DNA of 64,000 nt from Pectobacterium actinidiae (GTDB lineage Bacteria; Pseudomonadota; Gammaproteobacteria; Enterobacterales; Enterobacteriaceae). Shown here piece after piece: positions 1-64,000 of this stretch. How positions within the stretch are numbered: the stretch's first letter is position 1; the number at the start of each line of letters is the position of its first letter. The DNA is taken from assembly GCF_000803315.1 (NCBI RefSeq), contig NZ_JRMH01000002.1, positions 186,001 through 250,000 on the forward strand, written 5' to 3'. The notes beneath the pieces are model-generated. The model did not search any database. It was not told the origin of the DNA and was given only the letters and a program-made list of their open reading frames with translations. The position numbers and the translations under genes are program-made.

Positions 1-128
1 AGATCGTATGCATCAAAATTCGCCTGCATCAGCGCCAGATACTCCTCGGCTTCCGTCGGGGAGATCGACATATGCAATTGGCTGGCGATAACCTGAAGCT
101 GCTCAATATCGGGACGTTCAATAGCCAT
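1..128 (-). CDS. Amidase, N-terminal fragment (runs off the window)
   Basis: Only the first 42 or so codons are present, beginning at the ATG at 126-128 on the minus strand, preceded by a good AAGGA ribosome site. The translation begins MAIERPDIEQLQVIA and includes an acidic segment ending NFDAYD, which resembles the N-terminal helix of signature amidases from nitrile/amide degraders. The position, last in a minus-strand series after an aldoxime dehydratase, fits an amidase hydrolysing the amide made from a nitrile. The catalytic Ser-Ser-Lys core lies outside the window, so the call rests on a short N-terminus and context. Confidence 0.55.
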   Translation of the reverse strand, partial: MAIERPDIEQLQVIASQLHMSISPTEAEEYLALMQANFDAYD

Positions 129-318
129 GGTGTATCCTTTTTCCTGTTAGCTTCCGCCTGACGACGGGAAACGATAAGGTGAAAATCCGGTAGGCAACCG
201 CGCTTTTGACACATGCCCCGCCGGAGTGGGTGTCTTGACGATAGGCCATCGTAGGCTTCAAAACTTGGTTCAAACGGTCAGCCGTTTGGCTCATTAAGAC
301 AACCCGCAAGCTCGTGCG

Positions 319-1185
319 TCAGAACGCCCGCGCATAGCGGAGATTCAAACGAAAATCCTCGCGAGCGCCGTTTTCCACCGCCAGATCCCGCCCTAGCTGC
401 ATCTGGATTTGATCCTTCTGCGTCACAAATGCGGTGGTGGTGAAACGCAGGTTGGTGGTGCGCTGTTGGTTATCCTGCTTCACGCCGTCCAGCGTGGTTT
501 CACCGCCCCAGAGGTGGCCGACGCCCAACCCAAACGAGAGGGTTGGCGTTGGCATATACCGCCCCATAAGCTGCGCAGCATAGGAGACATCCTGCTCCAG
601 ACGCGCCGATCCCGGCCCGGCATCGTTATTGTCGCCATACCAGATCGCATCCCCCACCAGATCGACCGCCCATTTTTCGCCGAGGTGTTTGATATAGGCC
701 GCCTGAAGATCCACCTTCCAACGGTTTTCACCGAGGTTGAGCGGCGCGTTTTGGTCATAACGGCCTACCGGCACAGACAGATAGGGTGCCAACCCCACCA
801 CATCACGCGCGTCGTTGAGCCGAACCTTGAGTGGAACCGTCAGAATCAGATCGCCAATACCGTCAGCCGTGCCCAACCCTGCGGCGTCGCCATGACCGGA
901 TATCTGACCAAACGGCAATAAAAATTGCGGATCGAGCGTGGCGGTATCGCTCACGGCAATCGTGTGTAGCAGACGCACCATGCCGATGTGGGATTTCAGG
1001 CGGTAATCCGAACTCACTCGGTTCCCGTCGGCATAGGCCGCATCGGTGCTCGCATATTGGTAATACAGCAGGCCGACCGTTGCCCCCACCGGATTCTGTT
1101 CAAAGTCACCGGGAGCGACTTCCACAGCGTAAGCACGTGTTGTCGCCAGTAGCGCGGTAGCGAGTAAAAAAGCCTTCTTTTTCAT
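319..1185 (-). CDS. Outer-membrane channel-like protein, MetA/phenol-degradation family
   Basis: 288-residue protein. I chose the ATG at 1183-1185 because it is followed directly by a signal peptide (MKKKAFLLATALLATTRAYA, cleavage after residue 20); a longer reading frame would put 15 unlikely residues before it. The mature part is rich in alternating hydrophobic/aromatic strands and ends in Phe, as outer-membrane beta-barrels do. It resembles the MetA-type proteins found in aromatic and nitrile degradation clusters, thought to let hydrophobic substrates cross the outer membrane. It lies between the aldoxime dehydratase and the amidase start on the same strand, so a role in uptake of an aldoxime or nitrile is likely. 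Substrate is inferred from context only. Confidence 0.7.
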   Translation of the reverse strand: MKKKAFLLATALLATTRAYAVEVAPGDFEQNPVGATVGLLYYQYASTDAAYADGNRVSSDYRLKSHIGMVRLLHTIAVSDTATLDPQFLLPFGQISGHGDAAGLGTADGIGDLILTVPLKVRLNDARDVVGLAPYLSVPVGRYDQNAPLNLGENRWKVDLQAAYIKHLGEKWAVDLVGDAIWYGDNNDAGPGSARLEQDVSYAAQLMGRYMPTPTLSFGLGVGHLWGGETTLDGVKQDNQQRTTNLRFTTTAFVTQKDQIQMQLGRDLAVENGAREDFRLNLRYARAF

Positions 1186-1250
1186 GGTTGATATCTCCGC
1201 AGAACAAAGCACGCATGAAGGAAACCGCACGCGTTTAGGGAATGACCGCG

Positions 1251-2327
1251 TTAAGCATGGTCGTAGGGACAGGCTGACTGACGTTTAGCGTCACGCAGCA
1301 TGCCGGTATGCGGGTGGCAGTTGATGTATTCGAAATGTTGATAACGCGCATCCGATACCGAAACTTCGTGGTACAGCCTCAGCGCCGACAGTGATGTCGC
1401 AACCCGGCAGAAGGTGGTGAAGATACGCAGGTGTGTGGGGTGTGATTCCGCCCAGCGTTCAAGCTTCTCAAGCGAGCGCCAGTGGCCGAGGTTGTAGCTC
1501 GTATCCAACAGGTTACCGTCCAGATCGATGTTACGAACGAAGCGATTGCTGTAACAGCCCACGGCCTGACCGTCATCGCGCAGGAAATCCATCCCCGCTT
1601 GCAACGTAGGCAAGATCTCATTGAAATAAAGCGTACGCTCCTCTTCCTCCGCGTGCGTCCAGTCTTGCCCGGAGCGAATCACCGCGATGTTGTCATGTCC
1701 CTGAACCTGCACGCGTCCCCCCTGTGCAGGATCGCCAGACAGGATGCGCAGTTCGCCGCTCGGCTGGAGCCAGTCGGTTTGTGAGAGCGGTAAACGGTCA
1801 CGCATCGACCCCCAGTAACCGTGCTCTTCAATCTCATCACTGACGCTCTCCATGACGCCGCCGACGCCCGGCAAGCTATCGCGAAAGGCATACAGCGTTT
1901 CAAACTGTTTCGCATCCGGTAGCGTGACCTCGCGGAAGTAGCCGATGCCCTCCTGCAAGCGGACATCGGCCGCCCACCACTCGCTCACCTCAGGCTGGCG
2001 GAGCCAACGGCAATAAGCCGCCGGATCGCGCCAATAGCCGACGATCATCAGGTTGTCATAGCCTGCGTTATCGAGATGGTGGGTCAGATCGTAGCTGAGC
2101 GGTCCGTTAGTACAGGCAAAGCTGCCAACGATGTGACGCATGGCCTGTAGCGCCGCCGGGCGTCGTTCTTCGCCCTGAAACTGCACGCCGAGATAACACA
2201 TGACGACTTGTTGTAGCGTGTCATCCGCACGCGCCACCCACATGGGAAAAGGAGGCTGGTAGTCATCCGGCACGCGGCGAGACAACGTGCGTGGACAGGT
2301 CAAGTGTTTAGCAATTGCCGATTCCAT
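1251..2327 (-). CDS. oxd: Aldoxime dehydratase (heme enzyme, EC 4.99.1 class)
   Basis: 358 residues, the usual length for OxdA/OxdRE-type phenylacetaldoxime/aliphatic aldoxime dehydratases, which dehydrate R-CH=N-OH to the nitrile R-CN on a ferrous heme. Residues known to matter in the characterised enzymes fall at the same numbers here: Arg178, Ser219, heme-ligand His299 and catalytic His320. An AGGAG site lies 5 bases before the ATG. Downstream on the same strand are a channel-like protein and an amidase, and an AraC regulator is divergent, the classic aldoxime-nitrile gene arrangement. Plants make phenylacetaldoxime and indole-3-acetaldoxime, so a plant-derived substrate is plausible for this organism (inference). 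Confidence 0.9.
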   Translation of the reverse strand: MESAIAKHLTCPRTLSRRVPDDYQPPFPMWVARADDTLQQVVMCYLGVQFQGEERRPAALQAMRHIVGSFACTNGPLSYDLTHHLDNAGYDNLMIVGYWRDPAAYCRWLRQPEVSEWWAADVRLQEGIGYFREVTLPDAKQFETLYAFRDSLPGVGGVMESVSDEIEEHGYWGSMRDRLPLSQTDWLQPSGELRILSGDPAQGGRVQVQGHDNIAVIRSGQDWTHAEEEERTLYFNEILPTLQAGMDFLRDDGQAVGCYSNRFVRNIDLDGNLLDTSYNLGHWRSLEKLERWAESHPTHLRIFTTFCRVATSLSALRLYHEVSVSDARYQHFEYINCHPHTGMLRDAKRQSACPYDHA

Positions 2328-2744
2328 AAGATCTCCTGGTCACTAACGTGGAAAAGCGTGAAAGGTCGTGTTCGCAACGCTTTCATACTAGGTGGCACCT
2401 TTTACGACGCGCTTGTGTGACAGCGTCAATGACATGGTTGAGAAGGACAGAAGGTGAGCAGGGCGAATGCCGTAGCGCAGATGCGTTATTTCGGTGCAGA
2501 TTGCTCAGTTTGCATGCACCACGTTGTGTCTTTTTCACGCATCCATGCGGCAGCATACCTGGCCGTAAACATGACAACATCTGTGCCTATTTTTCCACTT
2601 CGATGCCCACGCCGCGTGGTCTGGACGGGAAACCGCGGTTTGCCACTCGCAATCGCCTTACCGCTCTGGTGCGATATTTGCATTAAGCCAATACAGAGCG
2701 TGAGGTTTACCTGTGAGAACGGTTCGGTAATGAGGGTGAAGACG
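2328..2744. promoter_or_regulatory. Divergent intergenic region between oxd and the AraC regulator
   Basis: 417 bases without a convincing gene. It must carry the divergent promoters of the aldoxime dehydratase (minus) and of the AraC-family gene (plus). The regulator's reading frame stays open back to 2454, but the extra N-terminal residues look like translated non-coding DNA. I could not pick out a clear promoter or repeat operator. Confidence 0.4.
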
Positions 2745-3689
2745 ATGAGCAAGACCTATTATTCGACCATCAATGTCGCTGCCCCCCAGCGATTTGACTA
2801 TTGGAAAGAAGTGGTGCTGCGACACTGTATTCCCGCAGCCAGCAAACCATTGATGGGAAACGATTTTGAGGGAAACCTCGATGTCCGTAATGTCGGTCTG
2901 GTGGACATCTGCTCATTGTCCTCCCCGCTTCACTACTGGGAGCGCACGCCTCGACATTTACGCACCGGTCCGGACGACGATCTGTGGTTGGGCTATATCC
3001 AAAACGGCAGTGGACAACTGGAACAAGGTGAGCGTCGGGCGCTGTTAACACCGGACAGCATGGTCCTTTACGACGCGGCGCAGACGTTCCGCTTCAGTAT
3101 CGGTGGTCAGGCGACACATCTGGTGCGCATCCCCCGCCATTTGTTGAGTAGCCGATTGCCCGGCGTGGAAAACCTGACGGCGATACTGCTCAACGATCGT
3201 CAACCCGGTATTGTGCCGCTGCGTGAAATGTTACGGCAAAGCACGGAAGCTGCGTCATGGCAGCAGAACCCTGATATAGCCGGACGCTTTTCCCAAACGC
3301 TGCTGGATTTGTTGGTGCTCAGTCTGGAGCTTCAGGATCTGAATAATGTAGGGGCGGAACGCGATCTCTATGCCCGCATGATGAATTACATTCAACGCCA
3401 TCTGACCGAATCCGATCTCAATATTGAACGCCTTGCACACGCTCACCATGTTTCCACACGAACGGTGACTCGGGCATTTGCCCGCCACCAGAAAACGCCC
3501 ATGGCCGTGATCTGGCATGAACGCCTGAAGGCGAGCCATGAAGCCATCAGTCGTGGACGGGTTCGCAGCGTTTCACAAGCGGCGCTCGACTTTGGTTTCT
3601 CTGACTTTTCCCATTTCAGCCACGCGTTCCGCAAAGCGTTTGGGCTTTCGCCACGCACGCTATTACAAAGCAATAACGAGCCGGGATGA
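2745..3689 (+). CDS. AraC-family transcriptional regulator of the aldoxime cluster
   Basis: 314 residues from the ATG at 2745, which has a GAGGGTGA ribosome site just upstream; an in-frame ATG at 2730 is an alternative. N-terminal about 190 residues form an AraC-binding-like sensor domain (begins MSKTYYSTINV, FDYWKEVV). The C-terminal roughly 100 residues contain the two helix-turn-helix motifs of AraC/XylS proteins (HVSTRTVTRAFARHQKTP and the FGFSDFSHFSHAFRKAFG signature). It is divergent from the aldoxime dehydratase and is probably its aldoxime- or nitrile-responsive activator, as with NitR-like regulators in similar clusters. Target and inducer are inferred from position. Confidence 0.85.
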   Translation: MSKTYYSTINVAAPQRFDYWKEVVLRHCIPAASKPLMGNDFEGNLDVRNVGLVDICSLSSPLHYWERTPRHLRTGPDDDLWLGYIQNGSGQLEQGERRALLTPDSMVLYDAAQTFRFSIGGQATHLVRIPRHLLSSRLPGVENLTAILLNDRQPGIVPLREMLRQSTEAASWQQNPDIAGRFSQTLLDLLVLSLELQDLNNVGAERDLYARMMNYIQRHLTESDLNIERLAHAHHVSTRTVTRAFARHQKTPMAVIWHERLKASHEAISRGRVRSVSQAALDFGFSDFSHFSHAFRKAFGLSPRTLLQSNNEPG

Positions 3690-3827
3690 TAATCGTTCAC
3701 TGCCGGTGGCGAAAAACGCAGACGACCTTGCCACCGATGTGACGTAAAAAACTGCAATCAACATCGCCAAAAGCAGTACAATCTGGCGGATGCTCTATGT
3801 TGATAGAGGTATGATGAGACCCCGCCC

Positions 3828-5546
3828 ATGGTTAGCCAGATTGATCTGATTCTTTCCCTGTTACAGCAGATGTGTGTTTATCTGGTTATCGCCTATCTGC
3901 TCAGTAAAACACCGCTTTTTATCCCGCTGATGCAGGTCACCATCCGCCTGCCGCACAAGCTGGTCTGCTATCTGGTTTTTTCCGTGTTTTGCATTATGGG
4001 AACCTATTTCGGCCTGCATATCGACGATTCTATTGCCAATACCCGCGCAACGGGTGCCGTGCTCGGCGGCATGCTGGGCGGCCCTTCCGTCGGTTTTCTC
4101 GTCGGATTAACGGGCGGGTTACACCGTTATTCGATGGGCGGTATGACCGCGCTGGCCTGTATGCTGTCGACGATTGCCGAAGGCCTGCTCGGCGGGCTGT
4201 TACACCGCTATCTGGCACGCCGCAACCGCATCGATCTGCTGTTTCAGCCCCTCGTCGTCGGCCTGACCGCACTGGTAGCAGAATGCCTGCAAATGGCGAT
4301 TATTCTGCTGGTCGCCCGTCCGTTTGATAACGCGATTGAGTTGGTAAGCGATATTGCGCTACCGATGATGATCACCAACACCATCGGTGCCGCCATGTTC
4401 ATGCGCATCCTGCTCGACCGGCGCGCCATTTTTGAAAAATACACCTCCGCATTTTCCGCCAAGGCATTGCAAATCGCCGCCCGCGCCGAAGGAGCGCTGC
4501 GTCAGGGGTTTAACCCACAAAACAGTATGCGCGTTGCCCGTATTTTGTATGAAGAGCTGGGCGTGGGTGCCGTAGCCATTACCGATCGCGACAAACTGCT
4601 GGCCTTCATCGGACTGGGCGACGACCACCATAACGTTGGTGCGCCCATCACGTCATCACACACGCGCCGGGCGATAGACAACAACCAGGTGGTGTATGCA
4701 GACGGCAACGAAGTGTCTTACACCTGTTCAGTGTCATCACACTGCAAACTTGGTTCCACGCTGGTGATCCCGCTGCGTGGGGAAGATCAGCGTGTTGTCG
4801 GCACGATCAAGCTTTATGAGCCCAAGAATAAGCTCTTTTCCAGCATTAACCGTACGCTAGGGGAAGGGATTGCCCACCTGCTTTCTGCACAGATTCTGAC
4901 AGGCCGCTTTGAACAGCAGAAACAGCTGCTTGCCCAGTCGGAAATCAAGCTGTTGCACGCGCAGGTCAACCCGCATTTTCTGTTCAACGCGCTGAATACC
5001 CTATCTGCCGTCATACGGCGCGATCCTGCTCACGCTCGCCAACTGGTGCTATCTCTGTCGACATTTTTCCGTAAAAACCTCAAACGCAGCAACGATGAAG
5101 TGTCACTCAATGACGAGTTGGAGCACGTTAATGCCTATCTCGAAATCGAAAAGGCACGCTTTGCCGATCACCTAACCGTAGACATTTCTCTGCCGGAAAC
5201 GCTACGTGAGGCGCGATTACCCGCGTTTTCCCTGCAACCCATTGTCGAAAATGCGATTAAACATGGTATCTCACAGATGATTGAAAGTGGGTACATCCAC
5301 ATCAGCGGACGCCTGCACGCCAACACGCTGGAGCTGTCAGTGGAAGATAACGCCGGCACCTACCAACCCCGCAGCGGCGGTGATGGGCTAGGCATGAATC
5401 TGGTCGACCGCCGTATCAAAGCACGTTACGGCAACCGCTATGGCATCACCGTGGTTAGCGAGGCCGATAAATTCACCCGGGTCGAAGTGCGCGTCCCACT
5501 GATCTCACCGCGTCAAGTACTGAAAAAGCTGGATAGCGTGGCGTGA
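3828..5546 (+). CDS. btsS: Sensor histidine kinase BtsS (LytS family)
   Basis: 572 residues, closely similar over its length to E. coli BtsS/YehU, the high-affinity pyruvate sensor. N-terminal about 200 residues are six hydrophobic segments (5TM-LYT type) containing GTYFGLHIDDSIANTRATGA; a GAF-like domain follows (about 220-355); then the LytS kinase core with the phosphoacceptor region LHAQVNPHFLFNALNT and the ATP-binding N-box QPIVENAIKHG. The partner in E. coli is the LytTR-type regulator BtsR, encoded next to it; here the next gene is asd on the other strand and the previous gene is an AraC regulator, so the partner is not adjacent. Confidence 0.9.
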   Translation: MVSQIDLILSLLQQMCVYLVIAYLLSKTPLFIPLMQVTIRLPHKLVCYLVFSVFCIMGTYFGLHIDDSIANTRATGAVLGGMLGGPSVGFLVGLTGGLHRYSMGGMTALACMLSTIAEGLLGGLLHRYLARRNRIDLLFQPLVVGLTALVAECLQMAIILLVARPFDNAIELVSDIALPMMITNTIGAAMFMRILLDRRAIFEKYTSAFSAKALQIAARAEGALRQGFNPQNSMRVARILYEELGVGAVAITDRDKLLAFIGLGDDHHNVGAPITSSHTRRAIDNNQVVYADGNEVSYTCSVSSHCKLGSTLVIPLRGEDQRVVGTIKLYEPKNKLFSSINRTLGEGIAHLLSAQILTGRFEQQKQLLAQSEIKLLHAQVNPHFLFNALNTLSAVIRRDPAHARQLVLSLSTFFRKNLKRSNDEVSLNDELEHVNAYLEIEKARFADHLTVDISLPETLREARLPAFSLQPIVENAIKHGISQMIESGYIHISGRLHANTLELSVEDNAGTYQPRSGGDGLGMNLVDRRIKARYGNRYGITVVSEADKFTRVEVRVPLISPRQVLKKLDSVA

Positions 5547-5601
5547 TGGGGATGACACGCCAAATATCGGCATAAGAAGAGTGACGGAGCGGTAATCGAA
5601 A

Positions 5602-5630
5602 CTGGCGCAACACAACCGCTGTTGCGCCAG
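5602..5630. terminator. Hairpin between convergent btsS and asd
   Basis: Perfect 11-bp stem CTGGCGCAACA / TGTTGCGCCAG with a 7-base loop, between the 3' ends of btsS and asd. There is no strong T run on either side, so termination may be partial; it could serve both strands. Confidence 0.6.
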
Positions 5631-5670
5631 AAAAGCGGAGAACGATAGCAATATAACTACAGCAAGATAA

Positions 5671-6774
5671 CTACAGCAGGATGCGCAGCATACGGCGCAG
5701 CGGTTCAGCGGCTCCCCACAGCAGCTGATCGCCGACCGTGAAGGCGGACAGGTATTCCGGCCCCATGTTCAGCTTACGCAGACGACCCACCGGCGTGGAA
5801 AGCGTACCCGTTACCGCAGCAGGGGTCAGCTCACGCATGGTGATGTCACGATCGTTCGGCACCACTTTCACCCAGTCATTGTGGGTAGCCAGCAGTTGTT
5901 CGATTTCCGGCAGCGCCACGTCTTTTTTCAATTTGATGGTGAACGCCTGGCTATGGCAGCGCAACGCGCCAACGCGCACGCAAAGACCGTCAACAGGAAT
6001 GACGCTGCTGGTGCTAAGAATCTTGTTGGTTTCCGCCTGACCTTTCCACTCTTCGCGGCTCTGGCCGTTATCCAGCTGTTTGTCGATCCACGGAATCAGG
6101 CTACCCGCCAATGGCACGCCGAAGTTATCGGTCGGCAGCGAACCACTACGAGTCAGCGCGGTGACTTTGCGTTCGATATCCAGAATCGCAGAGGCCGGAT
6201 CCTGTAGCTCTTGCGCTACTTCACCGTGCAACGCTCCCATCTGTGCCAACAGTTCACGCATGTGACGCGCACCGCCGCCAGAAGCAGCCTGATACGTCGC
6301 AGCAGAAACCCACTCCACCAGATTGTTAGCAAACAGGCCGCCCAATGACATCAGCATCAGGCTGACGGTACAGTTACCGCCCGCAAAGGTTTTGATGCCT
6401 TTATCCAGACCCTGTTGAATCACCCCGTGGTTCACCGGATCCAGAATAATAATCGCGTCATCTTTCATACGCAGTGAGGATGCAGCGTCGATCCAGTAAC
6501 CCTGCCAGCCACTTTCACGCAGCTTTGGGTAGACTTCATTGGTATAATCGCCGCCCTGACAGGTAATGATGATGTCCAGCGCGCGCAGAGCTTCGATATT
6601 ATAAGCATCCTGCAATACGCCTTGATGACCGCCCAGCGCCGGAGCAGGTTCGCCGTGCTGAGAAGTCGAAAAGAATACCGGGTGAATCACATCAAAGTCG
6701 CGTTCTTCCACCATGCGCTGCATGAGAACCGAGCCGACCATACCGCGCCAGCCAATAAAACCAACATTTTTCAT
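5671..6774 (-). CDS. asd: Aspartate-semialdehyde dehydrogenase
   Basis: 367 residues, same length as E. coli Asd. Converts 4-aspartyl phosphate to aspartate-4-semialdehyde with NADPH, the branch point to lysine/diaminopimelate, methionine and threonine. The N-terminus [15 protein letters not shown] is the NADP-binding loop, and the active-site cysteine is Cys135 in GGNCTVS. Cytoplasmic and essential for cell-wall synthesis in relatives. It stands alone, with yhgN divergent as in E. coli. Confidence 0.97.
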
Positions 6775-7071
6775 GGTAACTGTCCTGCTTTGGGGGTAAC
6801 AAAAAGAATTCTGGCTAACGTCGATAGCGCTTGGTTATTGCTGACTCAGCGATTTGCGGCAGAGATTGCGCGTGTCGTGTCGTAAACCCGTAAATAATTG
6901 TGTCATTCAGCCTTACAAAATGTACATCAAGTCGCAAGTGAATTTATTCGATAGTACGCCCTTTTTCAGCAGTCATTCTAATATCATCGACCTGACACAG
7001 AATAATAACGTTGACCCACCCATGAAGGTGGTACAGGTCAGGCAACAAGGTTTCGGGAGTAAAAAACCAAC
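6775..7071. promoter_or_regulatory. Divergent asd / yhgN promoter region
   Basis: 297 bases with no gene. AT-rich stretches around 6895-7000 probably hold the promoters of asd (minus) and yhgN (plus). There is an imperfect hairpin in the yhgN leader near 7014-7045 (CCACCCATGAAGGTGG). No lysine-riboswitch-like structure was recognised. Confidence 0.4.
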
Positions 7072-7665
7072 ATGACAGAAATGATCTCCGCAACGGTGCT
7101 GCTGTTGCTCATTATGGATCCACTCGGCAACCTGCCGATTTTTATGTCCGTTCTCAAGCATCTCGACCCCAAACGCCGACGCGTGGTGCTGATCCGTGAA
7201 ATGCTGATCGCACTCGGGCTGATGCTGATTTTCCTGTTTGCGGGCGAACGCATTCTGGCGTTCCTGAATCTGCGCACCGAAACCGTGTCGATTTCCGGCG
7301 GTATCGTGCTGTTCCTCATTGCGATTCGTATGATTTTCCCCTCGCAGGAAGGCAACAGCAGCGGTCTGCCAGCCGGAGAAGAACCGTTTCTGGTGCCAAT
7401 GGCGATTCCGCTGGTCGCGGGGCCGTCGATTCTCGCGGCGCTAATGCTGCTTTCCCACCAGTATCCCGACCAGTTGCCGCACCTGACGCTGGCGCTATTT
7501 ATCGCCTGGACGATCTCGTTCATCATCCTGCTGATGTCAGATATGTTCTTACGTTTGTTGGGTGAGAAAGGGGTCAGCGCGCTGGAGAAATTGATGGGGC
7601 TGATTCTGGTGATGCTATCAACGCAGATGTTCCTCGACGGCGTACGCGCTTATATGAAGTTATAA
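7072..7665 (+). CDS. yhgN: MarC-family inner-membrane protein YhgN
   Basis: 197 residues, six hydrophobic segments, closely matching E. coli YhgN (MDPLGNLPIFMSVLKH, SGGIVLFLIAIRMIFPS, GNSSGLPAGEEPF, IPLVAGPSILA). MarC-family proteins are inner-membrane proteins whose transported substrate is not established; a general amino-acid or drug exporter role has been suggested but not proven. Neighbourhood with asd is the same as in E. coli. Confidence 0.92.
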   Translation: MTEMISATVLLLLIMDPLGNLPIFMSVLKHLDPKRRRVVLIREMLIALGLMLIFLFAGERILAFLNLRTETVSISGGIVLFLIAIRMIFPSQEGNSSGLPAGEEPFLVPMAIPLVAGPSILAALMLLSHQYPDQLPHLTLALFIAWTISFIILLMSDMFLRLLGEKGVSALEKLMGLILVMLSTQMFLDGVRAYMKL

Positions 7666-8001
7666 CTGCGTCATTGCCCTCTGTAGTCACATTTTTTATG
7701 CCGACTAAGAGGCGGTTTCGTGCGCGATAATACCGTAATTTCCATGCTACTGCGTAGCACGCGCCCGACGCAGGGCGCTCAGTCGCCGCCGCCCTGCGAA
7801 CCCAGGCTTCCGGCTAAATCATGCCGCTAGCGATGCCATCGGCGTTCATGATCACCCTTCGAGCCACCAGTGAGGCGTTCCCGACGCCGCACTGGCTTTC
7901 GCGGCATCCATGCCGCTCACTCGGTGCTCATGATCACCGCTGCATAATTTTTACGCCGGATTAATGTCAAAACCTTCCCTTGTAGAGTAGGGCTAAATAC
8001 A
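7666..8001. repeat. GC-rich intergenic region with hairpin and imperfect direct repeat
   Basis: 336 bases without a gene. It holds a hairpin with perfect arms CGCAGGGCG (7769-7777) and CGCCCTGCG (7790-7798), and an imperfect direct repeat: CATGCCGC...TTCATGATCACC at 7820-7856 and CATGCCGC...CTCATGATCACC at 7909-7938. The composition and repeats suggest a dispersed intergenic element rather than lost coding sequence. I do not recognise the family. Confidence 0.45.
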
Positions 8002-9378
8002 TTACAGCAAAATACTACCTATCGCTGCCAGCAGGAACGCGATGGTGCCGAGCAGCGTTTCCATCACTGTCCAAGTTTTCAGCGTCGTTTTCTCATCCAT
8101 TTCGAGGAAGCGGCTGACCAGCCAGAAGCCTGAGTCATTCACATGTGACAGCACCGTCGCACCACCAGCAATTGCCACCACAATAAAGCACAGGTCAAAT
8201 TGACTTAATCCTGTGGTTGCCGCCACCGTGGGTGCCATCAGCGCGGCTGTCGTCGTCAGCGCCACCGTCGCGGAACCTTGTGCCACGCGCAGTGCCATCG
8301 ACACCACAAATGCCGCCACAATAACCGGCATTCCTGTATCCGCCAAGGCACCAGACAACGCATTGCCGATACCACTGGCACGCAGAACGCCACCGAACAT
8401 GCCGCCTGCTCCCGTCACCAGAATAATCGAGCAAATTGGCCCTAACGCCCCGTCACAAATTTTTTCAAGATGTGAGCCGCTTTTGCGACCGCTAAAGACC
8501 ATCAGCGCGAAGAACACTGTAATCAGTAGCGCAACCGGGGTTTTTCCCAGCATACGCAAGAATTGTACGACGCCATTATCGCCGCTCACTATTCCCATGA
8601 CCGTCAGCGTATTCAGCCCAGTATCAAGGAAGATCAACACCAGTGGCAGCAGCAGAATGCTCAATACCACGGAAAAGCGCGGTGGGTTAACCGTCGAATC
8701 AGTTTCAACAGCGGACAGAAAACTTGACGGCAGTTTGATATCGAACTTTTTCCCCGCGTACAGGCCATAGAGATAGCCGCCGAAATACCAGGTTGGCAGC
8801 GCAATGATCGTACCGATTATCACCAATAACCCGATGTTGGCACCTAACAATTCACTGGCCGCAACCGGACCGGGATGGGGAGGAACCAGCGCATGCATTG
8901 CTGCAAACGCACCCGCAGCAGGAAAAGCATATTTTAGTGTCGAACCACCGAAGCGTTTCGCGACACTAAAAATAATCGGTAGCATCACTACCAGACCCGC
9001 GTCAAAGAAGATCGGAAAACCAAACAAGAGAGAAGCGACACCCAGCGCAAAAGGCGCACGGTGTTCACCAAATTTATTGATCAGGGTATCAGCTAAGACA
9101 TTAGCCCCCCCAGTCACCTCCAACAGTCTGCCAATCATGGCTCCCAATCCTACCAGCAGCGCAACAGATGCCAGCGTGCTGCCAAAACCACTGAGCAGCG
9201 TCGGGACTATCTTTTCGTACGGCGTTTTCGTTACCAGCGCAGTGATCAAACTGACCAACGTCAGCGCCAGAAACGCGTGGATTTTAAAGCGCATAATCAG
9301 CACCAGTAACAGTGCGACTGCACCGGCGGCAATGGTCAACAACACACTGGCGCTATAGGCGGAGGTGATTTCTGTCAT
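8002..9378 (-). CDS. Gluconate permease, GntP family
   Basis: 458 residues, about 12 hydrophobic segments, with GntP-family features such as VPPHPGPVAA, FGFPIFFDAGLVVMLP and the C-terminal LSHVNDSGFWLVSRF. Imports gluconate by proton symport. It is divergent from gntK, with CRP and GntR sites in between. In E. coli the equivalent genes are gntT and gntU; this sequence does not clearly follow either, so I leave the symbol open. Confidence 0.88.
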   Translation of the reverse strand: MTEITSAYSASVLLTIAAGAVALLLVLIMRFKIHAFLALTLVSLITALVTKTPYEKIVPTLLSGFGSTLASVALLVGLGAMIGRLLEVTGGANVLADTLINKFGEHRAPFALGVASLLFGFPIFFDAGLVVMLPIIFSVAKRFGGSTLKYAFPAAGAFAAMHALVPPHPGPVAASELLGANIGLLVIIGTIIALPTWYFGGYLYGLYAGKKFDIKLPSSFLSAVETDSTVNPPRFSVVLSILLLPLVLIFLDTGLNTLTVMGIVSGDNGVVQFLRMLGKTPVALLITVFFALMVFSGRKSGSHLEKICDGALGPICSIILVTGAGGMFGGVLRASGIGNALSGALADTGMPVIVAAFVVSMALRVAQGSATVALTTTAALMAPTVAATTGLSQFDLCFIVVAIAGGATVLSHVNDSGFWLVSRFLEMDEKTTLKTWTVMETLLGTIAFLLAAIGSILL

Positions 9379-9424
9379 CGTTAATAATCTCTTTAGGGCA
9401 TTCGGTCTGGGTTGGCTGATTGTT

Positions 9425-9440
9425 TGTGAGGCGTATCACA
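9425..9440. promoter_or_regulatory. CRP-cAMP binding site, gluconate genes
   Basis: TGTGAGGCGTATCACA is a perfect TGTGA-N6-TCACA inverted repeat, in the divergent region between the permease and gntK. It predicts catabolite control of one or both genes. Confidence 0.8.
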
Positions 9441-9448
9441 TCATTATT

Positions 9449-9477
9449 TGATACCGGTAACATGATACGGGTAACAT
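9449..9477. promoter_or_regulatory. Tandem GntR operators
   Basis: Two adjacent 16-base motifs, TGATACCGGTAACATG (9449-9464) and ATGATACGGGTAACAT (9462-9477), match the ATGTTACCGGTAACAT-like operators of LacI-type GntR. They overlap by three bases, so repressor dimers would sit side by side between the divergent permease and gntK genes. The GntR gene is 0.6 kb away. Confidence 0.75.
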
Positions 9478-9536
9478 GTTAAAGTATGGAACCATTAAGT
9501 ATCATTTAATTTACAGTTTGAGATAGAGATCAAATT

Positions 9537-10049
9537 ATGTCAGGTCGAAGCATTATTCTGATGGGCGTATCAGGCAGCGGAAAATCCTCAGTTGGCGCTG
9601 AACTTGGCCGCGCCATTCAGGCAAAATTTATTGACGGCGACGATCTGCATCCGCGCGCCAATATCCAGAAAATGGCCAGCGGTACGCCGTTGAATGATGA
9701 CGACCGTGCGCCGTGGTTAGAACGACTGAGCGATGTCGCCTACAGTCTGGCGCACAAAAACGAAACGGGCATCATCGTCTGTTCCGCGCTGAAAAAGCGT
9801 TACCGTGACCGCCTGCGCGAAGGGAACGAAAAGATGGTGTTTATCTATTTGAAAGGCAGCTTTGAGCTGGTTCTTGAGCGTCACAAAGCCAGAGCAGGCC
9901 ATTTCATGCCGACAGATCTACTGAAAAGCCAGTTCGATGCGCTGGAAGAACCGGGCAGCGATGAACCAGATGTGCTGAAGGTCGATATTGACGGCACCCG
10001 AGAGGAAGTTGTGCAGCGCTGCGTTGAGGCACTGCGCGCGGCAGGCTAA
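9537..10049 (+). CDS. gntK: Gluconokinase
   Basis: 170 residues; E. coli GntK is 175. Phosphorylates gluconate to 6-phosphogluconate with ATP. Walker A loop GVSGSGKS at residues 10-17, followed by FIDGDDLHP and GTPLNDDDRAPWL, typical of this kinase. Cytoplasmic; feeds the pentose phosphate and Entner-Doudoroff routes. It converges on gntR, the stop codons being only 9 bases apart. Confidence 0.96.
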   Translation: MSGRSIILMGVSGSGKSSVGAELGRAIQAKFIDGDDLHPRANIQKMASGTPLNDDDRAPWLERLSDVAYSLAHKNETGIIVCSALKKRYRDRLREGNEKMVFIYLKGSFELVLERHKARAGHFMPTDLLKSQFDALEEPGSDEPDVLKVDIDGTREEVVQRCVEALRAAG

Positions 10050-10058
10050 CGCATCAGC

Positions 10059-11054
10059 TTAAAGGCTTTCACCGTCCAGCACGGTAAAGCCGACATCGAC
10101 CATTTCCTTCGCGACTGGCTCGCCCCGCAGACGAGCCAGCAGTTGTTCGGTGCCAACGCGCCCCATATGCTCACGCGGCGTCAGTACGCTAGCCAGCTTC
10201 GGCACCATCGCCTGACCAATATCGTGCCCGTGGAAACCAGCAAGCCCAATGTCATCCGGCACGCGCAGCCCCTGCCGTTGGCATTCGAACATCGCACCGA
10301 CGGCTAAGTCGTCATTGGTGCAAAATACGCTATCGACCTGCGGGTATTCCGCCTGCGTCTGCCGCAGTAGCTCACCGCCAAGCGAATAGGAAGATGCCCG
10401 CTCGCTCATCACGCAATAACTTTTAAGATCGCTTTCCCACATCGCCTGCTCGTAGCCTCGGCAACGCATAATCGTACGCTCATCCTGCCGTGCGCCGAGA
10501 TAGACGATATGACGATGCCCCAGCGCGACCATACGCAATGTCATCTGCCGTGCGGCTTCGACGTTATCAAAACCGACAGCCATATCCAGACAGGGTGAGA
10601 CAGAATCCATCAGCTCGACTACCGGAATACCGGCAACATCCAGCATCTGACGCGTGCGCGGCGTGTGGGTACGTTCGGCGAGAATAAGCCCATCGATGTG
10701 ATACGACAGCAGTGAGGTCAGACGCTGTTCTTCTCTGTCAGGATGATAGCCATAGTGCGCCAGCATGGTCTGGTAGCCGTGCGCTTCCGCCGTGCGTTCA
10801 ATCCCGCGCAATACTTCGGCGAAAACCTGATTGGTCAATGACGGCAGCAGCACGCCAATCGCCCGGCTGGTGGAGCTGGCGAGCATATTCGGCGCGAGAT
10901 TGGGGATATAACCCAGCTCATCCAATGCAATAGCGATCTTTTCCTGCAACGCGGCGGACACCTGAGCGGGATTACGCAAATAACGGCTTACCGTCATTTT
11001 GGTAATCCCAACGCGGTCAGCAACGTCCTGGAGAACGGGTCTTTTTTTCTTCAT
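10059..11054 (-). CDS. gntR: Gluconate repressor GntR (LacI family)
   Basis: 331 residues, the same length as E. coli GntR. The N-terminus MKKKRPVLQDVADRVGITK contains the LacI-type helix-turn-helix, followed by the hinge and a periplasmic-binding-protein-like effector domain (IGVLLPSLTNQVFAEVLRGIE; GFHGHDIGQ). Represses gluconate uptake and phosphorylation genes until gluconate binds. Operators are seen at 9449-9477. Confidence 0.96.
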   Translation of the reverse strand: MKKKRPVLQDVADRVGITKMTVSRYLRNPAQVSAALQEKIAIALDELGYIPNLAPNMLASSTSRAIGVLLPSLTNQVFAEVLRGIERTAEAHGYQTMLAHYGYHPDREEQRLTSLLSYHIDGLILAERTHTPRTRQMLDVAGIPVVELMDSVSPCLDMAVGFDNVEAARQMTLRMVALGHRHIVYLGARQDERTIMRCRGYEQAMWESDLKSYCVMSERASSYSLGGELLRQTQAEYPQVDSVFCTNDDLAVGAMFECQRQGLRVPDDIGLAGFHGHDIGQAMVPKLASVLTPREHMGRVGTEQLLARLRGEPVAKEMVDVGFTVLDGESL

Positions 11055-11166
11055 CGTCGACTAAAATGCCTGAAAAACAGTAAGCTAAGTCTAACAAAAA
11101 AAGCATAAAGAAAGTAAAGGCAAAGGGGCAGAATCTGAATGATGACGTCAGGCAGTGACAAATAAA

Positions 11167-11194
11167 AAGCCCGCGTCTTTTCCTACGCGGGCTT
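11167..11194 (-). terminator. Rho-independent terminator, probably of yhhW
   Basis: Stem AAGCCCGCGT / ACGCGGGCTT with an 8-base loop, followed on the minus strand by TTTTTATT. The only minus-strand gene reading into it is yhhW, whose stop is now over 600 bases away because an IS200-type element lies between. Confidence 0.75.
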
Positions 11195-11320
11195 CTTCAT
11201 TGTCAGCCTTAAACCACCTCCTCGGGAGGTGGTGATTGTCCCTGTGAGGCTATAGCCTGAAGGAAGCCCATGCCAGAAAATTCCAGCTTACTCACCACAA
11301 GTAAGAAGGAAATCACTGAC

Positions 11321-11758
11321 ATGAGCAGTTATAGAAGTTCAGCACATGTGTTTTGGCGTTGCAAATACCACTTGGTTTGGACCCCAAAATATCGCTACAA
11401 GATTTTAACGGGCACAGTAGGGAAAGAGCTTTACCGTTCGATTTACATACTTTGCAATATGAAAGATTGCGAGATATTGGAACTAAATGTTCAACCAGAC
11501 CATGTTCATCTTGTCGTGATGGTTCCACCGAAACTCTCAATTTCAACGCTAATGGGCGTCCTGAAAGGGCGCACGGCAATTCGTCTCTACAATAAATTCC
11601 CGCATATAAGAAAGAAACTGTGGGGCAATCACTTTTGGGCTAGAGGATACTTTGCGGACACGGTGGGAGTGAACGAAGAAATTATCAGACGTTACGTGAG
11701 GCATCAGGATAAGAAAGACCAAGAATACGAACAGCAAATGGAGTTATTGCAGGATTAA
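11321..11758 (+). CDS. tnpA: IS200-type transposase TnpA (Y1 HUH endonuclease)
   Basis: 145 residues from ATG 11321, which has an AAGAAGGA ribosome site; an upstream in-frame start at 11270 would add 17 unlikely residues. The HUH motif is His61-Val-His63 and the catalytic tyrosine is probably Tyr125 in RRYVRHQ. It performs single-strand cut-and-paste transposition. The reading frame is intact and full length, so the element may still be active. No tnpB accompanies it. Confidence 0.92.
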   Translation: MSSYRSSAHVFWRCKYHLVWTPKYRYKILTGTVGKELYRSIYILCNMKDCEILELNVQPDHVHLVVMVPPKLSISTLMGVLKGRTAIRLYNKFPHIRKKLWGNHFWARGYFADTVGVNEEIIRRYVRHQDKKDQEYEQQMELLQD

Positions 11759-11767
11759 AACGGACAA

Positions 11768-11786
11768 GGCCCCCTTCTAGGGGGCC
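11768..11786 (+). terminator. Hairpin after tnpA
   Basis: GGCCCCCTTCTAGGGGGCC, an 8-bp perfect stem with a 3-base loop, 9 bases after the tnpA stop codon. Probably ends tnpA transcription; no T run follows, so it could instead be part of the right-end structure. Confidence 0.5.
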
Positions 11787-11838
11787 CCACTTAAAGCCAC
11801 CTCTTCAAGAGGTGGATTTTTACTTTTCTCACTCGTCA

Positions 11839-12534
11839 TTATACCGGCGGCAGATCAAACAGCAGGATTTCGCTGTCCTCGCTGGCGTGTACGGAGATCG
11901 CCGTTTCATCCCACACGGCAAACGCATCGCTGGTTTCCGCTTTCTGGCCGTTAATCTCTACCGTACCGCGCACCACCTGAACCCAGACACGACGGTCAGC
12001 CTGAATCTGATACACCGATTGCTCCTGCGCTTTCAGCGCCCAGCGCCACAGCGTCATGTCCTGAAAGACCTTCAGCGAGCCTTCACGCGCATCCGGGGAC
12101 AGCACCAGTTGACGCCCTTGCAGCACATCAAAGCGTTTCTGCTCGTAGCGCGGCGTCAGACCGGTTTTTTCCGGGATAATCCAGATTTGATACAGGTGCA
12201 GCTGCTCGTCCTTGCTGGCGTTGTATTCAGAATGACGAATACCCGTTCCCGCGCTCATAATCTGGAATTCGCCCGCTGGCACCTGCTCTTTATTTCCCAT
12301 GCTGTCCTGATGTTCAACCGCACCGGACAACACATAGGTCAGAATTTCCATATCTTTGTGCGGATGCGTACCAAAACCCTGACCGCCTTCGATATAGTCT
12401 TCATTAATCACGCGCAGTGCCGAAAATCCCATGAAATCAGGATCGTAATAATCGGCAAATGAGAATGTGTGCCAGCTGTCGAGCCAGCCGTGATTCGCAT
12501 GTCCGCGATCTTGCGCTTGACGTAAATAGATCAT
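11839..12534 (-). CDS. yhhW: Pirin-family quercetin dioxygenase-like protein YhhW
   Basis: 231 residues, same length as E. coli YhhW. Double cupin fold; the metal ligands His57, His59, His101 and Glu103 are present in GTHPHKDME and GIRHSEYN. The E. coli protein has quercetin 2,3-dioxygenase activity in vitro; the physiological substrate is unknown. In E. coli it lies beside gntR; here an IS200-type element separates them. Confidence 0.93.
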   Translation of the reverse strand: MIYLRQAQDRGHANHGWLDSWHTFSFADYYDPDFMGFSALRVINEDYIEGGQGFGTHPHKDMEILTYVLSGAVEHQDSMGNKEQVPAGEFQIMSAGTGIRHSEYNASKDEQLHLYQIWIIPEKTGLTPRYEQKRFDVLQGRQLVLSPDAREGSLKVFQDMTLWRWALKAQEQSVYQIQADRRVWVQVVRGTVEINGQKAETSDAFAVWDETAISVHASEDSEILLFDLPPV

Positions 12535-12689
12535 GTTATTTCCTCCCGCGTTTTTGATAAGGGAAGTGTAACGGGCGGTGGTAAATAAGATAGCGCAAAA
12601 AACTCATCGCTCTGTTCGAAAAATCAGAACAGGATGCCGCGTTGGGAAATGGAGGAACCGGAGGTTAGCTCCGGCTCCGTATTCAGTGA

Positions 12690-14357
12690 TTACTTAACAA
12701 CACCTAACTCTATCGGATTGGGATATAACATGGTCCACCGACCGTTATCATTATTAACGCCTGTTCCGGTTGCTGAAATTTGATAGGTATCAGGATCCAT
12801 AACGACATAGCGACGAGTAGACAGAGCCAACAGCGTCCCATTGCCATTGCCGGAATCGGTATAAATAAAGGATTCGCTGTCGGTCACATTGCTGGCAGAT
12901 GCCAATAAATGCCCTTCTGCGGAGACAGAAATATATTTTCCGGTCTGTATCGAACGAAAAGCGAATCTATTTTGCGTCAGGTAAATTGCCTGAATCCCGC
13001 TGGTTACAGATGGATTGACCCCATTGACGATAATGGGCGTTGATTCGCCGGTAACCGTGACCAGCGTCCCGGTATTATCCTGATTTCTCGATTTACTGAC
13101 AGATTGCAGGACGATAGACATAGGGCTTGAGACGGAAGCCTCCGTGGCATTAATAAGCCCTTCATACGAGGGATGATCAAAATAGAATTTGCCTATCGGC
13201 ATGCGGCTGATGACGTCTTTCGTGTAAGACAGCTTAGTATCAGACACGCCAGCAGCGGTAAATAAGCTGAAAATTCCCCGATATATTGGCCTGAACTCTC
13301 CGCGAAAGCGCGGGGATATCGTTAAACCCGGCGTCCATGAGTTCCCTTTTCCCATATCCGCAAGCGTATAACCTTTGCCAGGAATCGGCGTATAGGGAAC
13401 CGTATATCCCAGATTGTATTTCGCGGTATATTCGGCCGCCTTAACAAGTGGATAGCTATTATTCGGGTAGCTCACCATATCTGCACCGCTGGCATGATAG
13501 TGGCGCTGGTTATAGCCAATCTGCGCGGCCATGACTAATAACCCTAATCCACCCTGTGCATGCGCCTGATCGCGACCGCTCTCCTGCAATTGGCCATTTT
13601 CATTTTGTACATAATGGATAACCGAGCCATTTCCCTCGCCCTGTTTAAAGTAATTAACTGCATCGTTATATATTTCGGAATCGTTCAGCCATACACCTAA
13701 GCTCAGGTTAAATACGGTGTCGGCGGCGTCCCAATTGCCATTAGCCCAGCCGCCATTAACCTGACCATAGGTACGGGTCAATGGGTAAAATACGTCGGTC
13801 ATCATTTTACTAAATTGCGCAATATCAGCTGACGACCAGCCACTTCCGGTGTAACGCAGAATTTCAGCCGCATTAAGCAATTTATAGCCATAAAGGCTGG
13901 CAGCAAGCTGTGCGTCGTGGCCTTTAATTTCCGTTAATGTCGTGGACCAGCCGTTAAGTATTTTTATCGCCGCATTAGAATAGATGGGGCTCTTTGTCAT
14001 CGCCCATTCAATCGCCAGCGACAATGCCGCTGACGCACTATTCTGTAAATCGCCGTTTCCCACATTGCCATTCGTAGGATCGTTTCGGTATACCACCGCT
14101 TTTGGTGTGACCGAATACGTGGAGCTCGCCAAATAGTGGGATTGCAATAGCTGCCAATCCGTATACCAGGGATCCTGCTTATTATCGACCCCCGCCTTCA
14201 TTCGCTCCAGATCGGCCTGCGTATACAGCATACCCGGGTGCAGGAACGCTTTATCATTGGTTGCTGCATGGCTAACTTTCAACCCGCACAAAAACAGACT
14301 CAACAACGTTATTATTAAGAAAAATGTACTCTTTTTCTTACTCAAGAAGCTATCCAT
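12690..14357 (-). CDS. Secreted alginate-lyase-family polysaccharide lyase with C-terminal trefoil-like domain
   Basis: 555 residues. A signal peptide with hydrophobic core FFLIITLLSLFLCGL ends near residue 31 (SHA|ATNDK). Residues about 35-400 form an alpha/alpha-toroid of the alginate lyase family, with the conserved patches GGWANGNWDAADTVFN (202-217) and ESGRDQAHAQGG (259-270) that carry the probable catalytic residues. Residues about 415-550 look like a fascin/beta-trefoil-type carbohydrate-binding domain (FAFRSIQTGKYISVSAEG; STRRYVVMDPDT). It lies 41 bases after the heparinase-like gene and is probably co-transcribed from the sigma-54 promoter at 16318. Family members cut alginate or other uronans; specificity cannot be read from sequence alone. 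Confidence 0.75.
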   Translation of the reverse strand: MDSFLSKKKSTFFLIITLLSLFLCGLKVSHAATNDKAFLHPGMLYTQADLERMKAGVDNKQDPWYTDWQLLQSHYLASSTYSVTPKAVVYRNDPTNGNVGNGDLQNSASAALSLAIEWAMTKSPIYSNAAIKILNGWSTTLTEIKGHDAQLAASLYGYKLLNAAEILRYTGSGWSSADIAQFSKMMTDVFYPLTRTYGQVNGGWANGNWDAADTVFNLSLGVWLNDSEIYNDAVNYFKQGEGNGSVIHYVQNENGQLQESGRDQAHAQGGLGLLVMAAQIGYNQRHYHASGADMVSYPNNSYPLVKAAEYTAKYNLGYTVPYTPIPGKGYTLADMGKGNSWTPGLTISPRFRGEFRPIYRGIFSLFTAAGVSDTKLSYTKDVISRMPIGKFYFDHPSYEGLINATEASVSSPMSIVLQSVSKSRNQDNTGTLVTVTGESTPIIVNGVNPSVTSGIQAIYLTQNRFAFRSIQTGKYISVSAEGHLLASASNVTDSESFIYTDSGNGNGTLLALSTRRYVVMDPDTYQISATGTGVNNDNGRWTMLYPNPIELGVVK

Positions 14358-14398
14358 AAACGGTTTCCTTTTCGTCGATTGATATCAGATTACAGAAA

Positions 14399-16283
14399 TC
14401 ACGGAGCAATAGTGATAGCGATTCTATAATCAGATTTTGCAGGTATTGTCTTTTGTACTGCCAACATTGATGTCCCCACATTATTCTTTTGTCGGCTATC
14501 GGCAGGTATTGTCGATAACACGCGGAATTCAGCAGAATCATCATGCTTGATCACCCTGATGGCCTTGCCATCTTTGGTCAATAGCGCAGTGTTGCCATTA
14601 ATATTGATCTCGGCCGTTGTCACCATCGCCCAGCGGTATACTTTTTGGTTGTAGGTTCCCTGTATTGAATCGCTTATGGTTATTTTCTTTCCATCTAATC
14701 GGTATGCTCTGGTTATTTTTTCCGCGACATGAGGATAGACAGGCGTTAACTCAAGCATTGCCGTTGATTGCTTTTCATCCCACATTAATGTCGCCACACC
14801 GTCAGGACTCTGATTTTCCCCATCAAAGGTTAGAGTGTTATGGCTCAATGCAGACACGCGGAAATACGACGGCCGCACAGCACCATCAAAATAACCGGGG
14901 AGATTGTAATAATCTTTACCGAGATCGTTAGCCCAGCGAATGCCGTCATATTCCAGAACAAAAGAGCCAAGATCCTGATGGGCATGATTCGCTTTATTGT
15001 CACCAGACTTAATACCTAACCAGACGTTTCCCTCATCTGAAAATCGCTTTTTATATATAAAAAGTGCCGAGGGTCCATGAAACAAAAATTTATCTTGTGT
15101 CGTTGCGCGACTGACATTAACCGCTTGTGGATACCACAGCGCAAATAACGGCAGAAAGCGATCGAATTCTCCCCCACGCTTTCCCTTCCGCCGAGCGCGC
15201 CAGCGCTTTCTGCATTTGTCCTCTGGCAGCATCAATAATCAGGTCTTGTTTATAGCGATTGCCAAACCATGCGTAAGCTGGGGTATAGCCCTGATCTTCT
15301 ACCGCATCACCATAATTAAAACCCTCACCCGAGAAACCTTCTATAGCAAAACGATACCAGGGCGTTCTTTCCAGAACCGCATCAGACGATAAACCATAAT
15401 CCTGACCAAACGCGCTGTTCAGCATTTCCTGCGCGAGAATGCGATAGGTTATCCCGTAGCTCCAGTAAATAGGGCCTTCGGCGCTTGCACCGTCAGGTTT
15501 ATAGGCATCCAGCCCCATTTTCAGCGAAGGGATAATCGTGTTGAGCAACGCCTGTGCCTGTTCGGGGTAATGTTCAGCCGTCGCGAGAACGGCGGCGAGT
15601 ACCCCACCGTTACAGACCTCATTCCAGTTGGTTGCCCACCACGGAAAACCCAAGCTAGGGGCCGCGGGATTTTTTTCAGCATAAGCCTTTAATCCCCAGT
15701 TAATGCCTTTCTCAAGCAACGCTTCCCGAATTTTCTTTTCTTCTTCGGAGGAGAGTTGGCTATAAAGCCAGTCATAGCCGATAGCAACAGCAAACATCAT
15801 TTCGCCCGCATCAAGAAAGCGGGATTTCGCATTCCAGTCAGGGAAATCAGAGACCGCAATCATGGTTTCTTTGGCTTTGTTAGCGAAACGCACGTCGCCA
15901 GTGATCTGCCACGAAAAGGCATTATCTAAGATAATCTTGATGGCCTTGCGTGAGGTATCCAGTAATGAAGGTGATGCATCATTTCCGGTCAATTTATAAT
16001 GAATGACGGGTTCTTTAAGGCTTTCCTCCGCCCTTCTGACGACTTCATCAACCAATTTTTTCATGCCCTCATCGCTTTTAGCCTGCGCTTTGATGCTTTT
16101 TATATCCTCTTCATTCATCAATAATCTTGGATGATCTTTTTTTAAATTTTTAATGACTGTGTCGCGAGTAAATATATTGATGGCATTAAATTCATGAGCT
16201 TCAGGAACAGCTGCCTGCGCAGGATTGATCATAAAAATGGAGGTAATCATTATAGCCAGAGAGGTTCTATTCATGATTCGCAT
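14399..16283 (-). pseudogene. Heparinase II/III-family polysaccharide lyase, frameshifted
   Basis: Two overlapping minus-strand frames (15117-16283 and 14399-15235) together encode one lyase of about 627 residues. The first begins MRIMNRTSLAIMIT, a signal peptide ending PAQA, then an alpha-toroid (WWATNWNEVCNGGVLAA, SAEGPIYWSYG). The second carries the C-terminal heparinase II/III beta-sandwich (NHAHQDLGSFVLEYDG, ALSHNTLTFDG). They join without loss if one G is removed from the five-G run at 15171-15175: the sequence then reads KAWGEFDRFLPLFALWYPQ. Such lyases cleave uronic-acid polysaccharides by beta-elimination. The break may be a real mutation, a phase-variable tract or a sequencing error. 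Start could also be the ATG at 16274. Confidence 0.8.
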
Positions 16284-16317
16284 ATCTTCCTGTGTATTTT
16301 ATTATCCGACAGGAATA

Positions 16318-16333
16318 AGCAAGGCTGATGCCA
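16318..16333 (-). promoter_or_regulatory. Sigma-54 (-24/-12) promoter of the lyase genes
   Basis: On the minus strand TGGCATCAGCCTTGCT matches the TGGCAY-N5-TTGCW consensus exactly, with the required 10 bases between GG and GC. Predicted transcription start is near 16307, 24-33 bases before the possible start codons of the heparinase-like gene. The sigma-54 activator encoded at 24235-26850 is the obvious partner. Confidence 0.8.
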
Positions 16334-16370
16334 GAAGAGAAAAGCTTTTACTTTCAAAAAACTAAAATAG

Positions 16371-16425
16371 AGTGTTCAAAAATAAATGCGTCCGTTATTA
16401 GTGTCTACGGATACTCAGACGCTAA
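16371..16425. promoter_or_regulatory. Predicted upstream activator sites for the lyase promoter
   Basis: Three related motifs lie 40-110 bases upstream of the -24/-12 promoter: AGTGTTCAAA (16371-16380), TTAGTGTCTA (16398-16407) and CAGACGCTAA (16416-16425). TTAGTGTCTA is the exact reverse complement of TAGACACTAA found before the activator gene, and CAGACGCTAA differs by one base from TAGACGCTAA before the PTS operon. The rest of the gap up to 16641 shows nothing else I can name. Confidence 0.6.
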
Positions 16426-16641
16426 GCGATACATAGCTCACAAAACAATCATGGCTACGCTTAATTATCGCCTTTGACATCATGTAGTGCGGCCATCTTT
16501 TAACGATATCATCGACACTACTTTTTCCTTATTTCCCGCTCCAGTGAAAAATAGTGGAGAAATGTGCACAGCCTCACAATACTATTTTCCCCACGCAGGC
16601 CTTTCATTTCCTCCCACACCTAAACCGATGCGGGAGAAGAT

Positions 16642-17823
16642 TTACATCGAGAGCGGGTTGAAGACGCGAGCGAGGCGTCCCTGCCCTAGCACCGTTACCT
16701 GCGCGTGATTCGCAGGGATAAAACAGGATTCGCCCGACTCCAGCTTAAGCTGTTCACCAGCGCTCTGTAGTCGCGCGTCCCCCTCAATACAGAAAACTAT
16801 CGCAGCACTGTCCTGTTTAAGGTTCTGAGGCTCAGAGCTAAGGTGATGCACAGAAAAAGCGAAGTCATCAACGGGAATAGGGAAACTCAGCGTATGGTCA
16901 GTGATTTTCGGTATCGTCAATAATCGATCAGCAGGAGAAGACTCGAAGCGAACATTCGCGACCAGTTCAGGAATATCGATATATTTAGGCGTCAGCCCAG
17001 CCCGGAGCACATTGTCCGAATTGGCCATCACTTCCAATGCCACGCCGTTCAAATAAGCATGGGGCGTTTCCGCATACAAAAACATCGCCTCACCCGGTTT
17101 TAGCGTTATCACATTCAGTAGCAAAGGCGAAAAGAGGCCGTTATCTGACGGGTAGACATGCGCAATAGCGCGGATCGTATCCCAAGGTTCACCGGTTTGC
17201 TCGGTCAGCACCTTCCGCAGTGTCTCCAACGCCTGTGCTTTCCTTTCCTCTGTCATATCCAATAGCGCGGTAAACAGACAAGCCAAACCTACAGTATCAG
17301 GCTGCAGCAAGAACGCGGCGATGGCAGGATGAGCATCGCGAACAGGCTCTACCAATGCAGCGATCTCCGGTAGCGGCCTGAAACCATTGATGGCTTGAAA
17401 CGGCGTCAATGCAAAGACCAATTCAGGTTTATGGTTGGCATCTTTATAGTTTCGTTCCGCCGCATCAAGCGGGATACCAGCGGCATTTTCCCGGGCAAAG
17501 CCCTGCTCCGCCGCGGTTTTGCCAGGATGCACCTGAATGGAAAGCGGCTGTTCCGCACACAGCACTTTGAACAGGAAAGGCAGTTCGCCAAAGCGGTGCG
17601 CGACCTGATGGCCTAAACGGCCGGACAAATCCTGAGCGAGCCAGTCATGCAGGCTAACGACATCATTATTTTCATCCACAATCCGGGAACTACTTTTAGG
17701 GTGCGCGCCCATCCAAAGCTCAGCCATCGGGAGTTGGTCTTTATTGTCGAGACCGTACAACACGGTGAGCGCACTTTTGCTACCCCATGCGTAATACTGA
17801 ATGGAGTTACACATTTTTTTCAT
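16642..17823 (-). CDS. manA: Mannose-6-phosphate isomerase, class I
   Basis: 393 residues, close to E. coli ManA over its whole length (391 residues). Interconverts mannose-6-P and fructose-6-P; zinc-dependent, cytoplasmic. The metal/active-site stretch SIQVHPGK, the NHKPELVFALTPF block and GVALEVMANSDNVLRAGLTPK are intact. It is the last gene of the PTS operon, 60 bases after the HAD gene. Placed here it is probably a dedicated copy for the hexose phosphate released from the imported sugar; whether the genome has a second manA cannot be seen. Confidence 0.93.
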   Translation of the reverse strand: MKKMCNSIQYYAWGSKSALTVLYGLDNKDQLPMAELWMGAHPKSSSRIVDENNDVVSLHDWLAQDLSGRLGHQVAHRFGELPFLFKVLCAEQPLSIQVHPGKTAAEQGFARENAAGIPLDAAERNYKDANHKPELVFALTPFQAINGFRPLPEIAALVEPVRDAHPAIAAFLLQPDTVGLACLFTALLDMTEERKAQALETLRKVLTEQTGEPWDTIRAIAHVYPSDNGLFSPLLLNVITLKPGEAMFLYAETPHAYLNGVALEVMANSDNVLRAGLTPKYIDIPELVANVRFESSPADRLLTIPKITDHTLSFPIPVDDFAFSVHHLSSEPQNLKQDSAAIVFCIEGDARLQSAGEQLKLESGESCFIPANHAQVTVLGQGRLARVFNPLSM

Positions 17824-17883
17824 ACTGACGCCTTTTGATGGAACAGGGTTTTCCGTAGGAAAGCGTGATGAGCGGTCGCACTA

Positions 17884-18708
17884 TCAACGTGCGCTTTCGT
17901 TTGGCATAACATAGCGTTGCAGCGCAACAGCCACGCCTTCCTGGTCATTATTGGTCGTTACCCAATCCGCAATCGCTTTAATCTTTGGCACCGCATTACC
18001 CATCGCGATCCCCGTACCGGCGAACGCTAACATCTCTCTATCGTTTTCCTCATCGCCTATCGCCAGAATCGCCTCTGGAGGAATCGCGAGATGGGCAGCC
18101 AATGCCTGACAGGCCGCGCCTTTGTTAACGCCGCACTGCATGACTTCAAAATAGTTGGGTTCGCTGCGCACGAAATAATAGCGGCGGGAAAGAGAGGGGG
18201 AGATGCGCTCGGTCAGGGTATCAATCGTGGTTCGTCCCTCAATAAACATCATTTTTGGCGTCTGCCGTCGGGAATGGGTTTCCCAGCCTGAGGGCAGGCT
18301 GACCACTGGCATACGGCAATACCGCAAGGCACCCGCGTCTGGCGGAACAGGCCTGCTGGCGACCAGTTGCTGTCCATCAATTTGGTAGCACTCCAGATTC
18401 AGGCTGCGACCAAACTGTGTCAGCCTCAGAATATCGTCATGTTGCAAAACATGCGCGCTGATGATGGCCGAGTTTTCCTGACTCCAGGTCAACGCCCCGT
18501 TGCAGGCGATAGCCCAGCAGCGAGCGCCGTCTAACGCTAGCTCCGCCATGATTTGTAACACGCTGGGCAGCGTTCTTCCTGAAACCAGTGCCACATGGAG
18601 CCCTCTATCGAGCGCTTCTCGCAGTATCTCGCGTGTCGCTGGCGTCACGGCTTTTTGTGACGTCAGCAACGTGCCATCCAGATCGATGGCCAGCAATTTA
18701 AATCTCAT
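17884..18708 (-). CDS. HAD-superfamily (Cof/IIB type) sugar phosphatase
   Basis: 274 residues from the ATG at 18706-18708, which has an AGGAAGAGG ribosome site; a longer frame to 18762 lacks one. Motif I is DLDGTLLTS near the N-terminus, and motif IV is GDEENDREMLAFAG, preceded by a conserved Lys (NKGAACQALA). Cof-type enzymes hydrolyse sugar phosphates, pyridoxal phosphate or nucleotides. In this operon it may relieve sugar-phosphate stress or trim a phosphorylated intermediate; the substrate is unknown. Confidence 0.85.
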   Translation of the reverse strand: MRFKLLAIDLDGTLLTSQKAVTPATREILREALDRGLHVALVSGRTLPSVLQIMAELALDGARCWAIACNGALTWSQENSAIISAHVLQHDDILRLTQFGRSLNLECYQIDGQQLVASRPVPPDAGALRYCRMPVVSLPSGWETHSRRQTPKMMFIEGRTTIDTLTERISPSLSRRYYFVRSEPNYFEVMQCGVNKGAACQALAAHLAIPPEAILAIGDEENDREMLAFAGTGIAMGNAVPKIKAIADWVTTNNDQEGVAVALQRYVMPNESAR

Positions 18709-18792
18709 TGCCTCTTCCTGCTCATTCTCTTTTTTGACGCGAACGAGAGCGCGACATATCAACGCCGCGCTCCGCCTGACAACAATAAGAAA

Positions 18793-18815
18793 CGCCCCCT
18801 CGAATGAGGGAGGCG
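18793..18815 (-). terminator. Hairpin between the PTS IID gene and the HAD gene
   Basis: Near-perfect stem CGCCCCCTC / GAGGGAGGCG (one bulge) just after the IID stop codon, followed on the minus strand by a weak T-rich stretch. With no separate promoter seen in the 111-base gap, it looks like an attenuator or mRNA-processing site lowering expression of the distal two genes. Confidence 0.5.
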
Positions 18816-18819
18816 AGAT

Positions 18820-19677
18820 TTAGATGATGCCAACGCCCGCCGCAGCGAAGCCTAAAACAATTAACAGGATAAGCACCCGATTAGGACTGACTTTCTTCTG
18901 GAGCAGCTTGAAACACCCCAATACCAGCAGCAGCGGAATGAGGCCGACGCATATCTTGTCGAGGATCTCCTGCAAGACAAAAGGCTGTCCGGCGATGGTG
19001 GTTTTATAGGTCGCGGTAAACTTCACCATACTGGCGCTCATCGCGCCGACCATCATCAAGCCCATAATCGACGAGGCTTTGGTAATACAGCCCAATAGGC
19101 CTGACTGGGTCGCCTCCGCTATATATTTTGACCCCAGTCGATATCCCATCACTCCGCCATAGTAGCGAACCAGATAGCTTGGAATGTTGTAGACCAGCAA
19201 GAAGAGCAAGGGGCCGAGCGGATTCCCCTGAGAGGCTAATCCGATAGCTATCCCGGTCGCGATGATGCGTAACACACCGTAGAAGAAAGAGTCCCCCACT
19301 CCCGCAAACGGCCCCATCAGGGCGACTTTGATGCCGTTGATACTGGATTTATCAAAGTCAGGGTTACTGGCGTTCTCTTTTTCCATCGACAGCGTCAACC
19401 CCATAATGAAGGGAGCCAAGTGCTGGTTGGTGTTAAAGAACTGGCTATTACGCTTTAACGCATCAAGATAACGATGCGGATCCGGGTAGATTTTTTTCAG
19501 CATCGGTGCCAACGCCCAGCCGTAGCTCAGCCCTTCCATACGCGTGAAGTTCATCGACCCCAGTAGCTGAAACTGACGGAAGAACAGCTGGCGAAACAGT
19601 TTTTTCTCACTCTTATCATCGTTGTATGCGCCGACATGCTTTGTATCGCTGGCAGAGTTTGTTTGGATATCAGTCAT
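18820..19677 (-). CDS. PTS system, mannose family, IID component
   Basis: 285 residues from the ATG at 19675-19677, overlapping the IIC stop by 8 bases; an alternative start at 19689 gives four more residues. Contains the IID signature blocks FRQFQLLGSMNFTRMEGLSYGWALAP, MGPFAGVGDSFFYGVLR and a C-terminal membrane region. IID together with IIC forms the membrane channel of mannose-type PTS permeases. The set IIA-IIB-IIC-IID is complete in this operon. Confidence 0.93.
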   Translation of the reverse strand: MTDIQTNSASDTKHVGAYNDDKSEKKLFRQLFFRQFQLLGSMNFTRMEGLSYGWALAPMLKKIYPDPHRYLDALKRNSQFFNTNQHLAPFIMGLTLSMEKENASNPDFDKSSINGIKVALMGPFAGVGDSFFYGVLRIIATGIAIGLASQGNPLGPLLFLLVYNIPSYLVRYYGGVMGYRLGSKYIAEATQSGLLGCITKASSIMGLMMVGAMSASMVKFTATYKTTIAGQPFVLQEILDKICVGLIPLLLVLGCFKLLQKKVSPNRVLILLIVLGFAAAGVGII

Positions 19678-20473
19678 TGAAGAACCCATCCTTATCGTCT
19701 ACAGAAGCCGCAGGAGCAGCAGCAGTATTCTGTTTGTTGGCTTTGAGCTGGTTGAACTCGTTAAAACACAGGTAAACAGCGATAGAGGCGGCAATAATCG
19801 CGATCCCCATGATCGGCAGCTTTAAGTAGGCCGCCATGGCGAAACCGATAAAGAAGAACGCGGCGATATTACGGTTCCACAACGCCTGGAGCAGAATGGC
19901 GAAGCCCAGAGCGGGAAGCATGCCGCCCACCGCAGTCATACCACGCATGGCAGTACCGGGGATGCTTTCCACCAAACTCCGGATGACATCCGTGCCATAC
20001 AGCACGCCAAAGAACGCGATCACCGCAAACGGTACGCCGTAGAACAGGGTCATCCCCAGCGTCATACCGAGCGCCGCACGATCCCTGCCCTTTTCAAGCA
20101 GGGCGTCATATTTCTCGACCAGACCGGTATAAATCAGTTTCTCAACCTGATAGACAAAAACCGCCAGCAGACTAATCGGTAATGCCAGCGCCACGGCAAC
20201 GGCAGGCTCTGCGTTCGTTAAAATAGTAAAGGCGGTAGCCAGAACCGAACCGACCGCAAGATCGGCAGGCACCGAGCCACCGATGGTAATGGTGCCAAGG
20301 AAAATGAGCTCCAACGCAGCACCGATAATAATCCCTTGCTGGAAATCACCCAGCACGAACCCGACCATCGCGCCACACACCAGCGGACGTTCAATCAATG
20401 GTTGCCCCAGCGTATGGTCGGCAAATTTGGCGATATACATCACCAAAGCAATAAGAAGCGCTGTTGTTAACAT
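19670..20473 (-). CDS. PTS system, mannose/sorbose family, IIC component
   Basis: 267 residues, strongly hydrophobic; begins MLTTALLIALVMYIAKFADHTLG and includes ERPLVCGAMVGFVLGDFQQGIIIGAALELIFLGT, the typical IIC signature. The closest described relatives in form are AgaC/AgaW-type components of amino-sugar and uronyl-disaccharide PTS. A charged cytoplasmic tail (about 240-267) ends the protein. It is followed by IID with an 8-base overlap, and preceded by IIB 11 bases away. Confidence 0.92.
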   Translation of the reverse strand: MLTTALLIALVMYIAKFADHTLGQPLIERPLVCGAMVGFVLGDFQQGIIIGAALELIFLGTITIGGSVPADLAVGSVLATAFTILTNAEPAVAVALALPISLLAVFVYQVEKLIYTGLVEKYDALLEKGRDRAALGMTLGMTLFYGVPFAVIAFFGVLYGTDVIRSLVESIPGTAMRGMTAVGGMLPALGFAILLQALWNRNIAAFFFIGFAMAAYLKLPIMGIAIIAASIAVYLCFNEFNQLKANKQNTAAAPAASVDDKDGFFND

Positions 20474-20484
20474 GGTGACCTCGC

Positions 20485-20979
20485 TTAATGGGCGTTATCC
20501 AGCATTTCAATCAGGTTTTTTATTGGATGTGAGGGTAAGACCTGATACTCCACCGCAACGCCACGTTCAGCAATCGCATGAAAATCAGCCACATCCTCCG
20601 GCGTCACATAAACGGTGTCGCTGACTCTGGTTTTTGCCGCCAGGTTGTCGGTAATACGTCCGTAGTTCGCAACATTTAGCGTTTTTATCGCAGGAACCTG
20701 TTCAATCAGGCGTCGGGCATCGGCCGCATTATTAATGATGATCAGAATTTTCATGCTGTCGGAGCGGGCGTCATTCAGTACATCAACAGCATCAGCTACC
20801 GTCATAATGGCGCATTTGGCCGTATCCGGGGCGGCCATGCGTAGCGACATCTTTTGTACGTCGTTATTCACAATCTGATCGTTCGCAACCAGAATGCGAT
20901 TCACACCGAGGTGTTTTGTCCAGACCACGGCGACCTGTCCGTGAATCAGACGATCGTCAATACGAATAAGAGAAATCAT
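20485..20979 (-). CDS. PTS system, mannose family, IIB component
   Basis: 164 residues from the ATG at 20977-20979, which follows AGGAGTAACACC; a longer frame overlapping the GH88 gene is not needed. The phosphorylated histidine is His13 in RIDDRLIHGQVAVVW, as in all family IIB proteins. It takes phosphate from IIA and passes it to the sugar during transport. Cytoplasmic. Confidence 0.93.
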   Translation of the reverse strand: MISLIRIDDRLIHGQVAVVWTKHLGVNRILVANDQIVNNDVQKMSLRMAAPDTAKCAIMTVADAVDVLNDARSDSMKILIIINNAADARRLIEQVPAIKTLNVANYGRITDNLAAKTRVSDTVYVTPEDVADFHAIAERGVAVEYQVLPSHPIKNLIEMLDNAH

Positions 20980-21002
20980 GGTGTTACTCCTGTTATTAGA
21001 AT

Positions 21003-22178
21003 TTACCAGTAGGGGGTCCAGATTCGGGTAAGGCGAACCAGGGCTTCGAACCAAAAGTAATCGCCCCAAAGATTGGGCTCGTTAATCCCCATGTTGCGGC
21101 CAAAGTTATAAACACCTTCGCGTAGCAGCCCGTCGGAGTGATACGCAAAATAGTGCTGACGCAAATTCTGCGCGATCAGCGTGATAGCGTGGTGATAGGC
21201 AGGGCGCAGCGGATCGGTAATCGGCAACTGCTTGAGCAGTTCCGTCATCCCACACACCGCAATAGCCGCCGCAGAGGTGTCACGAAACGCGTTATCCTGC
21301 GGCGTGAAGATGAGATCCCAATAGCAGACGTGATTTTCCGGCAGCCGGTTGAGAAAATAGTGAGCCAGCTTGCGGGACAGCTCAGGAAGCTCGCCATCGC
21401 CGGTATAGTTGAACCCCAGCGCAAAACCATAAATGCCCCAGGCCTGACCGCGAGCCCAACAGGAATCATCACTAAATCCCTGATGGGTATCGCCACGTAA
21501 TGGGTGACCGGTATGGATATCCATATAAAACGTATGGAAGGTTGACGCATCGTCCCTGACCAGATGGCGTGCGGCCAAAGCAAGATGGCGCTGCGCAGCC
21601 TGCCGATAACATGCCTTTCCCGTTTCACTAGCGGCCCAGAACAAGAGAGGAACGTTCAGGTTGCAATCAATAATCATACGCCCCTGACGAGCAGGATCGC
21701 TGAGATCGCCCCACGCCTGAATCACCCCCGCGGTTTCGTTATAGCGCTGATAAAGCAGTTCAGCAGCACGTAGCGCGAGTGAACGGGCACGTTCGTTACC
21801 GGTGAGACGCCACGCATTCACGCAGGACAACAGATACAGAAATCCTAAATCGTGGGTATCGACCTTGATTCGGTTATCCAGACGCGTTTCAAAGCTATCC
21901 AGCAACCCCTCCGCCACCTGACGGTATTTATCGTCCCCGGTCACTTCCCAGGCCAGCCACAACATGCCGGTCCAGAATCCCTCCGTCCAATCGACCTTTT
22001 CGACAACCGGATAGCGACCCTCGCTGGCGCTGGCGGCAGGAAACGTGTGGCTAAAACGTGGCAACATCTCATCCACTTTTTTCAGCACATCCTGAATGGC
22101 GTCGTTGAGCCAGACCTGAGAAAGCGGTGGTTGATATGCCTCATAACGGGCATTCAAGGGTTCAAGAATCACGCTCAT
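21003..22178 (-). CDS. Unsaturated glucuronyl hydrolase, GH88
   Basis: 391 residues of the (alpha/alpha)6 GH88 fold. It removes a 4,5-unsaturated uronic acid from the non-reducing end of lyase products by vinyl-ether hydration. Two conserved aspartates, Asp110 (DTHDLGF) and Asp171 (IIDCNLNVPLLFWA), are 61 residues apart, the same spacing as the catalytic Asp88/Asp149 pair of the Bacillus enzyme. No signal peptide, so it acts inside the cell on PTS-imported substrate. Its ATG overlaps the IIA stop by one base. This is the gene that ties the PTS to polysaccharide lyases. Confidence 0.92.
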   Translation of the reverse strand: MSVILEPLNARYEAYQPPLSQVWLNDAIQDVLKKVDEMLPRFSHTFPAASASEGRYPVVEKVDWTEGFWTGMLWLAWEVTGDDKYRQVAEGLLDSFETRLDNRIKVDTHDLGFLYLLSCVNAWRLTGNERARSLALRAAELLYQRYNETAGVIQAWGDLSDPARQGRMIIDCNLNVPLLFWAASETGKACYRQAAQRHLALAARHLVRDDASTFHTFYMDIHTGHPLRGDTHQGFSDDSCWARGQAWGIYGFALGFNYTGDGELPELSRKLAHYFLNRLPENHVCYWDLIFTPQDNAFRDTSAAAIAVCGMTELLKQLPITDPLRPAYHHAITLIAQNLRQHYFAYHSDGLLREGVYNFGRNMGINEPNLWGDYFWFEALVRLTRIWTPYW

Positions 22179-22657
22179 TACGCTGGCTCCGTAGTAAAGA
22201 AATCATCAGAACCATCGCGTTCGGTATTAAAGCTCGCTTCACGCGCGGCCTGAAGCGCGGGGACGGAATTCATGTATTGCATGCCTTCGGTCGCCATCGT
22301 GATGGCCTCGCGCACTCGCACCGTGGTATCGCTATTTTCAGACAGGCAAAATGCCATCAGCATGATTAGATTTGCACCGCTGATAACGTGCATATGCGGA
22401 TATTTCACCATCAATTGCACCGCCGTGTTATTGACGCTTCCACCTTGCATATCGGTGAAAATAACCAGTTCATTGCCACGTCGCGCCGATTCCTGTGCAA
22501 TCTCACTGAAACGCTCGGCCAATTCAGCCGTTGAGCCAATATCGCCACAATAGGCACAAATAGGTTGAATCGCATGATCCTCGCCAATCAGTAAATTCAG
22601 GGCGGATACCGTCCCTTCGGCATATCGGCCATGACTGGCGATATATACTTCTCGCAT
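22178..22657 (-). CDS. PTS system, mannose family, IIA component
   Basis: 159 residues from the ATG at 22655-22657, with an AAGGAAC ribosome site; 13 extra upstream codons were left out. The phosphorylated His9 lies in YIASHGRYAEG, and the family block FTDMQGGSVNNTAVQL follows. Receives phosphate from HPr and hands it to IIB. First gene of the operon, about 32 bases after the predicted sigma-54 start point. Confidence 0.93.
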   Translation of the reverse strand: MREVYIASHGRYAEGTVSALNLLIGEDHAIQPICAYCGDIGSTAELAERFSEIAQESARRGNELVIFTDMQGGSVNNTAVQLMVKYPHMHVISGANLIMLMAFCLSENSDTTVRVREAITMATEGMQYMNSVPALQAAREASFNTERDGSDDFFTTEPA

Positions 22658-22699
22658 AATGCGTTCCTTAAATTTATTTACGGCAACTGGCAGCATTAA

Positions 22700-22715
22700 T
22701 GCACTTACTATGCCA
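22700..22715 (-). promoter_or_regulatory. Sigma-54 (-24/-12) promoter of the PTS operon
   Basis: On the minus strand TGGCATAGTAAGTGCA has GG and GC separated by 10 bases, as sigma-54 requires; the -12 half (GTGCA) is one base off TTGCA. Predicted start is near 22689, giving a 31-base leader to the IIA gene. Confidence 0.72.
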
Positions 22716-22757
22716 TCTCTATACTCATTTGTTTTTATTGATTTTTATTGTTGCTAT

Positions 22758-22805
22758 TAGACGCTAAGAATACTGTCCAGATCGATATAACACGATGTGT
22801 CGAAA
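22758..22805. promoter_or_regulatory. Predicted activator sites upstream of the PTS promoter
   Basis: TAGACGCTAA (22758-22767) and TGTGTCGAAA (22796-22805) lie 43-90 bases upstream of the -24 element. The whole stretch 22707-22820 resembles 24107-24217 in order and wording (shared ACTATGCC, TGTTTTTATT, ATTAGACGC, ACTGTC, GTGTCGAAA), as if one control region had been duplicated. The rest of this 230-base gap has no gene. Confidence 0.6.
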
Positions 22806-22888
22806 CGCTGTGCCAGCGTATTTACGCCAGCACTGCTGTATCCACAAAAATTAAGGCGCGAAAAATATAAAAATGAAACGTTCGTATT

Positions 22889-23854
22889 TCACGCCTTTCC
22901 CGTAATTTCATAATTAAGCGGCACACCATTAATCCAGCGTTGAAATTCCTCAACCACGCAGTCTGCCAATCGCCGTGTTTCATTATTGAGTGCACCGGCA
23001 ATATGGCTGGTCAGCAACACATTCGGCATGTCATAGAGCGGTGAGCCTGGCAATGGCGGTTCGGGTTTCGTCACATCCAACAGCGCCGTTAAATCTGTAC
23101 GTTCGCTGAATACGTCAATGAGATCTTTTTCATTAACCTGTAATCCCCGCCCTGTGTTAATGAATACCGCGCCGGGGCGCATAAGCCGAAACAGATCGCC
23201 ATTCAGCACGCCAATATTATCGGGGCGGTTAGGGAGGTGATTACTGACAACAAAGGATGTGCTAAATGCCGCTTCCAAAGAGATAGTCCGTCTTTCCTGC
23301 CGCGAAGGGATAGTCACTACCTCCAGCGCAAAAGGCGTCAGTAACTCAGCCAGCACCTGGGATATAGCTCCAGCACCAATCAACGCAATGCGCTCACCGT
23401 AAATTCCCGGAGCAGGATAATCAGCCGTAATAGAATGAAAATCTTCAGGCCGATTATAGTTACGCAGATTATGGAAATAGCCTTTACATGCCAAAAGGAT
23501 TTGTGCCAGACAGAATTCCGCAACAGGAACAGCATTGGCTCTCCAGGCACTGACTATTTTTATTCCCCTGGCAATAAAAGGGGCGGAGAAATAGTCCGTT
23601 GCTCCTGCTGCATAAAAGATAATCTTCAACTTTGGCAACTGGTCTAGCTGCGCCTCACTTAACGTTAACATTCCCCAGGTGGAAAAAATGACCTCCACGT
23701 TTTTCAGCGCAGGCAATGCTTGCTCAAAATTCGAAGGGGTAATCACGATGGGATGTAAATGGCACAATGATGATAATTTTTCCCTAACTGACGAGGTGTA
23801 TATCTGATCAAATTTTTCAGGCTGACAGGTGAAACCTGCGGCGTAATACGACAT
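22889..23854 (-). CDS. NAD-dependent D-2-hydroxyacid dehydrogenase-family protein
   Basis: 321 residues. C-terminal half has the Rossmann NAD loop IGAGAISQVLAELL (about 155-168), the arginine in INTGRGLQVNEKDL, and the acid/His region TKPEPPLPGSPLYDMPNVLLTSHIAGA, so the catalytic Arg-Glu-His set appears intact. Family members reduce 2-keto acids to D-2-hydroxy acids or the reverse. It has its own predicted sigma-54 promoter and the same upstream motifs as the PTS operon, so it probably acts on a keto- or hydroxy-acid made from the imported uronyl sugar; the exact reaction is unknown. Confidence 0.8.
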   Translation of the reverse strand: MSYYAAGFTCQPEKFDQIYTSSVREKLSSLCHLHPIVITPSNFEQALPALKNVEVIFSTWGMLTLSEAQLDQLPKLKIIFYAAGATDYFSAPFIARGIKIVSAWRANAVPVAEFCLAQILLACKGYFHNLRNYNRPEDFHSITADYPAPGIYGERIALIGAGAISQVLAELLTPFALEVVTIPSRQERRTISLEAAFSTSFVVSNHLPNRPDNIGVLNGDLFRLMRPGAVFINTGRGLQVNEKDLIDVFSERTDLTALLDVTKPEPPLPGSPLYDMPNVLLTSHIAGALNNETRRLADCVVEEFQRWINGVPLNYEITGKA

Positions 23855-23894
23855 AACCTATCCCCACTGGAGTGATGAAAAGAAGACAGTTTTG

Positions 23895-23996
23895 CTAATA
23901 CTGGTCACTTAAGCCTGTTATTAGGGGAAACACAGAGGGGAGATCCCCGCAGGGAAGCCTCACCCCTGTGGTCGCCCCGTGTATCTCAATGCTTAA
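23895..23996 (+). repeat. Dispersed 102-bp repeat, copy 1
   Basis: Almost identical, in reverse orientation, to 48191-48291. Its ends carry TTAAGC and GCTTAA, and the interior has complementary arms (CACAG-GGG type against CCCCTGTG), so the RNA could fold. It lies in the long leader between the predicted sigma-54 start (about 24088) and the dehydrogenase gene. A 66-codon frame across it is not a gene. Confidence 0.85.
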
Positions 23997-24098
23997 GAGC
24001 GGCATTAGACGGTTTGGCTTCTTCTTTGTTATTTCGACAACGTCCGCATCAAGACTTCTTGATAACGATCGCTGACGCGCTTCTTGATTAAACAAGAA

Positions 24099-24114
24099 AG
24101 CAATAACTATGCCG
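24099..24114 (-). promoter_or_regulatory. Sigma-54 (-24/-12) promoter of the dehydrogenase gene
   Basis: On the minus strand CGGCATAGTTATTGCT matches TGGCAY-N5-TTGCW at all but the first base. Predicted start near 24088 gives a leader of about 230 bases that includes the 102-bp repeat. Confidence 0.72.
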
Positions 24115-24155
24115 TCGAATTATCCATCTGTTTTTATTTGGTTTTATTCGTTTAT

Positions 24156-24204
24156 TAGACGCAGGGAAAGACTGTCTAGTGCGGCATATCACCGAGTGTC
24201 GAAA
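24156..24204. promoter_or_regulatory. Predicted activator sites upstream of the dehydrogenase promoter
   Basis: TAGACGCAGG (24156-24165), TGTCTAGTG (24173-24181) and GAGTGTCGAAA (24194-24204). TAGAC and GTCTA form an inverted repeat with 13 bases between. These align with the motifs at 22758-22805. Confidence 0.55.
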
Positions 24205-24234
24205 GGCAGTGCGAGCCGATTAGCCTGCACCCGA

Positions 24235-26850
24235 TCATGACAATGCGGGATCTGAGGAAATCCAGGGTTCCATGATTTCATAAATCATCAGTACTTCTGT
24301 CAGTGGAACGACAATATGATACTTACGATTAAGTACCTGGAAAAAGGTATCGTGAACCTCGACAAACGCCAACTGCTCTGCCGTCAGTTCTGAATCATCA
24401 CGATGGCACATTCCTGTATTGACCATAACCCGCTCAATCATCAGTGCAATGTGCATAAACAGATTAATACGCAAATAGCTTTCGAAATGAATTTTATAGA
24501 AAAACTCATACTGCTTAATGACGGCTTCAACTTCATCGATAATAATAACCGGGTTAAGAAAATTAAGACGACCAGCAACACCTTCTACCGTAAATAATTT
24601 AACCACTTCATCAATCATCGGTTCCATTCCACCGGGAACAAGCAGATTGGTAAAATAATCCCGATGCAGGATGTCAACTTTCTCTTTTATCAATTGCTCC
24701 ACGCTAATAATGGGGATATAACCCGCATCGAGATCGGTCGTGGTGATGACAAGGCGCGTACCATTTAGTGCCGGATCGGCCTGTGATAATTTATATTTCA
24801 AATCATCATATTCCATTGTAACAATATCTATTGCGTCAGAGGCCAGATAGCGGAATACAATATCTTTTAACTTTCTTGAAATGCCTTCACCAGATATACA
24901 TGAAATAATAATTTTATTGCCGGGCAGCATGCCTGCATAATAGCGAGTCTCAACCTCATAGGCACCTTTTACGCTGTCGATGATCTCTTCCATTGGCAAA
25001 CGATGCTGAATTTTAGAGGCAATATCCAGTGCCATCGCGGTACTGACATTATTAATCACGAGCAGCTCACCATGAAGATGCAATTTTATTTCTTCATAGA
25101 TTTCCTTCAACGATCCCATATCGACCAATATAATTAGCCCTGCGCGCTGCTTAATACTATCCAGGTGAGCGATCAACATATCAATAATTTCACGTGTCGA
25201 CGTCGAATTAGGCATATCAAACGCTTTAAAGTAGTATCCCCCAGTTAATTGGTTAGCAACGCCAGCAATGCTGGAAGCCGTCGAACGGCCGTGGGAAACA
25301 ATAACGCCCTGAATCAGATCATCTTCACCGGATAATTTGTTCATGGCACAGCTCAGCAGCGGCATAAGCAAAGGATAATCGGTGTTTGTTACCTGTTTTT
25401 TCAGCAAGGATACACATTCAAGCGCCAGCAATCTGGCTTTAGAAGAAACGTAATCGGTGATAGAGGAAAGTTCATTGATATGTTGCTCTTCCCACGTATT
25501 GCTCATAGCGTAATGCAGGCAAAGCCAGACCGTTTTTCTATAATCCGCGTTGCATTCGATACCCGTTTGATTCTCCAGCTCATTGATGGCCCGCATCGTG
25601 TTTTGCCAGATATAACCACAATAGAGTTCATCTTGCTGAACAGTGCAATTAAGCGTGGTGAGCAGGTGTTCAAGTTTCCGGTTTAATAATAAGGTATTCC
25701 CGCTGTGGCAAAATTCCTTGAATATCACGTCATCTCGCATCGCTTTTGGCAACAGAGAGGATACATCGAGGGAGGTCGAAAATTTTCGCGCGGAGAATAC
25801 CAACGTTTCCCCACTCATTTGACCGGGCTGAGGAGACTGCAATGCAATATATTCCGAGTGCTGACTTTCATTCCATGCACTGGCGCACATCACCCTGATC
25901 TGATTTTTCAATTCGCCAATATTGCCCCGAACAGGAGACGCCACCAGCAGGTGCATCAACAGGCTATCCATATGAATATCACAGTTCAGATCGCGTGCTT
26001 CACGTCGTAAAAAATACTCTACTTGAGCAACGCGCTCTGTTAGCGGACGGGAAATAAAGTTCGGTAATGCGATACGAACGGGAATCCTTCGGCGAAACGT
26101 ATTCAGCAACACGGTATCGACATTTTCCGTCGTGGCAAAAATAAAACGGATCGCCGCCGATTGGCGGGTTCGGTTATCCCCTAAGCGATAAAAATAGCCT
26201 TTATCCATAAATAAAAAGAGTTTTTCCTGATTCTCCGCAGATAAGCGATGCACTTCATCAAGGAACAGGAAACTGCCGTCAGCGTCATCAAAAGCGCCTT
26301 TTTTATCGCGATCGGCACCAGTAAATGCCCCCTTGATATAGCCAAACAGCGTAGCGGAAAGCAGTTCAGGATTATTGGCATAGTCGGCACAGTTGAGCTC
26401 GACCAGTGGTTTATCCAAGGCAACAATGCCACGATCCTGCGCATAGCGGTGGATGATTGCCGCCAAATGGCTTTTCCCGACGCCACTCTCGCCAGAGATC
26501 AATATCGGCAACCCACGGCCAGGGTAATTCACTGCGGCACGGCAAGAAGAGATGGTTTTCTCCAGACTCCCTCCTGCGCCAATCAGTTCGCTAAAAACAT
26601 CGTCATGCTTTGGTGGTACGCTGATCTCTGGTTCGGTTTTCGGATGTCGGGTTTCAACATAAAAACGGACAGGACGGGTATTTTTCTTATGGAGCTTACC
26701 CTCGTCACACAGGCGATTAAGGTAATGGCTGATAACGCTACGGCTCACCTGAATAAAATCCGCACAATCCAGCGCCGTAAATCCATGCGCATTGCTGGCA
26801 TAGTGCGTGATGATACTTTGGAACAGTTTATCTTTCGCTGACAAAGCCAT
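24235..26850 (-). CDS. LevR-type sigma-54 activator with PRD and EIIA-like domains
   Basis: 871 residues from the ATG at 26848-26850. A GTG at 26901 would add 17 residues but lies inside the operator repeats, so I prefer the shorter form. Order: winged-helix start (residues 10-60), AAA+ module with Walker A GESGVGKS (120-127), the sigma-54 contact loop GAFTGA (174-179) and Walker B FLFLDEV (194-200), a PRD, an EIIA-Man-like domain (VIVSHGRSTASS) and a C-terminal PRD (INLFMHIALMIERV). Such regulators are phosphorylated by PTS proteins and activate nearby mannose-family PTS operons, like LevR or DgaR. The three sigma-54 promoters in the locus are its likely targets. Confidence 0.92.
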   Translation of the reverse strand: MALSAKDKLFQSIITHYASNAHGFTALDCADFIQVSRSVISHYLNRLCDEGKLHKKNTRPVRFYVETRHPKTEPEISVPPKHDDVFSELIGAGGSLEKTISSCRAAVNYPGRGLPILISGESGVGKSHLAAIIHRYAQDRGIVALDKPLVELNCADYANNPELLSATLFGYIKGAFTGADRDKKGAFDDADGSFLFLDEVHRLSAENQEKLFLFMDKGYFYRLGDNRTRQSAAIRFIFATTENVDTVLLNTFRRRIPVRIALPNFISRPLTERVAQVEYFLRREARDLNCDIHMDSLLMHLLVASPVRGNIGELKNQIRVMCASAWNESQHSEYIALQSPQPGQMSGETLVFSARKFSTSLDVSSLLPKAMRDDVIFKEFCHSGNTLLLNRKLEHLLTTLNCTVQQDELYCGYIWQNTMRAINELENQTGIECNADYRKTVWLCLHYAMSNTWEEQHINELSSITDYVSSKARLLALECVSLLKKQVTNTDYPLLMPLLSCAMNKLSGEDDLIQGVIVSHGRSTASSIAGVANQLTGGYYFKAFDMPNSTSTREIIDMLIAHLDSIKQRAGLIILVDMGSLKEIYEEIKLHLHGELLVINNVSTAMALDIASKIQHRLPMEEIIDSVKGAYEVETRYYAGMLPGNKIIISCISGEGISRKLKDIVFRYLASDAIDIVTMEYDDLKYKLSQADPALNGTRLVITTTDLDAGYIPIISVEQLIKEKVDILHRDYFTNLLVPGGMEPMIDEVVKLFTVEGVAGRLNFLNPVIIIDEVEAVIKQYEFFYKIHFESYLRINLFMHIALMIERVMVNTGMCHRDDSELTAEQLAFVEVHDTFFQVLNRKYHIVVPLTEVLMIYEIMEPWISSDPALS

Positions 26851-26894
26851 GAGCGGATTCCACCGTGGTGAGCAGGATAGTGTCCATCCTTTTT

Positions 26895-26929
26895 TAGACA
26901 CTAGACACTAAGAATTCATTGAACACTAG
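26895..26929. promoter_or_regulatory. Operator cluster upstream of the LevR-type regulator gene
   Basis: TAGACACTAG (26895-26904) and TAGACACTAA (26902-26911) in tandem, then GAACACTAG (26921-26929). The same motif occurs upstream of the three sigma-54 promoters, so the regulator may bind its own control region. Confidence 0.55.
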
Positions 26930-26954
26930 CGACTATCGGCTCTCTAAAGAGAAA

Positions 26955-27068
26955 ATGAAACACCGTTTTTACTTTGTTGTGATCGCCTTCGCATCCTTAA
27001 TGCTGCTGGGTGGAAACGTATCTCAGGCAGGAGATATCCAGCGCAACGCGTCGGTTAAACAGCAGTAA
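26955..27068 (+). CDS. Small exported or membrane protein, unrecognised
   Basis: A 37-codon frame: MKHRFYFVVIAFASLML followed by LGGNVSQAGDIQRN and a short polar tail. The positively charged start, hydrophobic core and possible cleavage site (SQA|GD) look like a signal peptide. An AAAGAGAAA stretch precedes the ATG. It lies divergent from the LevR-type regulator. I do not recognise a family; it could be a chance frame. Confidence 0.4.
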   Translation: MKHRFYFVVIAFASLMLLGGNVSQAGDIQRNASVKQQ

Positions 27069-27386
27069 ATGGCTTATGGCAGCGGAAAGGAAAGAGACTT
27101 TCAGAAGATCTTAAACGGAGTGCTCTGGGAGCGTTCGATAGGCAAAAAAAAAGCCAGCACCCGAGCTGGCTAAATAATACTGGAAGCAATGTGAGCAATG
27201 TCGTGCCTTCGCAGGGAAGCTGGATCGTCGTGACACCATCAATAACTAACACAGGCGCATGACATCGTTCCCCGGAACGCACAGCAATAATAATCATTAT
27301 CATTCGCACTTGTAAAGCGCTTTTTGCGATAAATTCTTATTCTCAATACGGACTGCGGAACAGCCCGTTTTACCCCCTTCTGTTTG
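27069..27386. other. Intergenic region downstream of glpC
   Basis: About 320 bases with the glpABC terminator at 27144-27171 as the only recognisable element. Two short minus-strand frames (84 and 73 codons) start or end arbitrarily and overlap glpC; not genes. Confidence 0.4.
27144..27171 (-). terminator. Terminator of the glpABC operon
   Basis: Stem AGCCAGC / GCTGGCT with a 6-base loop, followed on the minus strand by nine T residues. It lies about 215 bases after the glpC stop. Confidence 0.75.
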
Positions 27387-28598
27387 TTACTCTGGCCGCG
27401 CCAATGCCCTTGCCAGCAGGGTGATCGGGTGTTCACACTTTTTGCTGGTCGACATCTCAATCTGCCATTTACAGGTTTCGCAGTCCGTCACTACGATATC
27501 GACCCCACTTTCTTCAATCTGCTGAAACAACGGAGCACCAATGCCTTGCGACGTGGCGTAATTCTCTTTCTTAAAGCCGTAGGTGCCTGCAATGCCGCAG
27601 CACTGGGAATCCAACATCACCAACTCAAGACCGGGGATACGTTGCAGCAGCGCCAGGGTATACGCCGTCCAACCCATTCGTTCCAGATGGCAAGGCGTGT
27701 GATACGCCACCCGCAGCGGCAATTTACCCAGCGGCAGCGTTCGCCCTTCTTCTTCCAGCAGGCGGTAGAGCTGGCACGTCACCAGTTCGATACCCTCGCG
27801 CACATGACCGTTATCCACACCCAGCAGATGTGGATACTCATCTCGCAACGTGAACGTACAGCTGGATGACGTCGCCACCACCGGCAGAGATTTCTGATTG
27901 ATCGCCTCATCCAGCGAGTTGATATTGGCGTGCGCCTGCTTTCTGGCCTTGTCGTGAAAGCCATTGGCAATCAGCGGCACGCCGCAGCACTTCTCTTTAT
28001 TCAGCAACTGGACGCCAATGCCCATCTCGTTAAAGACCTGAACCAGATCTTTACCTAGCTGCGGATGGTTGTAGTTCACATAGCAGCCGTGGAAGTAAGC
28101 GACCTGCTCATCATAAGCCTGCTGTTTTGCCGCCTGCTGGCGATACCAGCGCCGGAAGGTGCCGAATGAGTATTTCGGCAACTGGCGACGGTGGTCGATT
28201 TTCAACGCCTTATCCAGCAGTTGGCGCACCGGCTTCAGGCTAGTCGCCGTATTCACCAGTGGCGCAAACGGTGTGGCAATTGACCCCATGAAGTCGGTAT
28301 GACTCAGAATCGCATCACGCAATGTCGGCTTGTGACTGCTGTGCGTGGCTTTCGCACGCTGAATAATGTCGCCAATTTTGACATCCGACGGACAGGCAAC
28401 TTCGCAGCGTTTGCAGTTGGTGCAGTATTTCAGCGCATCATCATACAGCGCCGGATCTTTACGCCGCAGGCGTTCGCCGTCCGGTCCGGCCTGTTTCGGG
28501 CCAGGATAAAGCGGATTCACGCGCGATACCGGGCAGTACGTGGTACAGACCGTACACTTGATGCAATCTTCAAAACTGTTATCGCTAAGCAGGCTCAT
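27387..28598 (-). CDS. glpC: Anaerobic glycerol-3-phosphate dehydrogenase subunit C
   Basis: 403 residues from the ATG at 28596-28598, overlapping the glpB stop in ATGA. Two 4Fe-4S cluster motifs, CIKCTVCTTYCPV and CTNCKRCEVACPS, lie in the first 70 residues, and two cysteine-rich CCG domains (KCCGVPL, QCCGIAG) follow. It anchors GlpAB to the membrane and passes electrons to menaquinone during anaerobic growth on glycerol-3-P. Confidence 0.95.
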   Translation of the reverse strand: MSLLSDNSFEDCIKCTVCTTYCPVSRVNPLYPGPKQAGPDGERLRRKDPALYDDALKYCTNCKRCEVACPSDVKIGDIIQRAKATHSSHKPTLRDAILSHTDFMGSIATPFAPLVNTATSLKPVRQLLDKALKIDHRRQLPKYSFGTFRRWYRQQAAKQQAYDEQVAYFHGCYVNYNHPQLGKDLVQVFNEMGIGVQLLNKEKCCGVPLIANGFHDKARKQAHANINSLDEAINQKSLPVVATSSSCTFTLRDEYPHLLGVDNGHVREGIELVTCQLYRLLEEEGRTLPLGKLPLRVAYHTPCHLERMGWTAYTLALLQRIPGLELVMLDSQCCGIAGTYGFKKENYATSQGIGAPLFQQIEESGVDIVVTDCETCKWQIEMSTSKKCEHPITLLARALARPE

Positions 28599-29857
28599 GG
28601 GTTGCCCTCCTTCAAAATCTGTTCGGCGACATGAAGTGCGCTGAGCAAGGAAACCCCCGCGCCACATCCCTGCACAATGGGGTCGAAGCCTTCCAGCACC
28701 GCACCAATAGCGTACAAATTACCGATCGTTTCGCCCCCGATACGCGGATGCAGATGTTCATCGACAATCGCGCCAAATTGCATATAAGGCTGCGGCGCAA
28801 ACACATCCTGCTGGCTCCAACCCTCGCGCTGGTCAGCAAACCGAACGTCCAGCCCAAAAACCGGCTCGGTCACCCGATCGAACTGCGTCACCAGCCCGTT
28901 ACTAAAGAAGCTGCCGCTCGCCAGCACCGCGTACTTCGCCCGCAGCGGAATATCACGGTGATGGTGGCTATGGATCGCAATCTCCTGCGGCGACAGCGAG
29001 GCGTGCACCGCGCGATCGCCCGGCATCACCATGCCACCCAGTTGGCGAAAGCGCTGCGAGAGCGCCTGATGCAGGCGTAATCCGAGCACTGACGGCGGTA
29101 ATGTTGGCAACAGCAGCACCGGTTTACCTAACGCATCAGCGAGTTCATTCACGATGGTGGGACTATCCAATCCCAGACAGGCAGGCATGATGATGGCATC
29201 GTTACCGTTAGCCAGAAGCGACAGTTCTTCCACCAGCGCCGAGCGATTTTCCGGTCGATCCAGTACGCGGGCGATATTTACCGCGCGGAATTCGCTGGGG
29301 TTTTGGCGTAGCCGATCCAGCACGGGCAGCTTGAGTTCATCATTGCGTGCCGCAATACCCTGCGCCTGAAGCGTGCCGGCCACAATACGAGACTGAAAAT
29401 CCAGAAAGCCTTCGATGCCAGCAATCAGCGGATTGTCGCCAAAGCGGGAATCCGGCAGACCGCGCGTCACACCATCGACCGGGCTCAGCCAGCATGAACG
29501 AAACTTCCCTAGCGGCGTCATGCGCCAGTGGTTCTGATGATGATTGCCCATCAGAGTGATATTGCTGCGTTCCAGCAGCGCCTCAGCCTGTGGCAACAAA
29601 GCCGCTAGCGCCGTCGCGCCCATACGGGAATAAGGGTGATGAGGAGCCTGACGCGCCAACTCATCCAGTGCCTCAAGCGGGTAGTCCACGGGCTGTCCGT
29701 CAGGGAGATGGGAAAGCAAATCCAGCGCACCGGAAGAAAAATGCAGCGCATTCTGCCCAGCGCTGACAATCGCACAGCGTTTTCCCTGCTCCGCTAAGCG
29801 AATACCGCAGGTCAACCCTGCCAGTCCGCCGCCGATAATCACAACGTCATAGCGCAT
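28595..29857 (-). CDS. glpB: Anaerobic glycerol-3-phosphate dehydrogenase subunit B
   Basis: 420 residues, the usual GlpB length. N-terminal FAD-binding loop VVIIGGGLAGLTCGIRLAEQG. Forms the soluble catalytic dimer with GlpA. Start overlaps the glpA end by 11 bases, and its stop overlaps the glpC start. Confidence 0.95.
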   Translation of the reverse strand: MRYDVVIIGGGLAGLTCGIRLAEQGKRCAIVSAGQNALHFSSGALDLLSHLPDGQPVDYPLEALDELARQAPHHPYSRMGATALAALLPQAEALLERSNITLMGNHHQNHWRMTPLGKFRSCWLSPVDGVTRGLPDSRFGDNPLIAGIEGFLDFQSRIVAGTLQAQGIAARNDELKLPVLDRLRQNPSEFRAVNIARVLDRPENRSALVEELSLLANGNDAIIMPACLGLDSPTIVNELADALGKPVLLLPTLPPSVLGLRLHQALSQRFRQLGGMVMPGDRAVHASLSPQEIAIHSHHHRDIPLRAKYAVLASGSFFSNGLVTQFDRVTEPVFGLDVRFADQREGWSQQDVFAPQPYMQFGAIVDEHLHPRIGGETIGNLYAIGAVLEGFDPIVQGCGAGVSLLSALHVAEQILKEGNP

Positions 29858-31517
29858 GACGATCCTCCTGGCTGTCGCTGGCCGTCAGGCCGCACAATCC
29901 CTGATAAATCCAACTGGTAAACTCGCTTTCACGCAGCGCATTGCCCCACGCAATCGGGCGAATCCCTTTCCAGCGTTCGTTCAAAAACTGGCTGAGCTGC
30001 GTGAGCGACTGCTCCGGCGTCGCAGTACCCAGACGGCACAGCAGACCCGCCGCACGACACGCGCACAGTTCTCCCTGACAGGTGCCCATCCCCACGCGAG
30101 TACGCCGACGTAAATCAATCAGGTTATTCACCTGCAACGACTCCACGGCGTAGCGCACTTCCCCCGCCGTCACCGCCTCACATTCGCACACCAGGCTACG
30201 ATCCAGACGCTCACCGGACAGCATTCGCCCGGCACGTTCACCGTGGCGATAAATCGCCGAACCGCGCAGCGGTGCAGATAACGGTTTTGCTACAGGATAA
30301 GCAGACAGGGCGTGGGGGGCAGATTTCACTTCCTCCAGCGATTCAGAACCGGGCAGCGGCGTCTGTGCAGTCGAGCAGGCTACGTCATGACCCAGCTTTT
30401 TGCAGATGGCGTCAGTTACCCATTCCGCCATCAGGCGGTAGGTCATCAGCTTGCCGCCAGTAATGGTAATAAAGCCTTCCAGCCCGTCGCGGCTGGCATG
30501 ATCGAGCAGCACAATACCGCGACTTACGCTACGTCCAGTGGGATCGCTATCGCTGGCCACCAGCGGTCGGACGCCCGCATAGGCGCGTAGAATGCGCGTA
30601 CTCGCCAACTTCGGTGCCAACATCGAGCCTTCCCGCATCAGCGTTTCTACCTCGGCAGGCGTCACCAGCATGTTGTCGATTTGATCGTAGTCGATGTGGG
30701 TTGAAGTGGTGCCAATCAGCGAAATGGTATCGCCCGGCACCAAAATGTCGGCATCCGCCGGCTTACGGCAGCGGTTGATCACCATGTTGTTGATGCGGTG
30801 CCCAAGAATTAACAGCGCGCCTTTTGCTGGGAACATGCGCACACGTAGATCGGCATATTCCGCAATGTGTTGCCCCCAAATACCGCCCGCGTTGACCACC
30901 ACCTGTGCGTATATTTCTGTTTCTACACCTTTTTTATGGTCGAAAACGCGCACGCCAGTAATACGGTCGCCCTGACGAATCAGCCCGATGACCTCATGAT
31001 AGGTCAGCACTTCCGCGCCGTGCTCGCAGGCATCAATCATGTTGGCCGCCGTCAGACGGAAGGGATCGACGGAACCATCCGGCACACGCACCGCGCCAAT
31101 CAGCGTCGGGTTTGCCGCGGGTTCCAGCCGTAGCGCTTCCTGCGGATCCAACGCCTGAGCGCCAATCCCCGCCTGCTGACAGGCAGTGATAAACTGCGCC
31201 TGCCAGCCGAGATCGTCTTCTGGCAAGGTAATAAACAGGCCGTCGGTGGGTTCAATACAGTGGCGGGCGATCCGGCGGAGAATCTGGTTCTCTTCAATAC
31301 ATTCGCGGGCAGACTCACCGTCGGTTACCGCATAGCGTGCGCCGCTGTGTAATAAGCCATGATTACGCCCGGTCGCCCCGGTCGCAATATCATAACGTTC
31401 AAGTAGCAGGCAGCGCAGTCCGCGCAGAGCACAGTCTCGTACCGTACCCGCCCCCGTCGCACCACCGCCGATGACAACGACGTCAGTTTCACGCCAGTTC
31501 CCGGTATTTTGCTTCAT
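29847..31517 (-). CDS. glpA: Anaerobic glycerol-3-phosphate dehydrogenase subunit A
   Basis: 556 residues from the ATG at 31515-31517, which has a GGAG site; upstream in-frame codons are discarded. FAD loop VVVIGGGATGAGTVRDCALRG, and a C-terminal BFD-like [2Fe-2S]-type cysteine region (CECEAVTAGEV, GTCQGELCACR). Oxidises sn-glycerol-3-P to dihydroxyacetone phosphate under anaerobic conditions. First gene of glpABC, divergent from glpTQ. Confidence 0.95.
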   Translation of the reverse strand: MKQNTGNWRETDVVVIGGGATGAGTVRDCALRGLRCLLLERYDIATGATGRNHGLLHSGARYAVTDGESARECIEENQILRRIARHCIEPTDGLFITLPEDDLGWQAQFITACQQAGIGAQALDPQEALRLEPAANPTLIGAVRVPDGSVDPFRLTAANMIDACEHGAEVLTYHEVIGLIRQGDRITGVRVFDHKKGVETEIYAQVVVNAGGIWGQHIAEYADLRVRMFPAKGALLILGHRINNMVINRCRKPADADILVPGDTISLIGTTSTHIDYDQIDNMLVTPAEVETLMREGSMLAPKLASTRILRAYAGVRPLVASDSDPTGRSVSRGIVLLDHASRDGLEGFITITGGKLMTYRLMAEWVTDAICKKLGHDVACSTAQTPLPGSESLEEVKSAPHALSAYPVAKPLSAPLRGSAIYRHGERAGRMLSGERLDRSLVCECEAVTAGEVRYAVESLQVNNLIDLRRRTRVGMGTCQGELCACRAAGLLCRLGTATPEQSLTQLSQFLNERWKGIRPIAWGNALRESEFTSWIYQGLCGLTASDSQEDRHAL

Positions 31518-31828
31518 GTTCTCGCTCCAGGCGGAGGATATGTATGTTGCTATTGGGACACAGAAAGAAGGGTTAATGTTTGATAAAGAGCAAAAACGAG
31601 CACTAAACGAAACCAAAGCAGGGTCTAAAAACAATAAGTGTGATTTAGGTCACTAAAACCTCACTGTGGAATTTTCCGATTCTGTTAACATGAGCGCAAA
31701 AATCGTCACAGTTTCATAAAAGTGTAACATTAGCGTCATGAATCACACTCATTCGCACGCTATCCCCTTACAATAACGTTCGTAATAGAACAAAAAAGCT
31801 ATCGTTTTTTTTCGCATTGGAGATATCT
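31518..31828. promoter_or_regulatory. Divergent glpABC / glpTQ control region
   Basis: Contains a CRP-type site TGTGATTTAGGTCACT (31639-31654) and a GlpR-like inverted repeat GTTCGTAATAGAAC (31778-31791) close to glpT. A weaker GlpR-like stretch ATGTTTGATAAAGAGC starts at 31576 near glpA. This fits known control by CRP, GlpR and, for glpABC, FNR; the FNR site was not identified with confidence. Confidence 0.6.
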
Positions 31829-33178
31829 ATGCTGAGTATTTTTAGGCCCGCTGCCCACCAGCCGCGCGTGTCGCAAGAACACGTTGATCCGCTCTATCGC
31901 CGCTTGCGTTGGCAAATTTTCATGGGGATATTTTTTGGCTACGCCGCCTATTATCTGGTACGCAAAAACTTCACACTGGCAATGCCTTACCTGATTGAAC
32001 AAGGCTTCTCACGCGGTGACCTTGGCTTTGCGCTGTCCGGCATCTCTATCGCCTACGGCTTCTCCAAATTCATCATGGGTTCGGTATCTGACCGATCCAA
32101 CCCACGGGTTTTCCTGCCTGCTGGCCTAATTCTGGCGGCTGCCGTCATGCTGTTCATGGGCTTCGTACCGTGGGCGACGTCTAGCATTGCCGTCATGTTC
32201 GTCCTGCTGTTCCTGTGCGGCTGGTTCCAGGGAATGGGATGGCCACCGTGTGGACGCACCATGGTTCACTGGTGGTCACAAAAAGAACGCGGCGGTATTG
32301 TGTCGGTATGGAACTGTGCGCATAACGTCGGCGGCGGGCTTCCTCCTCTGCTGTTCCTGCTGGGTATGGCCTGGTTTAACGACTGGAAAGCCGCACTCTA
32401 CATGCCTGCCTTCGCCGCCATTCTGGTTGCGCTGATTGCATTTGCCCTAATGCGTGATACCCCGCAATCCTGTGGTCTACCGCCAGTCGAAGAATACAAA
32501 AACGACTATCCTGTTGATTACAATGAAAAAGACGAAGAAGAACTGACAGCTAAGCAGATCTTCATGCAGTACGTTTTCCCGAACAAACTGCTGTGGTACA
32601 TCGCTATCGCCAACGTCTTCGTTTACCTGCTGCGTTACGGTATCTTGGATTGGTCACCAACCTACCTGAAAGAAGTTAAGCACTTCGCACTGGATAAATC
32701 TTCCTGGGCTTATTTCCTCTACGAATACGCGGGTATTCCGGGCACGCTGCTGTGCGGCTGGATGTCTGATAAGGTATTCAAAGGTAACCGCGGTGCAACG
32801 GGCGTGTTCTTTATGACGCTGGTGACAATAGCAACCGTCGTTTACTGGATGAACCCAGCCGGTAATCCTGGTGTGGATATGGCCTGTATGATCATCATCG
32901 GCTTCCTGATTTACGGACCGGTTATGCTTATCGGCCTGCACGCGCTGGAACTGGCACCGAAGAAAGCGGCAGGTACAGCAGCGGGCTTCACCGGCCTGTT
33001 CGGCTACCTCGGTGGCTCCGTTGCCGCCAGCGCCATCGTCGGCTACACCGTTGACTTCTTCGGTTGGGACGGCGGCTTCATGGTCATGATCGGCGGCAGC
33101 ATTCTGGCTGTACTTCTGCTGGTCGTTGTTATGCTGAATGAGAAAAAACATAAAGCAGAGTTAGCCAATCGCGCCTAA
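31829..33178 (+). CDS. glpT: Glycerol-3-phosphate : phosphate antiporter
   Basis: 449 residues, 12 transmembrane segments, organophosphate:Pi antiporter branch of the MFS. Start ATG 31829 has GGAG eight bases upstream; the frame extends to a TTG at 31817 that is not needed. Conserved blocks include [15 protein letters not shown] and [19 protein letters not shown]. Imports glycerol-3-P made outside by GlpQ. Inner membrane. Confidence 0.96.
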
Positions 33179-33201
33179 CCCGCTCTTGTAAGCATCCCTC
33201 T

Positions 33202-33224
33202 GGCGGCGTCATGATGACGCCGCC
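33202..33224 (+). terminator. Intergenic hairpin between glpT and glpQ
   Basis: A near-perfect palindrome, GGCGGCGTCAT then GATGACGCCGCC, followed by TTTCTC. Probably stabilises the glpT message or reduces read-through to glpQ. Confidence 0.55.
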
Positions 33225-33253
33225 TTTCTCTCAACAGAAAGAGGTTTGATCGC

Positions 33254-34339
33254 ATGAACGTTACCGTAACATCCCTACTCTCCGCCCTTGCACTGTCCGT
33301 TTCCTTTAGTGCGTCTAGCCACTCTGGTGCTTCTGCTTCCCCAACCGATAAAATCGTCATTGCTCACCGTGGTGCCAGCGGCTATCTGCCCGAACATACG
33401 CTTCCGGCAAAGGCGATGGCCTACGCTCAGGGTGCCGATTATCTGGAACAGGATCTGGTGCTCACCAAAGACAACGCGCTTATTGTCCTGCACGACCACT
33501 ATCTGGATCGCGTCACCGACGTGGCAGAACGCTTTCCTCAGCGCGCCCGTAAAGATGGACGCTTTTACGCTATCGACTTCACGCTACAAGAGATCAAATC
33601 GCTGAAATTCACCGAAGGATTCGACATCAAAGACGGCAAGCAGGTACAGAGCTACCCGAACCGTTTCCCGATGTGGAAATCCGACTTCCGCATTCATACC
33701 TTTCAGGAAGAGATTGAATTTATTCAGGGTCTGAATCACTCAACCGGCAAGAACATTGGCCTCTATCCTGAAATCAAAGCGCCGTGGTTTCACCATCAGG
33801 AAGGGAAAGACATTGCTCGCGAAACACTGACGGTGCTGAAACAATATGGCTATACGCAGAAAAGCGATAAAGTTTTCCTGCAATCGTTTGATGTCGCAGA
33901 GCTAAAGCGCATCAAAACCGGATTGCAGCCACAGATGAAGATGGATCTAAACCTCATTCAGCTGATTGCTTATACCGACTGGCATGAAACCTACGAGAAA
34001 CAGGCCGATGGGACGTGGGTGAATTACAACTATGACTGGATGCAAAAGCCCGGTGCCATGCAGCAGATCGCGACCTATGCCGACGGGATCGGCCCGGACT
34101 ACCATATGCTCATTCAGAAAGATGCGACGCCTGAACACGTCACGTTTACCGATATGGTGCAGGAAGCCCATCAGCATAAACTTCAGGTGCATCCATTTAC
34201 GGTAAGGGCTGACAGGTTACCGGCGTACGCCAAGGATATCGATCGACTCTACGATATTCTCTACTATCAGGCGGGTGTTGACGGGCTGTTTACCGATTTT
34301 CCCGACAAAGCGGTCGATTTTCTGAAAAAGCCGCATTAA
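33254..34339 (+). CDS. glpQ: Periplasmic glycerophosphodiester phosphodiesterase
   Basis: 361 residues with a signal peptide of about 28 residues. Catalytic start IAHRGASGYLPEHTLPAKAMAY with the family His-Arg and Glu residues, DHYLDRVTDVAE and LYPEIKAPWFHH. Hydrolyses glycerophosphodiesters to glycerol-3-P and alcohol in the periplasm, feeding GlpT. Ribosome site AAAGAGG; 75 bases after glpT. Confidence 0.95.
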   Translation: MNVTVTSLLSALALSVSFSASSHSGASASPTDKIVIAHRGASGYLPEHTLPAKAMAYAQGADYLEQDLVLTKDNALIVLHDHYLDRVTDVAERFPQRARKDGRFYAIDFTLQEIKSLKFTEGFDIKDGKQVQSYPNRFPMWKSDFRIHTFQEEIEFIQGLNHSTGKNIGLYPEIKAPWFHHQEGKDIARETLTVLKQYGYTQKSDKVFLQSFDVAELKRIKTGLQPQMKMDLNLIQLIAYTDWHETYEKQADGTWVNYNYDWMQKPGAMQQIATYADGIGPDYHMLIQKDATPEHVTFTDMVQEAHQHKLQVHPFTVRADRLPAYAKDIDRLYDILYYQAGVDGLFTDFPDKAVDFLKKPH

Positions 34340-34352
34340 TGGTCGACTTTGC

Positions 34353-34375
34353 CATCGGGCACGGTGTGCCCGATG
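34353..34375. terminator. Bidirectional terminator between glpQ and yigL
   Basis: Perfect 10-bp stem CATCGGGCAC / GTGCCCGATG with a 3-base loop, between convergent genes. No long T run. Confidence 0.65.
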
Positions 34376-34383
34376 ATATGCCG

Positions 34384-35184
34384 TTACTTCAGAAACAGCT
34401 CACGCAGGTAATTCGGCACGGCGCTATCCGCGTTAGAGCCAATCACTTCGCGATCCGGCAGTAAATCTTTCAGGCGCTGATGCGCGTTCTGCATGACGCA
34501 GCCTTTTCCAGCCATCGACAGCATTTCGTAGTCGTTCATACCATCACCAAACGCCACGCACTCTTTAAGCGAAAAGCCGAAAATCTTTGCCACTTGCTCC
34601 AACGCATGACCTTTAGACACGCCGCCCGCCATCACTTCCAGACAGGTGAGCGTCGAAAAGCTCACGTTGACGCGGTCACCCCAGCGCGCGTTGATCGCTT
34701 CTTCCAGCGGCAGCAGCTGTTCATGGGAATCGCAAGTAAAGAACACCTTGCTGACGCCATCGGTTTCGAGCAGTGCAGGCTCGAACAGCTTGTATTTAAA
34801 GATCGACTCTTTGAAGAAACGCTCTTCTTCCGCACGCGGACGGTTCATAAACCAATCATCATCGCGATAAACGTGCGTCAGCATGTCGGGGTTATTGTGT
34901 ACGACGCTGTAAAGGTCGCGGGCGATATCCTGATCCAGATTGTGACTGAAAATCAGCTCACCCTGCGAGTTGTGCACGCGCGCACCATTCGAGGTAATCA
35001 TAAACGCGCTGATGCCGAGATTATCGCGGATCTGCGCAACATCCATGTGATGCCGTCCGGTAGCGAACACAAAGTGAATCCCTTTTTCCGTCAGCAGCCT
35101 GAGGGTTTCTTTCGCATACGGGGACAGCGAGTGGTCGGGTGACAGCAGAGTGCCATCTAAATCGGAAGCTACGACATGGTACAT
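34384..35184 (-). CDS. yigL: HAD-family phosphatase YigL (pyridoxal phosphate / sugar phosphatase)
   Basis: 266 residues, the E. coli length. Motif I VASDLDGTLLSPDHSLSP, motif IV FGDGMNDYEMLS. The E. coli enzyme dephosphorylates pyridoxal phosphate and sugar phosphates and helps clear glucose-phosphate stress. Downstream of pldB as in E. coli. Confidence 0.93.
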   Translation of the reverse strand: MYHVVASDLDGTLLSPDHSLSPYAKETLRLLTEKGIHFVFATGRHHMDVAQIRDNLGISAFMITSNGARVHNSQGELIFSHNLDQDIARDLYSVVHNNPDMLTHVYRDDDWFMNRPRAEEERFFKESIFKYKLFEPALLETDGVSKVFFTCDSHEQLLPLEEAINARWGDRVNVSFSTLTCLEVMAGGVSKGHALEQVAKIFGFSLKECVAFGDGMNDYEMLSMAGKGCVMQNAHQRLKDLLPDREVIGSNADSAVPNYLRELFLK

Positions 35185-35285
35185 AACGATGAAATCTCAC
35201 TTCTGGTGTGTTGTGGCGGCACGCGCCGCAAAAAGTAACGAAGTTGCTGGCAGTATCCGTTGAGCGATGTGCCAACAGCCTAAAA

Positions 35286-36323
35286 TTAATGATAACGCGC
35301 AAAGTGCGCCAGAATCAGCGCAAACGCCTGAGCGCGGAGGTTATCCGTTTCAAAGAGAATTTCATGCCGCGCACCGTGGATAACCTGCAAAACATCGCTT
35401 GAATTGGCGTTACCGCTTTGTGCCAGTGCCTGACAAAACGCATTCTGGCTGCGGTTATCCACCACGCGTTCCTCTCCTGCCTGTAACAGCAGAAGCGGCG
35501 TGGTAACGGCATTGGCCTGAGCCAGTAGCTGTTTCCCCACCAGTATTGCCTCACGCACCCAGTGGTAGGTGGGGCCACCGATGCGTAAATCCGGTGAATC
35601 CGCATAAAAGCGAATACTGCGCTGGTAGCGTTCACGGCTGTGCGTCAGCACATTCATTCGATAAGGCAAAGGACGCCACTGTCCGGTGCCGATGGCGTAA
35701 TAATCGCGCATCGCCGGGCGACGCTCCGCCCAATCGACGATCCAACCCGCGACACAATGAGGAAGCGGCAAACGAATACCAAACATCGGCGCGCACAGCG
35801 CCACGGCATCAAACGTTTCAGGCTGGCGAATCAACAGCTGCGCCAGAATCGCGCCCCCCATTGAATGCGCTAAGGCAAACCGACGGGTATAGTTTTTCGG
35901 GCCAATATGCTGCTGACACAGCGTGTCGGCATCATCAACATAGTCACTGAAGCGCACGACGTGTCCACGGTGAGCATCTTGCAGCACCCGTCCAGACCGT
36001 CCTTGCCCACGGTGATCCATGATGAGTACATCATAGCCGCGATGAAAGAGGTCATACGCCACTTCGCTATATTTGACGTAACTTTCGATACGACCCGAAA
36101 AGACAACGACAATCTTGTCGTGCTGGGGCGCGGTAAAGCGAACGAACCGGATCGGCACATCGTCCACGCCAGAGAATTCACCCTCTTCGCGCTGACGCCA
36201 GAAATTCAGTAATTCTCCGGTAGCAAAAGCGGCAAACTGCGCTTCTCGCGTTAACAGGTTCGAGGTTAACCCTTCAGGCGTTAACCGTTCCGACGTAAAC
36301 AACGAATTGTGGCGTTGAATCAT
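35286..36323 (-). CDS. pldB: Lysophospholipase L2
   Basis: 345 residues from the ATG at 36321-36323 (MIQRHNSLFTSERL); a longer frame to 36386 is not supported. Alpha/beta hydrolase with nucleophile motif LAHSMGGAI, plus MDHRGQGRSG. Hydrolyses lysophospholipids at the inner membrane. Divergent from rhtB. Confidence 0.93.
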   Translation of the reverse strand: MIQRHNSLFTSERLTPEGLTSNLLTREAQFAAFATGELLNFWRQREEGEFSGVDDVPIRFVRFTAPQHDKIVVVFSGRIESYVKYSEVAYDLFHRGYDVLIMDHRGQGRSGRVLQDAHRGHVVRFSDYVDDADTLCQQHIGPKNYTRRFALAHSMGGAILAQLLIRQPETFDAVALCAPMFGIRLPLPHCVAGWIVDWAERRPAMRDYYAIGTGQWRPLPYRMNVLTHSRERYQRSIRFYADSPDLRIGGPTYHWVREAILVGKQLLAQANAVTTPLLLLQAGEERVVDNRSQNAFCQALAQSGNANSSDVLQVIHGARHEILFETDNLRAQAFALILAHFARYH

Positions 36324-36454
36324 CACACTTCTCCGGTGACGCGGGAAAACAAAGCTAGCGGAAGAACATGACAAGCAGTGGAGCACAAGCGTATTGTGAC
36401 ATAAAAAACAGACAGACTCTCGTAATACAGAACGTGGTTCAGGAGCAGCATTTC

Positions 36455-37075
36455 ATGACATTGGATTGGTGGTTAACCTACTTACTCACAACGCTTATTC
36501 TCAGCCTGTCACCCGGCTCTGGTGCCATCAACACCATGAGCACCGGAATTAGCCACGGCTATCGCGGTGCGGCAGCCTCGATCTGTGGTTTACAGGTTGG
36601 GTTGGCGATTCATATCGTGCTGGTCGGCATTGGGTTAGGCGCGTTGCTTAACCAATCTGTACTGGCTTTCGATGTACTGAAGTGGCTGGGCGCAGCTTAC
36701 CTGATTTGGCTGGGGATTCAGCAATGGCGTGCTGCGGGCGCACTGGATCTTCAGGCGCTCGCCAGCGCCATGCCGCGCCGCAAACTCTTTAAACGTGCGG
36801 TGCTGGTGAATCTGACCAACCCGAAAAGCATCGTGTTTCTGGCGGCGCTGTTCCCGCAGTTTATTATTCCCCACCAGCCGCAGGCCACGCAGTATCTGGT
36901 ATTGGGCGTCACCACTGTTGTGGTCGATATCATCGTGATGATTGGTTACGCCACGCTCGCCACGCGTATCGCCGGGTGGCTGAAAGGCCCACGACAGATG
37001 AAGACGCTCAACCGGATATTTGGATCGCTTTTCGTGCTGGTCGGCGCGTTACTTGCTACCGCGAGAAAGGCCTGA
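36455..37075 (+). CDS. rhtB: Homoserine/homoserine lactone exporter RhtB
   Basis: 206 residues, same length as E. coli RhtB, six transmembrane segments of the LysE family ([50 protein letters not shown]). Start ATG 36455 has AGGAGC upstream. Exports homoserine and its lactone. Converges on rhtC. Confidence 0.94.
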
Positions 37076-37083
37076 TTAAGGCA

Positions 37084-37107
37084 GTGCGCCGTATCGTAAC
37101 GGCGCAC
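37084..37107. terminator. Hairpin between rhtB and rhtC
   Basis: Perfect stem GTGCGCCGT / ACGGCGCAC with a 6-base loop between the two convergent genes. No clear T run on either strand. Confidence 0.5.
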
Positions 37108-37129
37108 GCCTATCGTTCAGAGGGAAAGG

Positions 37130-37753
37130 TTAGCGAGAGAAAATCAGGTGCAGGCCAAAACCGGTAAACAACACACCCGCCACGCCATCCACCCATTTCG
37201 CCAGACGCTGATAGCCACGACGCATGGCCGGTAGGGCGAAAACCATCGCGACCAGACTGAACCAAATCAGCGTTTCAATCGAGATCAACGCGAACAACCC
37301 CCAACGCGCACCACTGCCGACACTGTCGCCGACAAACAGCGAGAACACGCTGCCGAAATAGATCACCGCCTTCGGATTAGCCAGATTCGTCAATAACCCA
37401 CGCATGAAAGTTTTACCGCGCTGAGGCAGTACCACCGCCGTTTCCTGCGTGGTTTCCAACTGTGCTTTATTTCGCGCGGAACACAGCATCTGCCAGCCCA
37501 TCCAGCACAGGTACAGACCGCCGCCGACGGTCACTGCCGTATGCAGCCAGGCCATTTTTTGCAACAGCAGGTGCAGCCCCAGCAACGCGATAGCCGCCCA
37601 AACCATAACGCCCAGAGAAATACCTAGCACGCCCATCATCGCTTCACGGCGGGAACGGCTGGCTGCCGTTTGTGAAACGAAAAAGAAATCCGGCCCCGGG
37701 CTCATCAGCGCAATGAAATGCACCAGCGCCACCGTCATAAATAGCATCAGCAT
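37130..37753 (-). CDS. rhtC: Threonine exporter RhtC
   Basis: 207 residues, LysE family, six transmembrane segments (ALMSPGPDFFFVSQTAASRSRREA, LLTNLANPKAVIYFGSVFSLF). Exports threonine. Follows recQ on the same strand, as in E. coli. Confidence 0.94.
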   Translation of the reverse strand: MLMLFMTVALVHFIALMSPGPDFFFVSQTAASRSRREAMMGVLGISLGVMVWAAIALLGLHLLLQKMAWLHTAVTVGGGLYLCWMGWQMLCSARNKAQLETTQETAVVLPQRGKTFMRGLLTNLANPKAVIYFGSVFSLFVGDSVGSGARWGLFALISIETLIWFSLVAMVFALPAMRRGYQRLAKWVDGVAGVLFTGFGLHLIFSR

Positions 37754-37796
37754 GGTAGTTTTCCTGTTTTTTAAATGCAGTCAGACAAGACGAGCA

Positions 37797-39626
37797 TCAC
37801 TCGTCATCATTACTATCGACATGATCGCGAATCATGTTCATGAAAGGCGCACCGAAACGTTCGAGTTTGCGGTGTCCAACCCCGTTGATATTTAACAGCT
37901 CACCCGCGGTGATCGGCATCAGTTCGGCCATCTCCAGCAGCGTGGCATCGCTGAACACCACGTAAGGTGGAATATTGTCTTCATCTGCGATGGATTTACG
38001 TAGTTTGCGCAATTTGGCAAACAGCTTGCGGTCGTAATTTCCACCGTACGATTTTTGATTGGCGCGGGGTTTCAGGTTAATCACACGCGGCACAGCCAGC
38101 TGTAGCGGCATTTCACCCCGCAGTATCGGACGCGCAGATTCGGTAAGCTGTACAGCAGAATGCATTGTGATGTTCTGGTTCAGCAAACCCAGATGAATCA
38201 GTTGGCGCAGCACGCTGACCCAATGCTCCTGCGATTTCTCTTTACCAATACCGTAAACCGGCAGTTTGTCATGGCCGAAGTCACGGATACGCTGGTTATT
38301 TGCACCGCGCAGCACCTCGACGATATATCCCAGCCCAAAGCGCTGCCCAACCCGATAGACGCAGGAGAGCGCCTTTTGTGCTTCGACTAGCCCATCGTAG
38401 CGCTTCGGCGGATCGAGACAAATATCGCAGTTGCCGCACGACTGTTGCCGACCTTCACCGAAATAATTCAGCAGCACCAGACGACGGCAAGTCTGCGCTT
38501 CGGCAAACGCCCCCATCGCATTGAGCTTATGGCGCTCAATATCCAACTGCGGCCCAGCCGGTTTCTCTTCCAGACAGCGGCGTAGCCACGCCATATCTGC
38601 CGGATCGTAGAACAGCGCGGCTTCAGCAGCGAGGCCGTCACGCCCGGCACGCCCCGTTTCCTGATAGTAGGACTCGATGTTGCGCGGGATATCAAAATGC
38701 ACCACAAACCGCACGTTAGGCTTGTTGATGCCCATACCAAAAGCGACGGTCGCTACCACCACTTGAAGATCGTCGCGCAGGAACGCTTCCTGTACCTGTG
38801 CACGCCGTTCGTTGTCGAGACCAGCGTGATAAGCGCCTGCGCTCAGCCCACGCGCCTGCAAGCGTGCGCAAATATCTTCCACGCGGGAGCGGCTATTGCA
38901 GTAGATGATGCCGCTTTTTCCACGCTGCCCCTGCACAAACATCCAGAGCTGATCGAGCGGCTTGAACTTCTCCACCAGCGTGTAGCGAATATTCGGACGG
39001 TCAAAGCTGCTGATCTGAATCAGCGGTGACTGGAGATCCAGCAGGCGAACGATATCGTTCCGCGTGGTCTCGTCGGCGGTAGCGGTCAGCGCAATAAAAG
39101 GAAGATGGGGGAAACGCTGTTTAATCTGCCCCAGCGCCCGGTATTCAGGGCGGAAATCGTGCCCCCATTGGGAAATACAGTGCGCTTCATCCACCGCGAT
39201 CAGGGCAATCTGCCAATGGGCAAGATGATCGAGGAAGCTGTCCGTCGTCAGACGTTCCGGCGCAATATAAAGCAGCTTGATATGACCAGTACGACAACCT
39301 GCCATCACCTCAAGCTGTTGCTCACGCGTCTGCGTCGAATTAAGACAAGCGGCGGAGACGCCGTAGGCCTGAAGCTGATCAACCTGATCTTTCATCAGTG
39401 AAATCAACGGGGACACCACCAGCGTCAGCCCGTCCATCACCAGCGCAGGGATTTGATAGCACAGCGATTTGCCGCCGCCTGTCGGCATGATAACCAGACA
39501 GTCTTGCCCACTGAGCGTCGCGCTGATAATTTCCTGCTGACCCGGTCGGAATTGCTGGTAGCCGAACGTGTCCCGTAGAACCTGAACCGCCAGCGCTTCC
39601 TTATTCAATACTTCCGCCGTAGACAC
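37797..39626 (-). CDS. recQ: ATP-dependent DNA helicase RecQ
   Basis: 609 residues, same length as E. coli RecQ. Walker A MPTGGGKS with Lys53, DEAH at 146-149, the zinc-binding cysteines in [13 protein letters not shown]...[11 protein letters not shown], a winged-helix domain, and a C-terminal HRDC domain. 3'-5' helicase for recombination and fork repair. Confidence 0.96.
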
Positions 39627-39746
39627 GCCTTCCCCAATTCAATGAAATCAAACAGGCGCTATTTTCAGCGCCGTTGGGTAAAACTGCAATGGTTAGTTTG
39701 GTAAAACGACCATCGTTAAAAAGGTCATCGCTAACGCACACGCTCG

Positions 39747-40613
39747 TTAAAACATGTCGTTCAGCGTCACCCCAACGCCAAAACGGGTCTGACGGTGGTT
39801 GTAATCAATCAGGGATTCACCGTAGCCACTAAACACCTTGGTGTAGAAACGGACATGACGCGTCAGCGGGTAGCTCCAGCCCAGTTCCCCCCCGCCGTAG
39901 CCGCTGTTCCAGTTATAGCGACCTTCGGCGCTAAACACGCTTTCACCCCATACATAACCCACACGTAAACGATAATGACCCATGTATTTGATGATATCTG
40001 GATTGTCATCCTGGCTGTCGGAGAAACGCACCCACGGCTTCACATCGACCTGCCAGTTGCCGTTCTGCGCCATCAGGCGCATATAAGCGCGATTCCAACT
40101 GCGCGACGTCGGTTCGGAACGGCCGTTAGACTGGTGATTAAAGCCCATTTCCACATCCCGCAGCGTCCAGCCCGCGAAGGTGTAGTTGGTCGCCCAGCCC
40201 AGAAAGACCTGCGGTTCATAGTCAGTTTCACGGAACGGAGAAGACTCGCTTTTATTCGACAACTGCCACCACGAGCGCTGCGTGTAAGACGCCCCCAACA
40301 ACGAATTCCCCCCCAGAATGCCACGCCAGATCGGGAACCCCAGACTCAACTGGTAATGCACTTCGTCTTTACGTGCTTCATCACTCCAGTTATAGCTTTG
40401 TATCGCCGTTTTATTGATGTTGCTGGTATAGGTATACAGTATGTAGTTGCTTTCATAAGGATAGAGAATAAACGGGGTGTCGTGCTCTTGTAACAGGCTG
40501 GCGATAATACTGCCACGTACCGCCGGTTGATTCGGCGCAGGCGCATTGGTTGTGTCTTCAGCATGAGCCTGTGCCGTCAGTAATGACGCCAGTACGAGTA
40601 CTATTTTACGCAT
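39747..40613 (-). CDS. pldA: Outer-membrane phospholipase A1
   Basis: 288 residues with a signal peptide (MRKIVLVLASLLTAQAHA). Active-site stretch GFNHQSNGRSEPTSRSWNRAYM includes the His-Ser pair and the Asn of the OMPLA catalytic triad. Calcium-dependent beta-barrel that degrades phospholipids misplaced in the outer leaflet. Upstream of recQ as in E. coli. Confidence 0.95.
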   Translation of the reverse strand: MRKIVLVLASLLTAQAHAEDTTNAPAPNQPAVRGSIIASLLQEHDTPFILYPYESNYILYTYTSNINKTAIQSYNWSDEARKDEVHYQLSLGFPIWRGILGGNSLLGASYTQRSWWQLSNKSESSPFRETDYEPQVFLGWATNYTFAGWTLRDVEMGFNHQSNGRSEPTSRSWNRAYMRLMAQNGNWQVDVKPWVRFSDSQDDNPDIIKYMGHYRLRVGYVWGESVFSAEGRYNWNSGYGGGELGWSYPLTRHVRFYTKVFSGYGESLIDYNHRQTRFGVGVTLNDMF

Positions 40614-40866
40614 TCATTTTCTCCGACATCTTTTTATACGGCGTTCGTTTTAACCGACGCTCGTTTTAGCCAATTAGTGATGAGTATTTCCCGTATTCAG
40701 GTTCGCCATTCTACACAGTTCGGGGACATTTGAATCACCCAGCACACGTTTCCAGACGTTTTCTGGAAAGAAACAAAATCAGCGCATAAAATAAACACCT
40801 GCATAACTTAAATACATCAAATTACCTACAATTAACGAGCATTGGTTATTTGAGCGGGAAACAATT

Positions 40867-41355
40867 ATGGCTGACATCCCATCGTTTCAGGGAACCACAC
40901 TAACCAGAGATACCGTGCGCCAGCTTGTTGGCGAGATTTTCATTTACAAAATGCCGTTTAATATCGAATTAGGTCTTGAATTACAGCAGTTTGAAGCCGA
41001 CAAAGCCGTCTTGACGTTCGCTCGGCAGGATAAGCTCATCGGCAACGCAGCACAAAAGATCCTGCATGGCGGCGTGATTGCAGCCGGGTTGGACGTTGCC
41101 GCCGGATTAGTCTGCGTCGGCAACACGTTGCTGCGCCATGAGACGATCAGCGAGCAGGAATTTCATCATCGACTCGCACGCATGGGAACCATTGACATGC
41201 GGGTAGATTATCTACGTCCGGGCTATGGGGAACGCTTCACTATTACCAGCACGCTGCTGCGCGGTGGTAATAAAATCGCCGTTGCACGCGCCGAGCTGCA
41301 TAACGAACAGGGTTCACATCTCGCTAGTGCCACCGCAACCTATATTGTTGGGTAA
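40867..41355 (+). CDS. yigI: Hotdog-fold thioesterase YigI
   Basis: 162 residues of the PaaI-type hotdog thioesterase family, with the [18 protein letters not shown] helix. E. coli YigI hydrolyses medium- to long-chain acyl-CoA. Divergent from pldA, the same position as in E. coli. The 253-base gap before it holds the divergent promoters. Confidence 0.9.
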
Positions 41356-41452
41356 CCTTTAGTTAGCAAAAATTGTCATCAACACTTTACGTGAAAGCGC
41401 TCACCGTTTTGAGTAGACTTAGCGTTTTCCCGCCGTCCTTATCGAGTCACCC

Positions 41453-42382
41453 ATGAACGCGCAACAAACCCGTGAGGGGATCTTTTTCGCCCTCGCCGCG
41501 TATTTTATTTGGGGAATTGCTCCCGTTTACTTCAAGCTGCTTGAGCACGTTCCACCCAATGAAATACTGACACACCGTATTATCTGGTCATTCTTCTTTA
41601 TGCTGATCTTGCTGACCATCGGCCGGAAGTGGCGTCAGGTGAGCCTTGCCTGCCGTAACGTCAAGCATCTGTTTCTGTTGGCATTAACAGCGGTGCTTAT
41701 TGGCGGGAATTGGCTGTTGTATATCTGGGCGGTCAACAACCATCACATGCTGGAAGCCAGTCTGGGGTATTTTATCAACCCGCTGGTCAACGTCATGCTA
41801 GGCATGATCTTTCTGGGCGAACGCTTTCGCCGTCTGCAATGGCTAGCCGTGCTGCTTGCCGTGACGGGCGTACTGGTTCAGCTGTGGACATTCGGATCGC
41901 TGCCGATTATCGCGCTCGGGCTGGCATTCAGTTTCGCGTTATACGGTTTACTGCGTAAGAAGATTGGCATCGACGGGCAAACCGGCATGCTAATCGAAAC
42001 GCTGTGGCTGTTGCCGATTGCGGTCATTTATCTGTTTTTTATTGCCGACACGCCAAGCAGTCATCTGACAGCCAACCCTTGGTCGCTGAATCTGCTGCTG
42101 CTCTCGGCAGGCATCGTCACCACGGTCCCGCTATTGTTCTTTACGTCGGCAGCGATGCGCCTACGCCTGTCGACGCTCGGCTTTTTCCAGTACCTCGGCC
42201 CTACCATCATGTTCATGCTGGCAGTGGTGTTCTACGGTGAAGCGTTTAGCAGCGACAAACTGGTAACGTTTGCTTTCATCTGGGGTGCGCTAGGGTTGTT
42301 CATTCTGGATGCAATTTATACACAGCGTAAGCTGCGGCGCACGCCAGCTACAGTTTCCCCGCCGCCACACGACGGGAAATAA
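41453..42382 (+). CDS. rarD: EamA-family permease RarD
   Basis: 309 residues, ten transmembrane segments; begins MNAQQTREGIFFALAAYFIWGIAPVYFKLL as in RarD proteins, with LEASLGYFINPLVNVMLGMIFLGER. Linked to chloramphenicol sensitivity; physiological substrate not established. Its last 35 bases overlap the 3' end of the gene on the other strand. Confidence 0.93.
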   Translation: MNAQQTREGIFFALAAYFIWGIAPVYFKLLEHVPPNEILTHRIIWSFFFMLILLTIGRKWRQVSLACRNVKHLFLLALTAVLIGGNWLLYIWAVNNHHMLEASLGYFINPLVNVMLGMIFLGERFRRLQWLAVLLAVTGVLVQLWTFGSLPIIALGLAFSFALYGLLRKKIGIDGQTGMLIETLWLLPIAVIYLFFIADTPSSHLTANPWSLNLLLLSAGIVTTVPLLFFTSAAMRLRLSTLGFFQYLGPTIMFMLAVVFYGEAFSSDKLVTFAFIWGALGLFILDAIYTQRKLRRTPATVSPPPHDGK

Positions 42383-43406
42383 AGCGCGATAAGATCGGGC
42401 TGAATAACAGCGTCGAAAACAGCCGCAGCGTCTGCATGGCGATGACAAATGCCATATCGACCCGACTACCTGCGGCGATAATCGCAATCGAATCCAGCCC
42501 GCCGGGGCTGGTCGCCAGAAAGGCGGTCAGCATATCCACCGGCATCATTTTCGTCACCATCCACGCCATGCCGCCACACAGCAGCATCAATCCGACTATC
42601 GAGGTCATCATGTGCGGCAGCGTGCGTATCGCCAGCAAAAAGATGGGGCGAGTGAAGCAGAGCCCGACGCTCCAGCCGATCAAGGCATAGGCCAACGCCA
42701 GCAGCCATTCCGGGGTTTGCAGTTGCAAGGTGCCGCTGGCATGCAGCATTGAACCGATAATCATCGGCCCCAGCAGCGCACCGGAGGGGATGCGCAAGCG
42801 TCTTCCCAGCCAGGCACTGCCAAACGCTACGCCGAGCGTTGCCAGAAAGCGCCAGTCCAGTGCGGGAAACCAGACCAGCATCGCACTGTTTTCCGCCGCC
42901 TCGTCGCCCAAACTCAGGCGTGCCACAAACGCGGCAGAAGCGGTCACCATCAACACGCGTAAATATTGCATGAAGGCGACCAGCCGCACGTCCGCGCCGA
43001 ATTCTCCGGCCATCGCGACCATCGCAGACGCACCGCCCGGCGATGCTCCCCAGGTACCGGTCGTGCCGGGTAGTTCACTAAATTTGACCAGCAGCCAACC
43101 AGATAGCCCGCTGGCAGCCAGCGTCGCCAGCAGAATGAACAGCACCAGCGGCCATTCGCTCATCAACGGTTTCAGGATGGAAAATGACAGGCTTTGTGCA
43201 ACCAGACAGCCCAGAACGGCATTGCTGCCCGCAAAGCAGACAGGCGGGATGCGAATCGTCGCACCGTTTAACCCCATGACGACGCCAACCATCATCGGCC
43301 CCAGCAACAGCGCGGCGGGAACGTGGTAAACCTGTAACCCAAACCCCAGAATTAATGAGACCGACAGCAGGATTCCCCATTGCATCCACGGTGACATCCC
43401 TTTCAT
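42348..43406 (-). CDS. AbrB-family membrane protein (PF05145 type)
   Basis: 352 residues from the ATG at 43404-43406, with AAGGG upstream. About ten hydrophobic segments arranged as two similar halves, each with the AALLLGPMMVG / GALLGPMIIGS loop and TSPGGLDSIAIIA or WGASPGGASAMVAMAGEFGAD. Databases often label this family AbrB or, misleadingly, ammonia monooxygenase. Function unknown. The reading frame overlaps rarD tail-to-tail by 35 bases. Confidence 0.8.
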   Translation of the reverse strand: MKGMSPWMQWGILLSVSLILGFGLQVYHVPAALLLGPMMVGVVMGLNGATIRIPPVCFAGSNAVLGCLVAQSLSFSILKPLMSEWPLVLFILLATLAASGLSGWLLVKFSELPGTTGTWGASPGGASAMVAMAGEFGADVRLVAFMQYLRVLMVTASAAFVARLSLGDEAAENSAMLVWFPALDWRFLATLGVAFGSAWLGRRLRIPSGALLGPMIIGSMLHASGTLQLQTPEWLLALAYALIGWSVGLCFTRPIFLLAIRTLPHMMTSIVGLMLLCGGMAWMVTKMMPVDMLTAFLATSPGGLDSIAIIAAGSRVDMAFVIAMQTLRLFSTLLFSPILSRFISRRVAAGKL

Positions 43407-43481
43407 GCACACGACCCTTGTTTAGGAATAAAGAGTAAGAGTAAAAATAGAAAGTAAGAACAGAAAAGCAGTCCACCATTC

Positions 43482-43608
<127 letters not shown>

Positions 43609-43696
43609 AACAGAATAGTTGGAGAATAAACAAGAATAGTAAGGTGGAAAACTATCAAGCAGGAAAGGAATTTTACATTGAAGGGAAGAAGCGCTG

Positions 43697-43727
43697 TGCG
43701 CCTGATGGTGAATCCCCGTCAGGCGCA
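43697..43727 (-). terminator. Hairpin downstream of corA
   Basis: Stem TGCGCCTGA / TCAGGCGCA with an interrupted loop, 12 bases after the corA stop on the minus strand. Probable terminator, although no T run follows. Confidence 0.55.
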
Positions 43728-43738
43728 TCGGTGAAAAC

Positions 43739-44689
43739 TTAGAGCCAGTTTTTACGTTTGAAGTAGAGGTACGGCGCCAGTCCGGCAAGGATCATCAACA
43801 CGATCGCGCCCGGATAGCCAAACGACCATCTCAGCTCCGGCATGAATTCGAAGTTCATTCCGTAGCTTGATGCCACCAGCGTCGGTGGCAGGAACACCAC
43901 GGAAACCACCGAGAAGATCTTGATAATCCGGCTCTGCTCGATGTTGATGAAGCCCATCGCCGCCTGCATCAGGAAGTTAACCTTCTGGAACAGGGATTCG
44001 TTGTGCGGCAGCAGAGACTCGATGTCGCGCAGAATTTCGCGCGCCTGCTCCAACTGGCCGGATGGCAAGCGGGCTTTACGCACCAGAAAGTTCAGCGCGC
44101 GCTGGGTATCCATCAGACACAGGCGAACCTTCCAGCCCACATCCTCCAGTTCCGCCAGCGTTGACAACGCGTCGTCGTACTCGTCTCCCTGACGCCCTTC
44201 CATGATGATGCGGCTCAGCGATTCCAAATCACTGTAGATGTTCTCGATTTCGTCCGCCAACTGCTCAATTTTAGTCTCAAAGAGATCGAGCAGCAGTTCG
44301 TAAGCATTGCCGTCTACCAGCGTTTGGTTACGGGCGCGCATGCGATAAAGGCGGAACGCAGGTAGTTCACGCTCGCGCAAGGTGTACAGGCGACCATCGC
44401 GAATAGTAAACGCCACGGTAGAGTTACCAGCGTGATCGTCAGCATCTTCAAAAAAGAAAAAGGAGTGAATATGCAGGCCGTCTTCGTCTTCAAAAAAACG
44501 CGCCGACGCTTCAATGTCTTCCAGTTCCGGGCGGGTTGCCAGGCTTTGTCCCAGTTCGTTTTGTACTTTTTCACGCTCATCGTCTTCCGGCTCGATCAAA
44601 TCGACCCAAACTGACGTGGTGAGATCATCGGAGTCATCCAGTTCCAGACGAGATAAACGGCAATTATCCAGTTTAAATGCGCTCAGCAT
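43739..44689 (-). CDS. corA: Magnesium/cobalt transporter CorA
   Basis: 316 residues from the ATG at 44687-44689, equal to E. coli CorA. Long cytoplasmic N-terminus, then two C-terminal transmembrane helices with the YGMN selectivity motif ([14 protein letters not shown]). Forms a pentameric Mg2+ channel. Its upstream region is unusually long (see 44690-45097). Confidence 0.96.
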
Positions 44690-45097
44690 GGGCCATAGCT
44701 CCCCTTTCAGTAGCAGAGATGGACAACGCGATTGAAGCACAGAAACAAAGGTGAGGTGTCACCAGCAGGTTTCAGTCCGTTCGACGGATCTGACTCGTAG
44801 CGACAAAAACAGCGTCGCTGACAACCACGAAGGCTATCAGCAGAGGAAGATAGCCTTAGAAGTTGTACCTAATGAACAGGTTAGTGAGCCAGTATCGACT
44901 GGGTGTGTCCAAGGCGTTAGTCCTCCGAGAATAATGATGCGCGCATGTTACGCCGAGATGAAAAAGACTTCAACTTTAAAACCTCGGCGGAAACACGCTG
45001 TAAAATATTGGTCAAATGAATGGGGTTTATCCAATAAATCCGGTACTAAAGCGGTAAAAAAGCAGTCCCCAAGGCAAAAAGGAACGGCGTCTGTCGA
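44690..45097. promoter_or_regulatory. corA leader/promoter region
   Basis: 408 bases with no convincing gene. It has several possible stem-loops on the minus strand, for example AAGGCTATC (44830-44838) against GATAGCCTT (44849-44857). A 9-codon frame (44917-44946) exists but has no ribosome site. In Salmonella corA has a long leader with a short leader peptide (CorL) that controls termination by Mg2+; a similar arrangement is plausible here but not shown. Confidence 0.4.
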
Positions 45098-45844
45098 TCA
45101 GGCGTTGTCCGGCAAATAGGCAATGGCACGAACAGGGAAGCCGGGTGCATCAGCGAAATTGGGGTAGCTGACGTGAATATAAGCGCCAGTAGGCGGCAGC
45201 TGATGCAGGTTATTCAGTACCTCGACCTGCCAGGCATTTTGGTTCAACACGAAGAATTCGCCGATAAGCCCGTTATTGCGACGGAAATCAGCGGCGGAAT
45301 CCGTATCCAACGTTTCGTGCCCCACCGCGCTAATGCCGCGCTCTTCAAACAGGAACGTCAGCGCCTCAAGCGACCAACCCGGCGTATGGCTGTTGCCCTG
45401 TTCGTCTCTATTGGCGAAGGCATCACTATCTGGCCAGCGCGTGCTCCAGCCGCTGGCAAACGCGACAAAGCTGCCTGACGGGATTTCCCCGTATTCGCGC
45501 TCAAACGTCAGAATGTCATCAACCGACAGGCGGTAATCGGGATCGCGCGCAACGGCGTCTTGTTTGTGGAGCACCACTAGCGGCAGCAATAGCTCTTTAT
45601 TATCAATACGATCCAGATAACGTTTGCCCGCGACAAAATGCCCCGGCGCATCAATATGCGTCCCCGTCTGCGTCGCGAATGTCACGGACTGTGCGAAAAA
45701 GCCATGCTCTTCAACGTTAAATAGCGTCTCGCGCTGCAACACACCTTCAAACGCGCTAAAAATAGGAATCGACTCCGTCACCGCATGCGTGAGATCGACC
45801 CATTTCTTCTTCTGTAACTCGGCAATAATCTGGTCTAGCGTCAT
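45098..45844 (-). CDS. Cyclase-family (kynurenine formamidase-like) metal hydrolase
   Basis: 248 residues from the ATG at 45842-45844, which lies 7 bases after AGGAG; the ATG two codons earlier is too close to that site. PF04199-type protein with the metal-binding motif TGTHIDAPGHF, plus ISAVGHETLDTDS. Family members hydrolyse N-formylkynurenine or open related cyclic amides and lactones; no signal peptide. It lies between corA and uvrD, and its substrate is unknown. Confidence 0.78.
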   Translation of the reverse strand: MTLDQIIAELQKKKWVDLTHAVTESIPIFSAFEGVLQRETLFNVEEHGFFAQSVTFATQTGTHIDAPGHFVAGKRYLDRIDNKELLLPLVVLHKQDAVARDPDYRLSVDDILTFEREYGEIPSGSFVAFASGWSTRWPDSDAFANRDEQGNSHTPGWSLEALTFLFEERGISAVGHETLDTDSAADFRRNNGLIGEFFVLNQNAWQVEVLNNLHQLPPTGAYIHVSYPNFADAPGFPVRAIAYLPDNA

Positions 45845-45972
45845 GGGCATGCTCCTTTTTTATTGTAATACCACACATCCATAGATACGCGGCAGGCCAC
45901 CTAGCATTGTCGAAAATGACGATAAAGATTAATACAGGATTTTTATAAGTTATGCCGTCGCACACATGACGA

Positions 45973-48135
45973 TTACACCGTTTCCAGCCGGGCATAGGCG
46001 GCAACCAGCCATTTAATGCCCTGCCCCTGAAACGCAACCTGAAGGCGGGCGTGATCGCCACTGCCTTCCAGATTCACGATCGTGCCTTCGCCGAACTTGG
46101 CATGGCGAACCCGCTGCCCCAATTTGTAGCCGCTGTCGTTTTGGGTTATCGGTGTGCCGAGGCGCTGATGATTCACCGGGCGGGAGACGCTGGCGCGTAG
46201 CCTCACTTCTTCCACACACTCTTCCGGCAGTTCACCGACAAATCGGGAAGGCCGGTGATAGGCTTCTTTGCCGTATAAACGGCGGGATTCCGCGTAGGTT
46301 ATCGTCAGCTTTTGCATCGCACGCGTGACGCCGACATAAGCCAAACGACGCTCTTCCTCCAAACGTCCACCTTCATCCAGCGACATCTGGCTTGGGAACA
46401 TGCCTTCTTCCATACCGACGATAAACACCTGCGGGAACTCCAGCCCTTTTGCCGAATGCAGCGTCATAAGCTGTACCGCATCCTGATTGGCATCTGCCTG
46501 ACCTTCACCCGCTTCCAGCGCAGCATGCGACAGGAAAGCCTGTAGCGGCATCAGATCCTGATCTTCTTCCTGATAGCTGAACTGGCGCGTGGCCGTCACC
46601 AATTCCTCCAGGTTTTCTACTCGTGCCTGCCCTTTCTCGCCTTTTTCCTGTTCGTACATGCTCCACAGGCCGGAATCCTTAATCGCCCGGTCGGTTTGAA
46701 TATGCAGCGGCAGCTCAGAAGTTTCATAGGCCAGCGCATCAATCAGCTCGATAAAGCGTTGCAGCGATGCCGCCGCCCGCCCAGCCAGTACTTTCTCCTG
46801 CAACAGCGCCCGCGTGGATTGCCACAGCGTCAACTGACGATCGCGTGCCGTCTGGCGCACTACGTCCAGCGTGCGATCGCCAATGCCGCGCGTCGGCGTA
46901 TTCACCACTCGCTCGAACGCCGCATCGTCGTTACGATTGGCGATAAGGCGCAGATAAGCCAGCGCATCTTTGATTTCCTGACGTTCGAAGAAGCGCATGC
47001 CGCCGTAGATGCGGTACGGCATACTCTGCTGTAACAGCGCCTCTTCCAGTACGCGCGACTGGGCGTTGCTCCGGTAAAGAATGGCGTTATCGCTCAGCGC
47101 ACCGCCATTTTCCTGCCAGGCTTTAATCCGGTTGACGACGTAACGCGCCTCATCCAATTCGTTGAATGCGCAGTAAAGCGAAATCGGCTCGCCCTCAACC
47201 CCGTCCGTCCACAGGTTCTTGCCGAGACGTCCACCGTTGTGGGCAATCAGCGCATTCGCTGCTTTCAGGATGTTGCTGGTCGAACGATAGTTCTGCTCCA
47301 GACGGATGGTTTCTGCGCCAGCGAAATCCTTCAGGAACAGCTGAATATTCTCGACCTGCGCCCCGCGCCAGCCGTAAATCGACTGATCGTCATCCCCGAC
47401 GATCATCACCTTGGCACTGTCGCCTGCCAGCATGCGGATCCAGGCGTATTGAATGCGGTTGGTGTCCTGGAATTCGTCCACCAGAATATTGGTAAAACGT
47501 TCGCGATAGTGGTTCAGCACATGCGGCTTGTTCAGCCACAGTTCGTGCGCACGCAGCAGCAGTTCGGCAAAATCCACCAGCCCGGCGCGCTCGCACGCTT
47601 CCTGATAGGCCTGATAGACGCGCTGCCACGTTTGCTCGATCGGATTGCCGTAGCTTTCAATGTGCTGCGGGCGCAGACCTTCATCTTTCTTCCCGTTGAT
47701 GAACCACATCGCCTGACGCGGTGGCCACTGTTTCTCATCCAGATTGAGCGCCCGAATCAACCGCTTCAGCAGACGCAACTGATCGTCGCTGTCCAGAATC
47801 TGGAAATCCTGTGGCAGATTGGCATCCATATGGTGCGCACGCAGCAGGCGGTGTGCCAGCCCGTGGAAAGTACCAATCCACATACCACCCTGACTGGTCC
47901 CGATCAGATGGTCGATACGGTGGCGCATCTCCGCCGCCGCTTTGTTGGTAAACGTCACCGCCATGATGGAGTAAGGCGAACAGTTTTCGACGGACAAGAG
48001 CCAGGCAATGCGATGTACCAGTACCCGAGTTTTGCCGCTGCCTGCCCCCGCCAGCACCAATAAATTGCTGCGCGGCGCGGCTACCGCGTCACGCTGTTTG
48101 TCGTTGAGGCCATCGAGCAGATCAGAAACGTCCAT
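45973..48135 (-). CDS. uvrD: DNA helicase II UvrD
   Basis: 720 residues, same length as E. coli UvrD. Walker A AGAGSGKTRVLVHRIAWL near the N-terminus, DEFQDTN, GDDDQSIYGWRGA, and motif VI region VGVTRAMQKLTITYAESRRLYG. SF1 3'-5' helicase for nucleotide-excision and mismatch repair. A LexA-type site lies upstream at 48313-48328, and a 101-bp repeat separates it from the start codon. Confidence 0.97.
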   Translation of the reverse strand: MDVSDLLDGLNDKQRDAVAAPRSNLLVLAGAGSGKTRVLVHRIAWLLSVENCSPYSIMAVTFTNKAAAEMRHRIDHLIGTSQGGMWIGTFHGLAHRLLRAHHMDANLPQDFQILDSDDQLRLLKRLIRALNLDEKQWPPRQAMWFINGKKDEGLRPQHIESYGNPIEQTWQRVYQAYQEACERAGLVDFAELLLRAHELWLNKPHVLNHYRERFTNILVDEFQDTNRIQYAWIRMLAGDSAKVMIVGDDDQSIYGWRGAQVENIQLFLKDFAGAETIRLEQNYRSTSNILKAANALIAHNGGRLGKNLWTDGVEGEPISLYCAFNELDEARYVVNRIKAWQENGGALSDNAILYRSNAQSRVLEEALLQQSMPYRIYGGMRFFERQEIKDALAYLRLIANRNDDAAFERVVNTPTRGIGDRTLDVVRQTARDRQLTLWQSTRALLQEKVLAGRAAASLQRFIELIDALAYETSELPLHIQTDRAIKDSGLWSMYEQEKGEKGQARVENLEELVTATRQFSYQEEDQDLMPLQAFLSHAALEAGEGQADANQDAVQLMTLHSAKGLEFPQVFIVGMEEGMFPSQMSLDEGGRLEEERRLAYVGVTRAMQKLTITYAESRRLYGKEAYHRPSRFVGELPEECVEEVRLRASVSRPVNHQRLGTPITQNDSGYKLGQRVRHAKFGEGTIVNLEGSGDHARLQVAFQGQGIKWLVAAYARLETV

Positions 48136-48190
48136 AGGTACGGGTTATCCGGTGACGGGAAACGCTGCACATGTAAGTAATGTCGATCGT

Positions 48191-48291
48191 TTAAGCATCG
48201 AGATACACGGGGCGACCACAGGGGTGAGGCCTCCCTGCGGGAACCTCCCCCTGTGTTTCCCCTAATAACGAGCTTAAGTGACCAGTATTAG
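48191..48291 (-). repeat. Dispersed 102-bp repeat, copy 2
   Basis: Reverse-complement copy of 23895-23996 with only scattered differences. It lies within the presumed uvrD leader, between the LexA-type site and the start codon. Short frames across it are not genes. Confidence 0.85.
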
Positions 48292-48312
48292 CCCATGTAA
48301 GGAGCATTTCCA

Positions 48313-48328
48313 CTGATGATTTATACAG
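48313..48328. promoter_or_regulatory. LexA (SOS) box and promoter of uvrD
   Basis: CTGATGATTTATACAG fits the CTGT-N8-ACAG consensus at all but one base. On the minus strand the overlapping TATAAA would serve as -10 of uvrD, so LexA would block RNA polymerase. uvrD is a known SOS gene in E. coli. Confidence 0.65.
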
Positions 48329-48341
48329 ATTAATGCCGTGA

Positions 48342-49058
48342 TTATAACAACGCCGACAGCGATGCCAACCGCGAAATTTCAATATGTGGCAGCAGTCGAG
48401 CATCGCCAATTTGCGTCAGGCTGCCTTCACGCAGGTTAATCCAGCAGGCCTGCATACCGCAGCGGATCGACCCTGCGACATCGGTCGTGAGATCGTCACC
48501 GACATGTAAGATTTCCTGCAACGGCAGATTGAGCTTTTCTGCCGCCAAATGGTACATGTCATCAAACGGCTTAGCACGGCCGTGCGGACCCGCGCGCAGG
48601 ATGAAGGAAAAATAGCGGTCGAGGCCGAACCGGTGTGGTTCCGCGTTGCCATTGGTGATCGCCGCCAGTGGCACTTTCTCGGCTAACGCCGCCAGCGTCT
48701 GGTGGGTTTCTTCCGTAATCGTAATTTGGCTACGCCAATGGGCAAAATTTTCCATTGCCGCTTTTGCGCCATCCTTAGCTTCTGTGGCACTCAGTCCACG
48801 TTCCAGCATTGCCAGTTCAGCCGCACGACGACGCCATTCGGTCACGTCGTGATAGATGTCCGGCTCGCGTTCAAGCAAGGTCTGGCGTAAATTCTGAAAG
48901 TCATCTGCCTGAAAGTCACGAAGTGCAGGATGGTACTGTTGCAGAAAGTGGATTGACTCTTGCCCCGTGCGTCGAATGACGTCCGCGTTATCGTACAGCG
49001 TATCATCCAGATCGAACGTGATCGCCCGGATCGGGCCAAGAGAGCGGTAAAAATGCAT
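48342..49058 (-). CDS. yigB: HAD-family FMN phosphatase YigB
   Basis: 238 residues, E. coli length. Motif [16 protein letters not shown], motif II ITNGN, motif [39 protein letters not shown]. Dephosphorylates FMN to riboflavin in E. coli. Its ATG overlaps the xerC stop by one base; same operon as xerC and dapF. Confidence 0.94.
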
Positions 49059-49993
49059 CAGGGTTTCCCTCGTTTGGCGCGTGGATGCGCGGCATCGTAC
49101 ACGGAGGCTAAATGTTGAAAATCAAGATGGGTGTAAATCTGCGTCGTGGTCAGGTTAGCGTGGCCAAGTAGCTCTTGTACCGCTCGTAAATCGCCGCTGG
49201 ATTCCAGCATGTGCGTCGCAAAGGAGTGACGTAATTTATGAGGATGAACATGACTATTGACGCCCTGCTTAATTCCCCATTCGGCGAAACGCTTCTGCAC
49301 ATTGCGCATCGAAATACGTCGCCCTTGATTAGAGATAAACACAGCATCATCCTGTGGGCCAAATAGTTCGCGCAGCGCCAGCCAGCGTTCCAGCCAGGTT
49401 ACCGCCGTTTTTCCTATCGGCAATTTGCGCTCTTTACTGCCTTTCCCCATCACCCAGACTTCACCGCTTGCCAGATCGATGTGCTGATAATCCATACCGA
49501 CCAGTTCCGCCAGACGCAGCCCCGCACCGTACATGACTTCCAGCATCGTACGGTCACGCACCGCGAGGGGATCGTCCACATTGATTTCCAGCAGGCGATT
49601 CGTCTCATCCACATCCATATTTTTGGGTAATGGGCGACCCGCTCGCGGCGCGGATACCCCTTTAGCCGGGTTTGCCGCCAGCACACCGCGCGACACCATC
49701 CAGTCAAGAAAACTGCGTAATGCCGATAAACGTAGCGCCAGACTGCCGGAATGTAGCCCATCTCGCTTACTGCGAGACACCACAGAACGCACGCCAGAGG
49801 CATCCAGTCTACGCCAGTCAGTCACAGCCGCAGCGGAAAGGATCGTGATAACCGCTGATAGTTGGCGCGAATAGCTGGTCTGCGTCAGCGGACTTAGCTG
49901 ACGTTCTACTTTCAAGTAGCGCAGGAACGCATCGACATCGGTTTGTAACGGCGAAGAGGAAGGAACCTCCGATGGCGCGGGCTGCCGGCTCAT
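49058..49993 (-). CDS. xerC: Tyrosine recombinase XerC
   Basis: 311 residues, 13 more than E. coli XerC, extra at the N-terminus. Catalytic set present: GAGLRLAEL (Arg), [13 protein letters not shown] (His-x-x-Arg), [16 protein letters not shown] with Tyr287. Acts with XerD at dif to resolve chromosome dimers. Translationally coupled to yigA (4-base overlap). Confidence 0.96.
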
Positions 49994-50694
49994 ACCCGCT
50001 CAACCCAGCGCGCCAGCATCGCTGGCAGCATCATGGCCATTTGCTGGAGCAACACGGTTCCCATGCCATCCTGATAATGATGGCTGTCGCGGCTGCTGAA
50101 AATCAGCACGCCCAAATCGTGGTGATTTCCCATCAGCGATAGCGCGACCGACCCAACCTGCCTGGCCTGCGGCAGCAGGAGCAACAGTTCAGGCCCGTTC
50201 AAACTGCCGAGGTAATGATTCTTTTGCCCGAAGCGCTGAATGCGCAACGGCTCAAACGTGGAGCGATTAAGCCCAAGATGGGTAAACCCAGAAGGCGCAC
50301 CAATACGCCATTTATCGCTGAATAGACGAACGGTTGCGCCCGCCAGGCCAAGCTGACGCGCCCAGCGCTGCAAGCGATCCAGCATATCCGTCAGGCTGTC
50401 CGCAGAGGCCAATTCGGTTTGTAACCCGAGCAGGCGATTAAACAGCACTTCGTTCGCACCCGCCTGTTCCATCAACAGCGTGATTTCTTCCTCAAGCTGC
50501 GTAATGTGGTTACGCTGACGTGCCAACTGCCATTCCACCAGCGACACGGTTCCCCGGACGGGGTGAGGAATGCGCATCTGCTCGACGGGACGCGCATTAC
50601 GGATAAAAAAATCGGGATTCTGTTGCAGGAACTGCAAAACCATCTCGTCACTGAGTGCGATCTCACGTTCTGCCTGTTCCTCGACATTCTTCAT
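49990..50694 (-). CDS. yigA: DUF484 protein YigA
   Basis: 234 residues from the ATG at 50692-50694 ([18 protein letters not shown]); the frame extends far upstream inside dapF but that part is not coding. DUF484 has a GAF-like fold. Function unknown; it always lies between dapF and xerC. Start overlaps the dapF stop in ATGA. Confidence 0.92.
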
Positions 50695-51515
50695 AAATGA
50701 ATAAATCCATCGTAGACATGCGTTGCAGGCCCGGTCATGAATAACGGATGTCCCGGCCCATCCCACTGGATATCCAACTCCCCGCCCGGCAGAGATACGC
50801 GAACGCTCGCGGACAATAACCCCTGCTGGATCCCCACCGCCACGGCAGCACACGCGCCGCTACCGCACGCCTGCGTTTCTCCCGCACCACGCTCGTACAC
50901 CCGCAGACGGACAGTGTGGCTATCAACAATTTGCATAAAACCAATGTTGGCACGCTCGGGAAAACGCTCGTGGCTTTCCAGCAGCGGCCCCAGCGTTTCC
51001 ACCTTCGCCGTGTCCACATCCTCAACCTGAATCACACAGTGCGGGTTGCCCATCGACACCACGCCACACAGCACCGTGTGCTCGTCGGCACGCATGATGT
51101 AGGTTTTCTCCGCTTTGACCGCGCGAAAAGGCACCTGTTGCGGCTCGAAATTGGGTTCGCCCATGTTGACGCGCACCAGTTCATCATCCGTCACAGACAG
51201 TACCATCCGGCCAGTCTGCGTACTGACGGCGATGTCGCGCTTGTTAGTTAACCCTTTCAAGCGGACAAAGCGAGCAAAGCAGCGCGCGCCATTACCGCAC
51301 TGTGCCACTTCGCTGCCATCCGCGTTAAAAATGCGGTAATGAAAATCCAGTTCAGGATCGTAAGGCGGCTCGACGACCAGCAGTTGGTCGAACCCTACAC
51401 CACAATGTCGATCCGCCAAACGGCGAATCAATTCGGGTGAAAAATAAACGTTTTGCGTAACGGCATCAACAACCATGAAATCGTTGCCTAATCCGTGCAT
51501 CTTAGCGAACTGCAT
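50691..51515 (-). CDS. dapF: Diaminopimelate epimerase
   Basis: 274 residues, same length as E. coli DapF. The two catalytic cysteines lie in [12 protein letters not shown] and [15 protein letters not shown]. Converts LL- to meso-diaminopimelate for lysine and peptidoglycan. First of the dapF-yigA-xerC-yigB series after lptM. Confidence 0.97.
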
Positions 51516-51579
51516 TATCCTGACTCCCCCGCTGACTTAACCGGGCGCGTGACCTGTTATTTATTACTGTCGTCACGCA

Positions 51580-51747
51580 TTAAGGACGCATTGACGTTTT
51601 CTTTTGCGGCGGCTGGTTCTCATTTTGCTGAGTCGTTGACACACCGGATTTGCCATCGGCAGGCATATAAAGCGGACCTTTCAGACCACAACCGAATAAA
51701 CTCACTACGGCCAACACCAGAAAAAACTGGCGAAATACGTTCTTCAT
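51580..51747 (-). CDS. lptM: Small lipoprotein LptM (YifL)
   Basis: 55 residues from the ATG at 51745-51747 (MKNVFRQFFLVLAVVSLFGC); the earlier in-frame ATG is less likely. Lipobox LFGC with Cys20, then GLKGPLYMP as in E. coli YifL/LptM, which helps the LptDE lipopolysaccharide translocon mature. Short and Pro/Gln-rich after the N-terminus. Confidence 0.88.
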   Translation of the reverse strand: MKNVFRQFFLVLAVVSLFGCGLKGPLYMPADGKSGVSTTQQNENQPPQKKTSMRP

Positions 51748-51824
51748 CACGTTAAGACCTGTCATTAATACTCGTATGCTCTCTATAATCGCAGGTGGAT
51801 CATGAAAATCAATAGGAATCGAAA

Positions 51825-52145
51825 ATGAACGATAGCGAGTTTCACCAATTAGCCGACCAACTCATGCTTCAGTTGGAAGAAACGTTGGATCGGTTTGAGG
51901 GTGATGCCGATATCGATTATGAAACCAACGGCGGCGTGATGACGCTGAGTTTCGAAAACGGTAGCAAAATCGTGATCAATCGGCAGGAGCCGCTACACCA
52001 AATCTGGCTGGCGACCAAAGCAGGTGGTTACCACTTCAACCGTCAGGAAGCACGCTGGGTATGCGACCGCAGCGGTGAAGATTTTATCGCGTTGCTGTCA
52101 GCAGCCTGCTCGGCTCAGGCAGGGGAAACCGTCCACTTCGGGTAA
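51825..52145 (+). CDS. cyaY: Frataxin homologue CyaY
   Basis: 106 residues, same as E. coli. Acidic N-terminal helix ([25 protein letters not shown]) and the [28 protein letters not shown] sheet typical of frataxins. Binds iron and modulates iron-sulphur assembly via IscS. Divergent from lptM. Confidence 0.96.
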
Positions 52146-52179
52146 CGGCCTTTTCAACGACCTCGCGGCGCTCTACACA

Positions 52180-53355
52180 TTAGCGCCGTCCCAGAACGAT
52201 CAGCCCCAGAACCAGCAACAACAGCATGCCGATACCCACCATATTGACCAACGGCCAACCGCTGGTCAGCGCCATCAGGCTACCGGCAGACAACGAGGCC
52301 AGCGCGTTAGGCACGTAAATCACCAGCGAATTAATCCCCTGTAAACGAGATTTATGCACGGAATGGGTAAATGCATTCAGCATGAATGTCCCACCGTTGA
52401 ACATAAACGCCCACCCGACGCCGAACAGCATCAGCGCAAAGAGGAAGTGCCAGAACGTCAAACCGCTCAGCGCTACCGCTACTCCGACAACGTTACACAC
52501 CATGCCAATCACCACCACCTGAACCGGCGTCAGCCGCTTCGCCAGCAGCACTAACAGCAGCGCGGGCGCATACATAGCCACAAAATGCCATTGCAACACC
52601 GTCGCGCTGTGGCTGACGGAAAAGTGGTGTTGGTGCATCGCCAGCGGCACAGAATTCATTAATAGCGTCATCACCACAAACCCGATGGAACAGCTTGCCG
52701 TTCCCAACACAAACACCCGGCTTTTCAGGATCGCCGCCAGCGGTTCACTACGCTGGGCACTGGCCATCACACTGGGCATCGGAGGCAGTTTAAGGCCAAG
52801 TAACAATAGTGACGTGATAACACAGATGAATGCTGCCGCAATAAAACTACCGAAAAACGGGTAAGACGCCCAAAGATGAGAAGAGTGGCTAGCCGCGAAC
52901 GGGCCGAGAAAACCGCCGAGGATACCGCCGCTGATGACCCATGAAATCGCCCGATTTTTCTGCTGATTATCGGTAAATATCTCCGCCGCGGCGAAGCGAT
53001 AATACTGATTGAAAGCGCAGGACATCCCCAGAACAAACGTCGAAAAGACAAAGAGGGAGAAACTGTGTAGCACAATCGCCAGCGCCGCCAAAAGCGCGCC
53101 AGCCAGCCCCAGCAGCGTGCCGATGATGAACGCATGGCGCCTGCCATATTTTGTCATCAACGACGAAACGGTGTAGATCATGAGCGCTGCACCACACACC
53201 GTCGCGGTAATCGGTAGCGTGGTCAAAAAAGGAACGGGCGTCATCGATACGCCAACCAGCGTAGAGCACAGTGTCATCAGGGAAATAATACTGCCGGTCA
53301 GCCCTTGTCCGAGCGCCAGCAGTATCAGATTTCGACGTTGCAACGAATCCATCAA
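52180..53355 (-). CDS. MFS transporter, substrate unknown
   Basis: 391 residues, about 12 transmembrane segments; MFS loop between segments 2 and 3 reads SSLMTKYGRRHAFIIG. No specific family motif was recognised. It lies between cyaY and cyaA, which are neighbours in E. coli, so gene and ERIC probably came in together or in sequence. Start at 53355 or one codon later. Confidence 0.82.
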   Translation of the reverse strand: MMDSLQRRNLILLALGQGLTGSIISLMTLCSTLVGVSMTPVPFLTTLPITATVCGAALMIYTVSSLMTKYGRRHAFIIGTLLGLAGALLAALAIVLHSFSLFVFSTFVLGMSCAFNQYYRFAAAEIFTDNQQKNRAISWVISGGILGGFLGPFAASHSSHLWASYPFFGSFIAAAFICVITSLLLLGLKLPPMPSVMASAQRSEPLAAILKSRVFVLGTASCSIGFVVMTLLMNSVPLAMHQHHFSVSHSATVLQWHFVAMYAPALLLVLLAKRLTPVQVVVIGMVCNVVGVAVALSGLTFWHFLFALMLFGVGWAFMFNGGTFMLNAFTHSVHKSRLQGINSLVIYVPNALASLSAGSLMALTSGWPLVNMVGIGMLLLLVLGLIVLGRR

Positions 53356-53389
53356 TACATCCCTTCCTGAATACGCTGAAAGCCGGGTA

Positions 53390-53662
<273 letters not shown>

Positions 53663-53668
53663 GAGTGG

Positions 53669-56227
53669 TTATAAAATCTGTAGCCGCTGCTTCATTGTCA
53701 TCACTTCATCATCCACCACGGGCGTGATGCACAGGTGAGAAAGTGCGCTGCTGCGGAACGGGATCACCTGCGTGCGGCCGTCCAACTGTACGATTTGGTA
53801 GAACTGCGGCAGATTGAAATTGATAAAGCTGGATCCATAGGTGAAGCGGTCATGCGAAGACGAATAGAAGCGGCTGACATCGCGCACCAGCTCTTCTTTA
53901 CTGCCCTCACAGTGGTGATAGACCTCAACGCGGTTAGACTCATCCAGAATATAAATATTAAAGCCCTGATTTTCTGTCAGATCTTCAAAGAAGAACTGGA
54001 TGATCCCTTCGCTAGCGACGCCATCGACCACTGGCGGTAAATGCACATGGTTGGTTTCAACCTGAACCGGCTGGCCTTGCAGTTTGTTGTTAGAAATTGC
54101 GCCATAAAACTCGACCGCATTTTCCAGCTTCTGCACCGATACACTCAGCCGTTCGAAGAACAGACCCCAGGTTTGACCCGCGACTTTCACCGCTTTGAAA
54201 CGCCCTGGCTCCTGCTGACGCGTACTGGTCAGACGCAGCTCAATGCATTCGGACACCAACTGCTGTACACGGGTACGAATCAGCCCGCGCAGGTGCTGGC
54301 TGTAGCAGAAGACTTCCAGCGATTCCGGCAGCGCCGCATCCTGATGCATTTTGCCCAGAATGGTTTTCAGCGCTTCCAACACCGCCTGTTCGCCGCTGAA
54401 ATGCAGCGTACGTACTTCATTCCACGAGTTGCGATACAGCAGGTCGATACTACCAACCAGACACTGCTGCTGCTGGCCGAAGCTAAAGACATCCAGATGA
54501 CGGAAATCGAAATGCACGACCTGATTGCGGAAGGCCGCCGTCGGATCGTGTTCCAGATTAACGATAATCGCCAGATGACGAATTTCACACGGGCTGTACA
54601 ACGCCTTCGGCGTCGGCGCAGGCAAACGCAGCGGGAAATGGCTGGCTACGTCGTCCACCAACGCTTGCAAACGCGTGATGTCGCACAGTTCGTTGCCTTT
54701 AATGTACAGACGCGTGCCTGGCGTCAGCAGACCGTTAAAATACGCCCACGCCACCAGCTTGTTCAGATAGCGGTTATATTCCAGCGGCTGATGGCTGATG
54801 ATTGCATCCATCGACGGTGCCTGATTATACAGGTACCAGCCGGAACGGTTCGCACGACCCGCCGGAACATAAATAAAGGTTAAATTCGGCTCCGACAAAT
54901 CGGGCGAAATTTGTGGGTTCAGCAGGGTAACCTTACCCGGCAGCGCTTCAAACGCGGCATACAGTTTACGGGTCAACACACCGATATCCTGCGGGCTGGC
55001 GCTGACGCTAAGATTATTGCGGCGAGCGAAGCGAATCAGGTTGCGATAGGTCTGCATCATCGCATCCAACAACTCATTATGTGCTTCGCGTACCTGCTCG
55101 ATTTTCCAGTTAGCGCGGTTATCCAGCATAGCCAGATGTTCGTCGCTCCAACCCCATTCTTGCACCAGTTGGCTCAGAATCTGGCGACGCCAGCCAACGC
55201 AGGCTTTTTCTCTGGAGAGCTTTTCACAGACTTTTAAGTAGAAACATCGACGCGCCAGATCGAGGCGCGTGGGATCGTTGATTGCCGTCAGATAGTGCGT
55301 CACGCGATCCAGCATCATGCAGTAAGGATCAAGACCGAAAGAGACGATCTCGCCGTCATGCAGGCGCTTTTTAATTTCGGTCGACAGCAGGCTGGTATCC
55401 GGGTATTCCCAGGAATAGGCTTCCAGCAGCAGCGTTTTCAGCACGGCTTTATAAGGGGAATCGATGCTTTTATAGAGCTGCCAGAGACTCGCGCCGAAAT
55501 ACTCTTCCGCCGACAGCGTACTTAAGCCCCCTAAATCCATCCACTCGTTAGGAGCCAGAGCCCCCTGCGAGTACAGCGACAACACATATTCGTCGTAGTG
55601 GGATTCTTCTTCGACCGGCACCATGTTCCACAGAATACGTTTACCAGCCATACGCACGGCGGTACGGTAGAATTCGTCGAGTAACAGGATATGCTGCATG
55701 GTGCCGCAGTCTTCACCGCTCAGGCTGCCGCTTTCATTGTGGCGGAAGCGGCTTTCATCCATCAGGAAGAAACTGACCTCAGCGCCCTGCGCTGCTGCCC
55801 ACTGCTCCAGCAGCGTACATTTCTTCTGTAATAGCTGACGCTCTTCGCTATCCAGCCAGGATTGGTGGCACACCCAGATATCGAGATCGGAGCTACAGCT
55901 CTGCCCGATAGATGAGGTACTTCCCATGGAATAGATGCCCGTGATCGGCAGCTCACCCTGCGGATGAGAACAGTCAAACTGACCCCAACGCAACGCGATG
56001 CCATCAAGGTACTGTTGTTGCTTTTCATCAGGCGTGTGAGTGCAGATACCGTGAGGCACCTTGCCTTCAAGGTAGCCTGGCATCAACGGGTGATGATGAT
56101 GTAATAAAATGGGCAGAAGACTGTAAACCTGCTGAAAAGCGGGCTTCATTGCTCCCAGAGCACGGTCAACACGCAGTTGGTTGATCGCATCCAGTCTTTG
56201 CTTCAAAGTCTCGATGTAGAAGTACAA
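53669..56227 (-). CDS. cyaA: Class I adenylate cyclase
   Basis: 852 residues; E. coli CyaA is 848. Catalytic N-terminus with [23 protein letters not shown]. The start is a TTG at 56225-56227 ([15 protein letters not shown]), as in E. coli, where the weak start limits production. Makes cAMP for CRP; the C-terminal half is the glucose-PTS (EIIA-Glc) response region. Confidence 0.96.
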
Positions 56228-56559
56228 GACGTTTCGCCTGATTTATCCCAGTGCCTAGAAAAACCCCGTGTTCCAAATCCGCATGATGAAATTAGAAGAA
56301 TGTTTAGCGAATTATTGCTGGAAACGTGATCAATTTAACACCTTGCTGATTGGGCGTAAAGAAAGTAAAGAAAGTTAGACTTACCTATCTTGCTTTATTA
56401 CGAATTTCCCTACCCGACTGCATCAGCACGGCTTATTTACTCGACTTGCGGCACCCGAATTTCAGACCGTTTTAAAAGGCGCGCCGCTCATGCCCACAAC
56501 CTGACACCAACGCACCATCAATGATACGATGGCGGAAAATGATAAAAACGGTATCAAGC
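56228..56559. promoter_or_regulatory. Divergent cyaA / hemC control region with CRP site
   Basis: 332 bases. CGTGATCAATTTAACA (56325-56340) on the plus strand is the complement of TGTTAAATTGATCACG, essentially the CRP site known at the E. coli cyaA promoter, where CRP-cAMP represses cyaA. The rest should hold the cyaA and hemC promoters. Confidence 0.75.
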
Positions 56560-57501
56560 ATGTTAGCCAATATTATTAGAATTGCCACCCGACAAAGCCC
56601 GCTCGCCCTGTGGCAAGCACGATATGTTCAGCAGTGTCTGAATCACCTCTACCCGGATTTACACGTGGAGTTAGTGCCGATGGTAACCCGCGGCGACATC
56701 ATCCTTGATACGCCACTGGCGAAGGTCGGCGGTAAGGGATTGTTTGTTAAAGAGCTGGAATTGGCGCTGCTTGAAGGGCGCGCCGATATTGCCGTCCATT
56801 CCATGAAAGATGTCCCTGTCGAATTCCCGGATGGCCTCGGCCTGACCACCATTTGCGAACGCGATGACCCGCGCGACGCGTTTGTCTCCAACCGTTATGA
56901 CAACCTCGAACAGTTACCGGAAGGCAGTTGCGTCGGTACTTCCAGCCTGCGCCGTCAGTGCCAACTGCGCGCCCGACGTCCCGATCTGGTGATTCGTGAT
57001 TTACGCGGCAATGTCGGCACACGCCTGTCAAAACTGGACAACGGCGAGTATGACGCCATTATTCTTGCCGTCGCCGGTCTGAAACGTCTTGGCCTTGAAG
57101 CGCGCATCCGCTGTGCGTTAAGCCCGGAAGAATCTCTGCCTGCCGTCGGACAAGGTGCGATCGGCATCGAATGCCGTTTGGATGACCAACATGTCCGTCA
57201 ACTCCTTGCCCCACTCAATCACCCCGCTACCGCGGCTCGCGTACTGGCTGAACGTGCGATGAATGTGCGCCTTGAAGGCGGCTGTCAGGTGCCGATTGGC
57301 AGCTACGCCGAACTGGAAGGCGATACGCTGTGGCTGCGTGCGCTCGTTGGTGCGCCAGACGGCAGCCAAATGATCGTCGGTGAACGTAAAGGGAACATCT
57401 CCGATGCCGAACAACTCGGGATTGCACTGGCTGAAGAGCTACTGGCAAAAGGTGCCAGCGCCATCCTTCAAGCCGTTTATCAAGGGTCACGCTCATCATG
57501 A
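56560..57501 (+). CDS. hemC: Hydroxymethylbilane synthase (porphobilinogen deaminase)
   Basis: 313 residues from the ATG at 56560 ([22 protein letters not shown]), the E. coli length; the frame extends 13 codons earlier. The dipyrromethane cofactor is attached to Cys242 in [11 protein letters not shown]. Polymerises four porphobilinogens in heme and siroheme synthesis. First of hemCDXY. Confidence 0.96.
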
Positions 57502-58238
57502 CGATTCTGGTTACCCGTCCGTCACCAACTGGCGAACAACTGGTGACCCGTTTAAGCAAGCTCGGCTACAACGCCTGGCACAGCCCGCTGATCGAGTTTT
57601 CTCCCGGACGAGAACTCACCAGCCTACCAACCCTGTTGCAAGCACTGCACGCCGACGATCTGGTGTTTGCACTTTCACAACACGCGATTCATTACGCCGA
57701 TCCGATGCTGGCACGTACGGGCATTAGCTGGCCTGCCCATCTCGCTTATTACGCCATCGGCCGTACTACGGCACTGGCGTTACATAAAATCAGCGCACAT
57801 CCGGTAACCTATCCACCTGAGCGTGAAACCAGCGAAACACTCCTGCAACTGCCTGACCTGCAAGATGTTGCTGGGAAACGTGCACTATTATTACGTGGCA
57901 ATGGTGGAAGGGAACTACTGGGAGAGACGCTAACCGAACGCGGCGCACAGGTGACCTACTGTGAATGTTATCAGCGTAGAGACGTTCACTACGACGGACT
58001 GGAGCAAAGCCGCCACTGGCAACAAATAGGCATCGACAAACTGGTGATCACCAGCGGAGAAATGCTACAACGGATCTATACTTTAGTACCTGATTACTAT
58101 CGGGCTTCCTGGTTACTCGGCTGCCAACTGATCGTCGTCAGCGAACGACTGGCAGAACAGGCTCGTCAGCTCGGCTGGCGCGATATCCGGGTGGCCGATA
58201 ACGCCGATAACGATGCGCTCATGCGCGCACTACAATAA
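57498..58238 (+). CDS. hemD: Uroporphyrinogen-III synthase
   Basis: 246 residues, same as E. coli HemD. Overlaps hemC in ATGA, so translation is coupled. Begins [24 protein letters not shown]. Closes hydroxymethylbilane to uroporphyrinogen III with inversion of ring D. Confidence 0.94.
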
Positions 58239-58261
58239 ACCTGATCATGGGATGTACCATT

Positions 58262-59386
58262 ATGACGGAACACAATACCCCCACAGCTCCAGCCGACGAG
58301 GTTGCTGAACGGGTTGAACCCGCGCATCAGCAGCAGGATCCCACACCGCAGCCAAAACGTAGCGGTGCCGTGCTGGGGGCGATCGCGATTGTGATTGCGC
58401 TGGCAATAGGCGCGGGATTGTATTACCACGGCCACCAGCAGGCGCAGAAAGACACTGCTGCGCTTCAACGCCTGGAAACGCAGTTAAGCACATTGCAGCA
58501 GCAGCACAAGCAAGAGCAGCAGCAGTGGCTGGACGCTCAACAGCAACAAGGTAAAGCACAGGAGACTGCCGCACAGCGTCTTGAGGCGTTAACGCGTCAG
58601 TCAGACGAGCTGCGCGATAAACTGGCAGCCCTTTCCAGCCATGACACCAATACCTGGCTAATTGCTCAGGCCGATTTTCTGGTGAAACTGGCAGGACGTA
58701 AACTGTGGAGCGACAAAGATGTCACCACCGCAGGCGCGTTGCTGAAAAGTGCGGACGCGAGTCTGGCAGAGATGAACGATCCCAGCCTGATAGAAATTCG
58801 CCGGGCGTTAACCAACGATATTGGGGCACTGGCGGGCGTGAGCCAGGTCGATTTTGACGGCATCATACTGAAAGTAAATCAGCTTACCGACCAGTTGGAC
58901 AACTTGCAGCTCGCCGACAACAACACCGATGAAGCGCCGATGGATGCCAACAGCACCGAGCTGTCCGCCTCTTTGAGCGAGTGGCGACAAAATCTAAGCA
59001 AGAGCTGGCACAATTTCCTGGCTGATTTTATCACCATTCGCCGCCGTGACAGCGCGGCCGAACCGCTGCTGGCACCGAATCAGGATGTGTATCTGCGTGA
59101 GAATATCCGCTCACGTCTGCTGGTTGCCGCACAGGCCATTCCTCGCCACCAGAATGAAGTGTATAAACAGTCGCTGGAAACGGCAGCAACCTGGGTTCGC
59201 GCCTACTTTGATACCACTGATCCTACGACGCAGGCCTTTCTGGATCAGCTCGATGCCTTAAGCCAGCAGTCAGTTTCACTGGATGTCCCAACAGAACTAC
59301 AAAGTCAGGCACTGTTGGAAAAACTGATGCAAACGCGCGTTCGTAACCTACTGGCTCAGGCGCCAGCCACACAGCAGGGAGAGTGA
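58262..59386 (+). CDS. hemX: HemX, membrane protein of the hem operon
   Basis: 374 residues from the ATG at 58262 ([10 protein letters not shown]); the ATG at 58247 would add five residues. One transmembrane helix ([19 protein letters not shown]) and then a long Gln-rich coiled coil. Despite the name no enzymatic role in heme synthesis has been shown for this family. Confidence 0.9.
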
Positions 59387-59388
59387 AC

Positions 59389-60582
59389 ATGCTGAAAGTC
59401 TTATTGCTGTTCCTGATCCTGATTGCAGGCGTAGTGATCGGCCCGATCGTCGCAGGTCACCAAGGCTACGTCCTGATCCAAACGGATAACTACGACATTC
59501 AAACCAGCGTGACCGGTCTGGTCATCATGCTGGTGCTGTTCTTCCTCGCCTTTTTGGCGGTGGAATGGGTGATCCGCCGGATCTTTCGTACCGGCTCCCG
59601 CACGCGCGGCTGGTTTCTCGGCCGAAAACGCAGCCGTGCCAGAAAACAGACCAAAGCCGCACTGCTCAAGCTGGCCGAGGGAGACTATTTACAGGTAGAG
59701 AAGCTGCTGACGCGCAATGCCGACCATGCCGAGCAGCCTGTAGTTAACTACCTGCTGGCTGCCGAAGCCGCCCAGCAGCGCGGTGACGAATTCCGCACCA
59801 AACAATATCTGGAACGTGCCGCCGAGGTTGCAGATACCGATCAGCTTCCGGTGGATATTACGCGCGTGCGTATTCAACTGGCGCGTAATGAAGATCATGC
59901 TGCACGTCACGGCGTGGACAAATTGCTGGAGGTCGCGCCCCGCCATCCTGAGGTACTGCGTTTAGCGGAACAGGCTTTCCTACGCACCCATGCCTATAGT
60001 GCGCTGTTGGATATTCTGCCTGCGATGCGCAAGATCAATCTGTACCCTGAGGAACGTTTACTGGATCTGCAACAGCAGGCCTATATCGGTCTGATGAATC
60101 AGGCGATGGCGGATGGCGGCAGCGAAGGGCTGAAATCGTGGTGGAATAATCAGAGCCGTAAAGTTCGCCATGAGATCCCGCTTCAGGTCGCGATGGCTGA
60201 GCACCTGATCGAGTGTGACGATCATGATACCGCCCAGAAGATCATTCTCGACGGCCTCAAACGTCAGTATGACGAGCGCTTGATCTTGCTGATGCCACGC
60301 CTCAAAGCCGGAAACCCGGAACAGCTGGAAAAAATGCTGCATCAGTACATCAAGCAACAGGGAGCAACGCCGCTGTTGAGCAGTACGTTAGGTCAGTTGC
60401 TAATGAAACACGGCGAATGGCAGCAGGCCAGCGATGCCTTCCACACCGCGCTAGCGTTGCGTCCAGACGCTTATGATTATGCCTGGCGCGCCGACGCACT
60501 CGATCGATTGCGTCTGCCGGATGAAGCGGCACAAATGCGGCGCGAAGGGCTGTTGCTCACGCTACAGCAACCTGCCGACTAA
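59389..60582 (+). CDS. hemY: HemY, TPR membrane protein of the hem operon
   Basis: 397 residues from the ATG at 59389, with AGGGAG upstream; a GTG at 59383 overlaps the hemX stop. Two N-terminal transmembrane helices, then tetratricopeptide-like helices. Its exact function is debated; conserved behind hemX. Confidence 0.9.
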   Translation: MLKVLLLFLILIAGVVIGPIVAGHQGYVLIQTDNYDIQTSVTGLVIMLVLFFLAFLAVEWVIRRIFRTGSRTRGWFLGRKRSRARKQTKAALLKLAEGDYLQVEKLLTRNADHAEQPVVNYLLAAEAAQQRGDEFRTKQYLERAAEVADTDQLPVDITRVRIQLARNEDHAARHGVDKLLEVAPRHPEVLRLAEQAFLRTHAYSALLDILPAMRKINLYPEERLLDLQQQAYIGLMNQAMADGGSEGLKSWWNNQSRKVRHEIPLQVAMAEHLIECDDHDTAQKIILDGLKRQYDERLILLMPRLKAGNPEQLEKMLHQYIKQQGATPLLSSTLGQLLMKHGEWQQASDAFHTALALRPDAYDYAWRADALDRLRLPDEAAQMRREGLLLTLQQPAD

Positions 60583-60603
60583 TTAATGTGCTATTCCTTT
60601 CAT

Positions 60604-60632
60604 AAGGCTCCTTTTTGGAGCCTTATTCTTTT
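60604..60632 (+). terminator. Rho-independent terminator of hemCDXY
   Basis: Perfect stem AAGGCTCC / GGAGCCTT around TTTTT, followed by ATTCTTTT, 21 bases after the hemY stop. Confidence 0.85.
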
Positions 60633-60691
60633 GTATGACCCGTCCTGAATAACCCGGTAAAAGGCGGCTATCGAACATTTTCACCAGACCA

Positions 60692-60900
60692 AAAAAAACG
60701 CTTACCGATAAACGGTAAGCGTTGAAAATATCAGGTCTGTCAGACAACAGAATGGTGCCTCACTCAACGTTATGTCCGGAAGGCCCGATGGAGATTTGCA
60801 TCTTCATCTGGAGTTGGACGATAGGCACCTCAAATTGGCTCTGCGTCATTCCCAGGATTATGAAGCCGGAGCAAACATAGAAGGTGGAATGAGCATCTAC
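60692..60900 (-). ncRNA. glmZ: Small RNA GlmZ
   Basis: About 209 nt on the minus strand, converging on hemY as in E. coli. The 5' end GTAGATGCTCATTCC, the interior GGAATGACGCAGAGCC, ACGTTGAGTGAGGCACC and the 3' segment TTGTTGTCTGACAGACCTG match E. coli GlmZ closely. It ends in a stem CGCTTACCG / CGGTAAGCG followed by eight T residues. GlmZ base-pairs with glmS mRNA to raise its translation when glucosamine-6-P is low; the paralogue GlmY controls its processing. Confidence 0.92.
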
Positions 60901-60911
60901 CCTCTTATTTA

Positions 60912-60927
60912 AGCATAAATTATGCCA
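60912..60927 (-). promoter_or_regulatory. Sigma-54 promoter of glmZ
   Basis: On the minus strand TGGCATAATTTATGCT has the GG-N10-GC spacing, ending 12 bases before the predicted 5' end at 60900. Overlapping sigma-70/sigma-54 promoters are known for glmY/glmZ genes of Enterobacteriaceae. Confidence 0.8.
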
Positions 60928-61061
60928 ACATGCATAATTTTATTATCAAGACCGCATAAAAAAACGATAACCAGTTAATAATCAATAATATTTTTATTTA
61001 CTCAGTGATAGAGAACTCAAAACCGGTTGGGCGACAAAAACGAGATCGCGCTCACAAAACC

Positions 61062-61175
61062 TGTCGCCATTCAGAGACGCATTTATCATGTAAAATATTA
61101 ATCATTATGAATCAATGAATTAAATGTCTCTTTTTTGCGACAGCGGAACCCCTAGAGTGTCGTGTTTTTCCGACA
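61062..61175. promoter_or_regulatory. Three GlrR binding sites and IHF-like site upstream of glmZ
   Basis: TGTC-N10-GACA motifs, the known GlrR consensus, at 61125-61142 and 61158-61175 (both perfect) and 61062-61079 (ends GACG). An IHF-like AATCAA-N4-TTA lies at 61110-61122. Together with the sigma-54 promoter this is the GlrR-GlrK control arrangement of glmY/glmZ. Confidence 0.75.
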
Positions 61176-61181
61176 GCCTTA

Positions 61182-61832
61182 TCAAAGCTGTTGATTCAAC
61201 ATGCTTAATCGGGCGCGGTAACCGTTACGAATATGCTGGCAAGCCGCCTCTTGTGCGGCGTCCTTATCACGCCGCACCAACGCTTCCACAATGGCTTGAT
61301 GTTCACGCCGCGCCTCTTCGGTACGTTCCGTCGATTCATAGGTGGTTCCGCGCAATAGCGACAGATGAATACGCAGGTTTTCCAGCATCTCGTTCAGATA
61401 CGGGTTATGGGTCGCCCGATAAATCTGACGATGAAAAAGCCGGTTATGATCGTGCAGTTTTCTGCTGTCGGTGAGCGTCTTCTCCACTTCAACCATATCT
61501 TGCAGTAGTTCCAGTTCTTCTGCCGACGCAGAAGCCACGGCGAGTTCCATCGCCAACCTCTCTAACCCTTCACGCACGGCGAAAAGCTGATGCAGCCGCT
61601 CATAGCTAATCTGCGCAATCATTAGCCCGCGCTGAGGACCAGGTTCCACCAATCCCAGCGCTTCAAGCCGATGCAGCGCCTCACGAATCGGCGTACGGCT
61701 CAGCCCAAACTGCTGCGCCAGCCGTGTTTCCTGCAAACGTTCACCAGGCAGCAGCTCGCCCTTCTCGATCGCGTTAATCAGTATCTCGAACGGCGACAGC
61801 GCCAGCTCTTTGTCGTTAAGTGTTAAGTTCAT
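61182..61832 (-). CDS. GntR-family regulator with FCD domain
   Basis: 216 residues. N-terminal winged helix (PGERLQETRLAQQFGLSRTPIREALHRLEALGLVEPG), C-terminal all-helical FCD effector domain with the metal-binding pattern RLFHRQIYRATHN and REHQAIVEAL. Divergent from two MmgE/PrpD genes and probably their repressor; effector likely a small organic acid (inference). Confidence 0.85.
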   Translation of the reverse strand: MNLTLNDKELALSPFEILINAIEKGELLPGERLQETRLAQQFGLSRTPIREALHRLEALGLVEPGPQRGLMIAQISYERLHQLFAVREGLERLAMELAVASASAEELELLQDMVEVEKTLTDSRKLHDHNRLFHRQIYRATHNPYLNEMLENLRIHLSLLRGTTYESTERTEEARREHQAIVEALVRRDKDAAQEAACQHIRNGYRARLSMLNQQL

Positions 61833-62169
61833 AATCCCTTGATATGTCGTGTGACGGTCAAAACGGGAGCACGCGCAGACGGGTAAAAATCCTCGCCTTT
61901 ATGGCGGTTCGCGCGTTTATGCTACGCCGTGGATCGTCATGCATTGAGAAAAATTCAAGTTTGCCCGACGCCCTGCCTTTAGCAAGATATCGAATCGCAT
62001 ATTTTGTGCTTAGCTTAGCGAAAAAGCGTCTTTGTCAGTGAATGGGCGATTGCATATGCTTTTCGCCACATACTGTATACAAATGCATTCAACAAGACAA
62101 AACGTGAATCCCAGAACCGTTCGACTGTGCTGGCAACATCATCGCGTTTTCGCCTAAGGAGCTCCTACG
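61833..62169. promoter_or_regulatory. Divergent promoter region with candidate FCD-regulator operator
   Basis: 337 bases between the regulator and the first MmgE/PrpD gene. Two palindromes sit close together, GCATATGC (62052-62059) and TGTATACA (62074-62081); the latter is of the GTATAC type bound by FCD-class GntR proteins. The ribosome site AAGGAG at 62155-62163 serves the MmgE/PrpD gene. Confidence 0.5.
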
Positions 62170-63522
62170 ATGTCTGCCACCCCGACGTTTCCTCGCGGCA
62201 ACGCACTCAGCCAGTTTATTCATACCGCCTCCACGATTACGATCCCCGACTCCGTCTGGCACGAAGCCAAGCGAGCGCTCATTGACTATCTTGGCGTCTC
62301 TATTGGTGCAGTAGGAGACGACGCAGCCAGCGCGGTTCTGCGCGTGGCGCAACGCTGGCAGGCTCAGGGCAATGCGCAAATTATTCTCGGTACAAAAACT
62401 ACACCGTCGCTGGCGGCCCTGATCAACGGAACGCTGTCTCATGCAGCCGACTATGACGATACGCATCCGGCTGGCGCGGGCCACCCCAGCGGCCCGTGCT
62501 GGTCTACCGCGCTGGCTATGGCGCAGCACTACGGTGCGGACGAGCGCACAACGCTTATCGCTTTCATCACTGGCTTTGAAGTCATGGCCAGGCTAGGTGG
62601 AGGCTGGGTGCCCGGCGTGGGCCGCAACTTGCAACGCCGAGGATTTCACCCGACGTCGATTGTCGGACGCGCGGGAGCTGCTGCTGTCGCCGCTTCCATT
62701 CTGCGCCTTGAACCCAACGCGATTGCCAACGCGTTGGGCGCGGCCGCAACCATGATGGGGGGATTACAGAAATCATCCGGTACGCACGGCAAACCGTTTC
62801 ATGCAGGTAAAGCGGCAATGGACGGCATCACAGCAGCAGAACTGGCTGATGAGGGCTTTATTGCCGCCCATCACTTTTATGAAACCGATGGCTGGGTGAA
62901 AACATTCGTGCAAGACGGTAGTGCCGTCATCCCGCCGCTCGATTTTGGCGAGAGCTGGGAGCTACTGGGTAATGGCTACAAGCTGTATGCCAGCTGTCGG
63001 GGAACGCATGCATCAATCGAAACCGCGCTTAAGCTCTATCCACAGCTAAAAGGCCGCGCTATCGCCCGCATTCATGCCAAGGTCCATCCAATGGGGATGG
63101 TGAACGCCGGGATCGCCAACCCGCAAAGCCCGCTAGAGAGCAAATTCAGCATTCCACACTGTATTGCGCTGGCGCTGAGCGGCTATCGCCTCAACGATAC
63201 CGATTTCACACAGCAGACCGTCGACGACCCGGCACCGCGCCAGCTGCTGTCGCGCTTGCAGATCGATGCAGTCGAGGGGCAATCGGCCAGCTCCGCGTTT
63301 ATCGATATCGAACTGGAAGACGGTGAAACACTACACGCGGAAACCGATGTTTATCGCGGCCATCCGCAAAACCCACTGACCGACGCCGAGCTGCGTGCCA
63401 AGTTCGACGCCCTGACTATTCCCGTGTTAGGAGCAGCCCGTAGCGATCGACTCTATCAGGCAGCTTTTCACTTTGAGCAGCCGGGTTCACTCGCTGCACT
63501 CACCGAGCTATTAGCGGGCTAA
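62170..63522 (+). CDS. MmgE/PrpD-family protein (2-methylcitrate dehydratase-like)
   Basis: 450 residues with an AAGGAG site. MmgE/PrpD signatures include RALIDYLGVSIGAVGDDAAS, LINGTLSHAADYDDTHPAGAGHPSG, GRAGAAAVAASILRL and SCRGTHASIETAL. Family members dehydrate 2-methylcitrate or act on related hydroxy-acids such as cis-aconitate or itaconate. Not in a prp cluster; paired with a second family member and an FCD regulator, so the substrate is open. Confidence 0.87.
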   Translation: MSATPTFPRGNALSQFIHTASTITIPDSVWHEAKRALIDYLGVSIGAVGDDAASAVLRVAQRWQAQGNAQIILGTKTTPSLAALINGTLSHAADYDDTHPAGAGHPSGPCWSTALAMAQHYGADERTTLIAFITGFEVMARLGGGWVPGVGRNLQRRGFHPTSIVGRAGAAAVAASILRLEPNAIANALGAAATMMGGLQKSSGTHGKPFHAGKAAMDGITAAELADEGFIAAHHFYETDGWVKTFVQDGSAVIPPLDFGESWELLGNGYKLYASCRGTHASIETALKLYPQLKGRAIARIHAKVHPMGMVNAGIANPQSPLESKFSIPHCIALALSGYRLNDTDFTQQTVDDPAPRQLLSRLQIDAVEGQSASSAFIDIELEDGETLHAETDVYRGHPQNPLTDAELRAKFDALTIPVLGAARSDRLYQAAFHFEQPGSLAALTELLAG

Positions 63523-63586
63523 CGCGTTGCCGTTCGACATAAACGATTCGACATAAAAAATTTCACGATAACGACAGGATACTTTC

Positions 63587-64000
63587 ATGACCATTGCCCG
63601 CCAGCTTGCCCATAATCTGCTGGAATTTTCTCGCCAGACGTTCCCTGCCGATGTATTGGCACACGCACGAACCGCTGTGATTGACACGCTGGGCGTCACA
63701 CTCGCCGGGGGAGTTCAGGACGGGGCGCAAAAACTCAGGACGGTGATAGTTCCCTCGGCTGCCGCGGGAAGGAGCCGGATTTTCGGTACGGACCTCAAAC
63801 TCAACGCGCTGGACGCCGCGTTGCTGAACGGCACATCCGCACATTTACTTGATTTCGACGATTCCAATTCCTGGCTGCACGGGCATATTTCCGTTGCCGT
63901 GCTTCCCGCGCTGCTGGCACTGGCTGATGAGCAGGAAGCCGATGGAGAAGCCATCCTGCACGCCTATCTGTGCGGCTATGAAACCGCGGCACGCATGGGC
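63587..64000 (+). CDS. Second MmgE/PrpD-family protein, 5' part (cut by window end)
   Basis: Open from the ATG at 63587, with ACAGGA upstream, to the window edge: 138 codons and no stop. Translation starts MTIARQLAHNLLEFSRQTF and contains VIDTLGVTLAGGVQDG, LLNGTSAHLLDFDDSN and HISVAVLPALLALADEQ, aligned with the start of the preceding gene. A paralogue in the same operon, 64 bases downstream. Confidence 0.85.
   Translation, partial: MTIARQLAHNLLEFSRQTFPADVLAHARTAVIDTLGVTLAGGVQDGAQKLRTVIVPSAAAGRSRIFGTDLKLNALDAALLNGTSAHLLDFDDSNSWLHGHISVAVLPALLALADEQEADGEAILHAYLCGYETAARMG

What the first reader, a model, noticed from the sequence alone, without database searches (positions are those of the whole stretch)
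12690..26850. Candidate new regulon: lyases + mannose-family PTS + GH88 + ManA for a uronyl-mannose polysaccharide
Seen directly: two exported polysaccharide-lyase-family genes, a complete IIA/IIB/IIC/IID set, a cytoplasmic GH88 with its two catalytic Asp, a HAD phosphatase, a ManA-type isomerase, a hydroxyacid dehydrogenase and a LevR-type activator. Known: GH88 cuts the unsaturated uronic acid left by lyases; GH88 next to a mannose-family PTS occurs in hyaluronan or chondroitin disaccharide uptake in Gram-positives. Unusual here: ManA implies that mannose-6-P, not an amino sugar, is released, and there are no amino-sugar deacetylase, deaminase or sulphatase genes. Inference: the substrate is glucuronomannan-like, such as xanthan side chains, plant gums or a fungal/bacterial capsule.
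Basis: partly seen in the sequence, partly recalled or inferred. Interest (0 to 1): 0.88.

Follow-up and report, generated by a model that had tools for sequence, protein, structure and literature searches.

The report
Sugar-uptake regulon for lyase-made uronyl disaccharides
This stretch of a soft-rot plant bacterium's genome holds genes, probably switched on together, that seem to cut an acidic sugar chain outside the cell, import the two-sugar pieces and split them for food; the layout matches a system known from streptococci, but its surroundings and the likely mannose-containing food are not ones we could find described.

Summary
The genes are there, with one correction: the heparinase-type lyase is frameshifted in this genome (intact in five related loci). 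The core activator-IIA-GH88-IIB-IIC-IID is in 19 of 19 loci compared and has the gene order of the streptococcal hyaluronan-disaccharide PTS cluster. Sigma-54-type promoters with a shared upstream motif precede three transcription units here, and the IIA, porin and, weakly, GH43 genes of relatives. In 25 genus genomes, 14 of 15 matches to the promoter pattern lie in the locus. "Regulon" is well supported. The substrate claim is only partly supported: a second, locus-borne ManA is in 3 of 7 Pectobacterium loci and in a Pelosinus GH88-GH43-lyase cluster, which favours mannose, but 15 of 19 loci lack an intact ManA, and missing amino-sugar genes are not diagnostic. One lyase is nearest PL35 glycosaminoglycan lyases; the other has a uronate-lyase toroid at 10-15% identity to solved lyases. 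Best reading: PTS uptake of unsaturated uronyl-hexose, most likely uronyl-mannose from plant glucuronomannan. New variant of a known kind.

The parts
12690..14357 (-). PF05426 (AlgL-like) lyase with signal-peptide-like start, (alpha/alpha) toroid plus C-terminal beta-trefoil
14399..15235 (-). C-terminal piece of the frameshifted heparinase II/III (PL35-like) lyase gene, holds the His of the triad
   Evidence: Hepar_II_III_C; 96.9% to residues 367-627 of the intact relative in L170
15117..16283 (-). N-terminal piece of the same gene, signal-peptide-like start, holds the Asn and Tyr of the triad
   Evidence: DUF4962; 96.5% to residues 1-373 of the intact relative; triad matched by alignment
16318..16333 (-). 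Sigma-54-type promoter of the lyase operon, TGGCATCAGCCTTGCT (10 of 11 positions), upstream motif about 16396-16426
16642..17823 (-). Locus copy of mannose-6-phosphate isomerase ManA, 69.7% to the chromosomal ManA
   Evidence: NF011710 673.9 bits
17884..18762 (-). Cof/YidA-type HAD phosphatase
   Evidence: PF08282, TIGR00099; best solved relative YidA 1rkq
18820..19689 (-). PTS IID (mannose family)
   Evidence: PF03613 313 bits
19670..20473 (-). PTS IIC (mannose family)
   Evidence: PF03609 223 bits
20485..21069 (-). PTS IIB (true start probably downstream of the listed one)
   Evidence: PF03830 153 bits
21003..22178 (-). GH88 unsaturated uronyl hydrolase without signal peptide (by eye), Asp110 and Asp171
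   Evidence: PF07470; 2e-105 to 2zzr
22178..22696 (-). PTS IIA; start probably ATG at 22657
   Evidence: PF03610
22700..22715 (-). Sigma-54-type promoter of the PTS-GH88 operon, TGGCATAGTAAGTGCA (9 of 11), upstream motif about 22755-22805
   Evidence: 10-11 of 11 at the same place in ten of the twelve non-Pectobacterium loci
22889..23854 (-). D-2-hydroxyacid dehydrogenase family protein
   Evidence: PF02826/PF00389
24099..24114 (-). Sigma-54-type promoter upstream of the dehydrogenase, CGGCATAGTTATTGCT (9 of 11), upstream motif about 24153-24204
24235..26901 (-). LevR/DagR-type sigma-54 activator: AAA+, EIIA-man and PRD domains
   Evidence: PF00158, PF03610, PF00874; NF047795 410 bits, below its cut-off 1400

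Best explanation
A catabolic regulon for an acidic polysaccharide. Secreted or periplasmic lyases (AlgL-like and PL35-like) cut it by beta-elimination into unsaturated uronyl-hexose disaccharides. The mannose-family PTS imports them and phosphorylates the free C6 hydroxyl of the hexose (the uronic acid has none). GH88 splits the product in the cytoplasm into the unsaturated uronate, which joins the KduI/KDG route coded elsewhere, and hexose-6-phosphate. The hexose is most likely mannose, taken to fructose-6-phosphate by the locus ManA or the housekeeping one, and the polymer most likely a plant glucuronomannan with the 4)-GlcA-(1,2)-Man-(1 repeat (recalled), whose side chains would explain the GH43 of other loci. 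The LevR/DagR-type activator switches the operons on from sigma-54 promoters. Shown: genes, order, conservation, promoter pattern, predicted fold of the AlgL-like lyase. Inferred: every reaction, the phosphorylation, the sugar, the activator-motif link.
For: Core in 19 of 19 loci. Same IIA-UGL-IIB-IIC-IID order as the streptococcal cluster, whose PTS imports unsaturated hyaluronan disaccharide and is held to phosphorylate it at C6 (PMC6837340, introduction and passages). GH88 Asp pair kept. Promoter pattern: 3 of 3 matches in the own genome lie in the locus; 14 of 15 in 25 genus genomes. Upstream motif TCGACACT (one mismatch allowed) in 23 of 25 chosen promoters against 1.0 expected. KdgM-type porin in 8 of 19 loci and GH43 in 4 of 19; sigma-54-like sites at 10-11 of 11 positions before the porin in 6 of 8, and at 8-10 before GH43 in 4 of 4 (random 276-base stretches have one in 15% at 8, 4% at 9, 0.9% at 10). 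Second ManA in 3 of 25 genus genomes, all locus carriers. Pelosinus MAG: GH88, GH43, a PF05426 protein, a further AlgL-like protein (BLAST 27%) and ManA, the second of that genome, in one row. Alginate disaccharides have no free C6 hydroxyl (established chemistry), which counts against alginate.
Against: 15 of 19 loci lack an intact ManA (one has a fragment); in Erwinia sp. 198 the genome shows a single class I match, so there it may be the housekeeping gene. The ManA-like gene next to GH88 in Sphingobium TCM1 reaches only 19.8 bits against a Pfam cut-off of 22. The Pelosinus genome is a MAG. Nearest solved kin of the heparinase-type lyase act on hyaluronan, chondroitin and heparan sulfates. 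That lyase is broken here. The roles of the HAD phosphatase and the dehydrogenase are not explained: a phosphatase working before ManA would remove the isomerase's substrate. Full-strength KduI is found in 12 of 16 carrier genomes, not in every one. Lyases are absent beside 12 of 19 cores; PF05426 is absent from 8 of 12 carrier genomes searched.
Confidence: 0.5

Rival explanations
1. Same machinery, but the imported sugar is uronyl-N-acetylhexosamine (hyaluronan- or chondroitin-like chains, including bacterial capsules); ManA is a side gene gained in a few strains.
For: Gene order identical to the streptococcal hyaluronan cluster. Best GH88 hits among solved structures are S. agalactiae UGL, one entry named unsaturated chondroitin disaccharide hydrolase. 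Best solved kin of the second lyase are PL35 enzymes degrading HA, CS and HS. Amino-sugar genes need not be in the cluster.
Against: No PL8 lyase or sulfatase among the locus genes; GH88 sits in its own enterobacterial clade (16 rows, 100/100), apart from the PL8/sulfatase-linked Bacillota; dedicated ManA in three Pectobacterium and Pelosinus; GH43 beside the porin in four other loci; the residue of PL35 GAGases beside the catalytic Asn (Asn or His) is Thr here.
Confidence: 0.22
2. Same machinery, other neutral hexose (glucose or galactose), for example from a bacterial exopolysaccharide or a gum; the hexose-6-phosphate is used without ManA.
For: 15 of 19 loci lack an intact ManA; GH88 relatives occur with GH28, GH43 and GH97 in other classes and with GH28 and GH43 in Paenibacillus.
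Against: Repeated ManA association.
Confidence: 0.2
3. A decaying or patchwork island in this strain: the lyase is broken and parts are interchangeable, so the locus may no longer serve one substrate here.
For: Frameshifted lyase; patchy parts across Pectobacterium, two genomes with the AlgL-like gene alone; activator gene in pieces in Candidatus Sodalis endolongispinus.
Against: The frames of the PTS, GH88, ManA, HAD, dehydrogenase and activator genes are open and 94-100% identical in L170; promoters kept.
Confidence: 0.08

Closest known systems
Streptococcal GAG-PTS genetic cluster (spr0286-0295, gbs1886-1894; PMC6837340)
   Same: IIA-UGL-IIB-IIC-IID in that order, lyase before import, IIA/IIB/IIC/IID set.
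   Different: Here Gram-negative, LevR/DagR-type sigma-54 activator, PL35-like and PF05426 lyases instead of hyaluronate lyase, ManA, HAD and dehydrogenase genes, no DhuI/DhuD/KdgK/KdgA in the cluster.
PL35 GAGases (8KHV, 8KHW; PMC12088678)
   Same: Asn/Tyr/His triad and two-domain layout, aligned over 569 residues of the L062 copy, E 1e-76.
   Different: Thr where GAGases have Asn or His beside the catalytic Asn; substrate untested; frame broken here.
PL5, PL17, PL38 alginate lyases
   Different: 10-15% identity; extra beta-trefoil; profile search of solved sequences finds a lyase only at E 0.012.
DagR (NF047795), LevR-type activators
   Same: AAA+ sigma-54, EIIA-man and PRD domains.
   Different: 410 bits against a 1400-bit cut-off; different neighbouring genes.

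Membership tests
GH88 unsaturated uronyl hydrolase | Family profile above curated cut-off | tested here: met
   PF07470 73.0 bits against 26.6; 2e-105 to 2zzr
GH88 unsaturated uronyl hydrolase | Two catalytic Asp | tested here: met
   D110 and D171 aligned with the HDLGFLY and IIDC Asp of the S. agalactiae enzyme; that these are the catalytic pair is recalled
GH88 unsaturated uronyl hydrolase | Hydrolysis of an unsaturated uronyl disaccharide | not testable with these tools
   needs purified enzyme
Streptococcal GAG-PTS cluster | Order IIA-UGL-IIB-IIC-IID | tested here: met
Streptococcal GAG-PTS cluster | Hyaluronate lyase and DhuI/DhuD/KdgK/KdgA in the cluster | tested here: not met
   none of the locus genes matches these; KduI lies elsewhere, C1:1360363
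PL35 | Homology to solved PL35 lyases with Asn/Tyr/His triad | tested here: met
   tested on the intact L062 copy, 1e-76 to 8khv; the motifs are present in the two window pieces
PL35 | One open reading frame | tested here: not met
   window copy frameshifted; intact in L056, L062, L170, L171, L172
PL5 / PL17 / PL38 (for the AlgL-like lyase) | Sequence-level membership | tested here: inconclusive
DagR equivalog (NF047795) | Score above curated cut-off | tested here: not met
   410.3 against 1400 bits
LevR/DagR-type activator | AAA+ sigma-54 domain with EIIA-man and PRD | tested here: met
   PF00158, PF03610, PF00874
ManA (class I) | Curated equivalog cut-off | tested here: met
   NF011710 673.9 against 571 bits

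The most novel reading that the evidence does not exclude
A PTS route for plant glucuronomannan: a lyase of an unassigned polysaccharide-lyase family plus a PL35 relative release unsaturated GlcA-mannose, a dedicated mannose-family PTS imports it as the 6-phosphate, GH88 cuts the phosphorylated disaccharide, and a locus-borne ManA takes mannose-6-phosphate, all under one sigma-54 activator; related enterobacteria with a porin instead of lyases scavenge the same disaccharide.
Probability: 0.35. Interest if true: 0.72.

Novelty: new variant of a known kind. Interest (0 to 1): 0.52.

Why it matters
If right, soft-rot and other enterobacteria use PTS uptake for a uronic-acid polymer other than animal glycosaminoglycans, and the locus supplies two little-known lyases, a porin and an activator with a defined promoter pattern for direct tests. 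Glucuronomannans are common in plant gums and exudates (recalled). None of the listings or passages seen in the ten paper searches made here (open-licence PMC papers only) describes a lyase route to PTS uptake of them.

Tried and rejected
Alginate as substrate: considered because both lyases have alginate-lyase kin; rejected because uronyl-uronate disaccharides lack a C6 hydroxyl for the PTS (chemistry, not tested). Dehydrogenase as a stand-in for KduI: its presence does not track KduI absence, so not supported. A first sigma-54 scan had an index error and found nothing; corrected. PDB search of the AlgL-like lyase by sequence gave mostly beta-trefoils and fascin and one weak lyase. Megaplasmid origin of the window, suggested by the 851-kb contig C2: not pursued, since yhhW beside the island is present in all 25 genus genomes. 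No lyase could be assigned to CAZy. In the plasmid collection none of the 215 records with a match reached 60% identity to GH88. One search found the heparinase-type lyase in 1 of 392 family genomes at E <= 1e-40, but that sample held only five genus members and so missed the other Pectobacterium carriers.

Limits of the promoter statistics: the 25 promoters were chosen for good sigma-54 sites; those of L057, L068, L070 and L170-L172, the IIA promoters of L056 and L062, the dehydrogenase promoter of L062, and the porin promoters of L060 and L069 (no site found) were left out; loci are related; the 8-mer was found among 2379 candidates from the same sequences; shuffles were mononucleotide, three per sequence; AT-rich 8-mers were also enriched (up to 23 of 25 against about 7-12). 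In one search the reversed control pattern hit 17 times in 25 genomes, about 0.7 a genome; the real pattern hit 15 times, 14 in the locus and one in G401. Sites of 8 positions, as before GH43 in L061, are weak (15% of random 276-base stretches), and such sites also stand before the L057 ManA fragment.

Full report
What is there. The window lies on contig C2 of a 4.92-Mb genome. The genus is Pectobacterium: genus member G394 has its GH88 at the same coordinates as the named P. aroidearum L6 record behind L056. Between yhhW (11839-12534) and glpC (27387-28667), on the minus strand, stand: a LevR/DagR-type sigma-54 activator, a 2-hydroxyacid dehydrogenase, IIA, GH88, IIB, IIC, IID, a Cof-type HAD phosphatase, ManA, a heparinase II/III-type lyase and a PF05426 lyase. 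IIA to IID, as listed ORFs, overlap or lie 11 bases apart. G+C in 2-kb steps is 43-49% over the activator and lyases and 53% over IIB to HAD; the rest of the window runs from 50 to 57%.

Correction to the finding. The heparinase-type gene is split into two overlapping ORFs. They match residues 1-373 (96.5%) and 367-627 (96.9%) of the intact copy in L170, so one frameshift, recent or a sequence error. The Asn, Tyr and His that align with the PL35 triad are still encoded, on the two pieces. Intact copies stand in five loci: L056, L062, L170, L171, L172.

Distribution. GH88 at 71% identity or more is in 12 of 392 family genomes, this one included; 111 of 392 have a match at E <= 1e-20, most of the others at 49-56%. 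In the genus it is in 7 of 25 genomes at 91% or more, plus one at 55%. Within the 1.5 kb fetched on each side of yhhW in the 25 genus genomes, glpC is seen in 9, the AlgL-like lyase in 9 and neither in 7; two of the nine with the lyase lack the rest of the locus (L173, L174). So it is an island at one site. Named relatives (15 of the 80 loci kept from 259 matches): three Pectobacterium, Serratia marcescens, Acerihabitans, Sodalis, Phytobacter, Chimaeribacter, Citrobacter sedlakii, three Klebsiella, Erwinia, Candidatus Sodalis endolongispinus and a record titled Martelella alba.

Anatomy across 19 loci (window, L056-L070, L170-L172). Activator, IIA, GH88, IIB, IIC and IID: 19 of 19 (activator in pieces in L068). 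Full dehydrogenase: 8 of 19. HAD in the operon: 10 of 19. ManA: 4 of 19 (window, L062, L067, L170) plus a fragment in L057. Heparinase-type lyase: 6 of 19, one of them the broken window copy. AlgL-like lyase: 6 of 19; L062's contig ends before that place, and its genome has one beside yhhW on another contig (G405, L149). KdgM-type porin: 8 of 19, not in the same locus as the lyases. GH43: 4 of 19, convergent to the porin. In Pectobacterium the dehydrogenase and ManA occur together (3 loci) or are both absent (4 loci).

Regulon. In the window three sigma-54-like sites stand before the dehydrogenase (9 of 11 positions), IIA (9 of 11) and the heparinase-type lyase (10 of 11). Of twelve non-Pectobacterium loci the IIA site scores 10-11 of 11 in ten and 9 in L057; L068 was not examined. 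The porin has a site at 10-11 in six of eight and none in two (L060, L069). GH43 has one at 8-10 in four of four; the L058 one lies inside the listed ORF, whose true start is probably downstream. Random 276-base stretches of the same loci carry a site in 15% (8 positions), 4% (9), 0.9% (10) and 0.6% (11). An upstream motif TCGACACT with at most one mismatch is in 23 of 25 chosen promoters against 1.0 expected (limits under Tried and rejected). The pattern CTAATA-N38-66-GGCAT-N6-TGCW hits the own genome three times, all here, with one reversed-control hit, and 25 genus genomes 15 times, 14 in the locus; all seven carriers are hit and 1 of 18 non-carriers, against 17 reversed-control hits scattered over the genomes. 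That the local activator binds this motif is inference.

Mechanism. PMC6837340 (introduction read whole, other passages by search) gives the streptococcal order IIA-UGL-IIB-IIC-IID, import of unsaturated hyaluronan disaccharide, and phosphorylation at C6 as the PTS mode. The same logic here needs a hexose with a free C6 hydroxyl, which counts against uronyl-uronate. KduI at E 1e-106 or better is in 12 of 16 carrier genomes including this one; the other four have only matches at 1e-29 to 1e-37, which I read as IolB.

Which hexose. For mannose: a second ManA in 3 of 25 genus genomes, all carriers; a Pelosinus MAG with GH88, a FAH-family protein, GH43, an SLH-domain protein, a PF05426 protein, a further AlgL-like protein and ManA in one row, one of two ManA matches of that genome. 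ManA was sought in the ORFs of 100 loci (L036-L135, some overlapping) and seen in five distinct places: L062, L067, L057 (fragment), L085 and L107; the last, in Sphingobium TCM1 after GH88, stays below Pfam's cut-off (19.8 against 22 bits). Against: most loci lack ManA, Erwinia sp. 198 shows a single class I match, and the PL35 kin act on glycosaminoglycans. I put uronyl-mannose at a little under one half and plant glucuronomannan as its likeliest source, helped by GH43 in other loci; this is inference.

GH88 tree. Ninety GH88 proteins: the 16 PTS-linked enterobacterial rows form one clade (100/100), apart from the PL8/sulfatase-linked Bacillota and from the GH43/GH28/GH97-linked Alphaproteobacteria and Oxalobacteraceae (context labels clusters, one or a few members of each tested with Pfam). 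The tree does not decide the substrate.

Literature. PMC9088014 (passages) lists an ugl gene in taro Pectobacterium under cellulose degradation; the words alginate lyase and heparinase do not occur in its main text, and PTS was not searched there. In the listings of ten searches I saw no description of this locus.

Verdict. Real, conserved, very probably co-regulated; a new variant of the known lyase-PTS-GH88 scheme; substrate open but testable. Interest 0.52.

Noticed in passing
window 14399-16283: Heparinase-type lyase gene split by a frameshift in this genome while five related loci keep it intact.
   Followed up: partly
L047-L052 (e.g. L048:11815-13647): The 49-56% GH88 relatives common in this family sit, in the 6 loci sampled, in another locus: DUF2264 protein in 6 of 6, a LacY-type transporter in 5 of 6 and an AraC-like regulator (named by eye) in 6 of 6.
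   Followed up: partly
L053, L054: A second PTS-GH88 type in this family: GH88 at 40-43%, SIS-domain protein, IIB, IID, IIC; in L053 also an OprD porin and a GntR-UTRA regulator.
   Followed up: partly
L100-L135: GH88 with various sets of GH43, GH28, GH97 and LacY-type transporter in Caulobacter, sphingomonads, Massilia and kin, looking like plant-glycan clusters.
   Followed up: partly
L075, L077, L081, L083, L090: Bacillota GH88 with PL8 lyase, sulfatase and ABC transporter, a glycosaminoglycan-type cluster.
   Followed up: partly
G424:C1:431344-439093 and G419:C27:121407-129158 (genomes of L064, L065): Three PF05426 matches side by side in Klebsiella oxytoca and K. grimontii, at another place than the PTS-GH88 locus.
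   Followed up: no
window 11270-11758: IS200/IS605-type transposase between gntR and yhhW beside the island.
   Followed up: no
L173, L174: Two Pectobacterium genomes keep only the AlgL-like lyase at the island site (in pieces in L174).
   Followed up: no
L068: Candidatus Sodalis endolongispinus keeps the PTS-GH88 genes although the activator gene is in pieces.
   Followed up: no
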